64,000 nt of DNA. Origin: an uncultured Oscillospiraceae bacterium. GTDB lineage: Bacteria; Bacillota; Clostridia; Oscillospirales; Oscillospiraceae. A program made the translations under genes and the position numbers. Position 1 is the stretch's first letter. Each line of letters opens with the position of its first letter. Positions 1-64,000 of the stretch are shown here, piece by piece. The notes beneath the pieces are model-generated. The model was not told the DNA's origin and did no database searches. It saw nothing but the letters and a program-made list of their open reading frames with translations. The DNA lies in assembly GCA_947626265.1 (NCBI GenBank), contig CANQRM010000004.1:62001-126000 (forward strand). Direction: 5' to 3'.

Positions 1-192
1 ATAGACGCCCTCCTGGCCCGCCAGACCCGCCCGGCCCCCACCCGGACCCGGTTCGTCTTAAAAGACGTGCGGGTATTTTTGAACACCCTCCAGCGGAACG
101 TGGACGTGATGCGCCAGGGGGGCGTGGACGTGGGGATGCTCCGGGAGCAGAATGACAATGAGATGGTGGTGACCATCCGGATCAGGCGGTAG
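1..192 (+). CDS. parB: ParB/Spo0J-type partition protein, C-terminal end (partial)
   Basis: Only the last 63 codons are in the window; the frame is open from base 1 to the TAG at 190-192. The visible tail has the pattern seen at the end of clostridial ParB/Spo0J/Noc proteins: a KDVRVFLNTL helix, then a segment with MRQGGVDV, and a final VVTIRI strand. This C-terminal domain dimerises the DNA-binding protein that loads at parS and works with ParA/Soj in chromosome segregation. The HTH and CTPase parts lie outside, so the assignment rests on the tail alone. A new promoter follows directly, so the next gene is probably a separate transcription unit. Confidence 0.7.
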   Translation: MDALLARQTRPAPTRTRFVLKDVRVFLNTLQRNVDVMRQGGVDVGMLREQNDNEMVVTIRIRR

Positions 193-200
193 GTTTTACC

Positions 201-229
201 TTGCAATATATGGATAGGGAGGGTACAAT
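201..229 (+). promoter_or_regulatory. Sigma-A promoter of the secreted protein gene
   Basis: TTGCAA at 201-206 and TACAAT at 224-229 are separated by 17 bases. The start codon of the next gene lies 35 bases beyond the -10 box. No operator-like repeat is visible. Confidence 0.6.
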
Positions 230-263
230 AAGTTAAGAAATATAGATAAAAGGATGTGGAAAG

Positions 264-1418
264 ATGAAGAAATGGCTTATGGCTCTCACCTTGGCGCTGG
301 CGCTGGTGTTCTCGCTGGTGGACAGTTGCCTGGCCGCAGGGGACGCCCCGGCCATCACCATGGGCGGGACCGTGGACGGCACCTGTGTGGAGATGCCCGA
401 TGGCAGCTATACCGCCGGCGGGCTCTTTCTGGTGTGCCACGATGAGCGGATGATGAATCAGGGCGGCCACTTCAACGCCATCGAGGCCCAGGACGGCAGC
501 CATACCCTTCTGGCGGACCGCTCCTTCTCGGAGGACTACAGTCTCTATGGGGACGACTTCCACATCGAACTGGACTATGCCGTCTATGACGGCCTGGCGG
601 TCATCACCTACGCCCCTGCCAACAGCGAAGGCCTGTGGCGGCTGACGGAGGCGCAGAGCCCCACCGATTCCGTGCCGGTGCTGCTGACGCTGCCGGAGGG
701 CGGCTATGATGGGTATCCCGTTCTGCTGGACCTGGAAACAGGAGAGCTGACGGATGTGCCCGCGGAATGCGGCATGGACCTTCCCAAAGATATCCGCAGC
801 GCCGTATTTTCCCCCGACAGGAGCGCCCTGCTCCTGCGGGGCGGGGACGGCACGCCCTGGTACTGCGACCTGGCCGACGGGACCATATATGACCTGGACG
901 AGCTGACCGGCGCCCACACCGGCGTGTGCGTGCTGGGCGAAGAGGGCGTGTGCTGCCTGACAGCGGATCCCTTCCGGGCCTGGATCGTGGCGCGGGACGA
1001 TCCCGTAGCTGCGGAGACTGCCGCCGATGTTGACGACCTTATATTTCTCCCGGACGCCGACCGGGCCTTTGGCGGCGGGTTCGCCCTGGGCCTGGATGAA
1101 GCTGATAACGTCTTCGTGCTGGACCTGTTCACCGGGGAGCAGACGCCTATAGAGGGTTTTGCCTGGCCCGGGGAGGGCACGGAGTGCTCCCTCAGCCCAG
1201 ACGGGGACAAACTGTGCATCTACCGCTCCCGGTATGAGAACGAAACGCTTTATATGGACGCCTGGGTGCTGGACTGCGTCGCCGGGCAGATGCTGCGGCT
1301 GAACACCGCCGGTGTGGAGGAGATCAAACCCCATGCTGTGTACTGGTCCGGGAACGACCGGCTCGCCATCCTGGGCGGCGTGCCCGGCGCGGACGCCTAT
1401 TGGGTATACCCGCTCTGA
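264..1418 (+). CDS. Secreted protein of unknown function, possible beta-propeller
   Basis: A 384-residue protein. Residues 1-25 form a signal peptide (KKW, a leucine/alanine-rich core, then CLAAG), so the product is exported; the Cys near residue 22 is not in a lipobox. The remainder is rich in Asp, Gly and beta-strand patterns, with recurring pieces such as FSPDRSALL and LSPDGDKLCIY that resemble the S-P-D-G signature of TolB/WD-like propeller blades. No catalytic motif is visible. The ATG at 264 follows AAAAGGA at 247-253. The stop codon is one base before the MATE gene start, so the two are probably co-transcribed. I do not recognise a named family. Confidence 0.7.
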   Translation: MKKWLMALTLALALVFSLVDSCLAAGDAPAITMGGTVDGTCVEMPDGSYTAGGLFLVCHDERMMNQGGHFNAIEAQDGSHTLLADRSFSEDYSLYGDDFHIELDYAVYDGLAVITYAPANSEGLWRLTEAQSPTDSVPVLLTLPEGGYDGYPVLLDLETGELTDVPAECGMDLPKDIRSAVFSPDRSALLLRGGDGTPWYCDLADGTIYDLDELTGAHTGVCVLGEEGVCCLTADPFRAWIVARDDPVAAETAADVDDLIFLPDADRAFGGGFALGLDEADNVFVLDLFTGEQTPIEGFAWPGEGTECSLSPDGDKLCIYRSRYENETLYMDAWVLDCVAGQMLRLNTAGVEEIKPHAVYWSGNDRLAILGGVPGADAYWVYPL

Positions 1419-1419
1419 T

Positions 1420-2787
1420 ATGCCCAAAGACCGAACCCTCATAAAAGACTATACGACCGGCCCCGTGGGGCGGCAGCTGCTGGCCTTTGCCTGGCCCTTC
1501 ATGCTGTCGAACCTGCTTCAGACCGCCTACAACCTGGTGGACATGGCGGTGGTGGGCCGGTACGTGGGGCCGGCGGGCCTCTCCGCCGTGGGCGTGGGCG
1601 CGGACGTGATACACCTTTTCACCTTCGTGTGCATGGGCTTTTGCAACGCCGGGCAGGTGCTCATCAGCCAGTACGTGGGTCTCAAAGACCGGGAGAGCCT
1701 TTCCAAAATGGTGGGCGTCATGTTCACGTTCATCTTAGGGCTCAGTCTCGTCATATCCGCCTTCGGGCTGGCCTTCGCCCGGCAGCTCACCGCCCTATTG
1801 AACGTGCCGCCGGAGGCGGCGGAGTACTGCCGGCAGTACACAGTGTGCTGCGCGGCGGGGCTGGTGCTGCTGGTGGGGTACGTGATGGTGGCGGCCATCC
1901 TCCGGGGCATGGGCCAGTCCAAGATGCCCATGGTGTTCATCGTCATCGCGTCGGTGCTGAACGTGATTTTGGACATCCTGTTCGTGTCCGGGGGCATGGG
2001 CCCCTTCGGCGCGGCCCTGGCCACGGTCATCGCCCAGGGGGTCAGCTTCCTTTTATGCGTTGGCTATCTCCGGCGCCGGCGGGGGGACCTGGGATTCGAG
2101 TTTCACCTCAAATATCTCCGCCCGGACCGGGCGAACCTGGCGAAACTCCTGAAGCTGGGCGTGCCCATGTCCATCCAGTCCTGCGCCATCAACCTGTCCA
2201 TGCTGTTCGTTTCAAGCCGCCTGAACGTCTACGGCGTGACCGTGTCCGCGGTCACCGGCGTGGGCAACAAGCTCTCCACCGTGGCCAGCATCATCTGCCA
2301 GGCCCTGAGCCAGTCCGGGGCCACCATGGTGGGGCAGAACTTCGCCGCCCGGAAGTTCGACCGGGTGACAAAAACGCTCATGACCGCCCTGGCCGTGGGC
2401 CTGGGGTATTCGGCGGCGCTGTCCGCGGCCATGCTCCTGGCGCCGGAGGCGGTGTTCCGCCTCTTCGATGACGACCCGGCGGTGCTGGCCATGAGCCACA
2501 GCTACGCCCTCATAGCGGCGCTCAACTTCTTCGGCTACGCCCTGCGGGGGCCCAGCACGGCCCTGTGCAACGGCATGGGGTTCCCGGTGATGAACTTCGT
2601 GCTGGGCATATTGGACGGGGTGGCCGCGCGCATCGGCCTGTGCGTGCTTTTGGCGGAGACCTTCCGCATGGGGGTCATGGGCTACTGGCTGGGCGGGGCC
2701 CTCGCGGGGTTCACCTTCTTTTTGGTGATGTTCCCCTACTTCCTGTCCGGGAAATGGAAAAAAAGAGCGCCGCCTGCGGCGGCGTAA
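1420..2787 (+). CDS. MATE family multidrug/cation exporter
   Basis: A 455-residue polytopic membrane protein of the MATE (MatE/NorM/DinF) superfamily, which exports drugs or metabolites in exchange for Na+ or H+. It shows the N-terminal MATE half with PFMLSNLLQTAYNLVDMAVV and about twelve hydrophobic segments in two homologous halves. The ATG at 1420 is chosen because it begins the family-like N-terminus and lies one base after the previous stop; an upstream in-frame start at 1312 would lie wholly inside the preceding gene. The tail GKWKKRAPPAAA is cytosolic and basic. The substrate cannot be read from sequence. This is one of three MATE exporters in the window. Confidence 0.9.
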   Translation: MPKDRTLIKDYTTGPVGRQLLAFAWPFMLSNLLQTAYNLVDMAVVGRYVGPAGLSAVGVGADVIHLFTFVCMGFCNAGQVLISQYVGLKDRESLSKMVGVMFTFILGLSLVISAFGLAFARQLTALLNVPPEAAEYCRQYTVCCAAGLVLLVGYVMVAAILRGMGQSKMPMVFIVIASVLNVILDILFVSGGMGPFGAALATVIAQGVSFLLCVGYLRRRRGDLGFEFHLKYLRPDRANLAKLLKLGVPMSIQSCAINLSMLFVSSRLNVYGVTVSAVTGVGNKLSTVASIICQALSQSGATMVGQNFAARKFDRVTKTLMTALAVGLGYSAALSAAMLLAPEAVFRLFDDDPAVLAMSHSYALIAALNFFGYALRGPSTALCNGMGFPVMNFVLGILDGVAARIGLCVLLAETFRMGVMGYWLGGALAGFTFFLVMFPYFLSGKWKKRAPPAAA

Positions 2788-2800
2788 AGGAGAGAGAAAG

Positions 2801-3220
2801 ATGATATTGGTCAGCGGGTGCCTTTTGGGCCTCAACTGCAAGTATAACGGCGGCAATAACGACAACGCCGCCGTACATAAATATTTGGAGGGTAAGGAAT
2901 ACGTGGTATTCTGCCCGGAGCGGGCCGGGGGCCTGCCCGCGCCACGCCTGCCCAGCGAGATACGGGGCGATAAGGTGTTCAGCAAGGCGGGGGAGGACGT
3001 GACGGCGGAATTCCGCGGCGGGGCGGAGAAGGCCCTGGCCTTCTGTAAGACCCACGGCGTCACCCGGGCCATATTGAAGGCCCGCAGCCCCTCCTGCGGC
3101 GTCCACGCGGTCTATGACGGGTCTTTCTCCGGCAAAGTGGTGCCCGGCATGGGCGTCACGGCGAAGCTCCTTTCCGAGAACGGGATTGAACTGATGGACG
3201 AGGAGGACTTACCGGCCTGA
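2801..3220 (+). CDS. DUF523 family protein
   Basis: A 139-residue soluble protein that matches the DUF523 (YbbK-like) family: it opens with ILVSGCLLG and has a conserved Cys in the first ten residues, a CPE motif around residue 45, a central KAGEDVT, and LKARSPSCG near residue 100. Family members contain conserved cysteines and have no firmly established biochemical role. The ATG at 2801 follows GGAGAGAGAAAG, 13 bases after the MATE stop, so it is probably expressed from the same transcript as that exporter. Length is typical for stand-alone DUF523 proteins. Confidence 0.85.
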   Translation: MILVSGCLLGLNCKYNGGNNDNAAVHKYLEGKEYVVFCPERAGGLPAPRLPSEIRGDKVFSKAGEDVTAEFRGGAEKALAFCKTHGVTRAILKARSPSCGVHAVYDGSFSGKVVPGMGVTAKLLSENGIELMDEEDLPA

Positions 3221-3279
3221 CGGGCGTGCATTTTTTGAATGCCCGCCGCCTGCATCGGCTGACGGAACTGTATCAGGGA

Positions 3280-3311
3280 AAAAAGCATGATACAGAAAGT
3301 GTGTGCTTTTT
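3280..3311. terminator. Possible bidirectional terminator
   Basis: AAAAAGCA at 3280-3287 pairs with TGCTTTTT at 3304-3311 over a 16-base loop. The flanking A and T runs would serve either strand, and the site lies between the convergent DUF523 and GH20 genes. The stem is AT-rich and the loop long, so the call is tentative. Confidence 0.45.
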
Positions 3312-3353
3312 ATCTGCGGCCCAGGCCGAACGCGGCCGCGTCCGCTTGTTCCA

Positions 3354-5234
3354 TTACCAGTCTATGGTGCCGGCGGTGGCGATCTCTTCCATAACGTTGG
3401 TGCAGCCGATGGACCCGTCGGGCCGGCGCTTGCAGACGAGAGAGGGCTCGGTGAGCTCGGGGATATCGTCCGCTGTGCCGCCGGCGAAGGCGCGCATCTT
3501 CTCCTCCGCGGCGGCGAGCCTTGCCATGACGCCGCCCAGCCGGACCTCGATGACCTCGAAGCCGTTGGGCTTGTTGGTGCTCTCCCAAAGCTGGCGCCAC
3601 ACCTGGCGCAGGGCCTTAAAGGCCTCTATGGTGCCGGGCAGGCCGTCGGCCAGCTTCCCGGCCGTGTCCCGATCCCCGGCGCGGACGGCTTTGGCGGCGT
3701 TCTCATGCCAGACGCATTTCAGGGCCAGAGCCCGGGCCAGAGCGGTGTAAAACCGGAACAGCAGCCCGTAGGCGGGATTCTCCCGCTCATACCGGGCGTA
3801 AAGCGGCGCCAGGGAGGCGAAGTGGTCCGCCAGACGGTAACCCTCCGTGTCGGCCTCAAACAGCTCCACCAGCGGGTCCTGCCACAGCATGAACTTGCAC
3901 AGGTTCGCCGGGTCGGAGGGGAGATTTTTGATCTCCGGCGTATAGTTCAGGCGGCTCAGGTCCAAAAACGCCTGGGCGTCCGCGCCGCAGCACCGGCGGA
4001 AGCGGGCGGCCAAAGCGTCCGGGTCATATACGCCCGTCCAGGTCATCTCGCCGTAGAGCTGCAGACCCAGCAGGGCGGCCAGGAGGCTGCACTCCGCGCC
4101 GTTGTCGCCCCAGGCGGTGGCCAGGACGGTGTCCACCTCCGCCTTCATGCAGGCGGAGAGGCCCGCCACGGTATTCTCTATGGCGAGAGGATAGACCGGA
4201 GCCGGCCCGGTCCAGGTCCAGAGCCCGCCGGCAAAGACCGTAGGCACGCCGAACGCGGCGTGCTTTTTCAGGTTCCGGGCATACGCCTCTTCCTTGTCGT
4301 GGTAGTAGTCCCAGTATACCAGGCTCACCCGCCTGTCCACCGCCGCGACGGCGCCGGCGGAGGGCATATCGCTGCCGTCGTAACCGCCGCCGCTGCGGCC
4401 CCCGCCGTCCAGGTGGAAGTACATGTCGCTCCACATCATGGGCTCAAGGCCGTATTTGTCCGCAATGTCCAGCACCCGCGTCAAGTGGCGGCCGATGATG
4501 GCACGGGGGTCCTCATAGCCGAACCGGGCCAGGTGCTCCCCCAGGCCCACGCCGTAGGCCTCGTCCATGCCGATATGGATGCGCCGGGACCGGAAGGGGG
4601 CGCCGGCGGCCCGGAGCATGTCGTCGATGAGCTCATATGTCTCGTCCACATCCGCCAAAAGCACCTGGTCGTTGTCCCGCAGGGCGTGGAAGGCGGGCCA
4701 GTGCAGCGCCCGCTTCAGGTGGCCCAGCACCTGGATGCATGGGCACAGCTCGATGCCAAAGAGCGCCCCGTAATCGTCCAGGGCCTTTAATTCATCATAG
4801 GTATACCGGCCCCGTCTGTAGCCGAAGAAGGGCCGCCCGGGGATCTCGTAGGTGTCCTCGGTGTACAGCATGGCCAGGTTCAGGCCCATCAGCGCCATTT
4901 TCCGCAGGAACAGGCGCACCGCGTCGGGCTTCAATACCCCGTTGCGGGAGCAGTCGAACATCACGCCGGAGGAGGCGAACCGGGGCGTCTCCCGGATGGA
5001 GCAGGGGGCCAGGGGCAGGGGGATGAGACTGAGCGCTCTGTAAAACTGGATAGGCTCCGCCCAGGTAAGGCGCACCCGCGCCCCGTCGCTCTCCACGGCC
5101 AGGTTTTCGCCCTTTTCACAGGCGATCTCTATGCCGTCCCCCGCCGGCGCCATGCCCAGCTCCTCCCGCAGCTCCGCCAGGGCAAGCTCCCAGCGGTCCG
5201 GCATCTGACCGGTCAGGTGTATCCTCTGCTCCAT
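3354..5234 (-). CDS. Glycoside hydrolase family 20 (beta-N-acetylhexosaminidase-like)
   Basis: A 626-residue protein without signal peptide, so probably cytosolic. Residues about 85-400 form a GH20-type barrel; HIGMDEA at 220-226 carries the paired Asp224-Glu225 expected for substrate-assisted catalysis that removes terminal GlcNAc or GalNAc, and LCPCIQVLGH near 163-172 is the usual preceding strand. The remaining C-terminal 200 residues are helical. The ATG at 5234 follows AAGGAG with nine bases between. It is transcribed away from a MATE exporter from a shared palindromic promoter, which suggests joint control. Members of this intracellular GH20 subgroup typically act on imported amino-sugar oligosaccharides; the exact substrate is inferred. 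Confidence 0.85.
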   Translation of the reverse strand: MEQRIHLTGQMPDRWELALAELREELGMAPAGDGIEIACEKGENLAVESDGARVRLTWAEPIQFYRALSLIPLPLAPCSIRETPRFASSGVMFDCSRNGVLKPDAVRLFLRKMALMGLNLAMLYTEDTYEIPGRPFFGYRRGRYTYDELKALDDYGALFGIELCPCIQVLGHLKRALHWPAFHALRDNDQVLLADVDETYELIDDMLRAAGAPFRSRRIHIGMDEAYGVGLGEHLARFGYEDPRAIIGRHLTRVLDIADKYGLEPMMWSDMYFHLDGGGRSGGGYDGSDMPSAGAVAAVDRRVSLVYWDYYHDKEEAYARNLKKHAAFGVPTVFAGGLWTWTGPAPVYPLAIENTVAGLSACMKAEVDTVLATAWGDNGAECSLLAALLGLQLYGEMTWTGVYDPDALAARFRRCCGADAQAFLDLSRLNYTPEIKNLPSDPANLCKFMLWQDPLVELFEADTEGYRLADHFASLAPLYARYERENPAYGLLFRFYTALARALALKCVWHENAAKAVRAGDRDTAGKLADGLPGTIEAFKALRQVWRQLWESTNKPNGFEVIEVRLGGVMARLAAAEEKMRAFAGGTADDIPELTEPSLVCKRRPDGSIGCTNVMEEIATAGTIDW

Positions 5235-5266
5235 ATCCGGCGCTCCTTAATAAATAATAATTGTAA

Positions 5267-5312
5267 CCATTATAACACGGTTTACGGGCGCTCGTAAACC
5301 GTGTTATAATGG
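5267..5312. promoter_or_regulatory. Palindromic bidirectional promoter for GH20 and MATE genes
   Basis: A perfect inverted repeat with 20-base arms (5267-5286 and 5293-5312) and a six-base centre. Each arm carries a -10 box: TATAAT at 5305-5310 on the plus strand and its mirror at 5269-5274 on the minus strand. Each -10 has a TTACGG or TTACGA hexamer 17 bases upstream inside the opposite arm. Both neighbouring genes start within 40 bases outside the palindrome (5234 minus, 5348 plus). The two polymerase sites overlap, so they probably exclude each other or are opened together by one regulator. Confidence 0.75.
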
Positions 5313-5347
5313 CCGCACATACACGTGTTTGGGAGGACATGAGCCGC

Positions 5348-6706
5348 ATGGTGACGCAGACGGCGGAGTTTCGCCGCAGACTGATAAAACTCATACTGCC
5401 CATCACCTTCCAGCAGATCATGCTTGGCCTGGTGAGCGCGTCCGACGCGCTGATGCTGGGCGCGCTGACCCAGGACGCCCTGTCGGCGGTGAGCCTGGCG
5501 GGCCAGGTGAGCTTCGTGGAGAACATGTTTCTCTTCGGCCTGACCGCGGGGCTGTCCATCCTGGCCGCCCAGTATTGGGGCAAGGGGGATGTGGACGCGG
5601 TGGAGCGCATCTTCGCCTACGTCATGAAGATCACGGCGGCCATGTCCGCGGTGTTCTTCCTGGCGGGGCTGTTCGCGCCCCGGGCGCTGATGCGCATCTT
5701 CACGGGCGAGGCGCCGCTCATAGAGCGCGGCGCGGTCTATCTGCGGTGGGTGTCCCCGGCGTTTCTGCTGACGGGCCTTTCCCAGGTCTATCAGACGGCG
5801 CTTAAAAACAGCGGCCGGGCCGGCATCGCCAGCGCGGTGAGCTGCACCAGCGTGGTGGTGAACATCGCGCTGAACGCGCTGTTCATCTTCGGCCTTATGG
5901 GCCTGCCCCGGATGGAGATCGCCGGCGCGGCCATCGCCACGGTGCTGGCCAGGGTCATGGAGGCGGTCTGGTGCGTCCTGGAGACGGCCCGGCCCGGGCG
6001 GGTGAAGCTTCGGATGAAAAACCTCCTCCGGGGCGACAGACGCCTGCAGGCCGACTTCTGGCGCTACAGCCTTCCGCTGCTGGGCAATCAGATCGTCTGG
6101 GGCCTGGGCTTCACCATGTATTCGGTGATCATGGGCCACCTGGGGACGGACGCGGTGGCGGCTAACTCCGTGGCCAACATCGTGAAGAATCTCATCAGCT
6201 CTCTGTGCTTCGGCCTGGGGATGGGCGGCGGCATCCTGGTGGGCAACGAGCTGGGGGCCGGCCGGCTGGACCGGGCCAGGGAGTACGGCTCCCGCCTGTG
6301 CCGCCTGGCCCTGGCCTGCGGCATAGGCTCGGCTCTGCTCCTGCTGGCGGTGACGCCCGCCATCCTGGCGCTGACCGATCTGAGCGCACAGGCGTCCCGG
6401 TATCTCAAATGGATGCTGGTCATGTGCACCTATAACCTGGTGGCCCAGTCCATGAACGTGATGACCTTCAACGGCATCTTCCCCGCCGGCGGGGACAGCC
6501 GCTTCGGCTTTTACTGCGACGCTGCGGTCATGTGGGGCTATGCCGTCCCCGTGGGCCTGCTGGCGGCCTTCGTGCTGAAGCTGCCGGTGCTGGCGGTGTT
6601 CTTCCTCATCAACCTGGACGAGTTGGTGAAGCTCCCGGCGGTGTATCGCAATTACAAAAAATACAAGTGGGTCAAAGACCTGACGGTCCCGGAGGAGAGG
6701 GCGTGA
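5348..6706 (+). CDS. MATE family exporter
   Basis: A 452-residue MATE-type exporter: the N-terminal half has KLILPITFQQIMLGLVSASD, and about twelve membrane segments follow. The start is a choice between ATG at 5339 and ATG at 5348. The ribosome site GGGAGGA at 5331-5337 is only one base from the first but about ten from the second, so 5348 is preferred. The protein ends in a basic KKYKWVKDLTVPEERA tail. It is divergent from the GH20 hexosaminidase and shares its promoter palindrome, so a role linked to amino-sugar metabolism or export of a related compound is possible but unproven. Confidence 0.9.
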   Translation: MVTQTAEFRRRLIKLILPITFQQIMLGLVSASDALMLGALTQDALSAVSLAGQVSFVENMFLFGLTAGLSILAAQYWGKGDVDAVERIFAYVMKITAAMSAVFFLAGLFAPRALMRIFTGEAPLIERGAVYLRWVSPAFLLTGLSQVYQTALKNSGRAGIASAVSCTSVVVNIALNALFIFGLMGLPRMEIAGAAIATVLARVMEAVWCVLETARPGRVKLRMKNLLRGDRRLQADFWRYSLPLLGNQIVWGLGFTMYSVIMGHLGTDAVAANSVANIVKNLISSLCFGLGMGGGILVGNELGAGRLDRAREYGSRLCRLALACGIGSALLLLAVTPAILALTDLSAQASRYLKWMLVMCTYNLVAQSMNVMTFNGIFPAGGDSRFGFYCDAAVMWGYAVPVGLLAAFVLKLPVLAVFFLINLDELVKLPAVYRNYKKYKWVKDLTVPEERA

Positions 6707-6720
6707 GCCGGCAGCCCGCC

Positions 6721-6749
6721 TTGCAAAGCCGGGGGAAAGTTGGTATACT
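6721..6749 (+). promoter_or_regulatory. Sigma-A promoter of the DUF6106-like gene
   Basis: TTGCAA at 6721-6726 and TATACT at 6744-6749 have a 17-base spacer, and TGG precedes the -10. Transcription would start about 30 bases before the GTG start at 6785. Confidence 0.65.
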
Positions 6750-6784
6750 GAAAAACACACCACTTGTGAAAGGAGCGGGGACCT

Positions 6785-7339
6785 GTGGCTGGACATGAGG
6801 ATATCCACTGCGCCCAGAGCGTGGTCCGGAGGATACCCGGCCATGTGCGGGTGATACAGTGGATGCTGTACGCGGCGGTGCTGATCTTCACCGTCATCGG
6901 CGCCATGCAGGGCTTTCTATGGCTGTTCCCCGCGCTGGGGACGCTGTTCGGCTCCTGGTATTACATGGGCGTGGCCCGGGTGACCTATGAGTACAGACTG
7001 GAGGGGACCCGTTTCACCGTGGAGCGGGTCAGCGGCCTGAAGTCCAAACGGAAAGCGGCGCTGTTCGGTGAATTTGACCTCACAAAGCTCATCGTCATGG
7101 CCCCGGAGGGGTCCCCGGCCCTGGAGCAGGCGGAGGCGGACAGCCTGAACGCCGGCGCCAAGCGCATCGTCTACGATATATCCGCCCATGACCCGGACGA
7201 TATTTGCAGCGTCATGTACCTGACCGCCATAGGGAAAGACGCCGGCCGGCCCCTGAAGGTGTGCTTCCAGCCCAGCCCCGAGATGCGGGACTGCATCCGG
7301 CAGGCCGCTCCCGGTAAGGTGACAGGGTACGGCGAATGA
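6785..7339 (+). CDS. Membrane protein with PH-like soluble domain (DUF6106-like)
   Basis: A 184-residue protein with two hydrophobic segments (about residues 25-42 and 46-62) and a soluble remainder that starts VTYEYRLEGTRFTVERV and looks like the PH-like domain of DUF6106 proteins common in Oscillospiraceae. No catalytic residues stand out. The start is GTG at 6785, nine bases after AAAGGAG; no closer ATG fits the frame. It has its own promoter and ends nine bases before the AraC-type regulator, so the two may share a transcript. Function unknown; the family assignment is by resemblance only. Confidence 0.65.
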   Translation: MAGHEDIHCAQSVVRRIPGHVRVIQWMLYAAVLIFTVIGAMQGFLWLFPALGTLFGSWYYMGVARVTYEYRLEGTRFTVERVSGLKSKRKAALFGEFDLTKLIVMAPEGSPALEQAEADSLNAGAKRIVYDISAHDPDDICSVMYLTAIGKDAGRPLKVCFQPSPEMRDCIRQAAPGKVTGYGE

Positions 7340-7348
7340 GGGACGGAT

Positions 7349-8287
7349 ATGATGGACAAGAAATCGCTCGGGGGGGGGGTCTTGCGCATTCCCGCGGAGG
7401 AGAGCGGCGCGGACCCGAACCGGGAGCAGAGAGACTATGCCCTGACCGGGGAATCCCCGCTGGTGGGGCTCATCGACAGTAAGATATACCCGCCCTATAT
7501 CCCGGACAGGAGCCATGTGCACAACTGTCTGGAGATGGGCATATGCCTGGTGGGCCAGGGACAGGTGGAGCTGGGCCGCCGGACCTTCGATTACGGCCCC
7601 GGCGTCATCGCGGCGGCGGGCAGAGGGCTGTACCACCGCCAGGAGAACACGGCCCGGCCCGGCACTTGGTGGCGGTATGTGCTCATCGACGAGGAGGCCC
7701 TCCTGCGGGAGGCCCCGGGCCGCCACCGCCCGGCCCTGCGGCGGCTGGTGGACGCCCTCCGGCGGGAGGGCCTTTACTACGACGCCGGAGAGGAGAACGG
7801 CCAGCTTCGCCGCCTGCTCCAGAGCATCTTCGAGACCTATGAGCGCCGGGGGGACGCCTCCCGCATGGAGCTGGAGGCGGCGGCCGTTCTTCTGGCCTGC
7901 ATCATGGCCCGGTCGGTGAGCGCCGCTGTAGAGGACGCGGCCGGTGTCACGAGGGACCCATCCCTCCGGGGGCCCATCGAGCCGGCACTGCAGTACGTGT
8001 CGGAAAACTATGCCCGGGATGTGCACGTGGAGGACATGGCCGCCCGGTGCGCCATGAGCCCCAGCTACTTCCGCAAGGTCTTTGCCCGGACCATGAACAT
8101 GTCTCCCCTGGAGTACGTCAACCGCTACCGCATCAACCGGGCCTCCAACCTGATGCAGTCCACCAGCGCGCCCATCCACCAGATCGCGGCCCAGACGGGC
8201 TTTTCCTCTCCGGCGACGTTCAACCGCAACTTCCGCCGCTATACGGGAAAGAGCCCCGCCCAGTGGCGCCGCAGCGCCCATATATAG
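7349..8287 (+). CDS. AraC family transcriptional regulator of the beta-galactosidase locus
   Basis: A 312-residue regulator. Residues about 45-130 form a cupin-like effector domain (HVHNCLEMGICLVGQG, then a strand-rich segment), and residues about 205-312 form the double HTH of AraC/XylS proteins with MSPSYFRKVFARTMNMSPLEYV and the closing FSSPATFNRNFRRYTGKSPAQWR. It lies just upstream of a binding protein/permease/beta-galactosidase set, so it probably activates that set in response to an imported sugar. The ATG at 7349 follows GAGGGA; a second ATG comes next. Codons 8-10 sit in an unbroken run of ten G residues, where slippage would remove both domains. A terminator follows the gene. Confidence 0.9.
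   Translation: MMDKKSLGGGVLRIPAEESGADPNREQRDYALTGESPLVGLIDSKIYPPYIPDRSHVHNCLEMGICLVGQGQVELGRRTFDYGPGVIAAAGRGLYHRQENTARPGTWWRYVLIDEEALLREAPGRHRPALRRLVDALRREGLYYDAGEENGQLRRLLQSIFETYERRGDASRMELEAAAVLLACIMARSVSAAVEDAAGVTRDPSLRGPIEPALQYVSENYARDVHVEDMAARCAMSPSYFRKVFARTMNMSPLEYVNRYRINRASNLMQSTSAPIHQIAAQTGFSSPATFNRNFRRYTGKSPAQWRRSAHI
7370..7379 (+). repeat. Poly-G tract (G10) at the start of the AraC gene
   Basis: Ten consecutive G residues encode the glycines of LGGGV at the N-terminus of the regulator. Gain or loss of one G would shift the frame before either domain is made. Runs of this length are the classic substrate of slipped-strand phase variation; whether this one varies cannot be seen from one sequence. 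Confidence 0.85.
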
Positions 8288-8310
8288 CGCCTGAAAAATC
8301 GCTAAAATAT

Positions 8311-8347
8311 TCTGCCCTGTCCCGTTTGGGATTGGGCAGATTTTTCT
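8311..8347 (+). terminator. Intrinsic terminator after the AraC gene
   Basis: TCTGCCC at 8311-8317 pairs with GGGCAGA at 8334-8340, with an inner CCC/GGG pairing, followed by five T residues. It separates the regulator from the binding-protein operon. Confidence 0.75.
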
Positions 8348-8483
8348 TGTCCGGGGCGGGGCGATATGGCAAAAATGACTTGAAAATGGAGAGGGCGGGC
8401 CGTTATTTTCCGGGAAAATGTCAAAAGTGGATTGAATATGAGCGAAATAAGAGCATTTATGAAATGTTGCATCTGCTTTGCTG

Positions 8484-8492
8484 TGTTAAAAT
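8484..8492 (+). promoter_or_regulatory. Extended -10 promoter of the first sugar-transport operon
   Basis: TGT followed by TAAAAT at 8487-8492, with no good -35 at the standard distance, as expected for an activator-dependent promoter. The 8348-8555 gap is otherwise featureless to my reading; the AraC protein encoded upstream is the natural candidate activator. Confidence 0.5.
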
Positions 8493-8555
8493 TTTTCTAA
8501 GCCTATCGGCCGGCGGATAAGCTGCCGATAACAATTTGATTAAGGAGGATCCCCC

Positions 8556-9821
8556 ATGAAAAAGTTGATTTCTCTGCTGCTCGCCCTGGTGATGGTCCTG
8601 TCCCTGGGCTCCGCAGCCTTTGCCGCGCCCGGCGACCAGGCCGACGGCAAGCTGACCATCTGGTGCTGGGATAAGACCTTCAACATCGCCGCGATGGAGA
8701 AGGCCAAGGAGATGTACCAGGCGGAGCATCCCGACGTGGAGATCGACATTGAGGAAGTCCTGTCCGAGGACATCGAGTCCCGCGTCATCGCCTCCAACGG
8801 CGACACCACCACCCTGCCCGACATCGTTCTGGTGCAGGACCACTCCATCCAGAAGTTCGTCACCAACTATCCTGAGGTCTATCATGACATCACCGATGAG
8901 TTCGACTTCTCCGACTTCATGCCCGCGAAGCTGGGCCTGTCCGTCGTGGATGGCCGCAACTATGGCATCCCCTTTGACGCCGGCACCGTCGTGGCCGCCT
9001 GGCGCACCGACTATCTGGAAGAGGCCGGCTACACTGTGGACGACCTGACCGACATCGATATGGACCGCTTCCTGGAGATCGCCCGCGACGTGAAGGAAAA
9101 GACCGGCATGCCCATGCTGTCCGGCCAGGCCGGCGCGGTGGACACCGTGCTGATCATGCTCCAGTCCTGCGGCGGCTCCATGTTCAACGAGGACGGCACT
9201 GCCAACATCGCCGGCAACGAGAAGCTGAAGGCCGTTATCGAGACCTACAACACCATGGTCGCCGAGGGCATCTTCATCGAGGTCAACTCCTGGGATGAGT
9301 ACATCGGCACCCTGTCCAACGGCTCCGTGGTGGGCACCTTCACCGGCTGCTGGATCCTCTCCACCATCATGAGCCTGACCGACCAGGCCGGCAAGTGGGC
9401 TGTCACCAACATGCCCGCCATGGTGGGCGTGGACGGCGCCACCAACTACTCCAACAACGGCGGCTCCTCCTGGGCCATCATCAACAACAAGGACATCGAC
9501 CTTGCGCTGGACTTCATGCAGATGTACCGGAACGTGGACTTCTACAACGAGATCCTGCCCACTACCTCCGCCATCGCCTGCTACGGTCCCGCGAAGGAGG
9601 GCTCCAACTACACCGCTGCCAGCGAGTTCTTCAACGGTGACGCCGTCTTCGCCAAGATCGTGGAGTTCGGCGATAAGGTCCCCGCTGAGGTCACCGGCCC
9701 CTACTACTATGACGCTCGCGGCAACGTGGGCACCGCTGTCACCAACGCCCTGAACGGCGGCGATCTGGACAGCGAGCTGCAGACCGCTCAGGATACCACC
9801 GAGTTCACCATGGGCTTCTGA
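8556..9821 (+). CDS. Extracellular solute-binding protein of a sugar ABC importer
   Basis: A 421-residue family-1 solute-binding protein (CUT1 type). Residues 1-24 are a Sec signal peptide ending AFAAPG, with no lipobox Cys, unusual because Gram-positive binding proteins are mostly lipoproteins. The mature part opens with GKLTIWCWDKTFN and includes the typical GRNYGIPFDAGT segment and an NNGGSSWAIINN hinge. It captures an oligosaccharide outside the cell and hands it to the two permeases downstream. The ATG follows AAGGAGGAT. The high use of C-ending codons suggests strong expression. A stable hairpin follows the gene and may favour this message over the permeases. Confidence 0.92.
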   Translation: MKKLISLLLALVMVLSLGSAAFAAPGDQADGKLTIWCWDKTFNIAAMEKAKEMYQAEHPDVEIDIEEVLSEDIESRVIASNGDTTTLPDIVLVQDHSIQKFVTNYPEVYHDITDEFDFSDFMPAKLGLSVVDGRNYGIPFDAGTVVAAWRTDYLEEAGYTVDDLTDIDMDRFLEIARDVKEKTGMPMLSGQAGAVDTVLIMLQSCGGSMFNEDGTANIAGNEKLKAVIETYNTMVAEGIFIEVNSWDEYIGTLSNGSVVGTFTGCWILSTIMSLTDQAGKWAVTNMPAMVGVDGATNYSNNGGSSWAIINNKDIDLALDFMQMYRNVDFYNEILPTTSAIACYGPAKEGSNYTAASEFFNGDAVFAKIVEFGDKVPAEVTGPYYYDARGNVGTAVTNALNGGDLDSELQTAQDTTEFTMGF

Positions 9822-9853
9822 GTTTAAGGCCTGATTTCCCGTTTTGAACCTCA

Positions 9854-9888
9854 GACTGCCGCTTCGGCGAATATCCGGAGCGGCAGTC
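9854..9888 (+). terminator. Hairpin between binding protein and permease genes
   Basis: GACTGCCGCT at 9854-9863 pairs perfectly with AGCGGCAGTC at 9879-9888 and the stem extends inward by CGG/CCG. It is followed by CCTCTTAAAA, not by a T run, so it is more likely an mRNA-stabilising or partly terminating hairpin that raises binding-protein level over the permeases. Confidence 0.6.
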
Positions 9889-9945
9889 CTCTTAAAACAG
9901 TCTGCGGCTCACGGGCCGCGTGAGCGAGAGAGGGGAGTTGTTGAT

Positions 9946-10848
9946 ATGACACAGACTTCCGGCAGAAAGCTCTCCATGCACCAGAAGCAGAACATCATCG
10001 GCTGGTTCTTCCTGATCCCGGCGACGGTGCTGATCTTCTGGCTGAGCTTCTACCCCATGATCCGGGCTCTTATGATCTCCTTCCAGGGCGGCCGCCCCAC
10101 GGCGCTGACCTGGTCCGATCCCCTGACCCGGAACTACAAGTTCCTTTTGAAGGACCGGGTGTTCATCCAGTCTTTGAAGAACACCTTTACATACCTGATC
10201 ATCCAGGTGCCCATCATGCTGGTGCTGGCGATGATCTTCGCCACGCTCCTGAACGACCATCAGCTGAAGTTCAAGGGGCTGTTCCGCACCTGCATCTTCC
10301 TGCCCTGCGCCACGGCGCTGGTGGCCTATTCTCTGATCTTCCGGACCATGTTCGCCTATGACGGCATGGTCAACGCCGTTCTGGTGAAGATCGGGATATT
10401 GAATGAACCCGTCAACTGGCTGAACAATCCCAGCACGGCCAAGGCGGTCATCATCATAGCGCTGATCTGGCGCTGGACCGGCTACAACATGATCTTCTAC
10501 CTGTCCAGCATGCAGAGTATCGACTACTCTGTATATGAGGCGGCGCGCATCGACGGCGCCGGCGCGGCGACCCAGCTTTTCAAGATCACCATCCCGCTGC
10601 TGAAGCCCATCATCCTGGTGACGGCCATCATGTCCACCAACGGTACGCTGCAGCTGTTCGACGAGTCGGTGAACCTGACGAAGGGCGGCCCCGCCAACGC
10701 CACCATCACCATGTCGCACTACATCTACAACACCATGTTCCAGAACAACCCCAACTTCGGCTATGCCGCGGCCATGAGCTTCGTGATCCTGATCCTGGTG
10801 GCCGTGCTCAGCGCGATCCAGATGAAAGTGGGTGATAAGCGTGAATGA
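9946..10848 (+). CDS. Sugar ABC transporter permease (MalF/UgpA type)
   Basis: A 300-residue inner-membrane permease of the CUT1 sugar importer class. It has six predicted membrane segments and the cytoplasmic EAA loop (YEAARIDGAGAATQLFKITI, near two thirds of its length) that docks the ATPase. The ATG at 9946 is chosen because GAGAGGGGAG lies about eight bases upstream; the earlier in-frame start at 9844 lies within the hairpin region. The last codons overlap the next permease by eight bases. No ATPase gene is present in the locus, so a shared MsmX-like ATPase elsewhere is expected. Confidence 0.92.
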   Translation: MTQTSGRKLSMHQKQNIIGWFFLIPATVLIFWLSFYPMIRALMISFQGGRPTALTWSDPLTRNYKFLLKDRVFIQSLKNTFTYLIIQVPIMLVLAMIFATLLNDHQLKFKGLFRTCIFLPCATALVAYSLIFRTMFAYDGMVNAVLVKIGILNEPVNWLNNPSTAKAVIIIALIWRWTGYNMIFYLSSMQSIDYSVYEAARIDGAGAATQLFKITIPLLKPIILVTAIMSTNGTLQLFDESVNLTKGGPANATITMSHYIYNTMFQNNPNFGYAAAMSFVILILVAVLSAIQMKVGDKRE

Positions 10849-11665
10849 GGGTGCTTTCAAGAAATACGGCAAGAGAACGCTGATCTATGTGTTTCTGATC
10901 ATCATGAGCATCATATCGGTGTTCCCCCTGTACTGGTGCTTCATCTCCTCCTGCAACACCACCCAGCAGATCCTGGGCGGCCGGATGGTCCCCAGCTCCC
11001 ACCTGATGGAGAACCTGAAGAACCTGTTCGCCCAGCAGGATGTGCTCAACGCCTTCAAAAACTCCGTGATCAACACGGTGCTGGTGCTGGTGCTGAGCCT
11101 TGCCATCTGCTCCATCGCGGGCTACGGCTTTGAGATCTTCCACGACAAGGGGAAGGACGCCGTCATGGCCGTGATCATGATGAGCATGATGGTGCCCTTC
11201 GTGGCCATCCTGGTCCCCCTGTTCCAGATGTTCACCAAGATGGGCTTCGTCAACAAGTACATCGGCTACATCCTGCCCAGCCTGTCCACGCCGTTCCTGA
11301 TCATGCTGTTCCGCAACAACGCCCGGACGTTCCCCAAGGAAGTGCTGGAGGCGGCCCGGGTGGACGGTCTGAGCGAGATGGGCATCTTCGTGCGGATGTT
11401 CGTGCCCATGATGCGCCCCACCTTCGCGGCGGCGGCCACCATTACGTTCATGAACACCTGGAACGCCTACCTGTGGCCCAAGGTAGTGCTGCAGACCCCC
11501 GACTCCATCACCATGCCCATGCTGGTGGCCAACCTCCTGAGCGGCTACGTGGTGGACTACGGCGTGGTCATGGCGGGCGTCACCATCTGCACGCTGCCCA
11601 CGGTCATCGTGTTCTTCATCCTGCAGAGGAGCTTCACCGAGGCCGTCGCCGGCGCCGTGAAGTGA
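10841..11665 (+). CDS. Sugar ABC transporter permease (MalG/UgpE type)
   Basis: A 274-residue second permease of the importer, with six membrane segments and an EAA loop containing EAARVDGLSEMGIFVRMFVP. The start is probably GTG at 10841, because GGTGAT at 10831-10836 precedes it by four bases; another GTG at 10832 is in frame and cannot be excluded. The gene overlaps the end of the first permease, a sign of translational coupling. With the binding protein and the GH2 enzyme downstream it forms an import-and-hydrolysis set. Confidence 0.9.
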   Translation: MNEGAFKKYGKRTLIYVFLIIMSIISVFPLYWCFISSCNTTQQILGGRMVPSSHLMENLKNLFAQQDVLNAFKNSVINTVLVLVLSLAICSIAGYGFEIFHDKGKDAVMAVIMMSMMVPFVAILVPLFQMFTKMGFVNKYIGYILPSLSTPFLIMLFRNNARTFPKEVLEAARVDGLSEMGIFVRMFVPMMRPTFAAAATITFMNTWNAYLWPKVVLQTPDSITMPMLVANLLSGYVVDYGVVMAGVTICTLPTVIVFFILQRSFTEAVAGAVK

Positions 11666-11668
11666 CAG

Positions 11669-11697
11669 TTGATAGTTTTTGCGGGCTCTGTTATAGT
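11669..11697 (+). promoter_or_regulatory. Sigma-A promoter of the beta-galactosidase gene
   Basis: TTGATA at 11669-11674 and TATAGT at 11692-11697 with a 17-base spacer, starting four bases after the permease stop codon. The beta-galactosidase therefore has its own promoter and a leader of about 128 bases. Confidence 0.75.
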
Positions 11698-11731
11698 ATG
11701 TAAAGTCATCTGACGGCACCCGCGCATAAGA

Positions 11732-11761
11732 CGGCGCCGTGCCTTGAATGGCACGGCGCCG
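11732..11761 (+). promoter_or_regulatory. Stable leader hairpin upstream of beta-galactosidase
   Basis: A 12-base-pair perfect stem (11732-11743 with 11750-11761) with loop TTGAAT, containing GGCGCCGTGCC. It lies about 30 bases into the predicted leader and lacks a T run, so it is either the end of the permease message, an mRNA stabiliser or part of an attenuation device. Confidence 0.55.
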
Positions 11762-11800
11762 CGTGTGTTCATCACAGCAGACCACGAAGGATCATGAATA

Positions 11801-11831
11801 GGAGGGGGCCGCATCCCCGGCCCGGCATGTT
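11801..11831 (+). promoter_or_regulatory. Ribosome site bridged to its start codon by a hairpin
   Basis: GGAGG at 11801-11805 lies 26 bases before the ATG at 11832, too far in linear sequence. Between them GGGCCG (11806-11811) pairs with CGGCCC (11818-11823), loop CATCCC. If folded, only eight unpaired bases separate the ribosome site from the start, the usual distance. A similar arrangement is known for phage T4 gene 38. Confidence 0.6.
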
Positions 11832-14800
11832 ATGCGCTTTGACTACGAAAAACTGAAGGACCCCGGCTTCTTCGCCGAAAACCGCGTTCCGGCCCACTCG
11901 GACCACGCCGTATATGCCTCTGAGGAGGAGAAGGCGCTGGGCAAGACCAGCCTGCGCTTTTCGCTGAACGGATATTGGAAGTTCTTCTGCGCCCAAAACC
12001 AGGGTCAGACGCCAGCGGGCTTTGAGGCCGCGGACTATGACTGCGCCGGCTGGGAGGACATCCCCGTGCCCGCCCATATCCAGCTGGAGGGCCACGGCGC
12101 GCCCCAGTATGTGAACGTCCAGTATCCCTGGGACGGCCGGGAGGACGTGAAGTTCGACCAGATACCGGAGAAGTTCAACCCGGTGGCCTGCTACGTGAAG
12201 TATTTTTATCTGCCGGAGGCCATGGCTGGCAAGCGGGTGTTCGTGTCCTTCCAGGGGGCGGAGAGCTGCGTGGCGGTGTGGCTGAACGGGCAGTATGTGG
12301 GCTTTGCCTCCGACTCCTTCACGCCGTCGGAATTTGAGCTTACGCCGTACCTCGCCGAGGGCGAGAACAAGCTGGCCTGCCGGGTGTACCGCTGGACGGC
12401 GGGCAGCTGGCTGGAGGACCAGGACTTCTTCCGGTTCTCCGGGCTCTTCCGGGAGGTGTATCTCTATGCCCTGCCGGCGGTCCATGTCCGGGACATCCGG
12501 GTGAAGGCCCCGCTGGACGACGAGTACAAGGACGGGGTGCTGGACGTGGCCGTGCAGGTGGAGGCGGCCGCCGGCTGGAAGCTCAAGCTGGCGCTCACGG
12601 ACGGCGGCGCTGTCATCGCCGAGGCCGAGCAGGCGGGCGATGGCGACAGCGCGGCGTTCTCCGTCCCGGTGAAGGCGCCCCACAAGTGGAGCGCGGAGGA
12701 CCCATATCTCTATGAACTGACCCTCACCGCCATGACGGCAGATGGGGAGACGGTGGAAGTCGTGCCCCAGAAGGTGGGCTTCCGGCGGTTCGAGATGAAG
12801 GGCGGGGTCATGTGCCTCAATGGCAAACGCGTCGTGTTCAAGGGCGTGAACCGCCACGACTTCTGCGCCGAGACCGGCCGTGCCGTGCCGAAAGAGAAGA
12901 TACGCCGGGACCTCATCACCATGAAGCGCAATAACATCAACGCCGTGCGCACCTGCCACTATCCCGACACAAGCGTTTTGTATGACCTGTGCGATCAGCT
13001 GGGGCTTTATGTCATCGACGAGAACAACATGGAGTCCCACGGGGCGTGGGACCCGGTGGCCCGGGGCAAAGAGCCCATCGAATACGCCCTGCCCGGGAAC
13101 CGTACCGAGTGGCAGGCCATGCTCCTGGACCGGGTGAACAGCACCTGGCAGCGGGACAAGAACCACCCCTGCGTGCTCATATGGAGCTGCGGCAACGAGT
13201 CCTACGGCGGGGACGTGATCTATGAGATGAGCCGGCTTTTCCGCAGGCTGGACGACACCCGCCTGGTCCACTACGAGGGCGTGTATCTGGACCCCCGCCG
13301 GCCGGAGACCACGGACATGGAGAGCCGCATGTACACCCCCGTGGCGAAGCTGCGGGAATTTCTGGCCGAACACCGGGAAAAGCCCCTCATCATGTGCGAG
13401 TATGCCCACGCCATGGGCAACTCCCTGGGGGCCATGCACAAGTACACCGAGTACGCCTGGGAGGAGCCCCTCTTCCAGGGGGGATTCATCTGGGACTACA
13501 TCGACCAGGCCGTCCGGACCAAGGACCGGTACGGCAGCACCGCCTATGGCTACGGCGGGGATTTTGACGACCGGCCCACGGACTATAACTTCAGCGGCAA
13601 CGGCATCGTCTATGCCGATGGGACGGTGTCTCCCAAAATGCAGGAGGTCAAGTACAACTACCAGGACGTCTTCGCCCAGGTGGGGGAGACGAGCGTGAAG
13701 GTCACGAACCGCAGCCTGTTCATCGCGACGAGCGCTTATGACTGCACAGTGACCCTGGCCCGGGACGGGGCGGAGATCGCTAGAGCCGCTTTGGACACCG
13801 ATGTGCCGCCGGGGGAGGAGCGGGAGTATCCCCTGCCCTTCGGCAGACAGACCGCACCGGGCGAGTACGCCGTGACGGTGTCCTTCTGCCTCAAGGCGGA
13901 TACCCTCTGGGCGGAGCGGGGCCACGAGATGGCCTTCGGCCAGGGGGTGTATAAGACAGAGGCCGCGCCCGCGGCGGCGGCCCACCGGCCTTTGAAGGTG
14001 GTGTACGGCAACAGCAACCTGGGCGTCGTGGGCGACGGGTTCGAGGTGCTGTTCACCTACCTGAACGGCGGGCTTTCCTCCTACCGCTTCGGCGGCAGGG
14101 AGATGCTGAAGACCATCCCCATGCCCAACTTCTGGCGGGCGCCCACGGACAACGACCGGGGCAACTTCATGCCCCAGCGGTGCGGCCAGTGGAAGCTTGC
14201 AAGCCTCTATGCCAGCGCCCACGGGGACGGGCGCATTTTCGGCCAGGCGGACTCGCCCGTGACGGAAAACCCCGACGGGTCGGTGTCCGTGCGGTTCGTC
14301 TATACCCTGTACACCGCGCCCAAAGCGGCCTGCGCCGTGACATACACGGTGCGGCCCTGCGGGAAGGTGGATGTGACGCTCCGCTATGACCCGGTAAAGG
14401 ACCTGCCCGCCATGCCGGAGTTCGGCATGCTCTTCAAGCTGGACGCGGATTACGACCGGGTGAAGTGGTATGGCCTGGGGCCCGAGGAGACCTACGCGGA
14501 CCGGTGCCGGGGGGCGAAGCTTGGCATATGGGACAGCGCCGTGGCGGACCGGATGGCCCGGTACCTGCTGCCCCAGGAGTGCGGCGCCATGACGGGCGTG
14601 CGCTGGGCGGAGGTCACGGACTACAAGGGCCGGGGCCTGCGCTTCGAGGGGGACGGCATGACCTTCTCCGCCCTGCCCTGGACGCCCCATGAGATCGAGA
14701 ATGCCGCCCACGGCTGTGAGCTGCCGCCGGTGCACTGCACGGTGGTCCGGGCCGCCCTCCAACAGATGGGCGTGGGCGGGGACGACAGCTGGGGCGCGCC

Positions 14801-14870
14801 GGTGCATGAGGAATACCTCATCGACGTGTCCAGGCCCCTGGAGTTCCAATTCAGCTTCCGGGGCGTATAG
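11832..14870 (+). CDS. Beta-galactosidase, glycoside hydrolase family 2
   Basis: A 1012-residue LacZ-type enzyme without signal peptide, so cytosolic; length matches the five-domain LacZ class. The N-terminal sugar-binding and immunoglobulin-like domains precede a TIM barrel with the acid/base Glu456 in SCGNESYGG and the nucleophile Glu523 in MCEYAHAMGNS. The C-terminal beta-sandwich starts near residue 730 and includes NFWRAPTDNDRG. It splits terminal beta-galactosides brought in by the importer upstream. The ATG at 11832 is the only sensible start; its ribosome site is distant and bridged by a hairpin. No intracellular partner gene such as galK is in the window. Confidence 0.95.
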   Translation: MRFDYEKLKDPGFFAENRVPAHSDHAVYASEEEKALGKTSLRFSLNGYWKFFCAQNQGQTPAGFEAADYDCAGWEDIPVPAHIQLEGHGAPQYVNVQYPWDGREDVKFDQIPEKFNPVACYVKYFYLPEAMAGKRVFVSFQGAESCVAVWLNGQYVGFASDSFTPSEFELTPYLAEGENKLACRVYRWTAGSWLEDQDFFRFSGLFREVYLYALPAVHVRDIRVKAPLDDEYKDGVLDVAVQVEAAAGWKLKLALTDGGAVIAEAEQAGDGDSAAFSVPVKAPHKWSAEDPYLYELTLTAMTADGETVEVVPQKVGFRRFEMKGGVMCLNGKRVVFKGVNRHDFCAETGRAVPKEKIRRDLITMKRNNINAVRTCHYPDTSVLYDLCDQLGLYVIDENNMESHGAWDPVARGKEPIEYALPGNRTEWQAMLLDRVNSTWQRDKNHPCVLIWSCGNESYGGDVIYEMSRLFRRLDDTRLVHYEGVYLDPRRPETTDMESRMYTPVAKLREFLAEHREKPLIMCEYAHAMGNSLGAMHKYTEYAWEEPLFQGGFIWDYIDQAVRTKDRYGSTAYGYGGDFDDRPTDYNFSGNGIVYADGTVSPKMQEVKYNYQDVFAQVGETSVKVTNRSLFIATSAYDCTVTLARDGAEIARAALDTDVPPGEEREYPLPFGRQTAPGEYAVTVSFCLKADTLWAERGHEMAFGQGVYKTEAAPAAAAHRPLKVVYGNSNLGVVGDGFEVLFTYLNGGLSSYRFGGREMLKTIPMPNFWRAPTDNDRGNFMPQRCGQWKLASLYASAHGDGRIFGQADSPVTENPDGSVSVRFVYTLYTAPKAACAVTYTVRPCGKVDVTLRYDPVKDLPAMPEFGMLFKLDADYDRVKWYGLGPEETYADRCRGAKLGIWDSAVADRMARYLLPQECGAMTGVRWAEVTDYKGRGLRFEGDGMTFSALPWTPHEIENAAHGCELPPVHCTVVRAALQQMGVGGDDSWGAPVHEEYLIDVSRPLEFQFSFRGV

Positions 14871-14923
14871 GATGCCGGCCGCTCATGAGCCGCTTGACAA
14901 AGACAGCGCAAATATCGCTGCGT

Positions 14924-14957
14924 GCCCGCCCGCTGCCGGCGGCAGAAACGGGCGGGC
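14924..14957 (+). repeat. Nested inverted repeat after beta-galactosidase
   Basis: GCCCGCCCG (14924-14932) pairs with CGGGCGGGC (14949-14957) and encloses a smaller hairpin CTGCC/GGCAG (14933-14945). No T run follows, so it is an mRNA 3-prime structure rather than a clear terminator. The rest of the 14871-15029 gap shows no gene. Confidence 0.6.
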
Positions 14958-15029
14958 GCCGCAGGGCGCCGCGGAGCGCTGACCCGGAGGCCGGACTTTG
15001 CCGTGGCCTCCAGGGGGAAAAAACCAAAA

Positions 15030-15067
15030 ATGCTCTCTGTTTCCGATATACGGGGAACAGAGAGCAT
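15030..15067 (-). terminator. Intrinsic terminator facing the minus strand
   Basis: A 15-base-pair stem, ATGCTCTCTGTT (15030-15041) with its complement at 15056-15067 and three inner pairs. Read on the minus strand it is followed by TTTTTGGTTTTTT, a strong terminator tail; on the plus strand there is none. No minus-strand gene lies to its right before the plus-strand operon, so it would end a short antisense transcript from the promoter region or insulate the operon. Confidence 0.65.
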
Positions 15068-15107
15068 AATTGTGTAAAAATTGCAAATTTCCTCTCCCAT
15101 TATTGTT

Positions 15108-15148
15108 TAACATATGTTATAATGACTATAAGTATCGTAAAGTATCGT
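15108..15148 (+). promoter_or_regulatory. Promoter and operator candidates of the exopolysaccharide operon
   Basis: An extended -10, TGT then TATAAT at 15118-15123, has no clear -35 at standard spacing. The perfect palindrome TAACATATGTTA at 15108-15119 overlaps the -10. Just downstream AAGTATCGT occurs twice (15130-15138 and 15140-15148), ten bases apart, one helical turn. Both elements could bind a regulator. The leader to the first gene is about 110 bases. Confidence 0.6.
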
Positions 15149-15237
15149 GGGGAAGTCCGGGACAAGAGCATCGGTGATACGGCGCGGCCGGGTGCCGGAC
15201 CTGCAAAAACAAACCGGGATCGGAGGGGAAATACATA

Positions 15238-16560
15238 ATGGAGAAAAATGAGATAAAAAACGAGAATGGGCCGATCGCCGTCGTCGGCACAGGGTATGTG
15301 GGGCTCCCGCTGGCGATCGGTTTTTCCAAAAAGGTCCCTGCCATTGGATTCGACGTCGTAAAGGAGAAGATCGAATTGCTCCGGAACGGCGTGGATACCT
15401 CCGGTGAGTTCACGCCGGAGGTGTTGAAGAGCGCCGCGGTGGAATACACGGACGATCCGGCCAGGCTGGACGCCGCCACAGTGTTTATCGTCGCCGTTCC
15501 CACGCCGGTGCATGACGACAAGACCCTGGACCTGGCGCCGCTGATCAGCGCCAGCAATACCATTGGCGAACATCTCTCCCCGGGCGGTCTGGTCGTATAC
15601 GAGTCCACCGTCTATCCCGGCGTGACGGAGGATGTATGCATACCCATCCTGGAGAAGAAGTCCGGCATGAAGGCCGGCCGGGATTTCTGGGTGGGCTATT
15701 CTCCCGAGCGGATCAACCCGGGGGACAGGGAACACACGCTGACCAGTACGGTCAAGATCATCTCCGGGCAGGACGAGACCGCGCTGGAAAAGGTCGAAAA
15801 GGTGTACGGCCTTTTGTTTGACGGCAGTGTTTCCGGCTCCCTTTACAAGGCCAGGAGCATCAAGGTGGCGGAGGCCGCCAAGATCGTGGAAAATACCCAG
15901 CGGGACATCAATATCGCGTTCATGAACGAGATCGCCCAGATCCTGCACCGGATCGGCGTGGATACCGTCGACGTGCTGAACGCCATGAACACGAAGTGGA
16001 ATGCCCTGGGGTTCCGGCCCGGCCTGGTCGGCGGCCACTGCATCAGCGTGGACCCGTATTACCTGATCCAGGAGGCGGAGCGGATGAACTATCACGCGAA
16101 CTTCCTGTCGGCCGCCCGGGCCGTCAATGAGGACATTCCCGTCATGATCGCGCAGCAGGTCGTCCGGGCGTTCACCACGGCCGGGAAAAATCCTGCCGGG
16201 CAGCGGGTCTACGCGCTGGGGCTGACCTTCAAGGGCAATGTGCGGGACATGCGCAACGCCAAGATGAAGCGGATCGTGGACATACTGGCGTCCTATGGGG
16301 TGGACGTAAAGATCGCCGACCCCATGGCGGTCCCCGGGGACATCACCCGGGTGTATGGCCGGGAGCCTGTGGCGATGGAGGATGTACGGGACGGCGACTG
16401 CCTGATCATCGGCGCCGATCACCGGGCGTTCCACTCGTGGACAGACGCGGACTTCAGCCGCATGCTCCGCCCCGACGGAGCGAAGCTGATCTTCGATATC
16501 TGCAACATCTATGACCGTGCCTCCATCGAGGGGCAGGGATATCGGTACTGGAGCTTGTAA
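15238..16560 (+). CDS. Nucleotide-sugar dehydrogenase (UDP-glucose/GDP-mannose dehydrogenase family)
   Basis: A 440-residue cytosolic enzyme that oxidises the C6 hydroxyl of a nucleotide sugar to a uronic acid with NAD+. GTGYVG at 17-22 is the NAD-binding loop, the central helix dimer domain follows, and GGHCISVDPYY carries the catalytic Cys268. LTFKGNVRDMRNAK in the C-terminal domain is typical of the WecC/TviB/WbpO branch, which acts on UDP-GlcNAc, UDP-ManNAc or UDP-GalNAc, rather than of UDP-glucose dehydrogenase; the substrate is not settled by sequence. The ATG follows GGAGGGG. As first gene of the operon it would supply the charged sugar donor for the synthase two genes downstream, as AlgD or HasB do in other systems. 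Confidence 0.9.
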   Translation: MEKNEIKNENGPIAVVGTGYVGLPLAIGFSKKVPAIGFDVVKEKIELLRNGVDTSGEFTPEVLKSAAVEYTDDPARLDAATVFIVAVPTPVHDDKTLDLAPLISASNTIGEHLSPGGLVVYESTVYPGVTEDVCIPILEKKSGMKAGRDFWVGYSPERINPGDREHTLTSTVKIISGQDETALEKVEKVYGLLFDGSVSGSLYKARSIKVAEAAKIVENTQRDINIAFMNEIAQILHRIGVDTVDVLNAMNTKWNALGFRPGLVGGHCISVDPYYLIQEAERMNYHANFLSAARAVNEDIPVMIAQQVVRAFTTAGKNPAGQRVYALGLTFKGNVRDMRNAKMKRIVDILASYGVDVKIADPMAVPGDITRVYGREPVAMEDVRDGDCLIIGADHRAFHSWTDADFSRMLRPDGAKLIFDICNIYDRASIEGQGYRYWSL

Positions 16561-16598
16561 ATCGTTTTTGACGCATGTTTTCACAGGAGGAAACAGGA

Positions 16599-17282
16599 AT
16601 GTTCGGAAAGAAAGACAAGTTACAGGAGCTGCTGCAAAGCGTTGCGAACCTGGAACAGCAGCTGGAGGAAGTGAAAACATCTTATGCGGCAGACCGCGCC
16701 GCGCTGGATGAGCTTCGCAGCCACACGGCGGTGGAAGATCAGGCCACGGCTGAGATTCGTGACGCCCTGCGCAAAAAACTGGAGGAGCTGAACGAAAGAG
16801 CCCGGCAGGATGAGCTGGACCGGCAGGAGGCGAAGAGGGCTTTTCAGCAGGAGATGGAGGAAAAGCGCGCGCTTCTGGACCGGGAGCTGGCGCAGCGCCG
16901 GGAAGAGGAGACGGCCGCTCTTCAACAGCGGGTGCAGACATTCCAGGCGTGCTACGACCGTTATCTTTCTCAGATACGGCAGGCGGTCGAACGCCTGAAC
17001 GAGGCTTCGCTCACGGTCGGACAGGCGGCCTTTGACAAGGACACCGATATCGCCGCTATGTTCAGCGAGCTGCTGGGGCCGTTCCCGTTTGAAAAAGCTG
17101 AGCCGGAGGAAGCGGCCGTTTCGGATATACCTTCCGTAAAGCAGTATATGGCCGCTCATCCCGAGAAGGCCGGGGCCCCGGAGAGCGGGGAGACCGGCGG
17201 TACCGCTTCAGAGCCTGGTCCGTCAGGTACCGTCTATTCTTTTATGATGCGGGAGGACGCCCCCGCAAAGACAGCGGAGTAA
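16599..17282 (+). CDS. Coiled-coil protein of the exopolysaccharide operon
   Basis: A 227-residue soluble protein. Residues about 5-120 form a nearly continuous coiled coil rich in Glu, Gln, Arg and Ala; then a short conserved-looking stretch (FDKDTDIAAMFSELLGPFPF) and an acidic, Pro/Ser/Thr-rich tail. The start at 16599 is taken because AGGAGG lies eight bases upstream, while the in-frame ATG at 16575 precedes that site. No known family recognised. Its position between the dehydrogenase and the synthase suggests an accessory or scaffolding role. The frame of the next gene is already open from 17093, and its translation between 17283 and 17422 continues the acidic linker style, so the two may form one product by frameshift, or a frameshift error may split one gene. 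Confidence 0.75.
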   Translation: MFGKKDKLQELLQSVANLEQQLEEVKTSYAADRAALDELRSHTAVEDQATAEIRDALRKKLEELNERARQDELDRQEAKRAFQQEMEEKRALLDRELAQRREEETAALQQRVQTFQACYDRYLSQIRQAVERLNEASLTVGQAAFDKDTDIAAMFSELLGPFPFEKAEPEEAAVSDIPSVKQYMAAHPEKAGAPESGETGGTASEPGPSGTVYSFMMREDAPAKTAE

Positions 17283-17422
17283 GTCCCGGAGAGGGACCGT
17301 GCCTCGCCGAGGCATCCCGATCGGCTGAAGGAGAGGAACCGGAATCAAGGCCGGACGTTCAGGTAGAGGCGCAAAAAACTGAACATGAGACCGGCTCTCC
17401 GGAGGAGGCGGAGGACGTTCCG

Positions 17423-19390
17423 TTGCCCTCCGGGGCGAAAGCGGGCCTCTTTTCCAGGCTCTTCAGGATACGCAGAGGCGCCGGGAAGAAGAAGCAGCCG
17501 CCTGCCGACATCCTCCTCAAGCCCAAGGGCGACCGGAGGACCCTGCCCAATGTACCGGACCCGGAGGGCATCCGCCTGGGCGGCGACCGGCGGGGAAACA
17601 CGGACGGCGAGGAGCGGGAACACGACTTCAGAAAGTATGTCCAGTCCCTCAATGAGGGCATCCGCTACGAGGTGGACCTGCCCGCCAAGATCACCTGCCG
17701 CGGCGGCGGAGCGCCGCGTTCCTCCCTGCGCTGCCGGATACTGGACCTGTCCATGACGGGCGCGCTGCTTCGGCTGGAGACGCCGTCGGACAGGGAGACA
17801 CTGGAAAAGTCCACGGGGCGCGTCATATCGTTTACAATCGAGCCCGGCGCGCTGCCGGAGGGGCTCGAGATGTCGGTGAAGCAGAAATTCACCTGCGCCC
17901 GCTTCTTTGAGCGGGAGGACGGCGTGTATGCCGGCGTCCAGTTCGCCCTGCCCCTGTCCAAGTACGCGGCCCGGCGAAAGGACCGCATCGAACTGACAAC
18001 AGCGTCGATCATGCTGTTCATGATCGTTGCCACCGTCATGCTGATGCGCGCCGAAAGCGTCATCTATTTCAAATTCAACCGGTGGCTGTATCTTTACAGC
18101 ATCATGGCCATGGTATTCCTCCTGAGCCGGTATCTGCTGGGCGCGTTTTACAAGCCTGTGCCCATCGACGTGGATTTCACGCCCAGCGTGACGATCCTGA
18201 TACCGTGCTTCAACGAGGAGACCTGGATCGGCAAGACCGTGCAGAGCTGCGTCAACCAGGACTATCCGATCGACAAGCTGGAAGTGCTGATCATCGACGA
18301 CTGTTCCACGGACGGTTCCGCCCAGCGGGTCCTGGATACCATCGACGAGATCGACCGGGGCAACTCCCGTTTCCGCGTGAAGGAACGGGTCCGCCTGATC
18401 GTGCAGGAGAAAAACGGCGGCAAACGGGAGGCGCTGTCCACGGGCGCGCTGGAGGCAAAGAACGATCTGCTCGTCTTTGTGGATTCGGACAGCTTTTTGG
18501 ATGTGTTCGCGATCCGCAATCTGGTCCAGCCCTTCAAGGACCCGAAGATGGGCGGCGTGGCCGGACGGACGGATGTGGCCAACACCTATACCAACGGCCT
18601 GACGAGGATGCAGTCCGTGCGGTACTATATCGCCTTCCGCATCATGAAGGCGGCGGAGGCCGTATTCGATACGGTCACCTGCCTGTCCGGGCCGCTGTCC
18701 TGCTACCGGAAGGATATCGTGCTGGATAACCTTCAGGCCTGGCGGGACCAGAAATTCCTCGGCCAGCGGGCCACCTTTGGCGACGACCGGAGCATGACCA
18801 ACTTTGTCCTCCGGCACCACCGCACCAACTATCAGGATTCGGCGGTATGCAGCACCATCGTGCCCAACGAGTATCCGGTCTTTCTGAAGCAGCAGATGCG
18901 CTGGAAGCGCTCGTGGCTGCGCGAGTCCATCATGGCGGGAAAATTCATGTGGCGCAAGGAGCCGTTCAGCGCGGTGCTGTTCTACATCGGGCTTCTGGTC
19001 CCCCTTGCCGCGCCCATAGTCGTTTTGTATAACCTGGTCTATGTTCCCATCGCGCACCGGGTGTTCCCGACCACCTTCCTGGTGGGTATTCTGATGATGA
19101 GCCTGCTGATGAGCGCGGCGCAGATGCTGCTGCGAAAGAGCAGCACGTGGCTGTGGGGCATGCTGTTCTGCTTCTACTATGAGGCGGTGCTGCTGTGGCA
19201 GATGCCCATCGCGTGGGTGACGTTCTGGAAGTCGACCTGGGGAACGAGGATGACGCCCGAGGACGTGAAGGAAGCCGAGAAGAAGAAACAGGCGAAGCTG
19301 GAGCGCCAGCAAAAAAAGAAGTCGAAATCCGGCCGTCACCAGACAGACGGGACGGCGTATAAGCGTGAGAAAGAGGATACCGTGGCGTGA
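17423..19390 (+). CDS. PilZ-GT2 polysaccharide synthase, hyaluronan-synthase-like
   Basis: A processive membrane glycosyltransferase of 655 residues from TTG at 17423. Residues 78-180 are a PilZ domain with the DLSMTG motif at 108-113, but only one arginine of the RxxxR switch (Arg81; Asn77 replaces the other), so cyclic-di-GMP binding is uncertain. Membrane helices lie near 193-208 and 222-244, then a GT2 domain with SVTILIPCFNE, DSD at 354-356, CLSGPLSCYR at 420-429, FGDDR at 452-456 and QxxRW at 490-494, the pattern of hyaluronan synthases. Several helices and a Lys-rich tail follow. GGAGGA lies seven bases before the TTG, but no ATG or GTG exists in the open frame from 17093, which leaves a frameshift origin possible. 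It probably polymerises and exports the polymer. Confidence 0.88.
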   Translation: MPSGAKAGLFSRLFRIRRGAGKKKQPPADILLKPKGDRRTLPNVPDPEGIRLGGDRRGNTDGEEREHDFRKYVQSLNEGIRYEVDLPAKITCRGGGAPRSSLRCRILDLSMTGALLRLETPSDRETLEKSTGRVISFTIEPGALPEGLEMSVKQKFTCARFFEREDGVYAGVQFALPLSKYAARRKDRIELTTASIMLFMIVATVMLMRAESVIYFKFNRWLYLYSIMAMVFLLSRYLLGAFYKPVPIDVDFTPSVTILIPCFNEETWIGKTVQSCVNQDYPIDKLEVLIIDDCSTDGSAQRVLDTIDEIDRGNSRFRVKERVRLIVQEKNGGKREALSTGALEAKNDLLVFVDSDSFLDVFAIRNLVQPFKDPKMGGVAGRTDVANTYTNGLTRMQSVRYYIAFRIMKAAEAVFDTVTCLSGPLSCYRKDIVLDNLQAWRDQKFLGQRATFGDDRSMTNFVLRHHRTNYQDSAVCSTIVPNEYPVFLKQQMRWKRSWLRESIMAGKFMWRKEPFSAVLFYIGLLVPLAAPIVVLYNLVYVPIAHRVFPTTFLVGILMMSLLMSAAQMLLRKSSTWLWGMLFCFYYEAVLLWQMPIAWVTFWKSTWGTRMTPEDVKEAEKKKQAKLERQQKKKSKSGRHQTDGTAYKREKEDTVA

Positions 19391-21252
19391 GCAGGAGCTG
19401 GACAAGAAAAGATGTCGTCAAGGCGGTCCGGTCGGTCCTGGAGGCTCTGGCGCTCATCGCGATGGTGGTCTTCATCATCCGGGCGCTGTTCACCTTCAGC
19501 AAATATGAGCCGTACGACCCGGCCTCGGTGGACAGCGGGACCAGCACCGGGCTCGTGGCCCTGTCCTGGTTCGGCGTCGACCGGGAGGGCGACTCGTCGC
19601 TGATCAGCACCGCCCGTCTGGATGAACAGCTGCGGACCCTGCACGAGCAGGGCTTTGTGACCGTGACCCAGGACGATATCATCGCCTACTATGAGGACGG
19701 GACGCCCCTGCCGGAGAAGGCCCTGTTTCTGATGTTTGAGGACGGCCGCCGGGATACGGCGATCTTTGCCGAGAAGATACTGGAAAAGTACAACTTCAAA
19801 GCGTCCATGCTGACCTACGCGGAGAAGTTCGAGCTGAACGACCCCAAGTTCCTCCTGGCGGACGACCTGAAGGAGCTGCTGGACAGCACCTATTGGGAGC
19901 TGGGCACCAATGGCTACCGGCTGTTTTACATCAACGTCTTTGACCGGTACGACCACTATCTGGGCGAGCTGAACACCCTGGAATACGCCAGGGTGACCGA
20001 CTGTCTCGGCAGGAAGTACAACCACTACCTGATGGACTATATCCGGGACAAGTACGATGTGCCCAAGGAGTCCTACTCCGAGATGCGCGCCCGGATATCC
20101 GCGGACTATGAGGGCATGGACCGGGAGTACACCGACAAGCTGGGCGCGCTGCCAAAGCTCTATTCCATCATGCACTCCAATACCGGCCAGTTCGGCAACA
20201 ACGAACGCGTCAGCGACGTAAACGCCGAGTGGATATACAAGCTGTTCAGCCTCAACTTCAACCGGGAGGGAGACTGCTGGAACACGACCCGGGAGCCGGA
20301 GCACACGATCTATGACCTGACCCGCATGCAGCCTCAGTCCTATTGGTACATCAACCACCTGCTGATGCGTATAAAATACGACAGCGGCCTGGAGATACAG
20401 TTCGTGCCGGGGGATGAGACGGAATATGCCAACTGGGACGTGCGCCAGGGGGCCATGGAGTGCAAGCAGGAAAAGCTCGTCGTCACATCGGAGCCGGAGT
20501 CGGAGGGCCTGGCGATGCTCAGGGGCTATACCTTCGGGGACGGACAGGTGAACGTGGAGCTCACGGGCAACAAGCTGGGCATGCAGAGGGTCCTGCTGCG
20601 CTCGGACGAGACGGGGCAGAACGCCGTTTACGTCTCCCTGGAAAACAACGTGCTGAAAGCCGGCGAGCTGTCCGGCGGGGCGGAAAAGGAGCTGTTTTCC
20701 CTGGACCTGGACGATTTTGACCAGGTCGAACCCGTCTCGGTGGAGGAGGACGAAAAGGCCGCCCGGCTGGTGGAGCTGTCCACCCTCGCCCGGTACGCCG
20801 AGGATGTGGATACCGCCAGCGCCTTTCTCGCCGAATCGAGAGAGGTGGAGAAATGGGACCCCGCCTCGGTGGAGGAGGGCGCCCAGGAATATGTCCCGGA
20901 CATCGACATCCGGGACGCCGGCGACCGCGCGCTGACGATCACGCTGAACGGCGCCGGCATGCGCATCGACGTCGACGGCAAAACAGCGGCGGAGGACATC
21001 CGGGTGGAAAATGTCTCCGAAGGACAGCTGGGCTTCGTCTGCCGGTGGGGCGGCTTCGGCTGGAGCCAGCGCAACCTGGCGGACGACGTATACGACGGCG
21101 TGTTCGAGAAGCTCTGCGTCCGGACCCTGCCGGACGGGGAGGGACATACCCAGGTCATATACGACGACCTGCTCCACGGAGTGGACAAGGCGGTGGATGT
21201 GGCCTCCGGCGTGTGGCAGGCCGTGGTCAACTGGTTTATCAAGAATCTGTAA
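19387..21252 (+). CDS. Membrane-anchored degenerate polysaccharide-deacetylase-like protein
   Basis: A 621-residue protein with one N-terminal membrane helix (about 17-35) and an extracellular body. Residues about 50-180 follow the CE4/NodB deacetylase pattern (GFVTVTQDDIIAYY, PLPEKALFLMFEDG, AEKILEKYNFKASML), but the catalytic TFDDG is MFEDG at 116-120 and the HxxxH metal site is replaced by ELGTNGYRLF near 171-180, so it is probably inactive. The C-terminal 250 residues look like beta-sandwich domains. Start is GTG at 19387, overlapping the synthase stop by four bases, which ties it to the synthase. A structural or polymer-binding role at the cell surface is inferred. Confidence 0.75.
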   Translation: MSRSWTRKDVVKAVRSVLEALALIAMVVFIIRALFTFSKYEPYDPASVDSGTSTGLVALSWFGVDREGDSSLISTARLDEQLRTLHEQGFVTVTQDDIIAYYEDGTPLPEKALFLMFEDGRRDTAIFAEKILEKYNFKASMLTYAEKFELNDPKFLLADDLKELLDSTYWELGTNGYRLFYINVFDRYDHYLGELNTLEYARVTDCLGRKYNHYLMDYIRDKYDVPKESYSEMRARISADYEGMDREYTDKLGALPKLYSIMHSNTGQFGNNERVSDVNAEWIYKLFSLNFNREGDCWNTTREPEHTIYDLTRMQPQSYWYINHLLMRIKYDSGLEIQFVPGDETEYANWDVRQGAMECKQEKLVVTSEPESEGLAMLRGYTFGDGQVNVELTGNKLGMQRVLLRSDETGQNAVYVSLENNVLKAGELSGGAEKELFSLDLDDFDQVEPVSVEEDEKAARLVELSTLARYAEDVDTASAFLAESREVEKWDPASVEEGAQEYVPDIDIRDAGDRALTITLNGAGMRIDVDGKTAAEDIRVENVSEGQLGFVCRWGGFGWSQRNLADDVYDGVFEKLCVRTLPDGEGHTQVIYDDLLHGVDKAVDVASGVWQAVVNWFIKNL

Positions 21253-21267
21253 GGGCGGGATAGGAAA

Positions 21268-22290
21268 ATGCGCAGACCCGTTATGATACTGCTTTGCGTG
21301 CTGGCGCTGCTGGCTGCCCTGCTGGCGGTATTTCTGTGTACCAGGCAGGGGGAACAGCCCGCGCCTCCTGCCGGGTCCCTGCTGGACACCGGCTGGAACT
21401 GCGCCTGGTATGTATACTGGGACAGCGACGTGGCGGATGAGCTGAAAGCCCTCCGGGACGACGCGGACAGCATCTGCCTGTTCGCCGGCTATTTCGACGA
21501 TGAGGCCAATGTATATATGCCGGAGGCCATGGCCCGGGACCGGGCGCTTTTGGCTGAACTGCAGGCGCCCATGGTATATGTCTCGTTTACGAACGACGTG
21601 CAGCACGCGGACGGGACCGCCACGCAAAAGGACGTTCAGCTTCTGACGAAGCTGTGGTCCGACAGGGCCCGGATGGAGGCGACGGCCGATGCGCTTCTGG
21701 ACACGGTCCGGGATATGGACGCCGGCGGGATCGAGATCGATTTCGAGAATATAAAAGACGATGAGACCTGGACCAGCTACGGCAGCTTTCTGCAGGTGCT
21801 TGCGGACAAGGCGGAGGAACGCCAAATCGCTGTGCGCGTGGTGCTGCCGGTGACGGCGCCGGTCGACACGCTGGCGTTGCCGGAAAACGCGGAATATACC
21901 GTCATGTGCTACAACCTCCACGGCCTCGGCAGCAGCCCGGGTCCGAAGGCCGACGCCGCGTTTTTGAAGAAGACGGCAGAAAAATTCTCCGTGCTGCCCC
22001 ACGCCGTTTATGCGCTCGCCACCGGCGGGTTTGAGTGGGACGGGGACGGCAGGGGCGTCCGCTCCCTGACCCAGGCGCAGGCGGAGACGCTCGCCGCCGA
22101 AAACGACGCCAAAACGAAGCGGGACGGCGACAGCAGCGCGCTGCACTTCACCTACCGCGACGGCGATGAAAAGCACACCGTATGGTACGCGGACGCCCAG
22201 ACGCTGGCCGACTGGCGCGGCGTCATCCTGCAGACGGACGCCGACGCCGGATTCGACCTGTGGCGCGTGGGCGGGAATACCTGGGCATAA
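21268..22290 (+). CDS. GH18-like glycosidase of the exopolysaccharide operon
   Basis: A 340-residue protein with an N-terminal membrane anchor or signal (residues 5-24) and an extracellular GH18-type barrel. GGIEIDFE at 153-160 corresponds to the DGxDxDxE signature and keeps the last Asp and the acid Glu160; the closing strand contains the LWR of the family (DAGFDLWRVGG). GH18 members cleave chitin, peptidoglycan or related amino-sugar polymers. Exopolysaccharide operons normally include one hydrolase that trims or releases the polymer, and the choice of a GH18 fits a GlcNAc-containing product. It ends at a bidirectional terminator. Confidence 0.75.
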   Translation: MRRPVMILLCVLALLAALLAVFLCTRQGEQPAPPAGSLLDTGWNCAWYVYWDSDVADELKALRDDADSICLFAGYFDDEANVYMPEAMARDRALLAELQAPMVYVSFTNDVQHADGTATQKDVQLLTKLWSDRARMEATADALLDTVRDMDAGGIEIDFENIKDDETWTSYGSFLQVLADKAEERQIAVRVVLPVTAPVDTLALPENAEYTVMCYNLHGLGSSPGPKADAAFLKKTAEKFSVLPHAVYALATGGFEWDGDGRGVRSLTQAQAETLAAENDAKTKRDGDSSALHFTYRDGDEKHTVWYADAQTLADWRGVILQTDADAGFDLWRVGGNTWA

Positions 22291-22304
22291 GATATAAAAA
22301 TAAG

Positions 22305-22340
22305 AAGCCCTCCTCATGTCAAAGACACGAGGAGGGCTTT
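22305..22340. terminator. Bidirectional intrinsic terminator
   Basis: AAGCCCTCCTC (22305-22315) pairs with GAGGAGGGCTT (22329-22339), with TTTT on the right and an A-rich stretch on the left. It serves the convergent GH18-like and SGNH lipoprotein genes. Confidence 0.85.
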
Positions 22341-22351
22341 TCCGTCATCTG

Positions 22352-24634
22352 TCAATCTTCATCCGGGACGTAGTGCGTGGCCAGATAGTCGAACCAGTAC
22401 TGGTAGTGAGCCGGCGTGAAGTGGACCCCGTCCGTCGTCACATCGGAGGGCAGGAACCCCTCCGCGTCGCACAGGACAGAGCACACGTCCAGATACCAGA
22501 CCTGCTGCTCGGCGGCGATCGACTGCAGCATCTCGTTGAAGGCGAGGACGCCGGCCTGCGTGAACTCCCCTTCCGCGTCGCTCTCCCTGCTCACGGGCGT
22601 CGCGCTCATAAGATAGATCACCGCGCCGGGATGGTCGTCCCGAAGCTTGCCGATCACGAAATCATACGCCTCGCGCACGTCATCCTGGTCATAATTGAGC
22701 TCGTTCATGCCGAAGCCGATGTATATCTTATCGAACTGCTGGTCTGTCATTCTATCGACATAGGACAGCGCCGCCGTGATCGTAAGGCCGTCCTGCCAGA
22801 ACCAGTGGCTGGCGTCAACGGGAAGCAGGCCGTTGTTATAAAACCACAGGCCGGACAGCACGGAGTTGCCGAGGAACCCGGCGTTGGCGAAATAATCGGA
22901 GGAGGCGGGAACGCTCTGCTCCTGCACCAGCGGAACGAACCTTTCCACAGGCTCCGGCGTGGCGGCCGGGGTTTGCGTCGGCGTGGGCGCGGCCGTCGCC
23001 GCGGCGGCGGGCGTATTTGCCGCTTCCGCTTCATCCGCCGGCGGCTCGCCAAGCAGCTTTTCCTCTTCCGGCGTCAGGAACACGTGGCTCTGCAGATACT
23101 CGAACCACCGCTTGCAGCCGTCTTTGTTGGGGCAGACGCCGTTCTTATGCGCCAGGAAGGAGAACATATATCCGTTCCGATTGGTCAGCATGGGGCTGGC
23201 GTCGATATAGAGGCAGCCGTTTTCCTCCGCCAGCTGCGCGATCCGCCCGTTGATCCGTTTGATCCGCCCGCCGGAGATGATGACCCGCTCCTTCTCCGCG
23301 GCCTCCGTCACCGGCAGTATCCCCTGGAGGATGATCTGCACGTCGGGGAACTGCTCCCGGAGCAGCTTGACCATCGCCTCATAGGAATCGATCAGCTCAT
23401 CGTTGGTGGATGTGGACAGATCGTTCAGCCCCATCAGGACGAATATCCTGCTGGGGTTTTGGGAACTGATCTCATCGAATATGCCCTTTTCGCCGCCCTT
23501 CCCGTCCGGGATGGGCGCGTTGTCCACCACCTGCCGGGGCGTGAGCGTGCTGTAAGCGCAGAACGAGGCCGACGGGGGGATATCCTTCACGAATTCCGCA
23601 AAGGCCGCCATCTGCGCGTCGCCGATGAACAGCGCATTATCGAACCACTCGGGGTCCACCGGGGCATGCTCCTTGGTATTATCCTGCCAGGCGATATCAT
23701 CGAGCGTGAACATGGACGCCGCCAGCTCGTCAAAGTCCAGGCTCAGACGGTCCAGCGACACCACCGCCATCTCGCTGGTCTCCAGCGCGTCCAGCAGGTT
23801 CCGCACGGTGGTGAGAATGTCCGTCTTTGGCTCTTCTTTCTCTTCCTGCGGCGGCTCTTCCTTCAGCGCGTCATCAAAGTCCACGGCCGGACGTTCGTCC
23901 TTCTCGGCCGGCTCATATTCCGTCTCGTCCAGGCCTTCGTTCAGTTTGACCGCGACCACGTCCCCCGAATTCAGCCCCGACACGAACCCCATGGCCGCGA
24001 TGAAGGAGGGCAGGCTGACCGCCGCCAGGTATTTCGACGGCTCCACCGCCGTCTTCAGCCCGGCGCAATAGGCCGCGTGCAGGACCTGATCGGTGAACTG
24101 CGTGGCGTTGGCGGAGCAATACTCCGGCGTTTTTCCCGTGATCTCCTTCAGGATCGTCTGCGCATGGGCAAAGGACGCGGCGATCTCCTCCTCCGGCAGG
24201 TCCTGCATGCCCTTGTCCGCCTTCAGGGTGAAGTTGCCCACCTCGAAGCCCTCGCGGACCAGATACTCCACCGCGTCGCTGCTCTCCGCGGCGGCCATGC
24301 CGTCCACGAGAAAGGCGGCCGGGATGCTGCGCTCCTTCAGCATTTTGCCCAGCTGTTCCATCTCCGCGTCATAGGCAAGGCCCATAAATACCAGGGATAT
24401 CTTCCGCTGAGACACCTTCGGGGCCGAGATCAGCTCGCACTTTTCATCCGTCTCGGCCAGCTTCCGCGTAGCCTCTTCGATGCTCGCCTCCGGGTCATAT
24501 TCCCGCAGCTGCAGATGGACCTCCGGACCGACGCCCACCGGATGGACGCTGGCCTGCTTTACGCCGCAGCCGGAAAAAACGCCGCAGAAAAGCCCCAGGA
24601 GGAGCAGCAGCGAGACCGTCTTTTTTCCTCTCAT
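22352..24634 (-). CDS. Lipoprotein with deacetylase-like and tandem SGNH domains
   Basis: A 760-residue lipoprotein (FSGC with Cys23). Residues about 78-215 resemble a CE4/NodB fold without its catalytic residues (SLVFMGLAYD in place of the TFDDG strand). Two SGNH/GDSL domains follow, joined by an Ala/Pro/Thr linker (540-562). The first (about 334-520) has GDA at 338-340 instead of GDS, keeps GLND at 402-405, and has NGVC where the second has DGVH, so Ser, Asp and His are all lost. The second (about 585-755) keeps Ser591, GMNE at 642-645 and Asp735/His738 and may be an esterase or acyltransferase. Convergent to the synthase operon, it may modify or hold its polymer outside the membrane, as AlgX/AlgJ do for alginate; this is inference. 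Confidence 0.8.
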   Translation of the reverse strand: MRGKKTVSLLLLLGLFCGVFSGCGVKQASVHPVGVGPEVHLQLREYDPEASIEEATRKLAETDEKCELISAPKVSQRKISLVFMGLAYDAEMEQLGKMLKERSIPAAFLVDGMAAAESSDAVEYLVREGFEVGNFTLKADKGMQDLPEEEIAASFAHAQTILKEITGKTPEYCSANATQFTDQVLHAAYCAGLKTAVEPSKYLAAVSLPSFIAAMGFVSGLNSGDVVAVKLNEGLDETEYEPAEKDERPAVDFDDALKEEPPQEEKEEPKTDILTTVRNLLDALETSEMAVVSLDRLSLDFDELAASMFTLDDIAWQDNTKEHAPVDPEWFDNALFIGDAQMAAFAEFVKDIPPSASFCAYSTLTPRQVVDNAPIPDGKGGEKGIFDEISSQNPSRIFVLMGLNDLSTSTNDELIDSYEAMVKLLREQFPDVQIILQGILPVTEAAEKERVIISGGRIKRINGRIAQLAEENGCLYIDASPMLTNRNGYMFSFLAHKNGVCPNKDGCKRWFEYLQSHVFLTPEEEKLLGEPPADEAEAANTPAAAATAAPTPTQTPAATPEPVERFVPLVQEQSVPASSDYFANAGFLGNSVLSGLWFYNNGLLPVDASHWFWQDGLTITAALSYVDRMTDQQFDKIYIGFGMNELNYDQDDVREAYDFVIGKLRDDHPGAVIYLMSATPVSRESDAEGEFTQAGVLAFNEMLQSIAAEQQVWYLDVCSVLCDAEGFLPSDVTTDGVHFTPAHYQYWFDYLATHYVPDED

Positions 24635-24788
24635 CGTTCATGCCCTTTCCCGTAAGGCAAATAATTTATCCCCTCTTGCCTTTGCGGCACGTCCCACACG
24701 AAAGACATACATTAATAAAGCTACTTTATCACATCCCATGACGTCCGTCAACGAAAGCCCCGGCATGGTCATCCGCTTTGCCGGGCTC

Positions 24789-25778
24789 TCATGGGGCCCC
24801 CGGGTCTCTCTGCCGGCCCGTTTCGGGATACGGGGACGCAGGGCGGCCCGCCGCCGCGGCCATCGCCTGGTCCCGGTACTGCCCGGGGGTGCAGCCCTCG
24901 ACGGATTTGAACATGCGGATGAAGGAGGAGGCGTTGGAATAGCCGCTGGCCAGGGCCGTGTCCGTGACGGTCATGCCCTGGGTCAGCAGGAGCTGGCAGG
25001 CGTATTGGATGCGCTTGCGGTTCACGTAGCGGTAAAAGGACTCGCCGGTGAATTCCCGGAACAGCCGGGAGAAGTGGAACTTGCTGAAATTCATCATGCC
25101 GGATACCTTGTCCAGGGACAGGTCCTCGGTGCAGTGGTCGTCGATGTAGGAGCAGACCATGGTCATCTTGTTGACGTACTCCTGCCGCCGCTCCCGGCTC
25201 ACCGGCGCGGGCCGGTCGGAGGTGCCGTAGTTCTGGGCCGCCAGCACCAGCATCTCCATGACCTTGCTGTAGATCACCGGCTCCATCAGGTCCACCGGCG
25301 CGGCCGGGGCTTCGGGGAGGCCAAAAATCCCATCGGGGGGGGGTATCAGGTATTTTTCCCGCTCAAAATAAGCGTCGCACAGCTCCCGCAAAAGCCGCTG
25401 GAGCCGGGCGTGGATGAGAGGGGAGTTGGCGGCGGTGAACAGGGCGGAGGGATTGATCATGGAGAGCATCTGCCGCACGCCCAGCACGTCCGAGACGGCG
25501 GACATGTCGATGAGCGCGAAGATGCGCCTGCCCCCGGCCGGAGCCGCATAGGCGTGGTAGACGTTGGGGGCCACGAACAGGATGTCCGAGGGCTCCAGAT
25601 GGAAGGTGCGGTTGCCGATCCGGGCGGTGTAGCCGTTTTCCACGGGCATGAGGATCTCCAGGGGGGTGTGCCAGTGGGTGGGATAGCTGGTGGGCTCGTC
25701 GTTCATATATACGATGACGTGGCGGTTGCCGGAAAAGGGCACGGTCTCATGGTATCCGCCAAAGTGTTCAACTCCCAC
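24789..25778 (-). CDS. AraC family regulator of the second sugar locus
   Basis: A 329-residue regulator: cupin effector domain at about 20-110 (PTHWHTPLEILMPVENG) and the AraC double HTH at about 205-305 (MNFSKFHFSRLFREFTGESFYRY; SGYSNASSFIRMFKSVEG). The start is GTG at 25778, six bases after AAAGGAGGGGG. It is divergent from the binding-protein operon and is the likely activator of it. Residues 145-147 are three prolines encoded by a run of nine C (nine G on the plus strand), between the two domains, so slippage there would yield the effector domain without DNA binding. The tail is a disordered Pro/Arg/Gly-rich stretch. Confidence 0.9.
   Translation of the reverse strand: MGVEHFGGYHETVPFSGNRHVIVYMNDEPTSYPTHWHTPLEILMPVENGYTARIGNRTFHLEPSDILFVAPNVYHAYAAPAGGRRIFALIDMSAVSDVLGVRQMLSMINPSALFTAANSPLIHARLQRLLRELCDAYFEREKYLIPPPDGIFGLPEAPAAPVDLMEPVIYSKVMEMLVLAAQNYGTSDRPAPVSRERRQEYVNKMTMVCSYIDDHCTEDLSLDKVSGMMNFSKFHFSRLFREFTGESFYRYVNRKRIQYACQLLLTQGMTVTDTALASGYSNASSFIRMFKSVEGCTPGQYRDQAMAAAAGRPASPYPETGRQRDPGAP
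25335..25343 (-). repeat. Poly-G/C tract (9) inside the second AraC gene
   Basis: Nine G on the plus strand, read as the C run of three proline codons in the regulator. A one-base change would truncate the protein ahead of its DNA-binding domain. It parallels the ten-G run in the other AraC gene. Confidence 0.8.
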
Positions 25779-25957
25779 GAACGGCCCCCTCCTTTCCCCC
25801 GGTGTTTTTCGTCGATATTAATAGTGATATTAGCCTCATCTTATAGCAAACAGCAAAAAAATGCAATGATGGGCCGGGAAAAAGGGCAAAAATGCACAAA
25901 TCAGCAAGAATTAAAAATCGGTGGAGCAAGTATTTTGTATACCCGCCTCAAGGGGAT

Positions 25958-25966
25958 TGTTATAAT
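25958..25966 (+). promoter_or_regulatory. Extended -10 promoter of the second sugar-transport operon
   Basis: TGT followed by a consensus TATAAT at 25961-25966; no good -35 at 17 bases. Upstream, GATATTA occurs twice near 25813-25832 and could be regulator half-sites. The start codon is 30 bases beyond the -10. Confidence 0.6.
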
Positions 25967-25995
25967 TTTAGTATTCTAACTGAGGAGGGAATCCC

Positions 25996-27351
25996 ATGAA
26001 GAAGATCCTTTCCATAGCGCTCGTCCTCGTGATGTGCGTATCCTTGTTTGCCGGTCTGGGCACCACCGCTCTGGCTGACGACAATGTGATCAACCTCTAT
26101 GCCTTCACGGACGAGGTCCCCACGATGCTCCAGAAGTACATCGACGAGCATCCCGACTTCGGCTACACCCTGAACACCACCATCATCGCCACCACGGACG
26201 GCGCCTATCAGCCCGCTCTGGACCAGGCCCTGGCCGCCGGCGGCGACGACGCCCCTGACATCTACTGCGCCGAGGCTGCCTTCATCCTGAAGTACTCTCA
26301 GGGCGACGCTGCTGGCTATGCCGCTCCCTATGAGGACCTGGGCATCGACGTGGCCGGTGAGCTGGAGACCGCCGACATCGCTCAGTACAGCGTGGACATC
26401 GGCACCAACCCCGACGGCAAGGTCGTGGCTCTGGGCTATCAGGCCACCGGCGGCGCGTTCATCTATCGCCGCTCCATCGCCAAGGAAGTCTTCGGCACCG
26501 ACGACCCCGCCGAGATCGGTGAGATCATTGGCGCCGGCTCCGGCAGCTGGGACAAGTTCTTCGAGGCCGCCGAGACCCTGAAGGCCGCCGGCGACGCCAT
26601 CATCTCCGGCGACGGCGACCTGTGGCACGCCGTGGAGAACAGCTCCGACAGCGGCTGGATCGTTGACGGCGCTCTGAACATCGACCCCAAGCGTGAGGCT
26701 TTCCTGGACCTGTCCAAGCAGCTGAAGGACAACGAGTATCACAACGATACCCAGGACTGGACCGAGGCCTGGTACAATGACATGGCCGGTATCGGCTCCA
26801 AGCCCGTGTTCGGCTTCTTCGGCCCCGCGTGGCTGATCAACTACACCATGGCTCCCAACTCCGGCGGCGAGGCTGTCGGCGAGGGCACCTACGGCGACTG
26901 GGCCGTCTGCGAGAGCCCCATCGGCTTCTTCTGGGGCGGCACTTGGCTGCTGGCCAACAAGGACGTTCCCGAGGCCAAGAAGGACGCTGTTGCCAAGCTC
27001 ATCGAGTGGGTCACCCTGGACTCCTCTGAGGACGGCCTGCAGTATCACTGGGCCAACGGCACCATGGTCGACGGCGTGCAGGGCACCAAGGACTGCGTCG
27101 CTTCCTCCACCGTGATGGCCGCTTCCGACGGCACTGTCGACTTCCTGGGCGGCCAGAACATGTTCGACGTGTTCGTTCCCGCCAACGCCTTTGCCAACGG
27201 CACCAACCTGACCCAGTACGACGAGACCATCAACTCCTACTGGCGTGACGCTGTCCGTGCCTACACCTCCGGTGAGCTGGACCGCGACGGCGCTATCGAG
27301 GCCTTCAAGACCAACATAGCCGACAACCTGGATATCGAGGTCGAGTTCTGA
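25996..27351 (+). CDS. Extracellular solute-binding protein of a second sugar importer
   Basis: A 451-residue family-1 binding protein with a Sec signal peptide (residues 1-27, ending TALADD) and again no lipobox Cys. The mature part begins NVINLYAFTDEVPTML and includes FGFFGPAWLINYTM and the FWGGTWLLANKDV segment typical of CUT1 binding proteins. The high share of C-ending codons points to strong expression. It should deliver an oligosaccharide to the two permeases downstream; with the GH3 enzyme at the end of the cluster a beta-glucoside or beta-xyloside is likely. A terminator-like hairpin directly follows. Confidence 0.92.
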   Translation: MKKILSIALVLVMCVSLFAGLGTTALADDNVINLYAFTDEVPTMLQKYIDEHPDFGYTLNTTIIATTDGAYQPALDQALAAGGDDAPDIYCAEAAFILKYSQGDAAGYAAPYEDLGIDVAGELETADIAQYSVDIGTNPDGKVVALGYQATGGAFIYRRSIAKEVFGTDDPAEIGEIIGAGSGSWDKFFEAAETLKAAGDAIISGDGDLWHAVENSSDSGWIVDGALNIDPKREAFLDLSKQLKDNEYHNDTQDWTEAWYNDMAGIGSKPVFGFFGPAWLINYTMAPNSGGEAVGEGTYGDWAVCESPIGFFWGGTWLLANKDVPEAKKDAVAKLIEWVTLDSSEDGLQYHWANGTMVDGVQGTKDCVASSTVMAASDGTVDFLGGQNMFDVFVPANAFANGTNLTQYDETINSYWRDAVRAYTSGELDRDGAIEAFKTNIADNLDIEVEF

Positions 27352-27366
27352 TATTCTGACGGCAGA

Positions 27367-27404
27367 GGGGGACGGTTCATACACATGGGCCGTCTCCCTT
27401 TTTT
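27367..27404 (+). terminator. Intrinsic terminator after the binding-protein gene
   Basis: GGGGGACGG (27367-27375) pairs with CCGTCTCCC (27390-27398, one G-T pair), followed by six T residues. As the permeases lie just downstream without an obvious new promoter, read-through probably sets their lower expression. Confidence 0.75.
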
Positions 27405-27429
27405 GACAGCAGCGGAGAGGAGGGCGTAT

Positions 27430-28413
27430 ATGAGACCCAAAAAACTGTCATACGCCAAATACGGCTACATATTCAGTATCCCCTTCGTCGTCGCCTTCTG
27501 CCTGTTCACCCTGTATCCGGTCATCTTCACGCTGGTCATCGGCTTTACGGACTTCAAGGGCCTGGGCGCGACGAATTTCAACTTCCTGTCGGAACCCTTT
27601 AAAAACTTCCAGCAGATCCTCAGCTCCCCGTCCTTCAAGACGGCGCTGAAAAACACCTTCGTGCTGTGGGGGCTGAACTTCCTGCCCCAGATCCTGCTGG
27701 CCCTGCTGCTGGCGGCCTGGTTCTCCGGGACGCTGTTCCAGGTCAAGGGACAGGGCTTCTTCAAGGTCGTCTTCTACATGCCCAACATCATCACGGCGGC
27801 CACCATCGCCATTTTGTTCGGCACCCTGTTCGGCTACCCCATGGGGCCCATGAACAGCCTGCTGCAGAAATTGGGCATTCTCAGTTCACCCTATAACTTC
27901 TTCCAGAATAAATGGTGGGCGAAGGGCGTCGTATCCTTCATCCAGTTCTGGATGTGGTACGGCTACACCATGATCGTGCTCATATCCGGCATCCTGGGCA
28001 TGAACACCGAGTGGTTCGAGGCCGCGGAGCTGGACGGCGCCTCGGGTTGGCAGAAGTTCTTCTACATAACCCTTCCCAACCTGCGCACCATCCTGATCTA
28101 CACCCTGGTCACCAGCCTCATCGGCGGCCTGCAGATGTTCGATATCCCGTACCTGCTGGTCTCGAAGAGCGGGCCCAACAACGCCACGCTGACCGCCAGT
28201 GTGTTCATCTACAACCAGGCGTTCAGCGGAAGCTATATGTATAACCGCGCCTCCGCCGCCAGTATGATCATGTTCGCCATCATCTGCGTGCTCTCCGCCG
28301 TGGTGTTCTACCTCATGCGGGACCGGTACGAGGTGAAGGCCCAGAAGGAACTGAAGCGCGCGGAACGTCAGAGACTTCGCGAGGAGAAGCAGAAAGCGAG
28401 GATGGGCGCATGA
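27430..28413 (+). CDS. Sugar ABC transporter permease, first
   Basis: A 327-residue CUT1 permease with six membrane helices and an EAA loop containing EAAELDGASGWQKFFYITLP. The ATG at 27430 follows GAGAGGAGG by six bases; the in-frame start at 27385 lies within the terminator hairpin and is rejected. The C-terminus is a long basic helix (KAQKELKRAERQRLREEKQK). It overlaps the next permease by four bases (ATGA). Confidence 0.92.
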   Translation: MRPKKLSYAKYGYIFSIPFVVAFCLFTLYPVIFTLVIGFTDFKGLGATNFNFLSEPFKNFQQILSSPSFKTALKNTFVLWGLNFLPQILLALLLAAWFSGTLFQVKGQGFFKVVFYMPNIITAATIAILFGTLFGYPMGPMNSLLQKLGILSSPYNFFQNKWWAKGVVSFIQFWMWYGYTMIVLISGILGMNTEWFEAAELDGASGWQKFFYITLPNLRTILIYTLVTSLIGGLQMFDIPYLLVSKSGPNNATLTASVFIYNQAFSGSYMYNRASAASMIMFAIICVLSAVVFYLMRDRYEVKAQKELKRAERQRLREEKQKARMGA

Positions 28414-29252
28414 AAAAGCTGAATGTATCCAAGGGCTTTCTGGCTATGGTCTACATCGTGTGCATCTTCCTGGCCATACTGAGCATCATGCCCTTTTTGA
28501 TCATGGTCATCAACTCCACCCGGAGCACCGTGCAGATCCAGCAGCAGGCCATCTCCCTGATCCCGTCCAGCCATCTCATCGAGAACTTCAAGATCCTGAC
28601 GGGCAAGGCCTTCAACCCCATGCGGGGTTTCCTGAACTCCGCCATCATCTCCCTGGGCGCCACGGCCTGCACCGTGTATTTCTCGTCTTTGACAGCCCAC
28701 GCCCTGGTGGTATATAATTGGAAGCTGCGCCAGCCGTTCTTCACCTTCATCCTGGCGGTGATGATGATCCCCTCCCAGGTGATCAGCATCGGCTTCTATC
28801 AGTTCATGTACCGCATCCACCTGACCAACAGCTTCCTGCCCCTGATCCTGCCGGCCATCGCGGCGCCCAGCACGGTGTTCTTCATGCGGCAGTTCATGCT
28901 CTCGTCGCTGCCTCTTGAGATCGTGGAGTCGGCCCGTATCGACGGCTCGCGGGAATTCCACACCTTCAACCGAATCGTGCTGCCCATCATGAAACCCGCC
29001 ATCGCCACCCAGGCCATCTTCTCCTTCGTCAACTCCTGGAACCAGCTGTTTTTGCCGCTGATCCTTCTGACCCGGCAGGAGAAGTACACCATGCCCATCA
29101 TGGTGTCGCTGCTGAAGGGCGATATCTACAAGAGAGAGAACGGCGCCATTTATCTGGGCCTGACGCTCACGGTGCTGCCCCTGTTCATCGTGTACTTCCT
29201 GCTGTCGAAGTACATCATCGCGGGCGTGGCCCTGGGCAGTGTGAAGGGATAA
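28410..29252 (+). CDS. Sugar ABC transporter permease, second
   Basis: A 280-residue CUT1 permease with six membrane helices and the EAA-type loop ESARIDGSREFHTFNRIVLP, where the first Ala is Ser. Its start overlaps the previous stop, so the two are translated together. The two permeases form the membrane channel for the binding protein upstream; the ATPase must come from elsewhere. Confidence 0.92.
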   Translation: MKKLNVSKGFLAMVYIVCIFLAILSIMPFLIMVINSTRSTVQIQQQAISLIPSSHLIENFKILTGKAFNPMRGFLNSAIISLGATACTVYFSSLTAHALVVYNWKLRQPFFTFILAVMMIPSQVISIGFYQFMYRIHLTNSFLPLILPAIAAPSTVFFMRQFMLSSLPLEIVESARIDGSREFHTFNRIVLPIMKPAIATQAIFSFVNSWNQLFLPLILLTRQEKYTMPIMVSLLKGDIYKRENGAIYLGLTLTVLPLFIVYFLLSKYIIAGVALGSVKG

Positions 29253-29258
29253 AGATAA

Positions 29259-29915
29259 GTGGATAAGCTGTTCAGCATGGACAACGTGGTTTTCCGTGCC
29301 ATCGGAAAGCTCGTTGACCTGGTATGGATCAATCTGCTGACGTTGGTATGCGCCCTGCCCGTTGTTACGGCGGGCGCATCCTTCGCCTCCATGTACTATC
29401 TGCTGCTGCGGATGGCGGAAAACGACAGCGGGGCGCTGACCCGCGGCTTCTTCCGCGCCTTCCGCAAGAACTTCAAAAACGCCACGGCCGTGTGGCTCAT
29501 AGGGCTCGTCGTGCTGGCCGTGTACGGGTATGAACTGTGGCTGCTGCACCAGGGGGTGATGGACGCCTACGGGGTGTTGTATAAGGTCTCCCTGGGGCTC
29601 ATCTCCCTCATCATTGTGGGGGCGGTCATGGTGCTGAACTACTACTTCGCCCTGCTGGCCCGGTACGACCGAAACTGGAAGCAGACGCTGAAAAACGCGG
29701 CGCTGCTCACCGTGGGGTTCCTGCCCAGGAGCCTCGCCATGGCGGTGCTGATGCTGTTCCCCCTGGCCCTGATGCTGCTGTCGGACTACTTCTTCTGGCT
29801 GTGGTTTTTGTATGGGCTGAGCTATCCGGGCTACCTGATCGCCCGTATCATGCTCACGGTCTTTCAGAAGACGGAGGCGCGCCATGAAGGACAGGATGGA
29901 CAGGGAAAAGTTTAA
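29259..29915 (+). CDS. DUF624 (YesL-like) membrane protein
   Basis: A 218-residue integral membrane protein with about five helices, matching DUF624/YesL, which is found beside CUT1 sugar transporters in Firmicutes. Typical features are the N-terminal FRAIGKLVDLVWINLLTLVC and the central ARYDRNWKQTLKNA. Its function is not established. Start GTG at 29259, six bases after the permease stop with only a weak ribosome site, so translation is probably coupled. It overlaps the next gene by 32 bases. Confidence 0.85.
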   Translation: MDKLFSMDNVVFRAIGKLVDLVWINLLTLVCALPVVTAGASFASMYYLLLRMAENDSGALTRGFFRAFRKNFKNATAVWLIGLVVLAVYGYELWLLHQGVMDAYGVLYKVSLGLISLIIVGAVMVLNYYFALLARYDRNWKQTLKNAALLTVGFLPRSLAMAVLMLFPLALMLLSDYFFWLWFLYGLSYPGYLIARIMLTVFQKTEARHEGQDGQGKV

Positions 29916-30441
29916 AGCCCTGACCTTTCCCAAGAAAATACAGTGGGTGCTGCAATACTACGGCGTGACCATGCTGGTCATCGCCGCGGCGGTATTCGTG
30001 GGCGCGGTGTTCTTAAAGTCCGTGTTCGGCCCGGGGGATCAATATGCCCTGCGCATCATGGCCCTGGACGACCGGCTGAGCACGGAGCAGTGCCAGACCT
30101 TTGCCCAAGAGCTGGGCGAGCTGGTGGGCGGTGAGTGTGACGTGACCAGCTACCTGGAGAGCGATACGGCCCAGATGCAGGCCTTCGTGGTCCGCCTTAC
30201 CACGGACCCCCTGGACCTGGTCATTGCCCCGGAGGACACGATGGAGCAGCTGGTGGAGAACGGCTACGTGGCCGCGGGATTACAGCTGCAGGACGATTCC
30301 CGCTACATGCAGGCCACCGGCGCGTATGGGGCGGATGCCCGGCCCCGGTACATCGGGCGCACGTCGGTGGGCGTGAACGGGGAAAACGCCGCGGCAGCGG
30401 AGGAGTACTTCACCCAGTCCGCGGCGGAACAGGGACCATAA
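29884..30441 (+). CDS. Membrane-anchored protein of unknown function in the sugar operon
   Basis: A 185-residue protein: basic N-terminus, one membrane helix near residues 28-48, then an extracellular domain with DPLDLVIAPEDTMEQLVENGY, a pattern reminiscent of the inner hinge of solute-binding proteins. No family recognised. It overlaps the DUF624 gene by 32 bases and is followed by the GH3 gene after 22 bases, so it belongs to the operon. A small accessory to the transporter is plausible but unsupported beyond position. Confidence 0.7.
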   Translation: MKDRMDREKFKALTFPKKIQWVLQYYGVTMLVIAAAVFVGAVFLKSVFGPGDQYALRIMALDDRLSTEQCQTFAQELGELVGGECDVTSYLESDTAQMQAFVVRLTTDPLDLVIAPEDTMEQLVENGYVAAGLQLQDDSRYMQATGAYGADARPRYIGRTSVGVNGENAAAAEEYFTQSAAEQGP

Positions 30442-30463
30442 TTTCGATATCAAGGAGCGACTT

Positions 30464-32614
30464 ATGCGGCTTTTTGAAAATAAAAAGAAGACCGAGGAAT
30501 ATAAAAAGCGGGCCCATGACCTGGTGGCCCAGATGACCCTGGAGGAGAAGGTATCCCAGATGCTCTTCAACGCCCCGGCCATCGAGCGGCTGGGCGTGCC
30601 CGCCTACAACTGGTGGAACGAGGCGCTGCACGGGGTGGCCCGGGCCGGCACGGCCACGGTGTTCCCCCAAGCCATCGCCATGGCGGCCGCCTTTGACGAG
30701 GAGCTGGTCCATGAGGTGGCCGACGCCATCTCCACCGAGGCCAGGGGCAAATTCAACGCCCAGCAGCAGTTCGACGACCGGGATATCTACAAGGGCCTGA
30801 CCATGTGGTCCCCCAACGTGAACATCTTCCGGGACCCCCGCTGGGGCCGGGGCCACGAGACCTACGGGGAGGACCCCTTTCTCACCGGGCGCCTGGGCGG
30901 CGCCTTTGTGCGGGGCCTGCAGGGGGATGACCCGGACTATTTGAAGGTGGCGGCCTGCGCCAAGCACTTTGCCGTCCACTCCGGGCCGGAGGACCTGCGC
31001 CATGAGTTCGACGCGGAGGTGTCCAAACAGGACCTGTTCGAGACCTACCTGCCCGCCTTTAAGGAGCTGGTGCAGGACGAGGGCGTGGAGGCGGTCATGG
31101 GCGCCTACAACCGGGTCAACGGGGAGCCCTGCTGCGGCAGCGAGACCCTTTTGAAGGACATCCTCCGGGGCCAGTGGGGCTTTGACGGACACGTGGTGTC
31201 CGACTGCTGGGCCATCAAGGACTTCTACCTGGGCCACCACGTCACGGCCAACGCCCGCCAGGCGGCGGTCCTGGCGGTGACCAACGGCTGCGACGTGAAC
31301 TGCGGCGAGGTGTTCGTGAACCTGGTCCAGGCGGTCCGGGAGGGGCTCATCGGCGAGGACAAGATCACCCAGGCCTGCGAGCGGCTGTTCACCACCCGGA
31401 TGAAGCTGGGCCTGTTCGAGCAGCCGGGGAAGGTGCCCTATGACAGTATCGACTACAGCGTGGTGGACAGCCCCGCCATGAAGGCGCTGGACCTGGACGC
31501 GGCGAAGCGGTGCCTCACCCTTTTGAAAAACGACGGGCTGCTGCCCCTGGATAAGACAAAGATAAAGACCCTGGGCGTCATCGGCCCCAACGCCGACAAC
31601 CGCCGGGCCCTGGTGGGCAACTATGAGGGCACCGCCTCCCGGTACGAGACCGTGCTGGAGGGGCTGGAGGACTACCTGGTCGGGGACGTGCGGGTGGTCT
31701 ATTCCCAGGGCTGCCACCTCTTTATGGACCGGGCGGAGCACCTGGGCCAGGCCAACGACCGGCTCTCCGAGGTGAAGGCCGTGTGCCAGGAGAGCGACGT
31801 GGTGGTGGCCGTGATGGGCCTGGACCCCAGCCTGGAGGGCGAGGAGGGCGACCAGGGCAACGCCCACGCCAGCGGCGACAAGAAGGACCTGCGCCTGCCC
31901 GGCCTGCAGGAGCAGATATTGAAGGCCGCTGTGGACAGCGGCAAGCCCGTGGTGCTGGTGGTGCTCAGCGGCAGCGCTCTGGCCCTGGACTGGGCCGAGG
32001 AAAACGTGTCCGCCATACTGCAGGGCTGGTACCCCGGCGCCCGGGGCGGCACGGCTATCGCCCAGACCCTCTTCGGGGACAACTGCCCCGAGGGCCGTCT
32101 GCCCGTGACCTTCTACAGCGAGAACCAGGCCCTGCCCGATTTCACCGACTACGCCATGAAGGGCCGGACCTATCGGTATCTGGACTCGGAGCCCCTCTAT
32201 CCCTTCGGATACGGGCTTTCCTATACCACCTTCGCCTTCTCCAACGAGGCCCTGTCGGCCGATACGGTCACAGCGGACGGCCTCACGGTGACATGCCGGG
32301 TGAAGAACACCGGCGCTTACGCCTCCCGGGTCCCGGTGCAGGTCTATGTGAAGGCCCGCCGGCCCGGCACCCCCAACGCCCAGCTGAAGGGCCTCGTCAA
32401 GGTTGCCCTGGCGCCGGGGGAGGAGAAGGAAGTGACCATAGCGCTGCCCGCCGCCGGCTTCGGCCTGTACGACGACCAGGGCGTGCTCCGGGTGGAGGCG
32501 GGGGACTACGACGTGTTTGTGGGCCAGTCCCAGCCCGACGGGCGGAGCGTGGCGCTTCTGGGCGCCGCCCCCGCGTCCCTGCGTGCCGTCTGCCGGGAGG
32601 GCTTCACGCTGTAA
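30464..32614 (+). CDS. Glycoside hydrolase family 3, beta-glucosidase/xylosidase type
   Basis: A 716-residue cytosolic enzyme. It has the GH3 N-terminal barrel (GVPAYNWWNEALHGVA; KHFAVHSGPE) with the nucleophile Asp in GHVVSDCWAIKDF near residue 247, the (alpha/beta)6 sandwich domain with DVVVAVMGLDPSLEGEEGD, and a fibronectin-III-like C-terminus (PFGYGLSYTTFAFS; VKNTGAYASRVPVQVYV). The NWWNEALHG signature is shared with bacterial beta-xylosidases and some beta-glucosidases, so the substrate is left open. The ATG follows AAGGAG. As last gene of the cluster it would cleave the imported sugar. Confidence 0.93.
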   Translation: MRLFENKKKTEEYKKRAHDLVAQMTLEEKVSQMLFNAPAIERLGVPAYNWWNEALHGVARAGTATVFPQAIAMAAAFDEELVHEVADAISTEARGKFNAQQQFDDRDIYKGLTMWSPNVNIFRDPRWGRGHETYGEDPFLTGRLGGAFVRGLQGDDPDYLKVAACAKHFAVHSGPEDLRHEFDAEVSKQDLFETYLPAFKELVQDEGVEAVMGAYNRVNGEPCCGSETLLKDILRGQWGFDGHVVSDCWAIKDFYLGHHVTANARQAAVLAVTNGCDVNCGEVFVNLVQAVREGLIGEDKITQACERLFTTRMKLGLFEQPGKVPYDSIDYSVVDSPAMKALDLDAAKRCLTLLKNDGLLPLDKTKIKTLGVIGPNADNRRALVGNYEGTASRYETVLEGLEDYLVGDVRVVYSQGCHLFMDRAEHLGQANDRLSEVKAVCQESDVVVAVMGLDPSLEGEEGDQGNAHASGDKKDLRLPGLQEQILKAAVDSGKPVVLVVLSGSALALDWAEENVSAILQGWYPGARGGTAIAQTLFGDNCPEGRLPVTFYSENQALPDFTDYAMKGRTYRYLDSEPLYPFGYGLSYTTFAFSNEALSADTVTADGLTVTCRVKNTGAYASRVPVQVYVKARRPGTPNAQLKGLVKVALAPGEEKEVTIALPAAGFGLYDDQGVLRVEAGDYDVFVGQSQPDGRSVALLGAAPASLRAVCREGFTL

Positions 32615-32671
32615 AAGAAGAGAACAATGTCCCGCGGTGCGGCGGCCCGGGCATCTGTTAGCGCGACCATC

Positions 32672-32714
32672 ACCAGACAGAACAGACCCTGTTTTAGGGT
32701 CTGTTCTGTCTGGT
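32672..32714. repeat. Long perfect hairpin after the GH3 gene
   Basis: A 19-base perfect inverted repeat (arms 32672-32690 and 32696-32714) around GTTTT. No T run follows on either side, so it is not a typical intrinsic terminator, though it may end or protect the GH3 message. It marks the border to the AT-richer restriction-modification island. Confidence 0.75.
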
Positions 32715-32771
32715 ATGGGGAAGGTCTGGCCCGTATGAGGCGGCCGGTCCGCACTCAGGGGGCTGTTACTC

Positions 32772-32800
32772 TTGAAATCAAAATTTAAGTGTGCTACAAT
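32772..32800 (+). promoter_or_regulatory. Promoter of the restriction-modification genes
   Basis: TTGAAA at 32772-32777 and TACAAT at 32795-32800 with a 17-base spacer. The following 40 bases are nearly pure AT up to the ribosome site GGAAGCGAGG before the ATG at 32843. Confidence 0.7.
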
Positions 32801-32842
32801 ATATAATGAAATAATATAATTATAGGAAGCGAGGTCGAAGCG

Positions 32843-33691
32843 ATGAATCCTGTTCTGAAATATCGTGGCGGGAAATCGCGGGAGATACCTCGCTTTTTGC
32901 AGTATATTCCCGATGATTTCAACAGGTATATCGAACCCTTTTTTGGCGGCGGAGCGGTGTACTTTTATTTGGAACCGGACAGAGCCATTATCAATGATAT
33001 AAACGAAAGGCTCATGACCTTTTATCGCCAGGTAAGAGATCAGTATGCTCTGATGCGGCGGCAGCTGGATTCTATTCAAAGCGTTTATGAGAAGAACCAG
33101 CAGGATTTTCGCCGGTTGAAAGCAGAGTCTCCCGACAAACGGGTTCCGAACGCGAATGAAGAACTGTATTATCACATGAGAGACTTGTTTAATCACCCGG
33201 ATGATACATATTTGGATGGTGTATTATATTTCTTTATCAATAAAACTGCATATTCAGGCATGATAAGATATAACAACAACGGAGAATATAATGTTCCCTT
33301 TGGCCGCTATCCCAACCTGAACACCAGGATGATCACGCAGCAGCACAGTGAGCTGCTGCAAAAAGCGGAACTTTTCAGCGTTGACTATCGCCAGATATTT
33401 GATATGGCAGAAGAGGATGACTTCATTTTTCTTGATCCGCCTTATGATTGCATTTTCAATGATTATGGCAATATAGACATGATGAACGGTTTTGATGAAA
33501 CAGAGCATCGCCGATTGGCGGAGGATTTTAAGAATCTTCCGTGCCGCGCGCTGATGGTGATCGGAAAAACGCCGTTGACAGAGGAGCTTTATAATAAGTA
33601 CATATTCGACGAGTACTACAAAAACTATGCTGTCAATATAAGAAACCGCTTCAAGAACGATAAAATGCACATCGTCGTAAAAAACTACTGA
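32843..33691 (+). CDS. DNA adenine N6-methyltransferase (Dam/D12 class)
   Basis: A 282-residue adenine methyltransferase of the D12 class. NPVLKYRGGKSREIPRFL and YIEPFFGGGAVYF are the AdoMet-binding N-terminus, and DPPY at 198-201 is the catalytic motif for N6-adenine methylation. It is followed 14 bases later by an AlwI-type nuclease, so it most likely protects GGATC by methylating the adenine, though Dam-type recognition of GATC is also possible. Base composition is clearly lower in GC than the flanking genes and codon use differs, consistent with recent transfer of the pair. Confidence 0.93.
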   Translation: MNPVLKYRGGKSREIPRFLQYIPDDFNRYIEPFFGGGAVYFYLEPDRAIINDINERLMTFYRQVRDQYALMRRQLDSIQSVYEKNQQDFRRLKAESPDKRVPNANEELYYHMRDLFNHPDDTYLDGVLYFFINKTAYSGMIRYNNNGEYNVPFGRYPNLNTRMITQQHSELLQKAELFSVDYRQIFDMAEEDDFIFLDPPYDCIFNDYGNIDMMNGFDETEHRRLAEDFKNLPCRALMVIGKTPLTEELYNKYIFDEYYKNYAVNIRNRFKNDKMHIVVKNY

Positions 33692-33705
33692 CGAGGTACG
33701 AGAGA

Positions 33706-35394
33706 ATGGCATATTTGAAAAACAAGGCCCTCTTTTTCACTACGTCCCCGCGGACGCCGGCAAAAATGCTTCCAGAGATACAGCTGTTAGTGGATAATTT
33801 CTCTGGACAGAAGTGGAACAGGCAGACCCAGGCCGACTATTTTGACATGTTGATCGAGACGGACTTTTTTGAGGGAAAGAAGTCTGTCAAAAATAAAGAC
33901 TTTAAATCAAGAGACCGGATCAATCGTGCCCCAAAGGCGCTGGGGTTCGTTGATCTGGCCCCGCATATCGAGCTGACAGAAGCGGGCAGGGAGCTGATAT
34001 ATGGAAAGCGTCCGCAGGAAATATTTCTGCGGCAGTTATTAAAATTCCAGATCCCATCCCCCTATCATATCGAGGTAAAAGCGATCCGGGGCACTTTTTG
34101 CATCAAGCCTTATTTGGAGATCATGCGCCTTGTTCGGGACTTGGGGAGTATTTCTTTCGATGAACTGAAGATATTTGCTCTAAGGCTGACGGACTATAAG
34201 CGGTATGAGTCTGTAAAAGGAGCTATCCTCGCTTTCAGAGAAGAAAAAGAGGCCCATAAAGGGAAATATAAAAAATATGTTGAAGAAAAATGGATAGAGG
34301 CGCTGCTGCAAACGTATTCCAAAGATATCGCTGCCGGCAGGACAAAAACACGTGAATCGAACGACAGAAGCCTCAAAAATTTCTTGAGGACCAAAAAGCG
34401 CAATACGCGGGATTATGCCGACGCGTGTTTTCGTTACCTGCGTTACACCGGGCTCGTTTCCGTTTCGCATAAAAACCGCTCCATATCTTTCTACCCGGAC
34501 AAACTGAAAGAAGTCGATTTTATCCTTGAGACCGTAGACAGAGAGCCCATATATGTCAATAACACTGGTAAATACAAGGACTATTTGTTCAATACGTCCC
34601 TGCCGGTTTTATATGTGGATAACATTGATAATGTTATCGATCACATCATGCGCATAAGCGAGTACACACAGCGGCAGCTTTCCGGCATGATGCTCAATGA
34701 ATTGAAAGATATGCGCGATGCGATCGTTGCAGAGCGCAAAGAAGCGGTCATAAAAGAGCAGGTCACAGAGATAAAGTCTTATGCGCTGTACTCTGAAGTC
34801 ATTGATACCTTCAACGAGATTCTGTCCGACGGCTATTATGACGCGCCGCTGATGCTGGAATATAATACATGGCGGGCAATGACCATGCTGGATGGCGGGA
34901 ACATAAAAGGGAACTTCAAATTTGATGATATGGGCCAGCCCCTTTCAACAGCCTCCGGCAATATGCCGGATATCGAATGTGAGTATGACGATTTTGTGCT
35001 CGCTGTGGAAGTCACTATGCAGCAAGGCCAGCGGCAGTTCGAAAGCGAGAGTGAGCCGGTAGCGCGCCATTTTGGGCAAATGAAAAAACGCACGGGAAAA
35101 GATGCCTATTGTTTATTCATCGCCCCGGCGATCAACAAGGCGTGCTTAACTTACTTTTATACTCTGAATAAGATCGATATCTCCTACTACGGAGGAAAGA
35201 CAAAGATCATCCCGTTGGATCTGGCCCAGTTCATGCAGCTGGTAGAGAACTCCTATAACTTCCCCAGCCAGCCGACGCCTGATACCATCAGACAGCTCCT
35301 TGATGAGTTCATCCGGCAGGAAGACCTGTCCGCTGATGAAAACGAATGGAATGAGCGGATCCAAAACTGTGTTGTGAAATGGCTGACCGCATAG
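33706..35394 (+). CDS. AlwI family type II restriction endonuclease
   Basis: A 562-residue nuclease that I recognise as AlwI family (AlwI recognises GGATC and cuts outside it). The N-terminus, with WNRQTQADYFDMLIE and DFKSRDRINRAPKALGF, is typical. The probable catalytic centre is PD at 421-422 followed by EVT at 435-437, a PD-(D/E)xK variant with Thr at the Lys position. It follows the methylase by 14 bases with its own GAGGTACGAG ribosome site. AT-rich codon use matches the methylase. Together they form a defence module. Confidence 0.88.
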   Translation: MAYLKNKALFFTTSPRTPAKMLPEIQLLVDNFSGQKWNRQTQADYFDMLIETDFFEGKKSVKNKDFKSRDRINRAPKALGFVDLAPHIELTEAGRELIYGKRPQEIFLRQLLKFQIPSPYHIEVKAIRGTFCIKPYLEIMRLVRDLGSISFDELKIFALRLTDYKRYESVKGAILAFREEKEAHKGKYKKYVEEKWIEALLQTYSKDIAAGRTKTRESNDRSLKNFLRTKKRNTRDYADACFRYLRYTGLVSVSHKNRSISFYPDKLKEVDFILETVDREPIYVNNTGKYKDYLFNTSLPVLYVDNIDNVIDHIMRISEYTQRQLSGMMLNELKDMRDAIVAERKEAVIKEQVTEIKSYALYSEVIDTFNEILSDGYYDAPLMLEYNTWRAMTMLDGGNIKGNFKFDDMGQPLSTASGNMPDIECEYDDFVLAVEVTMQQGQRQFESESEPVARHFGQMKKRTGKDAYCLFIAPAINKACLTYFYTLNKIDISYYGGKTKIIPLDLAQFMQLVENSYNFPSQPTPDTIRQLLDEFIRQEDLSADENEWNERIQNCVVKWLTA

Positions 35395-35446
35395 GTATGA
35401 TTTCTCTTGGCGACTTCTTTCTTTCCCTTTCAAGGAGCGTAGACAT

Positions 35447-36214
35447 ATGAATCTCTTTCTGACGTTAGCCTTTCTGTTTTTTATCGGCTCGGTGTTCGGC
35501 TGGGTGCTGGAGCTGTTCTTCCGGCGGTTCATCTCCTCGGCCAACCCGGAGCGGAAGTGGATAAACCCCGGCTTCTGCACGGGCCCATGGCTGCCCCTTT
35601 ATGGCTCCGGGCTGTGCATCCTCTTCCTCATCGCCAGCCTGGAAAATATGACGTTCATCACGGACCCCGTCTGGGAGCGGGTGGCGCTGTTCGCCGCCAT
35701 GGCCGTGTGCATGACGGCCATCGAGTACATAGCCGGCATCCTGAGCCTGAAGGTGGCCCATGTGCGGCTGTGGGACTACAGCCATGAGTGGGGCAACATC
35801 CAAGGCATCATCTGCCCCAAGTTCTCCTTCTTCTGGGCCGTGCTGGGGGCGGCGTATTACTTCCTCATCCACCCCCATATCCTGGGCGCGCTCCACTGGC
35901 TGGCGCAGAATTTGGCGTTCTCCTTCTTCATCGGCCTGTTCTACGGCGTGTTCATCGTGGACCTGTGCCACTCCGCCCAGATCGTGACCAAGCTGAAGGC
36001 CTTCGCCGACGAGAACGACGTCATCATCAGGTACGAGAGCCTGAAGTCCCACATCCGCTCTGCCCAGGACCAGGCCGCCCAGAAGTACCACTTCTTCCGC
36101 CCCTTCCAGTCTGCCCGCAGCCTCCATGAGCACCTGCAGGACCGCCTGAAGGAGATGGAGGAGGCCGTAAAGGAGAACCGGGACCTGGTGTTCCAGCCCC
36201 GGCATAAAAAGTGA
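35447..36214 (+). CDS. Putative ABC transporter permease, CmpB/PF06541 type
   Basis: A 255-residue membrane protein of the putative ABC-transporter type IV (PF06541) family: FFIGSVFGWVLELFFRRF at the N-terminus, GPWLPLYGSG near residue 47 and VRLWDYSH near 106 are its hallmarks. Five to six membrane helices are followed by a cytosolic tail. No ATPase is nearby and the family function is not settled. The ATG follows AAGGAGCG. GC content is back to that of the host genome, so the restriction island ends before it. Confidence 0.85.
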   Translation: MNLFLTLAFLFFIGSVFGWVLELFFRRFISSANPERKWINPGFCTGPWLPLYGSGLCILFLIASLENMTFITDPVWERVALFAAMAVCMTAIEYIAGILSLKVAHVRLWDYSHEWGNIQGIICPKFSFFWAVLGAAYYFLIHPHILGALHWLAQNLAFSFFIGLFYGVFIVDLCHSAQIVTKLKAFADENDVIIRYESLKSHIRSAQDQAAQKYHFFRPFQSARSLHEHLQDRLKEMEEAVKENRDLVFQPRHKK

Positions 36215-36233
36215 TTTTCTCCGAATAATGCAA

Positions 36234-36258
36234 AAACGCGCCGCATTGCGGCGCGTTT
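36234..36258. terminator. Bidirectional terminator
   Basis: AAACGCGCCGC (36234-36244) pairs with GCGGCGCGTTT (36248-36258) around ATT, between the convergent permease and HTH genes, with A and T runs on the sides. Confidence 0.75.
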
Positions 36259-36262
36259 CCCT

Positions 36263-36469
36263 TTATTTTGATGGGTCGTCGGTCAAGCCGAGCAGGTAGT
36301 CGGCGCTGACGCCGTAAAACCGGGCCAGCTTTACGATGAACTCTGCCGTCAGGGGCTGGGTGCCCGTCTCCACGTAGCTGTACTTCCGCTGGGTCACGCC
36401 CAGGGCCTCGGCCACGACCGCCTGGGTCAGATCGTGGTCCTCCCGCAGGTCCCGCATCCGGTTCGGCAT
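36263..36469 (-). CDS. Small XRE-type HTH regulator (second of a pair)
   Basis: A 68-residue single-domain XRE/Cro-like DNA-binding protein: LREDHDLTQAVVAEALGVTQRKYSYVETG contains the HTH, and FYGVSADYLLGLTD is the usual end of such proteins. The ATG at 36469 lies four bases after the stop of the upstream regulator; longer in-frame starts lie within that gene. Both small HTH proteins are made from one transcript, which suggests they act together or as a heterodimer. Target unknown. Confidence 0.8.
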   Translation of the reverse strand: MPNRMRDLREDHDLTQAVVAEALGVTQRKYSYVETGTQPLTAEFIVKLARFYGVSADYLLGLTDDPSK

Positions 36470-36473
36470 GATA

Positions 36474-36707
36474 TCACTCGTCCTCATCCAACAGCCTGCC
36501 CGGCTGGATGTCCAGGACATCGCAAATTTTAAACAGCGTCTCCAGGGAGATGCCCCGCGTGGTGCTGGAGCCCTCCACCTGGGCCAGGAAGTTCAGGCTC
36601 CGCCCAATCGCCTCCGCAAAGGCCTCCTGGGTATACCCGGCCTTCTTCCGGTAGTAGGCGATCCGCAGGCCCATGACCCTATAGCGTTCCGGATACTCTG
36701 TCTGCAT
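36474..36707 (-). CDS. Small XRE-type HTH regulator (first of a pair)
   Basis: A 77-residue XRE-type regulator: YRKKAGYTQEAFAEAIGRSLNFLAQVEG is the HTH and LETLFKICDVLDIQPGRLL the dimer part. The ATG at 36707 follows GGAGGGACC. It is divergent from a small acidic protein gene, and the roughly 125-base gap carries the plus-strand promoter, so it may repress it. Confidence 0.8.
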   Translation of the reverse strand: MQTEYPERYRVMGLRIAYYRKKAGYTQEAFAEAIGRSLNFLAQVEGSSTTRGISLETLFKICDVLDIQPGRLLDEDE

Positions 36708-36779
36708 AACGGTCCCTCCTGATACTATGATTGTAACAGGCGGGGCAGTGAATTATTATGCGCTTAAACACAATGATTA

Positions 36780-36808
36780 TTTACTTTTAATAAATGTTAT
36801 GGTATACT
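36780..36808 (+). promoter_or_regulatory. Promoter of the small protein gene
   Basis: TTTACT at 36780-36785 and TATACT at 36803-36808, 17-base spacer, in an AT-rich stretch between the divergent HTH gene and the small protein. Confidence 0.6.
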
Positions 36809-36832
36809 GCTCCCAACAAGGGAGGGTATCGC

Positions 36833-37006
36833 ATGACGGATTACAAGAAGATGTACTGCGCTCTGTGCGCGGCGGCCTCGGCGGCGCTGGACATGCTGCC
36901 GGACACGGCGGAGAACGGCCCGGGCCGGGCGGTGCTGCAAAAAGCGCTGGAAGAGGCAGAGGAACTCTATATCGCCACCGCCGACGGGCCGGAAGAAACC
37001 GAATAA
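36833..37006 (+). CDS. Small acidic protein of unknown function
   Basis: A 57-residue protein, MTDYKKMYCALCAAASAAL and so on, predicted as two helices separated by a short Pro/Gly turn (LPDTAENGPGRAVLQKA). The ATG at 36833 follows GGGAGGG by six bases; an in-frame ATG at 36794 has no ribosome site and would begin upstream of the -10 box. Similar short helical proteins are frequent in Oscillospiraceae genomes, but I know of no function. A terminator follows within ten bases. Confidence 0.65.
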   Translation: MTDYKKMYCALCAAASAALDMLPDTAENGPGRAVLQKALEEAEELYIATADGPEETE

Positions 37007-37010
37007 ACGC

Positions 37011-37040
37011 AAAAACGCGCCGCAGATGCGGCGCATTTTT
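37011..37040. terminator. Bidirectional terminator
   Basis: GCGCCGCA (37017-37024) pairs with TGCGGCGC (37027-37034); A run on the left and five T on the right. It lies between the small protein gene and the convergent FakA-like gene, and resembles the hairpin at 36234. Confidence 0.75.
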
Positions 37041-37052
37041 GCTGTCCGGAGC

Positions 37053-37310
37053 TCAGCCTTTGAGGCCGTTTTCCTGGCGCTCCATGTTCTCCACCACCAC
37101 GTCGAAGATGTCCCCCAGGGAGGAGGCGTACTCCAGCACCTTCCAGGGTACGTTGGTGTGGAAGTGGATCTTGATCAGGTCCTCGTCGCCCACCGCCAGC
37201 AGGCAGTCCCCGGGGATGTTCGCCATGATGTAGTCGTGGATGGCGTCCTCGTCCAGGTCGTGCCCCTCGATGAGCAGCTGCGTGTCAAAACGGTATTCCA
37301 GCATAGTCAT
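37053..37310 (-). CDS. Stand-alone FakA/YloV C-terminal-type domain protein
   Basis: An 85-residue protein whose core, GDCLLAVGDEDLIKIHFHTN followed by VPWKVLEYASSLGDIFDV and VENMERQ, closely follows the C-terminal domain of the DAK2-fusion protein YloV/FakA (fatty acid kinase). The kinase (DAK2) domain is absent, and no FakB-like gene is near. The ATG at 37310 follows AGGAGAATG; the longer frame to 37361 would begin in the promoter. It has its own strong promoter, so it is a real gene and not a fragment. A binding or regulatory role is possible. Confidence 0.75.
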   Translation of the reverse strand: MTMLEYRFDTQLLIEGHDLDEDAIHDYIMANIPGDCLLAVGDEDLIKIHFHTNVPWKVLEYASSLGDIFDVVVENMERQENGLKG

Positions 37311-37372
37311 TCTCCTAAATATGTATATCCGCGTGTGGTCACATCCGTGTTGAAGTCCCATAGGGACGCTTC

Positions 37373-37401
37373 ATTTTACCATATGTATTCAGGCTTGTCA
37401 A
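37373..37401 (-). promoter_or_regulatory. Promoter of the FakA-like domain gene
   Basis: On the minus strand TTGACA (37401-37396) and TAAAAT (37378-37373) are 17 bases apart, with TGG in front of the -10. Next to it, 37413-37451 forms a 12 of 13 pair inverted repeat that separates this unit from feoA. Confidence 0.75.
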
Positions 37402-37509
37402 AAAATAGTACAGGCCCGGTAAGTTTGTCATAACTAACAACTTTCCGGGCCCATGAGCCCGCCCTATCCGGGCAAGGTGACGAAATCCGGCGGAGGGAGC
37501 AGAAAATCC

Positions 37510-37598
37510 TTGACATTTTAGTTTTGACTAACTAATATGTCAGTGGTGTTAGGAATCCCTAACGCCCATTGTTTTGCCCGGTGGTTAGTAACCACTAA
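37510..37598 (+). promoter_or_regulatory. feo promoter with three DtxR/IdeR-like boxes
   Basis: A consensus TTGACA at 37510-37515 and TAATAT at 37533-37538 (17-base spacer). Three 14-base boxes of the form TTAG(G/T)NNNN(C/A)CTAA occur: 37518-37531 in the spacer, 37549-37562 over the start of transcription, and 37585-37598 in the leader. The form matches the DtxR/IdeR/MntR-type consensus TTAGGTTAGCCTAA rather than a Fur box. An iron-bound DtxR-family protein would block the promoter. Confidence 0.8.
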
Positions 37599-37624
37599 TA
37601 CAAGGCGTATGAGGAGGATGACCT

Positions 37625-37834
37625 ATGCCGCTTTCCCTGCTGCATACCGGTGAGAGCAGTCTCATCACCCGCATCGGCGGCGGCGCCGAGACCCGCCGCT
37701 TTCTGGAGAATCTGGGCTTCGTGGTGGGCAGCCCGGTGACCGTGGTGAACGACATCGGGGGCAACCTGATCGTCTCCATCCGGGACTGCCGGGTGGCCAT
37801 CAGCATGGAGATGGCGAAGAAGATATACGTCTGA
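37625..37834 (+). CDS. feoA: FeoA family protein, first copy
   Basis: A 69-residue FeoA (SH3-like) protein that assists the ferrous iron channel FeoB: IGGGAETRRFLENLGFVVGS and IRDCRVAISMEMAKKIYV are typical. The ATG at 37625 follows GAGGAGGA. It is the first gene of a feoA-feoA-feoB operon under three iron boxes. Two different FeoA proteins per operon are common in Clostridia. Confidence 0.92.
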   Translation: MPLSLLHTGESSLITRIGGGAETRRFLENLGFVVGSPVTVVNDIGGNLIVSIRDCRVAISMEMAKKIYV

Positions 37835-37863
37835 GACGGGCAAAGAGGAAAGGAGAGAGCATC

Positions 37864-38082
37864 ATGACGCTGAGACAGGCCCAGGTGGGCCAGACGGTCC
37901 GGGTGGCGAAGCTGGAGGGCGCCGGCGCGGTGAAGCGGCGCATCATGGACATGGGCATCACCAAGGGGGAGAGCATCTTCATCCGCAAGGTGGCGCCCCT
38001 GGGCGACCCCATCGAGATAACCATCCGGGGGTATGAGCTGAGCCTCCGCAAGGCGGACGCGGAAATGATATTGGTGGAGTGA
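37864..38082 (+). CDS. feoA: FeoA family protein, second copy
   Basis: A 72-residue FeoA protein: LRQAQVGQTVRVAKLEGAGA, RRIMDMGITKGESIFI and VAPLGDPIEITIRGYELSLR fit the standard FeoA core better than the first copy. The ATG follows AAAGGAGAG. It lies 29 bases after the first feoA and 12 before feoB. Confidence 0.95.
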   Translation: MTLRQAQVGQTVRVAKLEGAGAVKRRIMDMGITKGESIFIRKVAPLGDPIEITIRGYELSLRKADAEMILVE

Positions 38083-38094
38083 AAGGCGGAAAAC

Positions 38095-40482
38095 ATGGCG
38101 GAAAAGAATTTGACCATCGCCCTGGCGGGCAACCCCAACTGCGGCAAGACAACACTGTTCAACGCCCTCACCGGCGCCAGCCAGTACGTGGGCAACTGGC
38201 CCGGCGTCACCGTGGAGAAGAAGGAGGGCAAGCTCCGTGACCACAAGGACGTGACGGTCACGGACCTGCCGGGCATCTACTCCCTGTCCCCCTATACGCT
38301 GGAGGAAGTGGTGGCCCGGAACTACCTCATCCAGGAGCGGCCGGACGTGATTTTGAACATCGTGGACGGCACCAACATGGAGCGGAACCTGTACCTCACC
38401 ACCCAGCTGGTGGAGCTGGGCATCCCCGTGCTGGTGGCCGTGAACATGATGGACGTGGTGAGAAAGTCCGGGGACAAGGTGAACGTGAAGGAGCTTTCCA
38501 AAGCCCTGGACTGCGAAGTGGTGGAGATATCCGCCCTGAAGGGCGACGGGGTGAAGGCCGCGGCGGACGCCGCCGTGGAGCTGGCCCTCAGCGGCCGCAG
38601 GACCGTGCCCCAGCACCGGTTCGCCGGGTGCGTGGAGCACGCCCTGGCCCACATCGAGGAGGTGGCCGTCCACGGCCTGCCCGCCGAGCAGCAGCGCTGG
38701 TACGCCATCAAGCTCTTCGAGCGGGACGAGAAGGTGGCCCAGCAGCTGGGCCTGGACAGCGCCTCCCTGGCCCACATAGAAGAGGACATCAAGGACTGCG
38801 AGCGGGAGATGGACGACGACGCGGAATCCATCATCACCGCCCAGCGGTACGATTACATCGGCTCCATCATCTCCAAATGCTACGCCCGGAAGAGCCGGGA
38901 GAAGATGAATACCTCCGACAAGATAGACCGTGTCGTCACCAACCGGTGGCTGGCCCTGCCCATCTTCGCCTGCGTCATGTTCCTCATCTACGCTGTCGCC
39001 ATGGGCGGCTGGGACTTCTCTATCGGCACCATGGGCACCGACTGGGCCAACGACGGTCTGTTCGGTGACGGCTGGTTCGTCCCCTTCACGGCGGATAAGG
39101 ACGCCTGGGAGGAGGACTCCGGGGCCTTCGAGGAGGCCTCCGCCATCATCGGGGCCTATGAGGCCGGGGAGCCGGAGGCCTATTTCTACGACGACGAGAC
39201 CGGCGAGACCACGGCGGTGACCGTGACGGAGGACCTCTATAACGGCGCGCTCACCGTCCCCGAGCCAGACCCCAATGATTACGGCACCTGGGTCCCCGGC
39301 GTCCCCGTGCTGGCGGAGCGGGCGCTTAACGCCCTCGGCTGCGGCGAGGTGGTGAGCTCTCTCGTCCTGGACGGCATTGTGGGCGGCGTGGGCGCCGTGC
39401 TGGGCTTCGTGCCCCAGATGCTGGTGCTGTTCCTGCTGCTGGCCATATTGGAGGACGTGGGCTACATGGCCCGGGTGGCCTTCATCATGGATAGGCTCTT
39501 CCGCCGCTTTGGCCTTAGCGGCAAGAGCTTCATCCCCATGCTGGTGGCCACCGGCTGCGGCGTGCCCGGCATCATGGCCAGCCGCACCATCGAGCAGGAC
39601 CGGGACCGGAAGATGACCATCATGACCACCGGCTTCATCCCCTGCGGGGCGAAAATGCCCATCATCGCCCTGTTCGCCGGGGCCCTGTTCGGGGGCTCCG
39701 CGTGGGTCGCCACCTCCGCGTTCTTCATCGGCATCGCCGCCGTGGTCATCTCGGGCATCATCCTCAAGAAGACCAAAGTCTTCGCCGGGGAGCCCGCTCC
39801 CTTCGTCATGGAGCTGCCCGCCTACCACGCGCCGCAGGCCAAGAACGTCCTGCGGGCCATGTGGGAGCGGGGCTGGAGTTTCATCAAGCGGGCCGGCACC
39901 ATCATCCTTCTGAGCTCCATCATCCTGTGGTTCCTCCAGGGCTTTGGCTTTGAAAACGGCTCTTTCGGCATGGTGGAGGACAATGAGGCCTCCCTTCTCG
40001 CGGCCATCGGCGGGGCCATCGCCTTTATCTTTGCGCCTCTTGGCTTTGGCAACTGGCAGGCGACGGTCGCCACCATCACCGGCCTCATCGCCAAGGAGGA
40101 GGTGGTCAGCACCTTGGGCGTGCTGTACCCCGGGGACCTGACCGCCCAGATCGGCGCGGCCTTCACCGGCGTCACCGCCTACTCCTTCATGATCTTCAAC
40201 CTGCTGTGCGCTCCCTGCTTCGCGGCCATCGGCGCCATCCGCCGGGAGATGAACAACGCAAAATGGACCTGGGCGGCCATCGGCTGGATGTGCGGCTTCG
40301 CCTACTGCTCCGCCCTCATCGTGAACCAGTTGGGAAGCCTCTTCACCGGCGGCGGCTTCGGCATCGGCACCGCCGCGGCGCTCCTCGTGCTGGCGGGCAT
40401 GCTCTACCTGCTCTTCCGGCCCGCGCCCAACGGCGAGCGGCTCACCGGCAGCAATGCCCGCAGCGTCAACGCGGGGGCCTGA
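38095..40482 (+). CDS. feoB: Ferrous iron transporter FeoB
   Basis: A 795-residue FeoB. The N-terminal G domain has GNPNCGKT (12-19), the WPGVTVEKKEG switch region, DLPG and NMMD motifs. A helical GDI domain follows, then the membrane part with the two Gate motifs (for example MLVATGCGVPGIMASRTIE) that form the Fe2+ path. An acidic insertion of about 70 residues near 325-395 (rich in Asp/Glu, with DKDAWEEDSGAFEEAS) sits between the first and second membrane segments. It takes up Fe2+ across the cytoplasmic membrane under anoxic conditions. Confidence 0.97.
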   Translation: MAEKNLTIALAGNPNCGKTTLFNALTGASQYVGNWPGVTVEKKEGKLRDHKDVTVTDLPGIYSLSPYTLEEVVARNYLIQERPDVILNIVDGTNMERNLYLTTQLVELGIPVLVAVNMMDVVRKSGDKVNVKELSKALDCEVVEISALKGDGVKAAADAAVELALSGRRTVPQHRFAGCVEHALAHIEEVAVHGLPAEQQRWYAIKLFERDEKVAQQLGLDSASLAHIEEDIKDCEREMDDDAESIITAQRYDYIGSIISKCYARKSREKMNTSDKIDRVVTNRWLALPIFACVMFLIYAVAMGGWDFSIGTMGTDWANDGLFGDGWFVPFTADKDAWEEDSGAFEEASAIIGAYEAGEPEAYFYDDETGETTAVTVTEDLYNGALTVPEPDPNDYGTWVPGVPVLAERALNALGCGEVVSSLVLDGIVGGVGAVLGFVPQMLVLFLLLAILEDVGYMARVAFIMDRLFRRFGLSGKSFIPMLVATGCGVPGIMASRTIEQDRDRKMTIMTTGFIPCGAKMPIIALFAGALFGGSAWVATSAFFIGIAAVVISGIILKKTKVFAGEPAPFVMELPAYHAPQAKNVLRAMWERGWSFIKRAGTIILLSSIILWFLQGFGFENGSFGMVEDNEASLLAAIGGAIAFIFAPLGFGNWQATVATITGLIAKEEVVSTLGVLYPGDLTAQIGAAFTGVTAYSFMIFNLLCAPCFAAIGAIRREMNNAKWTWAAIGWMCGFAYCSALIVNQLGSLFTGGGFGIGTAAALLVLAGMLYLLFRPAPNGERLTGSNARSVNAGA

Positions 40483-40485
40483 GCC

Positions 40486-40632
40486 ATGGGCGACGTCCTT
40501 GTTATCGCGATTATTATAGCGGCCGTCGGCCTCGCCGTCCGGGCCATGGTGAAGAACAAGAAGGCCGGCAAGAGCTGCTGCGGCGGCTGCGACGGCGACT
40601 GTGAACACTGTATGGCGCACCACCACGAATAA
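40486..40632 (+). CDS. FeoB-associated Cys-rich membrane protein
   Basis: A 48-residue protein: one membrane helix (DVLVIAIIIAAVGLAVRAMV), then a basic stretch and a Cys/His cluster with SCCGGCDGDCEHC and a HHH tail. It matches the small FeoB-associated Cys-rich protein family (PF12669) that commonly follows feoB. The ATG is three bases after the feoB stop. The cysteines may bind iron or serve a redox role; experimental function is unclear. Confidence 0.88.
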   Translation: MGDVLVIAIIIAAVGLAVRAMVKNKKAGKSCCGGCDGDCEHCMAHHHE

Positions 40633-40659
40633 GCGAGCATCTCCCAATTTATGTACAGG

Positions 40660-40806
40660 AACAGAGGCGGTCATCCGACCGCCTCTGTTTCCGTGTCTGT
40701 TGATATAAATGCTGGGGCGGCCTCGCCCGACAGGGCCCCTCCCGCTAAAGTTCGCTTCGCTCGCCGAGCGCGTGCGGGGCACTGCCGGCTCTCGCCGCCC
40801 GTCGGC
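40660..40806 (-). repeat. Dispersed palindromic repeat, copy A (with terminator hairpin)
   Basis: The core at 40725-40806 is the reverse complement of the repeat at 49999-50081 with few differences. It has GCCCGAC/GTCGGGC-type ends and the inner GAGCGAAGCGAACTTTAGCGGG. To its left the homology with copy B extends through GGGCGG and a hairpin ACAGAGGCGGTC/GACCGCCTCTGT (40661-40672 with 40677-40688) that also acts as terminator for the feo operon. Confidence 0.8.
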
Positions 40807-40809
40807 TTG

Positions 40810-41151
40810 TCAGCTCTGGGCGCTAAGAGAGTTTCGCATAGCGCTTTCCACAAAGCTGTTGAGTGTCATCTGGTGGGCGGCGGCATAGGTCACGGCCTGC
40901 CGGTGCAGCTCCGGCGACACCCGCACGTTGAAGCTGCCCTTATACGCCTTTTCCGGCTCGATGCCGTTTTCCCCGCACAGTGCCAGGTAGTCGTCCACGG
41001 CGCCGTGGAAATCGTCGATCAGTTCCTTCGCGGTAGTCCCCTCATAGGAGACCAGCGCCCGTATGCCAATGACCTTTCCGAAGAAAACGCCGTCTGCCTC
41101 CGAAAACTCCACGCTGCCGATATAGCCCTTGTATTCCATCGTATTGCTCAT
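40810..41151 (-). CDS. hicB: HicB family antitoxin
   Basis: A 113-residue HicB antitoxin: the N-terminal partial RNase-H-like domain (YKGYIGSVEFSEADGVFFGKV, GTTAKELIDDFHGAVDDYL) inhibits HicA, and the C-terminal RHH-type part (FNVRVSPELHRQAVTYAAAHQMTLNSFVESAM) binds DNA and represses its own promoter. The start overlaps the HicA stop by four bases. The order toxin first, antitoxin second is common for HicAB. Confidence 0.9.
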   Translation of the reverse strand: MSNTMEYKGYIGSVEFSEADGVFFGKVIGIRALVSYEGTTAKELIDDFHGAVDDYLALCGENGIEPEKAYKGSFNVRVSPELHRQAVTYAAAHQMTLNSFVESAMRNSLSAQS

Positions 41152-41408
41152 ATCAGACCCTCCTCGTCCAAAATCTCTATGAGCTGCTTGACCTGGTACT
41201 CCAAAAGCTCCTTTCGGGGGTGGGGCTTGTGAAGCAAGATCGGGGCGTATGTGTCGCTGACGAACATGACCCGCGAGCCGCTGGTGCGGCCCTTGTTGGA
41301 GCGCGTATAGGAGAAGTACCGCAGAAGCGCCTCCGCGTCGTCAAAGGTAAACGTCTTGGGCCTTGTCTTCAGCTTCTCTATCAGCTTTTCCTTTTGTCCC
41401 ACGGTCAT
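41148..41408 (-). CDS. hicA: HicA family mRNA interferase toxin
   Basis: An 86-residue HicA toxin: a dsRBD-like fold with the KLKTRPKTFTFDDAEALLRYF opening and the catalytic His in LHKPHPRKEL near residues 59-68, which is the typical HxPHP region. It cleaves mRNA when freed of HicB. The ATG at 41408 has GGAGG only one base upstream, so the in-frame GTG at 41402 may be the true start. Promoter and operator lie immediately upstream. Confidence 0.88.
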   Translation of the reverse strand: MTVGQKEKLIEKLKTRPKTFTFDDAEALLRYFSYTRSNKGRTSGSRVMFVSDTYAPILLHKPHPRKELLEYQVKQLIEILDEEGLI

Positions 41409-41425
41409 ACCTCCGATTCGGTATC

Positions 41426-41477
41426 AGTATAGCATGACGGAAGCGGGATTGCAACTAATTTTAGTTGCAATCCCGCT
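41426..41477 (-). promoter_or_regulatory. hicAB promoter with a 36-base palindromic operator
   Basis: On the minus strand TTGCAA (41454-41449) and TATACT (41431-41426) are 17 bases apart. A perfect palindrome with 17-base arms (41442-41458 and 41461-41477, centre TT) covers the -35 and upstream side. This is the expected site of HicB autorepression. Confidence 0.8.
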
Positions 41478-41503
41478 GAAGTATACTATGATGTCCGCCC
41501 TCC

Positions 41504-41596
41504 TCAAACACTGCCTGGCCGTGGCCGCGGCCAGCAGCGCCACGAACGCTGCGCATTGACCGGCTCCTGGCCGCTGGCTGCCGTTTCTTCGCTCAT
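41504..41596 (-). pseudogene. Truncated third member of the double-glycine peptide series
   Basis: The second peptide gene ends CCATGA, and the ATG within it opens a third frame starting MSEE, as the other two do, coupled by the same ATGA overlap. After about 14 residues the sequence runs into DNA that resembles codons of the nearby MATE gene (GGCCGTGGCCGCGGCCAGCA, at about 41514-41533, also near 42671-42690) and stops after 30 residues without a double-glycine. It looks like a peptide gene whose 3-prime part was replaced. Confidence 0.5.
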
Positions 41597-41784
41597 GGCT
41601 TGTTCTCTCCGTCTTTTTGCAGGAAGTCCATCAACTTCTGATTGATCTGGTCTGCAATCTGCTGGTTCTTTTCCTCAAAAGTATTCCCAGAATATCTGCC
41701 GGCTGGGTCAAACCTGTTGGCACCGCCGGTCACGCCATCCAGAGTATTCTCGTCCAGAGCGGCATTCTTTTTCTCCTCGCTCAT
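41593..41784 (-). CDS. Double-glycine leader peptide, possible bacteriocin-like precursor (second)
   Basis: A 63-residue peptide: acidic leader MSEEKKNAALDENTLDGVTGG, then a 42-residue core ending LMDFLQKDGENKP. The leader has the hydrophobic spacing and Gly-Gly end seen in peptides exported by C39-peptidase ABC transporters (bacteriocins and other double-glycine peptides). The core lacks Cys. The start overlaps the upstream peptide stop by four bases. No processing transporter lies in the window, so export and function are inferred only from the leader. Confidence 0.65.
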   Translation of the reverse strand: MSEEKKNAALDENTLDGVTGGANRFDPAGRYSGNTFEEKNQQIADQINQKLMDFLQKDGENKP

Positions 41785-41963
41785 GGCTGCTGCTCCTTAT
41801 CGTTATCCACGTGGAGGCTCGCCCATGCAGTTACATCGGCCGCGGCCTGGTTTGCCCAGTAATCCAACGACAGGCTCTTTTCTCCTCCAGAGACAGCCTC
41901 CAGGACAGTATCATCCAAGGCGGTTGCGCCTGTCTTTTCGTCCAGTTTCTTTTCCTCGCTCAT
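41781..41963 (-). CDS. Double-glycine leader peptide, possible bacteriocin-like precursor (first)
   Basis: A 60-residue peptide with leader MSEEKKLDEKTG followed by ATALDDTVLEAVSGG and a 33-residue core with DYWANQAAADVTAWASLHVD. Both leaders share MSEEKK and an LD..(T/V)L..V.GG pattern, so they arose by duplication while the cores diverged, as in two-component bacteriocins. The ATG at 41963 follows GGGAGGAACTACC. The frame is open further upstream to 42404, but that part has no ribosome site at any start and reads as non-coding. The promoter and structured leader lie upstream. Confidence 0.65.
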   Translation of the reverse strand: MSEEKKLDEKTGATALDDTVLEAVSGGEKSLSLDYWANQAAADVTAWASLHVDNDKEQQP

Positions 41964-42061
41964 GGTAGTTCCTCCCTGTTTTTTAAACTTTTGTTTGCTG
42001 TTCCAGCGGAAAAAACGGGGGGCGCTCCCATATGGAAACATGCCGGGTCCCAACGGGTGTG

Positions 42062-42347
42062 CGCGGCCTTGACAAGGCCGCCCCGGAGATCGGATCGCTC
42101 CGACCCCCAAAGGCCGCCCCGCCAAGACGACAAAAGCGGTGCAGGGCGAACCCCACACCGCTATACACAACACACATATCCCCTTGACCTTTTCGGTTGG
42201 GAAAAGGTATAATGAGACTTGGGCGCGTAAATCGCTGTGTAGGAGCTGCCTCTCCTGCATAGGGCTACGGGGTGTTACCAGCGCCCCGTGGCCTGCCTTT
42301 GTCATCTTGTTGTCTTTATAATATATCATCCATTTGGTAAAATGCAA
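42062..42347 (-). ncRNA. Structured leader or small RNA upstream of the double-glycine peptides
   Basis: On the minus strand a promoter, TTGCAT (42347-42342) and TATTAT (42323-42318), 18-base spacer, is followed by two 8-pair hairpins (42269-42291 and 42237-42258 approximately) and then an intrinsic terminator at 42162-42132: AGCGGTG/CACCGCT with inner GGG/CCC and a TTTT tail. The transcript would be about 180 bases. Beyond it lies another perfect hairpin (42063-42081) before the peptide genes. It is either an attenuator leader or a separate small RNA. I do not recognise a known riboswitch class. Apart from these elements and repeat B the 41964-42562 gap contains no gene. Confidence 0.5.
42184..42213 (+). 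promoter_or_regulatory. Plus-strand promoter opposite the structured leader
   Basis: TTGACC at 42184-42189 and consensus TATAAT at 42208-42213, 18-base spacer that contains a CCTTTTC/GAAAAGG inverted repeat. It would make an RNA antisense to the leader, ending at the hairpin of repeat B near 42433, about 215 bases, without a plausible coding frame. Confidence 0.6.
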
Positions 42348-42402
42348 GGTGTTTTTCCGTGTAATGCCAAGCTGTAAACTTTGAACGCGCACCTTCAAAT
42401 TC

Positions 42403-42551
42403 AACAGAGGCGGCCAAATGACCGCCTCTGTTTCCTTGTCTGTTTGAAGTAGATGCTAGGGCGGACGAGCCCGACAGTATCCCGGCTCACTTGTTACGCT
42501 GCGCTCACGAGCCGTGAGACCGTGACACTGCCGGTTCTCGCCGCCCGTCGG
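42403..42551 (-). repeat. Dispersed palindromic repeat, copy B (with hairpin)
   Basis: Same orientation as copy A. The left part (hairpin ACAGAGGCGG/CCGCCTCTGT at 42404-42413 and 42422-42431, then TTTCCTTGTCTGTT and ATGCTAGGGCGG) matches copy A closely. The inner part is the second sequence subtype (CTCACGAGCCGTGAG and GTGACACTGCCGG), shared with copy D. Copies A and B bracket the HicAB/peptide island as direct repeats. Confidence 0.8.
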
Positions 42552-42562
42552 GTGGGCAAGTT

Positions 42563-43891
42563 TTATTTTCCACTCTCTCTAAACACCGCCCGGCAGAGGA
42601 GGAGACCGAGAAGCGCGCTCAGGAAGTCCGCCAATGCCTGGCTCACCAAGAGCCCCTGATAGCCCGCGAGGGCCGTGGCCGCGGCCAGCACCGCCACGAA
42701 CACTACCCCCTGCCGGCTCAGGGACATGATGAGCGCCGGGCCCGCCCGGCCCGCGGCCTGAAAAAGGCACGTCAGCAGCAGCACCACCGCGGCGAACACG
42801 TTCCCCGCCGCCTGCCACCGGAGCATCACCGCCCCCTCGGCCACCACCTCAGAAAGGTCCATGAATCCGGCCAGGAGCCGGGGCGCCGCCAGGATGAGCA
42901 CGGCGCTCAAGAGAGAGGCCAGCGCGCAGAGAAAGCCCAGGCAGAAGCCGGTGAGTTTCTTGAGCCTCGCCCGGTCCCCCGCGCCCCAGAGGAAGCCGAA
43001 CAGCGGCACGCCCCCGAAGGAAAAGCCCACCAGCAGGAGCTGGGCCACCATGTTCACCTTCAAAGCGATGCCCATGGCCGCCACCCGGACGCTGCCGTAG
43101 GCGGCGAGGTATTTGTTCATGACCACCAGGCTCAGGCTGGAGGTCAGGTTCGCGATGGCGGCGGTGAGGCCCACGGCCAGTATCCCCCGCAGCTCCTCCC
43201 CGGACACCCGCGCGTCCCGGGGGGCGACGGACATGTACCGGCTCTTCCGCTTAAGGACGATGAGAAGGAATATATCGCTGGCGGCGTAGCCGATGGCGGT
43301 GGCGACGGCCGCGCCCCGGGCGCCCCAGCCCGCCACGGAGATGAGGATGGGGTCCAGGATGATGTTGAGGATGGTACCGCCTATGGTGCCCGCCACGGCG
43401 GCGGAGGCCAGGCCCTCGCAGCGCAATAAATTGGAGTGGATGAAGCTGGCCACCACGATGGGGGCGCAAACAGCGAGGACGGAGAAGTACTCCGAGGCGA
43501 AGGGGGCCGTGCGCGCGTCCGCGCCGATGAGCCGCAGCAGCGGCCCACGGAAGGCCATGGAGGCGACCGCCAGCACCGCGCCGGTGAGAAGCGCCACGTA
43601 AAAGCAGAAGGCGCTGACCCGCCGCACGCCGGATTCGTCCCCCCTGCCCAGCATCCGGGAGATGAGGGAGCTGCCGCCCTGGCCGTAGATGTTGCCGAAG
43701 GCCATGAGGGCGGTGAACACCGGGCTGCACAGGGCCACCCCGGCCACCAGGTCCGCGTCCCCGGTCCGGGCGATGAACCAGGTGTCCGCCAGGTTGTAGA
43801 TGAGCGTCACCACCATGTTCAGGGTGACGGGCAGGGCCAGCCGGAAATAGGTCCGGGGCAGGTGGTCCAGGTCGAAAACGGACTGCTCCAT
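42563..43891 (-). CDS. MATE family exporter, third
   Basis: A 442-residue MATE exporter of the MepA-like branch: FRLALPVTLNMVVTLIYNLADTWFI at the start of the first half, FGNIYGQGGSSLISRMLGRG in the first loop, and GFSFGGVPLFGFLWGAGD in the second half. Twelve hydrophobic segments. The ATG at 43891 follows AAGGAGGCGCC. Repeat copy B abuts its stop codon. A short stretch of its 3-prime part (about 42665-42705) recurs at 41514-41550. Confidence 0.92.
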   Translation of the reverse strand: MEQSVFDLDHLPRTYFRLALPVTLNMVVTLIYNLADTWFIARTGDADLVAGVALCSPVFTALMAFGNIYGQGGSSLISRMLGRGDESGVRRVSAFCFYVALLTGAVLAVASMAFRGPLLRLIGADARTAPFASEYFSVLAVCAPIVVASFIHSNLLRCEGLASAAVAGTIGGTILNIILDPILISVAGWGARGAAVATAIGYAASDIFLLIVLKRKSRYMSVAPRDARVSGEELRGILAVGLTAAIANLTSSLSLVVMNKYLAAYGSVRVAAMGIALKVNMVAQLLLVGFSFGGVPLFGFLWGAGDRARLKKLTGFCLGFLCALASLLSAVLILAAPRLLAGFMDLSEVVAEGAVMLRWQAAGNVFAAVVLLLTCLFQAAGRAGPALIMSLSRQGVVFVAVLAAATALAGYQGLLVSQALADFLSALLGLLLCRAVFRESGK

Positions 43892-44022
43892 GTTGGCGCC
43901 TCCTTTTCTGTCGCCGGTCCAGTATAGCAGAGGCGGCGGGAAATGGAAAGGGCGGTTTTTAACCGAAGTTTAACCATCTGGCACTGTTCATTTTCCGGCG
44001 CTTGTGATATAGTAAAGGTGTT

Positions 44023-45264
44023 ATGAGCACTTATAATTACAACTACACCAATTCCCCCGGGCCGGGACCGGGCTCCCCGGGGCCCAGGCCGCCCCGGAAG
44101 GACGACTCCTGGGACGGGATAAGCTGGGTCATCGACGTGGGTCTCATCTTTGCCACGGGACCCCTGGGGCTGTTCGTCACCATCGCCCATGCCATGGGCC
44201 ATGACATCGTGGGCGGTTTCTTAAGCGGCCTCTTTGGCAGCCGGAAGAAGAACACCGCCCGCTCCGCCGCCCAGGCGAGGGCTGCCCAGGCCCGGGCCAA
44301 CGCGGACGCCGCTTGGGCCAAGGTGAACAATGCCCAGGCCCAGGCCAACAAGGCCCGGGCCGCCGCTCCCCAGGACGATGAGCCGGAGGACGTGCGCCAT
44401 GCGGACGCCGGCGCCACGGTGAAGACTGTGTTCGGCTGGATATTGGCCGCCTTCGGCCTTCTGGGCACGGCGGGGGCCGTGGCGACCGGGGCGGGGCTCT
44501 GGTCCATCGTGAGCATGGTGGCCGTGGCCCTGGGCGGCGGCTCTCTGGTGCTGGCCGCCATGGGCTCCCGCCGGAAGGAGGCCAAGTTCCGCCGGTGCCT
44601 CACCGTCAGCGGCACCCGGGGCGTGGTGGATATCAAAAAGATCGCCAAGACCCTGGGCGTGGACGCCGCCGAGGCGGACAAGACCCTGGAGGAGATGGTG
44701 GACCGGGGCTACTATGGCGAGAAGGCCTATATAGACCACGAGCGGGGCCTTCTGGTCATCGACGTGGAGGACATGCGGGACGTGTACCGCAAAGAGGACG
44801 AGGCCAAGGCCCGGGCGGAAAAGGACAAGATGACCGAGTACGAGCGCTATGTGGAGCGCATCCGCCAGGCGGACGTGGACATCGAGGACGAGGTCATGAG
44901 CGAGAAGATCCGCCGGATGCAGGAGCTGACCGCCTCCATCTTTGCCGAGGTCCAGGCCCATCCGGAGAAAAAGCCCATGATAGACCGGTTCATGACCTAT
45001 TACCTGCCAACCACCCTGAAGCTGCTGGAATCCTACGCCCGCATCGAAAAGCAGGGGGTCACCGGCGAGAACATGGCCAAGGCCAAGAAAGACATCGAGG
45101 GCATCGCCGACACCCTGGTGGCGGGATACGAAAAGCAGCTGGACAAGCTCTACAAGGCCGAGGCCGTGGACATCGCCGGGGACGTGAGCGTCATCGAGAG
45201 CATGCTCCGGCGGGACGGCCTTTCCGATAAGAACGAATTTGGACAGACGATGGGAGGACACTGA
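44023..45264 (+). CDS. XpaC-like 5-bromo-4-chloroindolyl phosphate hydrolysis family protein
   Basis: A 413-residue protein. Residues 1-40 are Pro/Gly-rich, a membrane helix follows (VIDVGLIFATGPLGLFV), then an Ala-rich helical linker (about 75-115), two more helices (130-175) and a C-terminal XpaC/PF10112-type domain with MIDRFMTYYLPTTLKLLESY, the family signature. XpaC was named for hydrolysis of a chromogenic phosphate, but homologues often sit with TelA-type tellurite/stress proteins and their role is unclear. An extended -10 (TGA TATAGT at 44005-44013) lies just upstream. The stop codon is one base before the next ATG. Confidence 0.85.
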   Translation: MSTYNYNYTNSPGPGPGSPGPRPPRKDDSWDGISWVIDVGLIFATGPLGLFVTIAHAMGHDIVGGFLSGLFGSRKKNTARSAAQARAAQARANADAAWAKVNNAQAQANKARAAAPQDDEPEDVRHADAGATVKTVFGWILAAFGLLGTAGAVATGAGLWSIVSMVAVALGGGSLVLAAMGSRRKEAKFRRCLTVSGTRGVVDIKKIAKTLGVDAAEADKTLEEMVDRGYYGEKAYIDHERGLLVIDVEDMRDVYRKEDEAKARAEKDKMTEYERYVERIRQADVDIEDEVMSEKIRRMQELTASIFAEVQAHPEKKPMIDRFMTYYLPTTLKLLESYARIEKQGVTGENMAKAKKDIEGIADTLVAGYEKQLDKLYKAEAVDIAGDVSVIESMLRRDGLSDKNEFGQTMGGH

Positions 45265-45265
45265 T

Positions 45266-46102
45266 ATGGCAAACGAGTACTACGAAAAGCTCATCCGCTG
45301 CCGGGACGTTATCCGGGAAAAGACGGACTTCCAGCCCCGCATCGGCCTCATCCTGGGCTCCGGCCTGGGCCCTGTGGCCGAGACCATGGAGGTGGTGGCG
45401 ACGGTCGATTACAAGGACCTGCCCGGCTTCCCCGTGTCCACCGTGCCGGGCCACGCGGGCCGGTATCTGTTCGGCTACATCGGCGGCGTGCCCGTGGTGT
45501 GCATGCAGGGCCGGGTCCACTACTATGAGGGCTTTGACGTGCATGACGTGGTCCTGCCCGTGCGGCTGATGGGCCTTCTCGGCATAAAGCTGGTGTTCCT
45601 CACCAATGCCGCCGGGGGCCTGGACCCCAACATGGAGACCCCGTCTCTCATGGTCATCCGGGACCATATGATGTTCAACTTCCCCAATCCCCTGGTGGGC
45701 CCCAACCTGGACGAGCTGGGTCCCCGGTTCCCGGACATGAGCGAGATATACGACAAAAACCTCCGGGACGTGCTGCACACCACGGCGGCGGGCCTGGGCA
45801 TGAAGCTGGACGAGGGCGTATACATCCAGCTCACCGGCCCCAGCTTCGAGACCCCCTTTGAGGTCCGCTACTATGGCGCCATCGGCGGCAGCGCCGTGGG
45901 CATGAGCACCGCCTGCGAGGCCGTGGCCGCCCGGCATATGGGCCTGAAGGTCTGCGGCATGAGCTGCATCACCAATAAGGGCGCGGGCCTGTCCGCCCAT
46001 GCCCTGAGCCATCAGGAGGTCATTGAGGCCGGCCAGCAGATTGCGGAGCGTTTCTCCGCCCTGGTCACCGCCGCCATCCCGGCCCTGGACGCGGCGCTGT
46101 GA
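45266..46102 (+). CDS. Purine nucleoside phosphorylase (PNP/MTAP family)
   Basis: A 278-residue trimeric-type phosphorylase: IGLILGSGLGPVAE (phosphate loop), PGHAGRYLFGYIGGVPVVCMQGRVHYYEG, TNAAGGLDPN and GPSFETPFEVRYY are the PNP family signatures. It splits purine nucleosides with phosphate to base and ribose-1-phosphate. Next to mtnA and near an MTA/SAH deaminase it may act on methylthioinosine. The ATG at 45266 follows GGGAGGA by eight bases and comes one base after the XpaC-like stop. Overlaps mtnA by four bases. Confidence 0.93.
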   Translation: MANEYYEKLIRCRDVIREKTDFQPRIGLILGSGLGPVAETMEVVATVDYKDLPGFPVSTVPGHAGRYLFGYIGGVPVVCMQGRVHYYEGFDVHDVVLPVRLMGLLGIKLVFLTNAAGGLDPNMETPSLMVIRDHMMFNFPNPLVGPNLDELGPRFPDMSEIYDKNLRDVLHTTAAGLGMKLDEGVYIQLTGPSFETPFEVRYYGAIGGSAVGMSTACEAVAARHMGLKVCGMSCITNKGAGLSAHALSHQEVIEAGQQIAERFSALVTAAIPALDAAL

Positions 46103-47142
46103 GCGACAAGGTAAAAAACATCGCGCTCTCGCCCGACGGGAGCGCGGTGCGCATTCTGGACCAGACGCGCCTGCCCGGGGAGGTGGTGTATCTCGACCTG
46201 CATGGCCGGGAGGAGATGTACGAGGCCATAAAGGCCCTGCGGGTCCGGGGTGCCCCCGCCATCGGCATCTTCGCCGCCTGGGGGCTGTACGTGCTGGCCC
46301 GAAGCTACGGGGAGGATGAGTTCTTCCCCCGGCTGGATGATGACTGCGATTATCTTATCTCTTGCCGGCCCACGGCGGTGAATCTGGCCCGGCAGGCGGA
46401 GCGGATGCGCGCCCTGGCCCATGGAATGCAGGGCCGCCCCATCCCCGACATCGTGGCCGCTCTCGGCCGGGAGGCGAAGGCCATCCACGAGGAGGACGTC
46501 GCCATGTGCCGGACCATCGCGGAGGCGGGCCTTAGCCTTCTGCACCCCGGGGACACGGTGCTGACCCACTGCAACGCCGGGCCTCTGGCCACCAGCGAGT
46601 ACGGCACGGGCCTGGGCCCCCTGCTGCTGGCCGCGGAGCGGGGCGTGGAGATAAAGGCCTATGTGGACGAGACCAGGCCCCTATTGCAGGGCGCCCGGCT
46701 CACCGCCTGGGAGCTCATGAACGCGGGAATAGACTGCACCCTCATATGCGACAACATGGCGGCTCTCGCCATGAAGCAAGGCCGCATCCGGGCCGTGCTG
46801 GCCGGGTGCGACCGCATGGCTGCCAACGGGGACGCCGCCAACAAGATCGGCACCTCCGGCGCCGCCATCATCGCGCAGCACTACGGCGTGCCGGTGTACA
46901 TCCTCCTGCCCTCCAGCACCATCGACCTTTCCTGCCCCACGGGGGCGGACATCCCCATCGAGGAGCGGGACGGGGAGGAGATACGCTCCATGTGGTACGT
47001 CCAGCCCATGGCCCCCGCGGGGGTAAAGTGCTGGGACCCGGCCTTCGACGTGACGGACCATGAGCTCATTACCGCCGTCGTCACGGAAAAGGGCGTCATA
47101 TACCCGCCCTACGATGTGAATCTGAAAAAACTGTTTGGATAA
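46099..47142 (+). CDS. mtnA: S-methyl-5-thioribose-1-phosphate isomerase MtnA
   Basis: A 347-residue aldose-ketose isomerase of the eIF2B-like fold: RVRGAPAIGIFAAWGLYV, THCNAGPLAT (catalytic Cys), and CDRMAANGDAANKIGT with the catalytic Asp. It converts 5-methylthioribose-1-phosphate to the ribulose form in methylthioadenosine salvage. The start is GTG at 46099 in a GTGA overlap with the phosphorylase stop, which couples the two enzymes. The later enzymes of aerobic salvage (MtnB, C, D) are not in the window. Confidence 0.93.
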   Translation: MSDKVKNIALSPDGSAVRILDQTRLPGEVVYLDLHGREEMYEAIKALRVRGAPAIGIFAAWGLYVLARSYGEDEFFPRLDDDCDYLISCRPTAVNLARQAERMRALAHGMQGRPIPDIVAALGREAKAIHEEDVAMCRTIAEAGLSLLHPGDTVLTHCNAGPLATSEYGTGLGPLLLAAERGVEIKAYVDETRPLLQGARLTAWELMNAGIDCTLICDNMAALAMKQGRIRAVLAGCDRMAANGDAANKIGTSGAAIIAQHYGVPVYILLPSSTIDLSCPTGADIPIEERDGEEIRSMWYVQPMAPAGVKCWDPAFDVTDHELITAVVTEKGVIYPPYDVNLKKLFG

Positions 47143-47173
47143 ACCCTGCACGGAAGAAGGGAGAAAAGCAATA

Positions 47174-48082
47174 ATGGCCGTTCCCAAATACCATGAAATG
47201 ATGAAACCGCTCCTGAGAGCAGTCTGTGACGGTGCGCCCCATACGCTTAAAGAGTTAAAGCCCATCATTGCTGAGGAGTATTCTCTTTCTGAGGCCGACT
47301 TGGCAGAAATGCTCCCCAGCGGGCGACAGACGGTTTTTGCCAACCGGCTTGGCTGGGCCGGTACATACCTGCTGAAGGCCGGTTTGCTGGAACGCCCTGC
47401 CCGGGGAACGTTCATTATCACGCCGGAGGGCAAAAAAGTCCTGGAAGAAGACCCCGCGGTCATTGATCCCAATTTTTTGGACAGGTACGAAAGCTTTCGG
47501 AAGTTCAGACATACAGACGCCAATGAGAGCGCTTCTGAACCGGCGGCGGCTGTGCAGGACACAAAGACGCCGGACGACACCTTTGAAGAGGCATTTCAGC
47601 AGATCAGTGATAACTTGGCGGATGAGGTCTTGGCCGAGGTAATAAAACTGTCTCCCACTGCCTTTGAGCAAATGGTCATCGACCTGATGTATGAGATGGG
47701 CTACGGTGCGTTTGAGAACTCTGGCCATACGACATCGGTCACCAATGACGAGGGCATCGATGGGGTGATCATGGAGGATAAGCTGGGCTTTGACCTTATC
47801 TACATCCAGGCCAAGAAATGGGACCCGGAGCAGACCATCGGACGGCCTCAGATCCAGAATTTTGTGGGCGCCATTGCCGGCAAAGGAGAAAAGGGCCTGT
47901 TCGTGACAACGGCAAAATACGCAAAGACCGCTGTCGATTATGCCCGGCACCAGCACATCATCCTCATAGACGGGCCAAAGCTGGCCCGCTTGATGATCGA
48001 GCATAACTTTGGTGTATCGCCAAAGAAAACTTTTGAGATCAAGGCGATCGACACCGACCTGTTCAACAGCTACGCAGAATAA
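47174..48082 (+). CDS. Mrr-type restriction endonuclease
   Basis: A 302-residue nuclease with the N-terminal Mrr winged-helix domain (residues 1-95, MKPLLRAVCDGAPHTLKEL) and a C-terminal Mrr catalytic domain: FEQMVIDLMYEMGYG, then the PD-(D/E)xK core DEGIDGVIMEDKLGFDLIYIQAKKW with Asp, Gln and Lys. Mrr proteins cut modified foreign DNA. The ATG at 47174 follows AAGGGAGAAAAG. Its composition is lower in GC than the salvage genes on both sides, which it interrupts; a strong terminator follows, as for a small acquired defence gene. Confidence 0.9.
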   Translation: MAVPKYHEMMKPLLRAVCDGAPHTLKELKPIIAEEYSLSEADLAEMLPSGRQTVFANRLGWAGTYLLKAGLLERPARGTFIITPEGKKVLEEDPAVIDPNFLDRYESFRKFRHTDANESASEPAAAVQDTKTPDDTFEEAFQQISDNLADEVLAEVIKLSPTAFEQMVIDLMYEMGYGAFENSGHTTSVTNDEGIDGVIMEDKLGFDLIYIQAKKWDPEQTIGRPQIQNFVGAIAGKGEKGLFVTTAKYAKTAVDYARHQHIILIDGPKLARLMIEHNFGVSPKKTFEIKAIDTDLFNSYAE

Positions 48083-48084
48083 AT

Positions 48085-48122
48085 AAAAAACTATCGCCGC
48101 CCACGGGCGGCGATAGTTTTTC
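48085..48122. terminator. Bidirectional terminator
   Basis: CTATCGCCGCCC (48091-48102) pairs with GGGCGGCGATAG (48105-48116), with six A to the left and five T to the right, between the convergent Mrr and HTH genes. Confidence 0.9.
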
Positions 48123-48125
48123 GTC

Positions 48126-48320
48126 TCACTCCCGGCCCAGCAGATGGTCGGTCGAGACATCCAGAAGGTCAGCCAGCGCGACCAGCGTCTCGTAGGAGGG
48201 ACGCCGCTCATCCTGTTCATAACCCTGATATGTCCGCAGCGCCACACCTACCGCTTCCGCGGTCTTCTCCTGGGTCATCCCGTGCGCTAAACGCGCCGCA
48301 CGCAATCTTTTTCCGAACAT
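48126..48320 (-). CDS. Small XRE-type HTH regulator
   Basis: A 64-residue single-domain regulator: MFGKRLRAARLAHGMTQEKT and VALRTYQGYEQDERRPSYETL form the HTH, and LLDVSTDHLLGRE is the common end. The ATG at 48320 follows GGAGGG by five bases; the frame is open further upstream but without support. It is convergent with the Mrr gene and may control it or the divergent small Cys-rich gene. Target unknown. Confidence 0.82.
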   Translation of the reverse strand: MFGKRLRAARLAHGMTQEKTAEAVGVALRTYQGYEQDERRPSYETLVALADLLDVSTDHLLGRE

Positions 48321-48417
48321 TTTTCCCTCCAAACCCTTGACTACGCTCAAATTGTACGTTATTCTATGCAGGAGCGAAACGCTCATTTTGCGCGTGAAAC
48401 AAAGGAGTTGGGCCGGT

Positions 48418-48618
48418 TTGGACGAAAAATGGTATTCATTTTTGCTCCGCATGACCGATGACAGACTGTGGTGTGCAAATTGCAGATTCTTTTATCAGCA
48501 CTACCTTAAGGACGGCAGGCCCCTGGAGTGGGGCCACTGTGTCTATCCAAAGGTAAAGGCCCGGAGGACGTGCGACCATTGCGGGCACTTTCAAAGCAAA
48601 AAAGGGCCTGCCCGGTAG
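48418..48618 (+). CDS. Small Cys-rich protein, possible zinc ribbon
   Basis: A 66-residue protein if translation starts at the TTG at 48418, ten bases after AAGGAG; an ATG at 48451 without ribosome site would give 55 residues. LWCANCRFFYQHY, then GHCVYP and CDHCGHF supply two CxxC pairs and a fifth Cys, the pattern of a zinc ribbon or knuckle. No family recognised. It lies divergent from the small HTH gene and upstream of the deaminase promoter. Confidence 0.5.
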   Translation: MDEKWYSFLLRMTDDRLWCANCRFFYQHYLKDGRPLEWGHCVYPKVKARRTCDHCGHFQSKKGPAR

Positions 48619-48632
48619 GGGGAAGGTCCATC

Positions 48633-48662
48633 TTGCGCGTTTCTGCCGCGGCATGCTATAAT
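48633..48662 (+). promoter_or_regulatory. Promoter of the MTA/SAH deaminase gene
   Basis: TTGCGC at 48633-48638 and consensus TATAAT at 48657-48662 with an 18-base spacer and TGC before the -10. The start codon lies 32 bases downstream. Confidence 0.7.
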
Positions 48663-48694
48663 GGCGCCAATGACATATACAAAGGAGAGACGCC

Positions 48695-49951
48695 ATGATA
48701 CGCTTTTATAACGGCCTTGTGCTGGAGCCTGCCGGTGTGACGGAAAACGAGGTCTGGGTGGACGGCTCCGCCATATGCTACGTGGGCCCCGCGAAGGCGG
48801 ATATGCCCGCCTTTGAGCGGGAGATAGACTTAAAGGGCGACCTGGTGATGCCGGGGTTCAAGAACGCCCACACCCACTCCGGGATGACGTTCCTCCGCTC
48901 CGCGGCGGACGACCTGCCCCTGCAGGAGTGGCTGGAAAAGCAGGTGTTCCCCAACGAGGCGAAGCTGGACGGGGAGAGCCTGGCCGCCTTCGTGAAGGTT
49001 GCCTTTTTGGAATACCTGGCCGGGGGCTGCACCGCCTGCTTCGACATGTACTACTTCCCCGACGCCTTCGTCCAGGTGGCGAAGGACTGGGGATTCAGGG
49101 CCATCATGTGCGAGTCCCTGACCTTTGGGGACGACCCCGCGCGGGTCTATGACCGGTACGAGAAGTATAACAACATGGGCCCCTTTGTGGGCTTCCGGCT
49201 GGGCTTCCACGCCGAGTACACCAATGGCCTGGACACCTTCAAGACCGTGGCGGAGGCCGCCCGTCATTTCAAGGCCCCGGTATGGTGCCACAATTCCGAG
49301 ACGAAAAAGGAGACGGAGGAGTGCGTCGCCCGCCACGGGGTGAGCCCCACCCGCCTTTTCGAGGACATGGGTCTCTATGAATACGGCGGCGGCGGGTACC
49401 ACTGCGTGTATTTCACACCGGAGGACATGGACATCTTCGCCCGCCACGGCTGCACCGCCGTCATAAACGCCTGCTCCAACGGGAAGCTCGCCAGCGGCGT
49501 CTTCCCCCTGAAGCTGGCCATGGAAAAGGGCGTGAACCTGGCCGTGGGCACCGACGGCCCCGCCTCCAACAACGCCCTGGACATGTTCCGGGAGATGTAT
49601 CTCATAAACCTCACCGCCAAGCTCCGGGAGGGCGACGCCGCCGCGGGCGACCCGGCCCTCATCCTGAACGCGGCGGTATCCGGCGGCGCCCGGGCCATGG
49701 GCCTTGCGGACTGCGACGCCATAGCCGTGGGCAAGCAGGCGGACCTGACCGTCATCGACATGCACCGGCCCAACATGCGGCCCGTGAACAACGTGGTGAA
49801 GAACCTGGTCTATTCCGGCAACCCCTCCAACGTGCGCATGACCATGATCGCGGGCGTGGTGCGGTACGAAAACGGCCAGTTCTTCGTGGGCGAGGACCCG
49901 GAGGCCGTGTACCGGACAGCGGAGAAGTATACAAGGAAGATTTTGGGGTAA
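48695..49951 (+). CDS. 5-methylthioadenosine/S-adenosylhomocysteine deaminase-like amidohydrolase
   Basis: A 418-residue metal-dependent amidohydrolase: NAHTHSGMTFLRS (metal His pair), GFHAEYTN, and TDGPASNNALDMF are characteristic of the MtaD/SsnA/TrzN group. It probably deaminates methylthioadenosine or S-adenosylhomocysteine to the inosine form; guanine or other aminohydrolase activity cannot be excluded. The ATG follows AAAGGAGAG. It lies downstream of the phosphorylase and mtnA, apart from the inserted Mrr segment, and ends at a strong terminator. Confidence 0.85.
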   Translation: MIRFYNGLVLEPAGVTENEVWVDGSAICYVGPAKADMPAFEREIDLKGDLVMPGFKNAHTHSGMTFLRSAADDLPLQEWLEKQVFPNEAKLDGESLAAFVKVAFLEYLAGGCTACFDMYYFPDAFVQVAKDWGFRAIMCESLTFGDDPARVYDRYEKYNNMGPFVGFRLGFHAEYTNGLDTFKTVAEAARHFKAPVWCHNSETKKETEECVARHGVSPTRLFEDMGLYEYGGGGYHCVYFTPEDMDIFARHGCTAVINACSNGKLASGVFPLKLAMEKGVNLAVGTDGPASNNALDMFREMYLINLTAKLREGDAAAGDPALILNAAVSGGARAMGLADCDAIAVGKQADLTVIDMHRPNMRPVNNVVKNLVYSGNPSNVRMTMIAGVVRYENGQFFVGEDPEAVYRTAEKYTRKILG

Positions 49952-49965
49952 AAAACTTAAACGTA

Positions 49966-49994
49966 AAACCTCCCCTTACACAGGGGAGGTTTTT
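49966..49994 (+). terminator. Intrinsic terminator of the deaminase gene
   Basis: AAAACCTCCCC (49965-49975) pairs with GGGGAGGTTTT (49983-49993) over TTACACA, followed by T residues. Repeat copy C begins immediately after. Confidence 0.85.
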
Positions 49995-49998
49995 GCAC

Positions 49999-50081
49999 GC
50001 CCGACGCGCGGTGAGAACCGGCAGTGCCCCGCACGCGCTCGGTGAGCGAAGCGAACTTTAGCGGGAGGGGCCCTGTCGGGC
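49999..50081 (+). repeat. Dispersed palindromic repeat, copy C
   Basis: An 83-base core bounded by GCCCGAC (49999-50005) and GTCGGGC (50075-50081). Inside, CCCCGC and GCGGGAGGGG can pair around CTCGGTGAGCGAAGCGAAC. It is the same subtype as copy A in opposite orientation, and lies between a terminator and the convergent ogt gene. Confidence 0.8.
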
Positions 50082-50104
50082 TCAGCCGCGCTTTGCCAGC
50101 CTTT

Positions 50105-50590
50105 TTATATCGCTCCCTCGTGCTGCAACAGCCAGCTCTTGGCGCCGAGGCCGCCGGCGTAGCCGGTGAGGGAGCCGTCGGCCCCTACCACCCGATGGCA
50201 GGGGATGATGATGGAGATGGGATTATGGCCCACCGCCCCGCCCACGGCCTGGGCGGACATGCTGTACCGGCCCATGCGGCGGGCGGCCTTATCCGCCAAC
50301 TGCCCGTAGGTAGTGAGCTCCCCGTAGGGGATGTCCAGGAGCAGCTCCCATATGAGCTTTTGAAATGTGCTCCCCGCCGGGGCCAGGGGCAGTTCCTCAG
50401 GGTCCGGCGCATCCCCGGCGAAGTAGGCGTCCAGCCAGGCCGCCGCCCGGGCGAATACGGCCAGGTCCCGCCGCTCCATGGGCGCGGCGGGGAAATATTT
50501 CTGCTCCGGCAGCCACAGGCCGGTGAGGCACTCCCCGTCGCTGCCCAGGGTCAGGGGCCCCAGGGGCGAGGGGTATACGGCGCTGAACAT
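50105..50590 (-). CDS. ogt: Methylated-DNA--protein-cysteine S-methyltransferase
   Basis: A 161-residue suicide DNA repair protein that takes the methyl group from O6-methylguanine. The N-terminal ribonuclease-like domain (residues 1-70) precedes the methyltransferase domain with GELTTYGQLADKAARR, the recognition helix AVGGAVGHNPISIIIPCHR and the acceptor Cys131. Complete in length for Ogt. The minus-strand promoter has TATACT at 50618-50613 with TGG in front. Divergent from the PAP2-GDPD gene. Confidence 0.95.
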   Translation of the reverse strand: MFSAVYPSPLGPLTLGSDGECLTGLWLPEQKYFPAAPMERRDLAVFARAAAWLDAYFAGDAPDPEELPLAPAGSTFQKLIWELLLDIPYGELTTYGQLADKAARRMGRYSMSAQAVGGAVGHNPISIIIPCHRVVGADGSLTGYAGGLGAKSWLLQHEGAI

Positions 50591-50652
50591 AGTTCATCAT
50601 CCTCTCCCCGAGAGTATACCATAGAGCCATGAGCGGCACAATTAAATTTTGT

Positions 50653-50681
50653 TTGTAGCCATCATCCATATATGGTACAAT
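50653..50681 (+). promoter_or_regulatory. Promoter of the PAP2-GDPD fusion gene
   Basis: TTGTAG at 50653-50658 and TACAAT at 50676-50681 with a 17-base spacer and TGG before the -10. Confidence 0.65.
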
Positions 50682-50714
50682 GAGCGGAGAAAAATAAGGC
50701 TGCGAGGGATACAT

Positions 50715-52610
50715 ATGGGCTTTTTATACGCGTTGGAGAGCATCCGCGTCCCGGTGCTGGACAAGCTCCTGGGGGCGCTCACCTTTTTGGGCGGCGAGGG
50801 CGTGTTCATCGCCGTAGCCATCATCGTGTTCTGGTGCGTCAGCAAGAAAGACGGCTACTACCTGATCGCCGCCGGCGTGGGCGGCACGGTGGTGAACCAG
50901 ACCATGAAGATATGCTGCCGGGTGCCCCGGCCATGGGTCCGGGACCCCAATTTCACCATCGTGGAGAGCGCCCGGGCGGACGCCGGAGGCTACTCCTTCC
51001 CCAGCGGCCACAGCCAGAACGTGGTGGTGGCCCTGGGGGGCACGGCCCGGTTCGTGAAAAAGACATGGGCGCGGGTCATCCTCTGGGTGCTGGCGGCCGT
51101 CGTGTGCTTCTCCCGGATGTATCTGGGGGTCCACACCCCGGCGGACGTGGCCGTGGGCGCGGCCATCGGCCTGGTGCTGGTGTTCGGGCTCTATCCGCTG
51201 TTTCAAAAGGACGACCACCGGGCCGCGGACATCGTTTTCTTCGTCATTTTGGCACTGGCGATCGTTGCCTGTGTGTTCTCCGGCCATGTCCCCGCAGGGG
51301 CGGACCCGGAGAACCTGGCGGAATTTACGAAGAACAGCTTCACCATGCTGGGCGTGGCGGCGGCGGTATGCGTGGGCGCGCCGGTGGAGCGGCGGTATGT
51401 CCGCTTTGAGACGAAGGCCCCCTGGTGGGCGCAGATCATAAAGTGCGCCCTGGGCCTCATCGTGGTCATGGGCCTGCGCATGGTCCTCAAATCGCCCCTT
51501 AACGCCCTGTTCCGGGGCGCGCCCATCGCCGACGCGGTGCGGTATATGCTCATGGTGCTGGCGGCTATGCTTTTGTGGCCGCTGACGTTCAAATGGTTTT
51601 CCAAAGGCTGCCCTCTGGGCCGCCGGGGAAGGAAGGTGCTGAAAGTGGTCATCATTGTGCTTGTCGTACTGGCGGTGCTCATCGGTATCGCCTGCTGGGC
51701 GGTGACGAAGGACTCCTCCATGGCGCCCCGGGATTTCCCGGAGGCTGGCAATCCCCTCATCACGCCCCTGGGCGTGACCATGCTGTCCGGCCACCGGGCC
51801 GGGGGCGGCGTGGCTCCGGAGAACACCATGATGGCCCTGAAAGCCAGTGCGGAGAACCCGGACTACCACCTGGACGTGTTCGAGTTCGACGTGCACCTCA
51901 CCGCCGACGGGGCGCTGGTGCTGCTCCATGACGCCACGGTGGACCGCACCAGCGACGCGGAGGAAGTCTTCGGCGAAAAGGATGTGGACGCGGGGACCAA
52001 GACCCTGGCGGAGCTCAGGCAGCTCAACATGGGCGCCAAATTCACCGCGCCGGACGGGTCCATGCCCTATGCGGGGCTCTCCGGGGAGGACGTCCCCGAG
52101 GACCTTCGCATCACCACCCTGGACGAGGCGCTGACGTATCTTGAGAGCGCCGGACCCTTCCGTTACATCATCGAGATCAAAAACGGCGGGGACGAGGGCT
52201 TCAAGGCGGCGGACGAGCTCTACGCTACGCTGGTAGCCCACGGCTGCCTGGACAGGGCCGTCATCGGCACCTTCCACAACGAGGTCACAGCCTATATGGA
52301 CCGTACCTACCCGGACATGCCCCGCAGCGCCGGCGTCAACGAGGTCATAAAGTTCTACTTCTCCGCTCTGCTGGGGCTGAAGCTGGACAAAGAGAGCATC
52401 AACTACGACGCCTTGCAGATACCCACCACCGACTATTTCGTGAACCTGGGCACCAGCCGGATCGTGAACTACGCCCATGAGCGGGACGTGGCCGTGCAGT
52501 ACTGGACCATCAACGACCCTGCCGAGATGGCGCGGCTGCAGTCCATCGGCGCGGACGCGGTGATGACGGACCTGCCGGACGTGGGGGCCGCGGTGCTGCA
52601 TCAGCCGTAA
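50715..52610 (+). CDS. Fusion of PAP2 phosphatase and glycerophosphodiester phosphodiesterase
   Basis: A 631-residue membrane protein with two enzymes. Residues 1-165 are a PAP2/PgpB-type phosphatase: Lys65 to Pro73 (KICCRVPRP), PSGHS at 96-100 and SRMYLGVH at 133-140 are its three motifs. Membrane segments continue to about 330, then an extracellular GDPD domain: His360-Arg361, Glu369-Asn370, EFDVHLT at 390-396, LLHD at 403-406. The pair suggests stepwise removal of phosphate and glycerol-phosphate groups from lipids or teichoic-acid-like polymers outside the membrane. The ATG at 50715 follows GAGGGATAC; an upstream in-frame ATG at 50649 lies before the -10. Confidence 0.88.
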   Translation: MGFLYALESIRVPVLDKLLGALTFLGGEGVFIAVAIIVFWCVSKKDGYYLIAAGVGGTVVNQTMKICCRVPRPWVRDPNFTIVESARADAGGYSFPSGHSQNVVVALGGTARFVKKTWARVILWVLAAVVCFSRMYLGVHTPADVAVGAAIGLVLVFGLYPLFQKDDHRAADIVFFVILALAIVACVFSGHVPAGADPENLAEFTKNSFTMLGVAAAVCVGAPVERRYVRFETKAPWWAQIIKCALGLIVVMGLRMVLKSPLNALFRGAPIADAVRYMLMVLAAMLLWPLTFKWFSKGCPLGRRGRKVLKVVIIVLVVLAVLIGIACWAVTKDSSMAPRDFPEAGNPLITPLGVTMLSGHRAGGGVAPENTMMALKASAENPDYHLDVFEFDVHLTADGALVLLHDATVDRTSDAEEVFGEKDVDAGTKTLAELRQLNMGAKFTAPDGSMPYAGLSGEDVPEDLRITTLDEALTYLESAGPFRYIIEIKNGGDEGFKAADELYATLVAHGCLDRAVIGTFHNEVTAYMDRTYPDMPRSAGVNEVIKFYFSALLGLKLDKESINYDALQIPTTDYFVNLGTSRIVNYAHERDVAVQYWTINDPAEMARLQSIGADAVMTDLPDVGAAVLHQP

Positions 52611-52613
52611 AAT

Positions 52614-52748
52614 GGCCGCCCTCGCCAATCCGACGCCCGGCGGGAGCCGGCAGTGTCACGGCCTCACGGCTCGTGAGCGCAGCGTAACAAGTGAGCCGGG
52701 ATACTGTCGGGCCCGTCCGGGCTATACCTGCATTGTTCTTGGGCGGCC
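52614..52748 (+). repeat. Dispersed palindromic repeat, copy D
   Basis: A 135-base element bounded by inverted GGCCGCCC (52614-52621) and GGGCGGCC (52741-52748). The core carries CTCACGGCTCGTGAG and CAGTGTC/GATACTG pairings and ends CTGTCGGGC. It is the same subtype as copy B. It lies between the fusion gene and the sigma factor promoter. Confidence 0.8.
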
Positions 52749-52770
52749 TTGCCAATGTAAAAAAATTTTT

Positions 52771-52796
52771 TGTAACGAACGGTGGACGGGCACGTC
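52771..52796 (+). promoter_or_regulatory. ECF-type autoregulatory promoter
   Basis: TGTAAC at 52771-52776 and CGTC at 52793-52796 are 16 bases apart, the signature of promoters read by ECF sigma factors of the SigW type (TGAAAC-N16-CGTA). The sigma gene start is about 20 bases downstream, so self-activation is likely. Confidence 0.75.
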
Positions 52797-52814
52797 TAAC
52801 CATCGGGCCGGGAG

Positions 52815-53312
52815 GTGAGGGCGCTGGACTACGAGGGGCTGTATGAGGCATATTACATGCAGGTCTACTCCTTCCTCATGGCCCGGTCCGGGGACCGCAC
52901 CCTGGCGGAGGAGCTGACGGCGCAGACCTTCTATAAGGCCATGACCGGCCCCGCCTTCCGGGGCGAGGGCTCGCCGCTCACATGGCTTTGCGCCATCGCG
53001 AAAAACCTCTACGCCGACGAGCTGCGCCGCCGGGCCCGGCAGGGCGAAGCGGCCCCCGACGAGGCGGCGGAGATGCCCGCGCCGGGAGACATGGCGGCGG
53101 AGGCCCAGGACCGGGACGAGGCCTTTCGCATCCACCTCATTTTGCACGACATGCCGGAGCCCTACAAGGAAGTGTTCCAGCTTCGGGTGTTCGGGGAGCT
53201 GCCCTTTGCCCGCATCGGCCAGATATTCGGCAAGACGGAGACCTGGGCCCGGGTGACCTACCACCGGGCGAGGCTCAAAATACAGGAGAGGATGGTGGAG
53301 GACGATGGATAA
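52815..53312 (+). CDS. ECF-type RNA polymerase sigma factor
   Basis: A 165-residue sigma factor. Region 2 covers YEGLYEAYYMQVYSFLMARS through SPLTWLCAIAKNLYADELRR, and region 4 has MPEPYKEVFQLRVFGELPFARIGQIFGKTETWARVTYHRARLK with the HTH. The start is uncertain: the GTG at 52815 overlaps the GGGAGG ribosome site, while a CTG at 52824 would be better spaced; either gives a complete region 2. It overlaps the anti-sigma gene by eight bases. With the ECF promoter in front it forms a self-regulated switch. Confidence 0.9.
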   Translation: MRALDYEGLYEAYYMQVYSFLMARSGDRTLAEELTAQTFYKAMTGPAFRGEGSPLTWLCAIAKNLYADELRRRARQGEAAPDEAAEMPAPGDMAAEAQDRDEAFRIHLILHDMPEPYKEVFQLRVFGELPFARIGQIFGKTETWARVTYHRARLKIQERMVEDDG

Positions 53313-54264
53313 CTGCGGCGTGGTGCGCGACCTGCTGCCCCTATATGTGGACGGGGCCTGCAGCGAGGATAGCCGCGCGCTGGTGGAGCGACACGTGGCC
53401 GCCTGCCCGTCCTGCGCCAAAATGCTCTCTCAGCTGCAAAACAGCGCCTGCGAGGAGAGCCTCCGCCGGGAGGCGGGGACAGTGCTGGCCTCCCGGCGGT
53501 GGGGCAACCGGGCCTTCGCCATGAGCTGCGCTCTGGCGGCGTTTTTGTGCGTGCCGGCCTGCGTGCTGGCGGCCCTGGAGCCGGAGATGATGGCCGGGAC
53601 CGACAGGCCGTGGCTCTTCTGCCTCTTCCTGCTGCCGCCGTCCCTGCTCGTTGTCATGAGCGCCGCCATGCTGCCCCTGCGGTGTCGGCGGTATACGGTC
53701 CGGTGGACGCTTTTGGGGTATACGGCGAGCCTGCTGCTCCTGCTCATGGCCTGCGCCCTCTACTCCGGGCGGATGCTGTTCCGCGTGGCGGCGGTTGCCC
53801 TGTATGTGTTGTCCGCCTGTTTGATAGTGCCCTGGGCGGTGCGGGAGCTGCCCCTGCCGGGGAAATTCGGAAAGAAAAAAGCTCTTGCGGTGGCCGCCTG
53901 GGCGGGGGCGTTCGCGTTCCTGCTCCTCACGGCCTGGTGCATCCTGGCCCGGCCGCCTCACTATGTGCGCTCCGCCCTGGGGGCGGCGGGACTGGTGCTG
54001 GCTCTCGCCGGGGCGGAGATATTTCTCATGAAAAAGCTGCCGGTGAGCAGGACCGTCCGGGCGGGGATAGGCGTTGCCCTGGCCGTGTCCGCCCTGGTGT
54101 GGCTTCTGCGGCCCTTCGCGGTGCTCACCGGCGCGGAGAAGAACGTGATGAACACCGCCGTCACGGTCTGCGCCGTGATATGGGTTCTGGGCATGGCCGC
54201 CGGCGCGGCCTTGGCGGCCCGGGGGACGTGGCAGTCCTATAAGCGGGACACGAAAAAGCGGTAA
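53305..54264 (+). CDS. Zinc-finger anti-sigma factor with membrane domain
   Basis: A 319-residue partner of the sigma factor. Residues 1-45 are a zf-HC2 anti-sigma domain (DLLPLYVDGACSEDSRALVERHVAACPSCAK, with HxxxCxxC), which holds the sigma factor. Eight or so membrane helices follow without a recognised sensor domain, an unusually large membrane part for this class. It starts within the sigma gene, as usual for co-expressed pairs. The signal is unknown; envelope stress is the common theme for SigW-like systems. Confidence 0.88.
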   Translation: MDNCGVVRDLLPLYVDGACSEDSRALVERHVAACPSCAKMLSQLQNSACEESLRREAGTVLASRRWGNRAFAMSCALAAFLCVPACVLAALEPEMMAGTDRPWLFCLFLLPPSLLVVMSAAMLPLRCRRYTVRWTLLGYTASLLLLLMACALYSGRMLFRVAAVALYVLSACLIVPWAVRELPLPGKFGKKKALAVAAWAGAFAFLLLTAWCILARPPHYVRSALGAAGLVLALAGAEIFLMKKLPVSRTVRAGIGVALAVSALVWLLRPFAVLTGAEKNVMNTAVTVCAVIWVLGMAAGAALAARGTWQSYKRDTKKR

Positions 54265-54294
54265 GTCTTTTTTCGGGGAATTTCGCCCCGGGAA

Positions 54295-54323
54295 TTGCAA
54301 TACCGGATAGAATGTGCTATCAT
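54295..54323 (+). promoter_or_regulatory. Promoter of the alanine racemase operon
   Basis: TTGCAA at 54295-54300 and TATCAT at 54318-54323 with a 17-base spacer, 37 bases before the ATG. Confidence 0.65.
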
Positions 54324-54360
54324 AGCTCGGAATATTATGTCAATTATACCCGGAGGGCCT

Positions 54361-55485
54361 ATGGAGCCAGTACGCACCGCCGCCGTCATCCATTTGGACA
54401 GGCTTGCGGCCAATGTGGAAAACATCAAAAAGCGCCTGGGGCCCGGGGTGGCCCTGACGGCGGTCCTGAAAGGCGACGCCTACGGCCACGGCATCGCCGG
54501 GGTGTACCCCACCCTGCGCCGGTGCGGCGTTCAAGGCTACGCGGTGGCCTACTGGGAGGAGGGCGCCGCTCTCCGTGCCGCCGGGGCGGAAACCGAGCCC
54601 ATCCACCTGCTGGCCCCCATCATGGACGGGGAACTTTCCAAATGCGTCGAGTATAGGCTGGCCCCCTCCATCTTCTCGGTGGAGCAGGCGAAAAAGCTGG
54701 ACGAGCTGGCGGCGGCCGCCGGGACCGCGGCCCCAGTGCAGATCAAGATCGACACGGGCATGCGCCGCATCGGCTTCGACGCCGACGACGTGTCCGGCAC
54801 GGTGAAGGCCGTCGCGGAGATAGCCGCTCTGCCCCACATCCATATCGCCGGGCTCTTTACCCACTTCTCCCGGGCGGACGAGCTTGACTGCCCCGAGACG
54901 GAGAAGCAGCTGGCACGGTTCAACGCCGTGCTGGAGGCCTTAAAAGCCGCGGGGGTGGACATGCCCCCGGTGCACGTCTCCAACAGCCCCTCCATCCTGC
55001 TGCGCCCCGAGGTGCAGATGGACGCGGTCCGTGGCGGGGACGTGCTCTTCGGCCTTTGCCCGGTGGATGAGGACAAGTGGCCCGGGATGGGCCTACAGGA
55101 GGTCATGACCTGGGAGACATACGTCGCCATGGTGAAGACGGTCCCCGCCGGGGAGCCGGTGGGCTACGGCGGGACATACGTGACCAAGCGGGAGACGCGC
55201 ATCGCCACGGTGCCCGTGGGCTTCTGCGACGGGTACAGCCGGCGGCTGTCCAACCGGGGCAAGGTGAAGATACGCGGGCAGCTTGCCCCCATCATCGGCC
55301 GGGTGTGCATGGACCAGTTCATGGTGGACGTCACCGACATCCCCGGCGTCGCGGCGGGCGACAGGGTGGAGCTGTTGAACGGGGAGGACCTGTCCATATT
55401 GTGGATGGCGGATACCCTGGACGCCAATGTGGACGAGATCGTCTGCGGCGTCACCAAGCGGGTGCCCCGGATATACGTGGACTGA
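54361..55485 (+). CDS. alr: Alanine racemase
   Basis: A 374-residue fold-type III PLP enzyme. The PLP lysine lies in TAVLKGDAYGHG near residue 40, the second base Tyr in VGYGGTYVTKRET near residue 265, and VCMDQFMVDVTDI is the usual C-terminal strand. It interconverts L- and D-alanine, or another small amino acid. The ATG at 54361 follows GGAGGGCCT. It is first in an operon with an ATP-grasp protein and a diaminobutyrate-type aminotransferase, so it may supply a D-amino acid for a special pathway rather than, or in addition to, peptidoglycan. Confidence 0.93.
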   Translation: MEPVRTAAVIHLDRLAANVENIKKRLGPGVALTAVLKGDAYGHGIAGVYPTLRRCGVQGYAVAYWEEGAALRAAGAETEPIHLLAPIMDGELSKCVEYRLAPSIFSVEQAKKLDELAAAAGTAAPVQIKIDTGMRRIGFDADDVSGTVKAVAEIAALPHIHIAGLFTHFSRADELDCPETEKQLARFNAVLEALKAAGVDMPPVHVSNSPSILLRPEVQMDAVRGGDVLFGLCPVDEDKWPGMGLQEVMTWETYVAMVKTVPAGEPVGYGGTYVTKRETRIATVPVGFCDGYSRRLSNRGKVKIRGQLAPIIGRVCMDQFMVDVTDIPGVAAGDRVELLNGEDLSILWMADTLDANVDEIVCGVTKRVPRIYVD

Positions 55486-55530
55486 CACGGGACAATACCC
55501 GTAGAAATACAAAGAGAGCGGGAAGGAAAC

Positions 55531-56550
55531 ATGCCGGACGTAAAGTATTATCTGCACAGGATACGCAACATCAACTTTGACCACCTGAAGGGGGCCATAA
55601 ACGCCGTCCATGAGCGGACGGGGAAGAATAAGGCGGCCATCTTCCTGGACATGATGGGCTGCACGGTGAAGTACGGGGCGGGGTATTACGACTACCTCAT
55701 TTTCGGTTTTGCGGACCTGACCGCCGCCCAGCGGGCCACCTTCGTCACCCGGGGCGTGAGCAAGAAGCTCAACGAGTACCTCAATGACCCCAAGTACACG
55801 GACCTCTTCGACGACAAGGCCCAGTTCAACAAGACCTTTGCCAAATTTATCCGCCGCCGCTGGCTGGTGCTGGCGGAGAGCACCAAGGAGCAGGTCCGGG
55901 ATTTCGTACAGGGCAAGGATGAGGTTTTTGTCAAGATCCTGGACGGGGAGTGCAGCCACGGCTGCGAGCGCATCCACATGAAGGACTGGCCGGACTTCGA
56001 CGCCCTCTATGAGCACATCCAGAAGGGAAAATTCGGCCTTTTGGAGGACATCGTGGACCAGCACCCGGACGTGGAGGCCCTGCACCCCGGCTCCGTCAAC
56101 TGCCAGCGGGTCATCACCCTTTTGGACGATGAGGGCGAGCCCCACTGTCTCTATGTGGTGCAGAAGATGGGTCTCGGCGACAGCTTCGTGGACTGTAACT
56201 GCCTGTACGCTCCCGTGGACACCGAGACCGGGAAGATAAAGTACCCCGGCCACTCGGGCAACACGCCTCTCGGCATCGTGTACGACGAGCAGCCGGACAC
56301 CCACGTGCATCTGGTGGGCTACCAGCTCCCCTTCGTGAAGGAGGCGGTGGCCATGTGCCTGGAGGCGGCGAAAGTCGTTCCGCAGGTGCGGTACGTGGGC
56401 TGGGACGTTGCCATCAGCAAGGACGGCCCGGAGTTCATCGAGGGCAACACCTACTGCGCCCATGACTTCTGGCAGCTGCCGCCCCACACCCCGGAGAAGA
56501 TCGGCAAGCTGCCGGAATTCCGGAAATACGCCAGGGGATTCAAGCGCTGA
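55531..56550 (+). CDS. Sugar-transfer-associated ATP-grasp family protein
   Basis: A 339-residue protein matching the ATP-grasp family associated with sugar transferases (PF14397): N-terminal YLHRIRNINFDHLKGAINAV, TKYxxK-like central VTRGVSKKLNEYLND, the ATP-binding strand VFVKILDGECSHGCERI near residue 130, and the metal-binding end VRYVGWDVAISKDGPEFIEGN near 290-310. Such enzymes are expected to ligate a carboxylate to an amine. The ATG follows GGAAGGAAAC. The genes before and after, alr and the aminotransferase, would supply amino acids, so it may join them. Confidence 0.85.
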   Translation: MPDVKYYLHRIRNINFDHLKGAINAVHERTGKNKAAIFLDMMGCTVKYGAGYYDYLIFGFADLTAAQRATFVTRGVSKKLNEYLNDPKYTDLFDDKAQFNKTFAKFIRRRWLVLAESTKEQVRDFVQGKDEVFVKILDGECSHGCERIHMKDWPDFDALYEHIQKGKFGLLEDIVDQHPDVEALHPGSVNCQRVITLLDDEGEPHCLYVVQKMGLGDSFVDCNCLYAPVDTETGKIKYPGHSGNTPLGIVYDEQPDTHVHLVGYQLPFVKEAVAMCLEAAKVVPQVRYVGWDVAISKDGPEFIEGNTYCAHDFWQLPPHTPEKIGKLPEFRKYARGFKR

Positions 56551-56590
56551 CCAACGCCGGCGCAGAAAGGATATAAAGAGGATAAAGGAT

Positions 56591-57832
56591 ATGCTGGAAG
56601 TATTTGAGAGCACAGAGAGCCAGGTACGCTCCTACTGCCGGAAGTACCCGGTGGAGTTCGACCGGGCGAAGAACGCGGAGATATGGTCCGTGGACGGGGC
56701 CCGGTACGTGGACTTTCTGGCGGTGGCCGGGTCCATGAACTACGGCCACAACAACCCGGAGATCAAAAAGGCCGTCCTGGACTACCTGAGCGAGGACCGG
56801 ATCATCAACGCCCTGGACATGTATACCGCCGCCAAGGAGGACTTTCTCGCCACCTTCAAAAATGAGATCCTGGCGCCTCGCGGCCTGGATTACAAGGTCA
56901 TGTGCTGCGGCCCCACCGGCACCAACGCGGTGGAGGCGGCGCTGAAGCTGGCCCGGAAGAACAAAAAGCGCAACGGCGTCATCGCCTTCGGCGGCGCCTT
57001 CCACGGCATGAGCCTGGGCTCCCTCGCCATGACCACCGATAGGACCAGCCGGGAGGGGGCCGTGGTGCCCCTGGAGAACGTGTCCTTCGTGCCCTATGAC
57101 GGGACGCTGGATTCGCTGGCCTATCTCAACTGGGTCCTCACCGACGACCACTCCGGCGTGGACAAGCCCGCGGCCATCGTCCTGGAGACCGTCCAGGCCG
57201 AGGGCGGCATCAATGTGGCGAGCCCGGAATGGCTCAAAGAAGTGCGCCGCATCTGCGATGAGAACGACATCCTCATGATCGTGGACGACATCCAGGTGGG
57301 CAACGGCCGCGTGGGCTGGTTCTTCTCCTTCGAGCGGGCCGGCATCGTGCCCGACATGGTGACGCTCTCCAAGTCCATCAGCGGCTTCGGCATGCCCATG
57401 GCGCTGCTGCTCATCAAGCCGGAGCTGGACATCTTCCGCCCGGCGGAGCACAACGGCACCTTCCGTGGCAACCAGCTGTCCTTCGTGGGCGGCGCGGCGG
57501 GCATCCGCTACTTCAAGGCCCACAAGCTGGACGAGGAGTGCCGCCGCAAGGGCGCCATTATGGAGAAGTTCATTAAGGAAGAGATACTGCCCATGGATAA
57601 GCGGCTCACCATGCGAGGCCTGGGCATGCTCTGGGGCATCGATTTCTCCGCCGTGGACGGGGCCCTGGCCCTGAAAGCGGTCCACGAGGGCTTTGACAGG
57701 GGCATCATCATGGAGGTGGCCGGCCGGGGCGACAGCGTGCTGAAGCTCATGCCGCCGCTGACCATCGAAGACGAGGTCCTGATGGAAGGCCTGAACATCG
57801 TGAAGGAAGCCGTCAAGGCGGTGCTGAAGTAA
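56591..57832 (+). CDS. Diaminobutyrate--2-oxoglutarate aminotransferase (EctB-like)
   Basis: A 413-residue class III PLP aminotransferase. The PLP lysine lies in TLSKSISGFGMPMALLL near residue 262; GPTGTNAVEAALKLARK and GAFHGMSLGSLAMT are typical of EctB/DABA aminotransferases, which convert aspartate semialdehyde to 2,4-diaminobutyrate. The ectoine genes ectA and ectC are absent, so the product is probably used otherwise. The ATG at 56591 follows GAGGATAAAGGAT. Third gene of the operon, 40 bases after the ATP-grasp gene; repeat E and a terminator follow. Confidence 0.9.
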   Translation: MLEVFESTESQVRSYCRKYPVEFDRAKNAEIWSVDGARYVDFLAVAGSMNYGHNNPEIKKAVLDYLSEDRIINALDMYTAAKEDFLATFKNEILAPRGLDYKVMCCGPTGTNAVEAALKLARKNKKRNGVIAFGGAFHGMSLGSLAMTTDRTSREGAVVPLENVSFVPYDGTLDSLAYLNWVLTDDHSGVDKPAAIVLETVQAEGGINVASPEWLKEVRRICDENDILMIVDDIQVGNGRVGWFFSFERAGIVPDMVTLSKSISGFGMPMALLLIKPELDIFRPAEHNGTFRGNQLSFVGGAAGIRYFKAHKLDEECRRKGAIMEKFIKEEILPMDKRLTMRGLGMLWGIDFSAVDGALALKAVHEGFDRGIIMEVAGRGDSVLKLMPPLTIEDEVLMEGLNIVKEAVKAVLK

Positions 57833-57852
57833 ACCATCCCTGTCTCAGGGCG

Positions 57853-57985
57853 GGCCGCCCTCACCAGACCGACGCCCGGCGGGAGCCGTCAGTGTGCCGG
57901 ATGCGGTTGGTGAGCGTAGCGAACTTTAGCAGCAGGCATACTGTCGGGCCCGTCCGGGCAAAACCTGCGTGCTCTATGGGCGGCC
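57853..57985 (+). repeat. Dispersed palindromic repeat, copy E
   Basis: A 133-base element with inverted ends GGCCGCCC (57853-57860) and GGGCGGCC (57978-57985). Its outer parts match copy D, but the inner part GTGAGCGTAGCGAACTTTAG matches copies A and C, so it is a mosaic of the two subtypes. Confidence 0.8.
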
Positions 57986-58007
57986 TCGCCCGTCGGATAA
58001 GCAAAGA

Positions 58008-58037
58008 CCGCCCCTCTTTTCGGAGGGGCGGCCCTTT
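58008..58037 (+). terminator. Intrinsic terminator of the alr operon
   Basis: CCGCCCCTC (58008-58016) pairs with GAGGGGCGG (58023-58031), followed by CCCTTTT. It lies downstream of repeat E and ends close to the convergent CofE-like gene. Confidence 0.75.
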
Positions 58038-58046
58038 TATGTCATT

Positions 58047-58754
58047 TTACGCCGCGTGTTTGCGGATGATGATAAACGGCGTCAATTGCGTGGAGTTTCC
58101 GGTGGGGTTGTCTTGGATGAGCTCGGCGCACTGCTCGTCCGTGAGCTTAAGGTCCGGGCTCTTGCCCAGGATGTCCCGCTCAAAGTCGTTGGCGTCCACC
58201 AGCATGCAGGTGACGCCGGTCTCTTCTTTAATGCGCTTGCACACCCCGTTGGGGTCCTTGGGCAGCATCATGCAGAAGTCGCCGTAGACCTGGAAGGAGG
58301 CGGTGTAGAACCCGTCCAGGCCCGCCACCTCGGGGCCGGCGATGTCGTAAAACACGCCCTTCTTGCCGAAGAGCTTGCACACCCCCGCGGCGATGGAGGC
58401 CCAGATGATCTTCGGCGCCCCGCAGTGGTCGATGGCGAACTGCATCTTCCAGGGGTTGTCCACGCCAATACCGGCGGTGCTGTGGGAGGCGAACTTGGAA
58501 AGGAACTTCGCCAGACCGGACAGGTGCATGTCCTTTTTATAAATGATGTTCTTCTGGCACAGGGAGATGATCTTCTCCGCCACGGAGAGGATGTCCCCCT
58601 CCTCATACACGGGCAGGACATACTTCTTCACCAGCTCGCAGTAGTCCTCGCCGATCTCCACGAAATGGGTCTTGATGGCGCCCCGGTCATAATCGCCGAA
58701 GCTGGTATGGATGGTGAGGGATTTATTCTCGTTGGGCGTTAAAACGGCTCCCAT
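58047..58754 (-). CDS. CofE-like gamma-glutamyl ligase family protein
   Basis: A 235-residue protein resembling the F420-0:L-glutamate ligase (CofE) family: EEGDILSVAEKIISLCQ near residue 50 is the family hallmark, and GVFYDIAGPEVAGLDGFYT and LPKDPNGVCKRI are further matches. Authentic CofE adds gamma-linked glutamate to F420-0, a cofactor not expected in this type of organism, and no F420 genes are near, so the substrate is probably different. The ATG at 58754 follows GGGAGGAGACC. Convergent with the alr/ATP-grasp/aminotransferase operon, it may belong to the same pathway. Confidence 0.75.
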   Translation of the reverse strand: MGAVLTPNENKSLTIHTSFGDYDRGAIKTHFVEIGEDYCELVKKYVLPVYEEGDILSVAEKIISLCQKNIIYKKDMHLSGLAKFLSKFASHSTAGIGVDNPWKMQFAIDHCGAPKIIWASIAAGVCKLFGKKGVFYDIAGPEVAGLDGFYTASFQVYGDFCMMLPKDPNGVCKRIKEETGVTCMLVDANDFERDILGKSPDLKLTDEQCAELIQDNPTGNSTQLTPFIIIRKHAA

Positions 58755-58941
58755 GGTCTCCTCCCGGAAGGCTCGCGCCTTTCTTTTTCTCTTTGTATTT
58801 TGGATAAGCGGTCTCCAGTTCTTTAGAATACCACAATTCCCATTGGTTGGCAAGATGCTCTCCGTCCCGACAGTTTTATGGTGCCCGTCCGCGCGTTCGA
58901 TTTCCCCGTGGAAAAATCTTTTCCCGGCCCGTTGGCGGCTA

Positions 58942-58969
58942 TTGACAATCCGGCCGGATATGGTATAAT
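58942..58969 (+). promoter_or_regulatory. Rubrerythrin promoter with palindrome in the spacer
   Basis: Consensus TTGACA at 58942-58947 and TATAAT at 58964-58969, 16-base spacer, TGG before the -10. The spacer starts with the perfect palindrome ATCCGGCCGGAT (58948-58959), a likely repressor site. The 58755-58941 gap shows nothing else. Confidence 0.8.
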
Positions 58970-59020
58970 GTTTATAGAAATCAGGAATTATTCCTAAAAA
59001 TTTACGGAGGTAACGATATT

Positions 59021-59566
59021 ATGGCTAAATGGGTTTGCAGCGTATGCGGTTACGTTCATGAGGGCGACACGCCCCCCGAGTCCTGCCCTGTGTGCAAGGC
59101 TCCCGCCGCGAAGTTCAACAAGCAGGACGGCGAGATGACCTGGGCTTCCGAGCACGTGGTCGGCGTGGCGCAGGGTGCCCCCGAGGAGATCATGGAGGGC
59201 CTGCGTGCCAACTTCAACGGCGAGTGCACCGAGGTGGGCATGTATCTGGCGATGGCCCGCGTGGCCCATCGCGAGGGCTATCCCGAGATCGGCCTGTATT
59301 GGGAGAAGGCCGCCTGGGAAGAGGCTGAGCACGCCGCGAAGTTCGCCGAGCTTCTGGGCGAGGTGGTCACCGACTCCACCAAGAAGAACCTGGAGATGCG
59401 CGTGGAGGCCGAGAACGGCGCCACCGCCGGCAAGACCGACCTGGCCAAGATGGCCAAGCAGCTGAATCTGGACGCCATCCATGACACCGTCCATGAGATG
59501 GCCCGCGACGAGGCCCGCCACGGCAAGGCTTTCGCCGGCCTTCTGAAGCGCTACTTCGGCAAGTAA
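59021..59566 (+). CDS. Reverse rubrerythrin (rubredoxin domain first)
   Basis: A 181-residue protein with an N-terminal rubredoxin domain ([12 protein letters not shown] and CPVCKAP, four Cys for one iron) and a C-terminal ferritin-like four-helix bundle with the ExxH pairs in EEAEHAAKF and DEARHGKAF for the diiron centre. It reduces hydrogen peroxide with electrons from NAD(P)H via rubredoxin, a main oxidative-stress defence in anaerobes. The domain order is the reverse of classical rubrerythrin and typical of Clostridia. ATG follows GGAGGTAACG. A rubredoxin gene follows after 12 bases. Confidence 0.95.
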
Positions 59567-59578
59567 GAGGTACACACC

Positions 59579-59734
59579 ATGAAGAAGTATGTGTGCCCCT
59601 GCGGGTATGAGTACGACCCGGCCGTGGGCGACCCCGAGCACGGCGTGGCCCCCGGCACCGCCTGGGAGGACGTGCCCGCCGATTGGGAGTGCCCCATCTG
59701 CGGCATGGGCAAGGACGCCTTTGAAGAGGCGTAA
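59579..59734 (+). CDS. Rubredoxin with a shortened first Cys motif
   Basis: A 51-residue rubredoxin: [20 protein letters not shown], an [13 protein letters not shown] centre and [11 protein letters not shown]. It carries one iron and hands electrons to the rubrerythrin upstream. The first metal motif is CPCG, that is C-x-C, where the family normally has C-x-x-C; the second (CPIC) is normal. The reading frame is intact through the TAA at 59732-59734. The start is the ATG at 59579; the upstream gap has AGAGGTACACACC as ribosome site. Confidence 0.9.
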
Positions 59735-59747
59735 GGAAAATACATAA

Positions 59748-59775
59748 GGGAGCGGCAAAAGCCGCTCCCTTTTTT
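59748..59775 (+). terminator. Intrinsic terminator of the rubrerythrin-rubredoxin operon
   Basis: GGGAGCGGC (59748-59756), loop AAAA, GCCGCTCCC (59761-59769), then six T. Confidence 0.95.
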
Positions 59776-59789
59776 GCGCCATGGCCCGG

Positions 59790-59817
59790 TTGACAAACCG
59801 GGTTTTTCCGCTATGAT
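59790..59817 (+). promoter_or_regulatory. Promoter of the acyltransferase gene
   Basis: TTGACA at 59790-59795 and TATGAT at 59812-59817, 16-base spacer; AAACCGGGTTT spans 59795-59805, an odd-centred palindrome in the spacer. Confidence 0.65.
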
Positions 59818-59854
59818 AGACATATACTGTAGGATACGCGGGGAGGCGGGATGA

Positions 59855-60976
59855 ATGGAAAAGCGGCGGTACCACTTCATCGATATGATGGAGTTCGTGG
59901 GCATGCTGTGCGTGCTCATATACCACGCCACCCTGTTCCCCTATAACTTCCCGGCGGCGCCGGGGGTGGGGCTTTACCGCTTCTATTATATCCTCCGGGG
60001 GTTCCTCTCCGTATGCGTGCCGCTGTTCTTCTTCGCAAACGGCTTTCTGCTGCTGGGGGCGGAGATGGAGCTTAAAAAGCACCTTATGAAAATGCTCCGG
60101 CTGGTGATCTACACCTTCTTGGGCGGGGCGGTCATCCTGGTGCCCCTCATGTATATCCAGCATGAGCCCCTGTCCTTTTCGGAGTACCTCAACGCCCTGT
60201 GGACCTTCCGGCAGGGATGGATCAACCACCTGTGGTTCATGGGCGCGCTCATATGCATCTACGTGTTCTTCCCCCTGATCAAGACGGCCTATGATAATAA
60301 TTTCAAGGCCTTCTGCTGGTTCATGGCCGCGGCGGCGGTGCTCACCTTCGGGAATGTGTTTATCTGCTCCTGCGCCACGGCGGGGCTGGGCCTGCTGGGC
60401 CGGGCGGACCACGTGGTGGAGTTCAACGTGTTCAACATGTTCAACCCCTTCTGGGGCATGTTCGGCTACGCCTTCGTGTACTTCTGCGCCGGGGGCCTGG
60501 CCCGCCGGTACCTGCCCAGGATAGAGGCGCTCATGGACCGCGCCCGGTGGAAGATGAACGCCGGGGCGGCGGGCGTCATCGTCCTGTCCACCGTGTGCCT
60601 CGGGCTCTGGGGCATGTACTGCACCCGCCTGGGCGGCGCGCTCTGGGACAACGTGTGGGAGGGGTATGACACGGTGTTCACCTTCGCCAATGTCCTTGCG
60701 GTGGGGGTGCTCTGCCTCAACTATAAGGCCGCCCACGGCTGGGGCCGGGCCATCCGCCTGGTGTCGGAGAATACCCTGGGGATATACATCTTCCACATCG
60801 TGTTCAGCCGGCTTATGCGGGGCTGGGCCTGGAAACTCCCCTTCCTGCGAAACCCCATCGGCAACATCGTCTTCGCCTTGGTCATCCTGGCGGTGACCCT
60901 GGCCTTCGCTCTGGCCCTGAAAGCGGCCATAGGGTTTATAAAGGTGCATTTGCCGCGAAGAAAAAGAGAAGAATAA
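59855..60976 (+). CDS. Membrane acyltransferase 3 family protein
   Basis: A 373-residue integral membrane protein of the acyltransferase-3 (PF01757) family with about ten helices: FIDMMEFVGMLCVLIYHATLF holds the catalytic-type His of the first helix, and HLWFMGALICIYVFFPLI and ENTLGIYIFHIVFSRL are the later signatures. Members transfer acetyl or succinyl groups to surface sugars, including O-acetylation of peptidoglycan or exopolysaccharide. It stands alone with its own promoter. ATG at 59855 follows GGGAGGCGGG. Confidence 0.88.
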   Translation: MEKRRYHFIDMMEFVGMLCVLIYHATLFPYNFPAAPGVGLYRFYYILRGFLSVCVPLFFFANGFLLLGAEMELKKHLMKMLRLVIYTFLGGAVILVPLMYIQHEPLSFSEYLNALWTFRQGWINHLWFMGALICIYVFFPLIKTAYDNNFKAFCWFMAAAAVLTFGNVFICSCATAGLGLLGRADHVVEFNVFNMFNPFWGMFGYAFVYFCAGGLARRYLPRIEALMDRARWKMNAGAAGVIVLSTVCLGLWGMYCTRLGGALWDNVWEGYDTVFTFANVLAVGVLCLNYKAAHGWGRAIRLVSENTLGIYIFHIVFSRLMRGWAWKLPFLRNPIGNIVFALVILAVTLAFALALKAAIGFIKVHLPRRKREE

Positions 60977-60996
60977 AAGGCCTATCAATATTTACA

Positions 60997-61034
60997 TTGA
61001 ATTTTGCACATAATTCTGCTATAATTATGTGCAA
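60997..61034 (+). promoter_or_regulatory. Promoter and operator of the Phd/RelE module
   Basis: TTGAAT at 60997-61002 and TATAAT at 61020-61025, 17-base spacer. The inverted repeat TTGCACATAAT (61004-61014) and ATTATGTGCAA (61024-61034) straddles the -10 and is the probable binding site of the antitoxin. Confidence 0.8.
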
Positions 61035-61052
61035 GAAAGGAGGCTGAGGATC

Positions 61053-61316
61053 ATGCCACAAATCAGACCTATCACCGACCTGCGGAACACAACTGAGATC
61101 TCTGAACTCTGTCACGCAAACAGAGAACCGCTGTTCATCACAAAGAACGGATATGGAGATCTGGTGGTCATGAGCATTGAGGCTTACGATGATCTGATTG
61201 GGACCGCACGGACCGATGCCGCTATACGCGAAGCAGAGAAAGAATTTGAAGCGGGCGGCGTCCTTCTGGATGCCAGGACTGCGCTTCCGGCTCTGCGGAG
61301 GAAACACTTTGGATAA
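61053..61316 (+). CDS. Phd/YefM family antitoxin
   Basis: An 87-residue antitoxin: IRPITDLRNTTEISELCHAN and PLFITKNGYGDLVVMSIEAYDDL are the Phd/YefM DNA-binding and dimer core; the C-terminal part wraps the toxin. The ATG at 61053 follows AGGAGGCTGAGG. It overlaps the toxin start by eight bases. Lower GC than the flanks suggests acquisition. Confidence 0.92.
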   Translation: MPQIRPITDLRNTTEISELCHANREPLFITKNGYGDLVVMSIEAYDDLIGTARTDAAIREAEKEFEAGGVLLDARTALPALRRKHFG

Positions 61317-61611
61317 ATATGCTGTCAAACTTTATTCCCGCGCAGACCGTGACTTGGATAACATCTATTCTTATATAGCGCACAATCTGCTTGCTCCAGG
61401 CACCGCCGCCAATATGGCAGACGCCTTGGAAGAAGCGATTTACAGCTTGGAGGAATTACCTGAACGCGGGGCTATACGGCAGACAGGTATCTATGCCAAC
61501 CAAGGTTATCGCCAACTATTCGTGAAAAACTACGTCATCATCTATAAAGTTCTGAAAGACCAGCGGCAGGTCCATGTTGTGACCGTGCGCTATGCGCCCA
61601 GCCAGTTTTAG
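61309..61611 (+). CDS. RelE/ParE family toxin
   Basis: A 100-residue toxin of the RelE/ParE fold: KYAVKLYSRADRDLDNIYSYIA at the start and GYRQLFVKNYVIIYKVLKDQRQVHVVTVRYAPSQF at the end. The start is TTG at 61309, seven bases after GGAGG, within the antitoxin end; the longer frame from 61198 lies inside the antitoxin gene. RelE types cleave mRNA on the ribosome, ParE types poison gyrase; the sequence does not decide. Confidence 0.9.
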   Translation: MDKYAVKLYSRADRDLDNIYSYIAHNLLAPGTAANMADALEEAIYSLEELPERGAIRQTGIYANQGYRQLFVKNYVIIYKVLKDQRQVHVVTVRYAPSQF

Positions 61612-61699
61612 CTGGAACAAAAATGAAAGCACCCGGGGAACAGCGCTCCTGATAGGGCTCCCATGCAAGCTCAGCGAAGCGGGTTTCATATTGGCAGCA

Positions 61700-61733
61700 A
61701 ACAGCGGCCCGTGATCTCTCACGGGCCGCTGTT
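61700..61733. terminator. Convergent hairpin between toxin and Fic genes
   Basis: AACAGCGGCCCGTGA (61700-61714) pairs perfectly with TCACGGGCCGCTGTT (61719-61733) around TCTC. T runs are short, so it is a weak but symmetric terminator. Confidence 0.7.
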
Positions 61734-61748
61734 GCGGTGATAAATCGG

Positions 61749-62516
61749 TCAATGCTCTCTGTCATTCTTCTTTTGCTCCCGGTCCAGCTGCTTCTGCCAG
61801 GTCTTGACCGTCTGTTCTTGCAGAAACTCTTTCATCGGGTCCAAGTCCTGGTCGGTGTCCCACGCCTCCAGCGCGGCGTAATAGTCCTTCCGGTCCTCCT
61901 CATGGATGATGACGGGAGGATGGTCCAGCAGCAGGAGCAGATAGTTCATGGCCAGCCGCCCGGCCCGGCCGTTGCCGTCCGCGAAGGGGTGGATGTTCTC
62001 AAACTTCACATGGAAGTATGCCGCCGCCGTCAAAGCGTTTTTTGCCTCAACACCGTGAAGCTCCAGGAGAAGCTCGTTCATTTCCTCTCCCACGTCCTCC
62101 GGCGCGGCGCCGATCTCCTCCCGGCCGGTCACATAGTCGTGGCGCTTATACTCACCGGGACGCTCGCCCAGCTGATAGCGCCGGGTGTCGTAGGTGTTCA
62201 GCGTCAGCCGGCGCTGGAACTGCTTGATAAGCTCCTCGTCCAGCGGACGCTTTTCGTTGAACGCGGTCAGGAGCAGCTCGTTGGCGTCTTTGGCGTTTCG
62301 TATCTCAAACAGGGTCCGCAGGTCGCCGGTATAGGATATGACGCCGTCGTGCTCGAAAATCTCACGGGTGTCATGGTAGGTGATGTTCTCGTTTTCGATC
62401 TTGCCGGAGTGGTAGGCGAAGAGGATGCTGTGGCCGTTCAGCGCCTCGGCCAGCTCCGCATCGGTGGTGATCTTCTGGCTCTGCCACCAGCGTACTGCTT
62501 TTTCGTAGTCGGTCAT
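61749..62516 (-). CDS. Fic domain protein (probable AMPylase)
   Basis: A 255-residue Fic protein. HPFADGNGRAGR at 176-187 is a full catalytic motif with the His base and the ATP-binding Arg. SGKIEN at 37-42 fits the (S/T)xxxE(G/N) inhibitory helix placed N-terminal in the same chain, so the enzyme is self-inhibited and has no separate antitoxin. Fic proteins transfer AMP to protein hydroxyls. The ATG at 62516 has GAGGCTGCGGCAGT upstream. It stands alone beside a toxin-antitoxin pair; target unknown. Confidence 0.92.
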   Translation of the reverse strand: MTDYEKAVRWWQSQKITTDAELAEALNGHSILFAYHSGKIENENITYHDTREIFEHDGVISYTGDLRTLFEIRNAKDANELLLTAFNEKRPLDEELIKQFQRRLTLNTYDTRRYQLGERPGEYKRHDYVTGREEIGAAPEDVGEEMNELLLELHGVEAKNALTAAAYFHVKFENIHPFADGNGRAGRLAMNYLLLLLDHPPVIIHEEDRKDYYAALEAWDTDQDLDPMKEFLQEQTVKTWQKQLDREQKKNDREH

Positions 62517-62561
62517 ACTGCCGCAGCCTCCTGTCTATACCATTTCCGCAGGCATGAAAAA

Positions 62562-62595
62562 GGCGTCGGAGCAAAGCGAGCTTTGCTCCGACGCC
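62562..62595 (-). terminator. Intrinsic terminator facing the minus strand
   Basis: Perfect 15-pair stem (62562-62576 with 62581-62595, loop CGAG); on the minus strand it is followed by CTTTTTC. It would end a leftward transcript just before the Fic gene. The 62517-62815 gap contains no gene; the part 62600-62700 is unusually AT-rich and carries no feature I can name. Confidence 0.75.
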
Positions 62596-62707
62596 GTGGT
62601 ACGGGTGTTCTTATAGGATTTTACAAGAAATCCAGTAATATCAAGGGTTTGCGGGCAGCAACACAGCGATATTTTCATCAAAAAGCGGATTATTCGTTCT
62701 GCAAAAC

Positions 62708-62738
62708 CGGCGTTCCTCACCTGGAGCGCCGATTTTTT
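62708..62738 (+). terminator. Intrinsic terminator facing the plus strand
   Basis: CGGCGTTCC (62708-62716) pairs with GGAGCGCCG (62723-62731, one T-G pair), followed by A and six T. No plus-strand gene precedes it within 1 kb, so it may be left from an excised or degraded gene. Confidence 0.7.
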
Positions 62739-62815
62739 ATGCCCGTTTGCCCCGCCAGAGCTTTGTCTTTTTCCATTACATCATACCACATTTACAAGCG
62801 CACGGAGGTTACAAT

Positions 62816-64000
62816 TTGAAAACTATAAAGCGCATATTGCCGCTTCTCCTTATCGTGATCCTGGTGCTTGGCCTGTTCCCCATGGGCACTTTCGCCGCCG
62901 AGGATGGGACGATCCCCACCGAGGACCCCAGCGGAGAGATTACAGAAGCAGCCCCCAGCCCGGAAGCAGAAGCGACCACTCCCCCGGAAGCTCCGCCTGC
63001 TGACACAGGCAGCGAAGTCCCGGACAGACCGGCAGAGACGCCGGAAACACCGGAGGCGACCACCGAACCGGAGGCCACGCCGCCCGAAGAAACCGCTCCC
63101 CCGGCAGCAGAGGAAACCACGTCTCCGCAGCCGGAGGAAACGGAACAGCCGGAACCAGAGGCCAGTCCGTCCCCGATGCCGGAGGTTGAAGTCCCCAATG
63201 ACGATGAACCGTCTATCGAGAAACCCTGCGGAGATGGGATAGAGATGGGGCCGAACAATCCCCCGGAGGACGCTCCCATGATGTTTGCCGCATATAGTAA
63301 CAGCGCCACCATCGCCGTGCGAAGCTGTTACGATTCGGCCAACAATTCCATAAAATATGCCAACTCATTTCAGTACGACGGTAGATGGGTCGGTGGTGCA
63401 ACCTACCCTCGCCACATCATCTATGCCAACGGTTCACCAGCCTACTGTCTGGAACCGGGCAAGTACCTTGTGGGCGGCTCCAATGTGTCAAAAGACGCTG
63501 CAAAGGTCTGGAACAGCTTTTCCTCGTCCAAGCGGGATGCCATCAAGCTGGCGATCCTCTGCGGGGCCGAGGGCAACGCTTCCAATCTGGCTGGCAGCTA
63601 CGGCAGCCAGTACACCGCCACGCAGATGATCGTGTGGGAATTTGTTGTCGGCGTGAGAAGCACCACAGCCCCGTACTCTGTCTCGGACAATAAAGTTATC
63701 AACTCTGTCTGTTACAACGGGGCCAACCCGGAAGTCAAGACGGTCTACAATCAGATCGCCTCGGCCATGGCCGCCTATAACACTCTGCCCAGCTTTGCCA
63801 ATCCCCTGGCCGCCCCTCCTCCACAGAATGAGCTGCAATACAATGGCAGCACCTACACCCTCACGCTGACGGACAGCAACAACGTCCTGGGCAATTATAA
63901 TGTGACCTGCACGGATAACAATGTGCAGTTGAGTGTTTCCGGGAATACGCTGACCATGACATCCACCGTCCCTATTTCCAGCGCCACCGTGAATTTAACC
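62816..64000 (+). CDS. Thioester-domain cell-surface protein (partial, runs off the window)
   Basis: A frame of 395 codons without stop to the window end, starting at TTG 62816, seven bases after GGAGG. Residues 1-29 are a signal peptide (TIKRILPLLLIVILVLGLFP, then TFAAEDG). Residues about 30-140 are a Pro/Glu/Thr-rich stalk. Near residue 205 AYCLEPGKYLV and near residue 268 TATQMIVWEF are the Cys and Gln of a TQxA-type thioester domain, which forms an internal Cys-Gln bond and can couple covalently to host surfaces. Repeated strands with GxYxVTC follow, as in Cna-B or pilin-like repeats. A sortase signal is expected beyond the window. Confidence 0.85.
   Translation, partial: MKTIKRILPLLLIVILVLGLFPMGTFAAEDGTIPTEDPSGEITEAAPSPEAEATTPPEAPPADTGSEVPDRPAETPETPEATTEPEATPPEETAPPAAEETTSPQPEETEQPEPEASPSPMPEVEVPNDDEPSIEKPCGDGIEMGPNNPPEDAPMMFAAYSNSATIAVRSCYDSANNSIKYANSFQYDGRWVGGATYPRHIIYANGSPAYCLEPGKYLVGGSNVSKDAAKVWNSFSSSKRDAIKLAILCGAEGNASNLAGSYGSQYTATQMIVWEFVVGVRSTTAPYSVSDNKVINSVCYNGANPEVKTVYNQIASAMAAYNTLPSFANPLAAPPPQNELQYNGSTYTLTLTDSNNVLGNYNVTCTDNNVQLSVSGNTLTMTSTVPISSATVNLT

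Follow-up and report, generated by a model that had tools for sequence, protein, structure and literature searches.

Several described systems come close to the locus presented here. Class I hyaluronan synthases (HAS), those of vertebrates and Chlorella virus, share with its synthase the GT fold, the DxD, SGPL, GDDR and QQxRW motifs and equivalents of K177, R341, W342, S345 and R348. The PNAG locus (pgaABCD/icaADBC) has in common with it a PgaB-like CE4-fold protein, a glycosidase partner and a GT2 synthase. The alginate locus, made up of Alg8/Alg44, AlgIJFX and AlgE, has a dehydrogenase for sugar nucleotides alongside a PilZ-linked synthase; further shared elements are an outer-membrane barrel (in diderm relatives) and MBOAT and/or AlgX-like genes (in six of our relatives without CE4). 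BcsA, the clostridial Ccs and RiGT2 hold GT2 and PilZ in one chain, and the Gram-positive Pel locus is another case of a Gram-positive biofilm polymer with a c-di-GMP link.

The window, i.e., the whole stretch of 64,000 nucleotides analysed here, covers contig positions 62001-126000 of an uncultured Oscillospiraceae genome (3.2 Mb, 77 contigs). A plus-strand run at 15238-22290 encodes a nucleotide-sugar dehydrogenase (UDH), a coiled-coil protein (CC), a PilZ-GT2 synthase, a PgaB-like protein (DAC) and a GH18-like protein, and is followed by a convergent gene for a CE4-like/SGNH lipoprotein; the hairpin lying between the two is likely a terminator, judging from its letters (Table 1). An earlier sequence-only reading had described this six-gene set, and all six genes are where it placed them.

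Table 1. Features of the locus, in window positions.
Feature	Position	Strand	Basis
UDH	15238..16560	+	Pfam, NCBIfam, PDB, 28-row alignment
CC, coiled-coil protein	16575..17282	+	No Pfam family; phmmer
PilZ-GT2, membrane polysaccharide synthase	17423..19390	+	Pfam, PDB profile search, AlphaFold, Foldseek, 47-row alignment A1
DAC, membrane-anchored PgaB-like CE4-fold protein	19387..21252	+	AlphaFold, Foldseek, conservation
GH18-like hydrolase, secreted or lipid-anchored	21268..22290	+	Conserved strands, Paenibacillus homologue annotation
Hairpin, 16 pairs, T tail, between convergent genes	22305..22339	reported on −	
CE4-like + two SGNH domains, lipoprotein	22352..24634	−	Pfam, 7-row alignment, neighbourhood

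The mismatch with the alginate, Pel, PNAG and cellulose operons that was first reported holds for each of them. Compared with PNAG, the GT2 is not PgaC-like (116.6 bits against a PgaC model cut-off of 422.3, and thus no PgaC/IcaA-type synthase), deacetylase-fold protein and hydrolase are separate genes, the metal histidines of DAC seem to be missing, and neither PgaA nor PgaD is among the six genes. Unlike in alginate, PilZ and a HAS-like GT2 form a single polypeptide, the dehydrogenase is predicted to act on UDP-HexNAc rather than GDP-mannose, the barrel is OmpM-type instead of AlgE, and Pfam detects no epimerase or lyase in the six genes. PilZ is N-terminal here and C-terminal in BcsA, Ccs and RiGT2, as far as the accessible parts of their descriptions go; no BcsB/CcsB is found among the six genes, nor any Pel family (Pfam, NCBIfam). 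Relative to Class I HAS, the locus adds the N-terminal PilZ with an arginine arm and the CE4/GH18/SGNH partners, and its dehydrogenase is TviB-type, not a linked UDP-glucose 6-dehydrogenase. A literature search over titles and the beginnings of abstracts, with subscription papers and preprints outside its scope, returned no N-terminal-PilZ HAS-like synthase locus among the matches listed; one may be in print.

The synthase, whose TTG start codon is uncertain, consists of an N-terminal PilZ domain followed by Glycos_transf_2 (Pfam), a HAS-like GT2 with transmembrane helices. Its nearest solved relatives are hyaluronan synthases, whether by phmmer (E 4.5e-39), by profile (E 5.9e-49) or by Foldseek on the AlphaFold model (pLDDT 79.5), where HAS structures lead (8smp, E 1e-21) and the best BcsA follows at 3.3e-13, in line with the hyaluronan-synthase-like motifs first noted. 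The sequence-only reading had allowed for a known cellulose synthase in a standard operon; we rejected this identity, as the CelA model gives 42.9 bits for a cut-off of 699.1, the fold is nearer to HAS and the PilZ is N-terminal. Among the motifs it had listed (SGPLS, GDDR and QxxRW), SGPL, GDDR and QQxRW are invariant in 78/78 GT2 rows, but the final S of the first is not (S in 62, A in 16).

Conservation of the neighbourhood was assessed in the best 80 of 94 relatives (52-97% identity, mostly Bacillota). A PgaB-like gene sits beside the GT2 in 80/80 of these loci, and the cluster is therefore not a chance neighbourhood; a GH18-like gene is present in 70/80, five of the remaining ten being cut by contig ends. 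Carriers include records of Faecalibacterium, Roseburia, Butyrivibrio, Acidaminococcus, Megamonas and Dialister, and also Clostridium and Paenibacillus; many gut and soil Firmicutes are represented. Within the window's family, 2/200 genomes have the GT2, and in the second of them it is only a homologue of 30% identity that lacks PilZ. The locus is widespread in other Bacillota and is no Oscillospiraceae speciality. A processive-type membrane GT2, modifying enzymes and a hydrolase thus share one conserved cluster, as in synthase-dependent systems, which agrees with the Gram-positive exopolysaccharide locus proposed from the letters. We consider it probable that the locus is a c-di-GMP-linked synthase-dependent exopolysaccharide system with a HAS-like polymerase.

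Neither DAC nor the GH18-like protein has a Pfam family at E 0.1. The DAC model (pLDDT 90.5) matches the N-domain of E. coli PgaB in Foldseek (3vus, E 1.5e-12, TMt 0.77), while NCBIfam PgaB models match weakly (E 2e-8, far under cut-off); the C-terminal domain is CBM66/LamG-like (Foldseek match CBM66 4b1m). We take the catalytic Asp-Asp and two metal histidines to be the functional residues of PgaB. E118-D119 occurs in 73/73 DAC rows, and the expected place of the histidine motif, judged from sequence without superposition, is occupied by N175 in 71/73 and L179 in 72/73. Hence, the deacetylase first proposed is kept as to fold: DAC keeps the PgaB (CE4) fold, but the histidines that would normally bind the metal are apparently gone. 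The GH18 label, which also stood, is given because a GxEID(Y/F)E strand is conserved (along with an MCYNL strand) and a Paenibacillus homologue is publicly annotated “glycosyl hydrolase family 18 protein”.

The convergent gene, initially taken for an SGNH lipoprotein, does have SGNH but is actually a CE4-like/SGNH fusion: Pfam finds a GDSL lipase in two stretches plus Polysacc_deac_1, and homologues lie inside the operon, directly upstream of the GT2, in five relatives (L007, L008, L069, L072 and L073). Most relatives' cassettes contain a CE4 deacetylase, whose place is taken by SGNH in the window's clade. CE4 is present in 67/77 loci of the best 80 of 94, L081, L082 and L084 being left out; the initial count of 66 (16 of these rows fail the three-motif regex) was raised by L079, which scored 59 against a cut of 60 and whose CE4 is shown by Pfam. 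MBOAT and/or AlgX-like genes are found in six relatives without CE4 among the same 77 loci; the corresponding comparison (6/11 without versus 3/66 with CE4; Fisher p 1.4e-4) is slightly off due to L079 and ignores kinship.

UDH carries the N, central and C domains of UDPG_MGDP_dh (Pfam), as befits the nucleotide-sugar dehydrogenase first called, and keeps its GGHCI motif across the 28-row alignment. Its top NCBIfam model is TviB (NF011729; 372.8 bits, E 2.1e-111, below the 592 cut-off and hence no member), with UDP-ManNAc DH at 219 bits, WecC at 165 and TuaD at 116; the best PDB match, at E 2.3e-54, is the hypothetical UDP-ManNAcA dehydrogenase 4r16. UDH is predicted to be a TviB-like UDP-N-acetylhexosamine 6-dehydrogenase supplying UDP-HexNAcA. 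It adjoins the cassette in 31/80 loci (best 80 of 94), on several tree branches, and is not in the examined flank, some flanks being short, in 49/80. In a survey of 30 cassette genomes, 26 of them picked for having no UDH in the examined flank, ten lacked a UDH of at least 44% identity (eight with 33-36% only, two with none at E 1e-40). The HAS residues contacting the GlcA carboxylate are conserved in the GT2 and occur also in NodC, so we rejected the idea that this UDP-GlcA pocket proves the use of a uronic acid; for this reason, and given the ten genomes without a close UDH, uronic acid in the polymer is rated plausible.

The GT2 might instead make a GlcNAc homopolymer (chitin- or PNAG-like), with UDH serving another pathway or decorating the chain, in which case the locus would be a Gram-positive pga/ica counterpart; we hold this to be quite possible, if short of probable. 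NodC is the best NCBIfam match of the GT2 (171 bits) and shares its K334 and R493, GlcNAc polymers are suggested by the PgaB-like fold of DAC as well as by the presence of GH18 and CE4 genes, and UDH is missing from the flanks, and a close UDH from the genomes, counted above, but the PgaC score is low, UDH recurs beside the cassette on several branches, and the GDD and SGPL of the GT2 side with HAS where NodC has GED and CGPC. Genuine synthesis of hyaluronan (or a chondroitin-like polymer) from UDP-GlcNAc and UDP-GlcA appears quite improbable for this locus: HAS is nearest by fold and profile, and all compared HAS residues are conserved except Y91, H174 and Y299 (F, N and F), yet UDH is TviB-type and unlike the UDP-glucose dehydrogenase type of TuaD. 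Two further, more distant dehydrogenases (26-27%) are encoded elsewhere in the window genome and may supply UDP-GlcA.

As for c-di-GMP, the N-terminal PilZ noticed at first is retained by Pfam, barely above its cut-off (22.8 versus 22.5 bits). D/NxSxxG is found in 77/78 rows, and 1/78 has RxxxR in its normal position; the N-terminal arm has unusual invariant arginines, and two rows (L005 and L016) seem to lack it because their ORF starts were called too late. Ahead of the operon, Rfam places a riboswitch of the c-di-GMP-I class in L013 and L077 and of the c-di-GMP-II class in L028; at gathering score, none is seen in the other 43 of the 46 relatives scanned (of the best 80 of 94) or, for any riboswitch, in the window. 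GGDEF genes occur in 50/50 cassette genomes and in 113/200 of the window's family, samples unmatched by kinship. The window genome has one PilZ match (the PilZ-GT2), one GGDEF and no EAL match. Two congeners lacking both had hinted that this lone GGDEF gene was gained together with the cassette. We rejected this, as 25/35 genomes of the genus have GGDEF and 2/35 the GT2, and the GGDEF is therefore not tied to the cassette. The PilZ of RiGT2, another Gram-positive synthase, did not bind c-di-GMP in vitro according to the accessible part of its description (PMC10374906).

In the diderm Negativicutes, an OmpM-type barrel gene lies beside UDH in 9/9 testable loci. Its profile (A3) combines an SLH stalk with an OmpM-like barrel, matching the VpOmpM1 barrel entries 8bym (E 9e-13) and 8bys (2.5e-12) and the stalk entry 8bz2 (6e-6), so assigned in the available portion of PMC10628300; in the seven of these nine proteins that were scanned singly, no Pfam SLH or barrel exceeded the cut-off. 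Some GH18 proteins act on spores, and CE4 spore-deacetylase models (NCBIfam) weakly match the SGNH protein, but a cell-wall or spore-coat modification set is very improbable with a processive HAS-like synthase at the centre, an OmpM-type gene in diderms, a cassette common to Negativicutes and Paenibacillus, and c-di-GMP riboswitches before the operon in 3/46 relatives. An anti-phage defence role was also rejected, as PADLOC gave no match for GT2 and DAC.

For the c-di-GMP-linked exopolysaccharide system that we favour, we propose that UDH would make UDP-N-acetylhexosaminuronic acid, and that the GT2, built like HAS by model and profile, would likely polymerise UDP-GlcNAc, possibly a uronic sugar too, and thread the chain outward via its own channel, gated on c-di-GMP by the N-terminal PilZ and its arginine arm. 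Gene content suggests that, outside the cell, the PgaB-like protein may hold or modify the chain and the GH18-like protein cut it, and that CE4 or SGNH/O-acetyl modules, chosen differently from clade to clade, alter its acetylation. In diderm relatives, the OmpM-type barrel would carry the chain across the outer membrane. CC is found, besides the window, in L005 and L006 only (phmmer E 1e-5; best 80 of 94), and an SD-ATG pattern search in L090 found none. A fuller version, in which a c-di-GMP-gated HAS relative makes a new HexNAc/HexNAcA heteropolymer across Bacillota, with an OmpM-type exit in diderms and CC fused to the synthase through −1 ribosomal frameshifting in the window's clade, strikes us as unlikely in its entirety.

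If true, the favoured reading would add a new type to the biofilm polymer systems known from bacteria, present in gut genera, Clostridium and Paenibacillus, for which the locus offers a candidate matrix polymer, and would tie c-di-GMP to a HAS-like enzyme. Its modification modules would be exchangeable, CE4 versus SGNH with MBOAT/AlgX, and the OmpM-type gene is a candidate for a dedicated outer-membrane exit in diderm Firmicutes.

All six genes that the sequence-only reading had claimed for 15238-24634 were located there (see table). The plus-strand genes code for a nucleotide-sugar dehydrogenase (UDH), a coiled-coil protein (CC), the PilZ-GT2 synthase, a PgaB-like CE4-fold protein (DAC) and a GH18-like protein; they form a closely spaced run in which GT2 and DAC overlap by 4 bases, and a strong hairpin lies just past its end. 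The source genome is a 3.2 Mb draft in 77 contigs. Farther along, at 25996-32614, lie transporter and GH3-like genes of similar look, judged by eye only.

Features of the locus, its surroundings and the candidate frameshift region (window coordinates unless a relative's locus is named)
Feature	Position	Strand	Remark
Solute-binding protein	8556-9821		Pfam
Beta-galactosidase	11832-14870		Pfam
UDH	15238-16560	+	
CC	16575-17282	+	
Candidate frameshift region	17105-17423		
Candidate frameshift region, L005	9817-9990		
Candidate frameshift region, L006	948-1153		
PilZ-GT2 synthase	17423-19390	+	
DAC	19387-21252	+	
GH18-like protein	21268-22290	+	
Hairpin	22305-22339		
CE4-like/SGNH lipoprotein	22352-24634	-	Convergent to + run
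AraC-type regulator	24789-25778		Pfam

The locus is real and conserved. Relatives came from one scan of named genomes, with the best 80 of 94 kept; the DAC gene adjoins GT2 in all 80 and the GH18 gene is found in 70. In five of the others (L037, L038, L045, L058, L065) the contig ends first, and five rumen Lachnospiraceae loci (L024, L026, L040, L043, L044) have no GH18 gene. A Paenibacillus plasmid carries one more homologue (57%), and its annotated gene order there reads polysaccharide deacetylase, GT2, polysaccharide deacetylase, GH18. In the window's family, Oscillospiraceae, a full-length GT2 turned up among 200 genomes in the window genome alone; with GT2 in 2/35 genomes of the genus as well, its distribution is patchy, perhaps through horizontal transfer. 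On the GT2 tree, the cassettes of L007, L008 and L063, from records labelled Chloroflexi and Acholeplasmataceae, fall among those of Clostridia and Negativicutes, which points to mislabelled bins or transfer. Two-gene pairs of a nucleotide-sugar dehydrogenase and a HAS-like GT2 occur on a Lactococcus plasmid (L090) and in the window's family (L003), with GT-domain identities of 37% and 33% and a GT2 too short for the PilZ part; they are perhaps a simpler relative of the system.

A hyaluronan synthase (HAS)-like fold is supported for the synthase, in which Pfam finds Glycos_transf_2. Hyaluronan synthases came top of a single-sequence PDB search (E 4.5e-39), cellulose synthases reaching only 0.002-0.004, and a profile built on 47 relatives matched HAS at 5.9e-49. 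With the AlphaFold model (pLDDT 79.5), structure search placed Xenopus HAS1 and Chlorella virus HAS at ranks 1-13 and cellulose synthase BcsA from rank 16. Substrate-binding residues described for Chlorella virus HAS (PMC12987647) fall on conserved synthase residues, among them K177 on K334, R341 on R493, W342 on W494, S345 on S497 and R348 on R500. The chitooligosaccharide synthase NodC carries identical residues at these sites, so the support reaches the fold and not HAS-like substrate choice; the synthase does agree with HAS in GDD and SGPL, where NodC has GED and CGPC.

The PilZ match lies 0.3 bits above the Pfam cut-off; D/NxSxxG is retained in 77/78 rows, and RxxxR stands at its usual place in 1/78. 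What is almost invariant is an N-terminal arm that bears two DRR words plus R51 and R81 (R38, R39, R51, R56 and R57 in 76/78 rows, R81 in 77/78, the exceptions being truncated rows), and we infer that these arginines would contact c-di-GMP in RxxxR's stead. In RiGT2, likewise a Gram-positive PilZ synthase, the PilZ domain is required for activity yet did not bind c-di-GMP in vitro, according to PMC10374906. In L013 and L077, Rfam places a c-di-GMP-I riboswitch about 0.1-0.2 kb upstream of UDH; in L028, a c-di-GMP-II riboswitch precedes the first cassette gene by about 60 bases. No other c-di-GMP riboswitch reaches gathering score across 46 loci (846 kb). That two distinct classes occupy one position suggests independent recruitment. 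All 50 cassette genomes searched carry GGDEF genes, vs 113/200 of the family, in samples unmatched by kinship. GGDEF without GT2 is common in the genus, which speaks against a private circuit. In the window genome, searches gave one PilZ and one GGDEF protein and no EAL match. Receiver and HD domains accompany GGDEF within that protein (L004), which may combine c-di-GMP synthesis and breakdown.

A -1 frameshift fusing CC to PilZ-GT2 is a candidate. In the window, the GT2 frame has a single standard start, TTG 17423, with GGAGG 8 bases upstream; the equivalent L005 codon is TTA, and the L005 frame has no ATG, GTG, TTG, CTG, ATT or ATC upstream of the conserved arm. The CC 3' end in the window, L005 and L006 carries CTTTTAT, then GCGGGAG..CYCCCGC, a hairpin rich in GC; both frames stay open there. 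It is only a lead because the linker, compared between window and L005, has no synonymous bias (3 synonymous, 7 not).

The DAC model (pLDDT 90.5) combines a PgaB N-domain fold (3vus, TMt 0.77) with a CBM66/LamG-like domain. The "deacetylase-like" label fits this fold but not the residues N175 (71/73 rows) and L179 (72/73), which, with E118-D119 (73/73), occupy what we take, from sequence placement, to be the sites of the histidine and Asp-Asp motifs of PgaB-type enzymes. Since other polar residues are invariant (e.g., H324, 73/73), altered enzyme and dead enzyme are equally possible readings. The gene upstream of GT2, in the relatives inspected, has degenerate CE4 repeats and a final CE4 domain that bears FDDW, HTxxH and RPP; CE4 is present in 67/77 cassettes, and of 66 scored by script, 50 show the full motif set. 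An SGNH protein without CE4 is found in nine loci and the window (eight loci have it upstream of GT2, L005 and the window downstream and convergent); L006, its contig cut upstream, is the tenth locus without CE4, and L076 alone has both. MBOAT and/or AlgX-like genes flank 6/10 loci without CE4 vs 3/67 with it, two of these three having them on the opposite strand and one 7.7 kb off. This O-acetyl state appears at two separate places on the GT2 tree (L006-L008, next to the window, and L069/L072/L073), and we read the pattern as a probable swap of N-deacetylation for O-acyl control between clades. The window's locus has no O-acetyl gene; the three MBOAT genes of the genome lie outside it. Of the SGNH copies in the window lipoprotein, one looks decayed: domain 1 has GDA where the serine motif reads GDS and lacks the closing DxxH, and domain 2 has GNS and DGVH.

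The GT2 tree, with some forks unresolved, brings ten Negativicute-type rows, one labelled Acholeplasmataceae, together in a single group. In nine, an OmpM-type gene adjoins UDH (in the tenth, L057, the contig begins too late to show it); its profile matches a barrel and stalk identified, in PMC10628300, as Veillonella OmpM1 entries, and single-protein Pfam scans gave no such domain above cut-off. A monoderm cassette gaining a barrel in diderms fits polymer export, a role we infer, as OmpM1 is also described as a tether and nutrient channel.

The gene set matches none of the standard operons has, pga, bcs, pel and alg, as the earlier reading held for alginate, Pel, PNAG and cellulose. Among the matches listed, the open-access literature gave no description of the locus. 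In functional likeness it is a PilZ-linked synthase-dependent system, and by membership it falls in the HAS-like GT2 fold class. For UDH, the closest NCBIfam model is TviB, with a score under cut-off, and a TviB-like UDH lies within the examined flank in 31/80 relatives. A search of 30 cassette genomes, 26 of them picked for having no UDH in that flank, found UDH of at least 44% identity anywhere in 20, of 33-36% only in 8, and none in 2. A HexNAcA-containing polymer is therefore likely where UDH is linked, without being a constant trait of the cassette.
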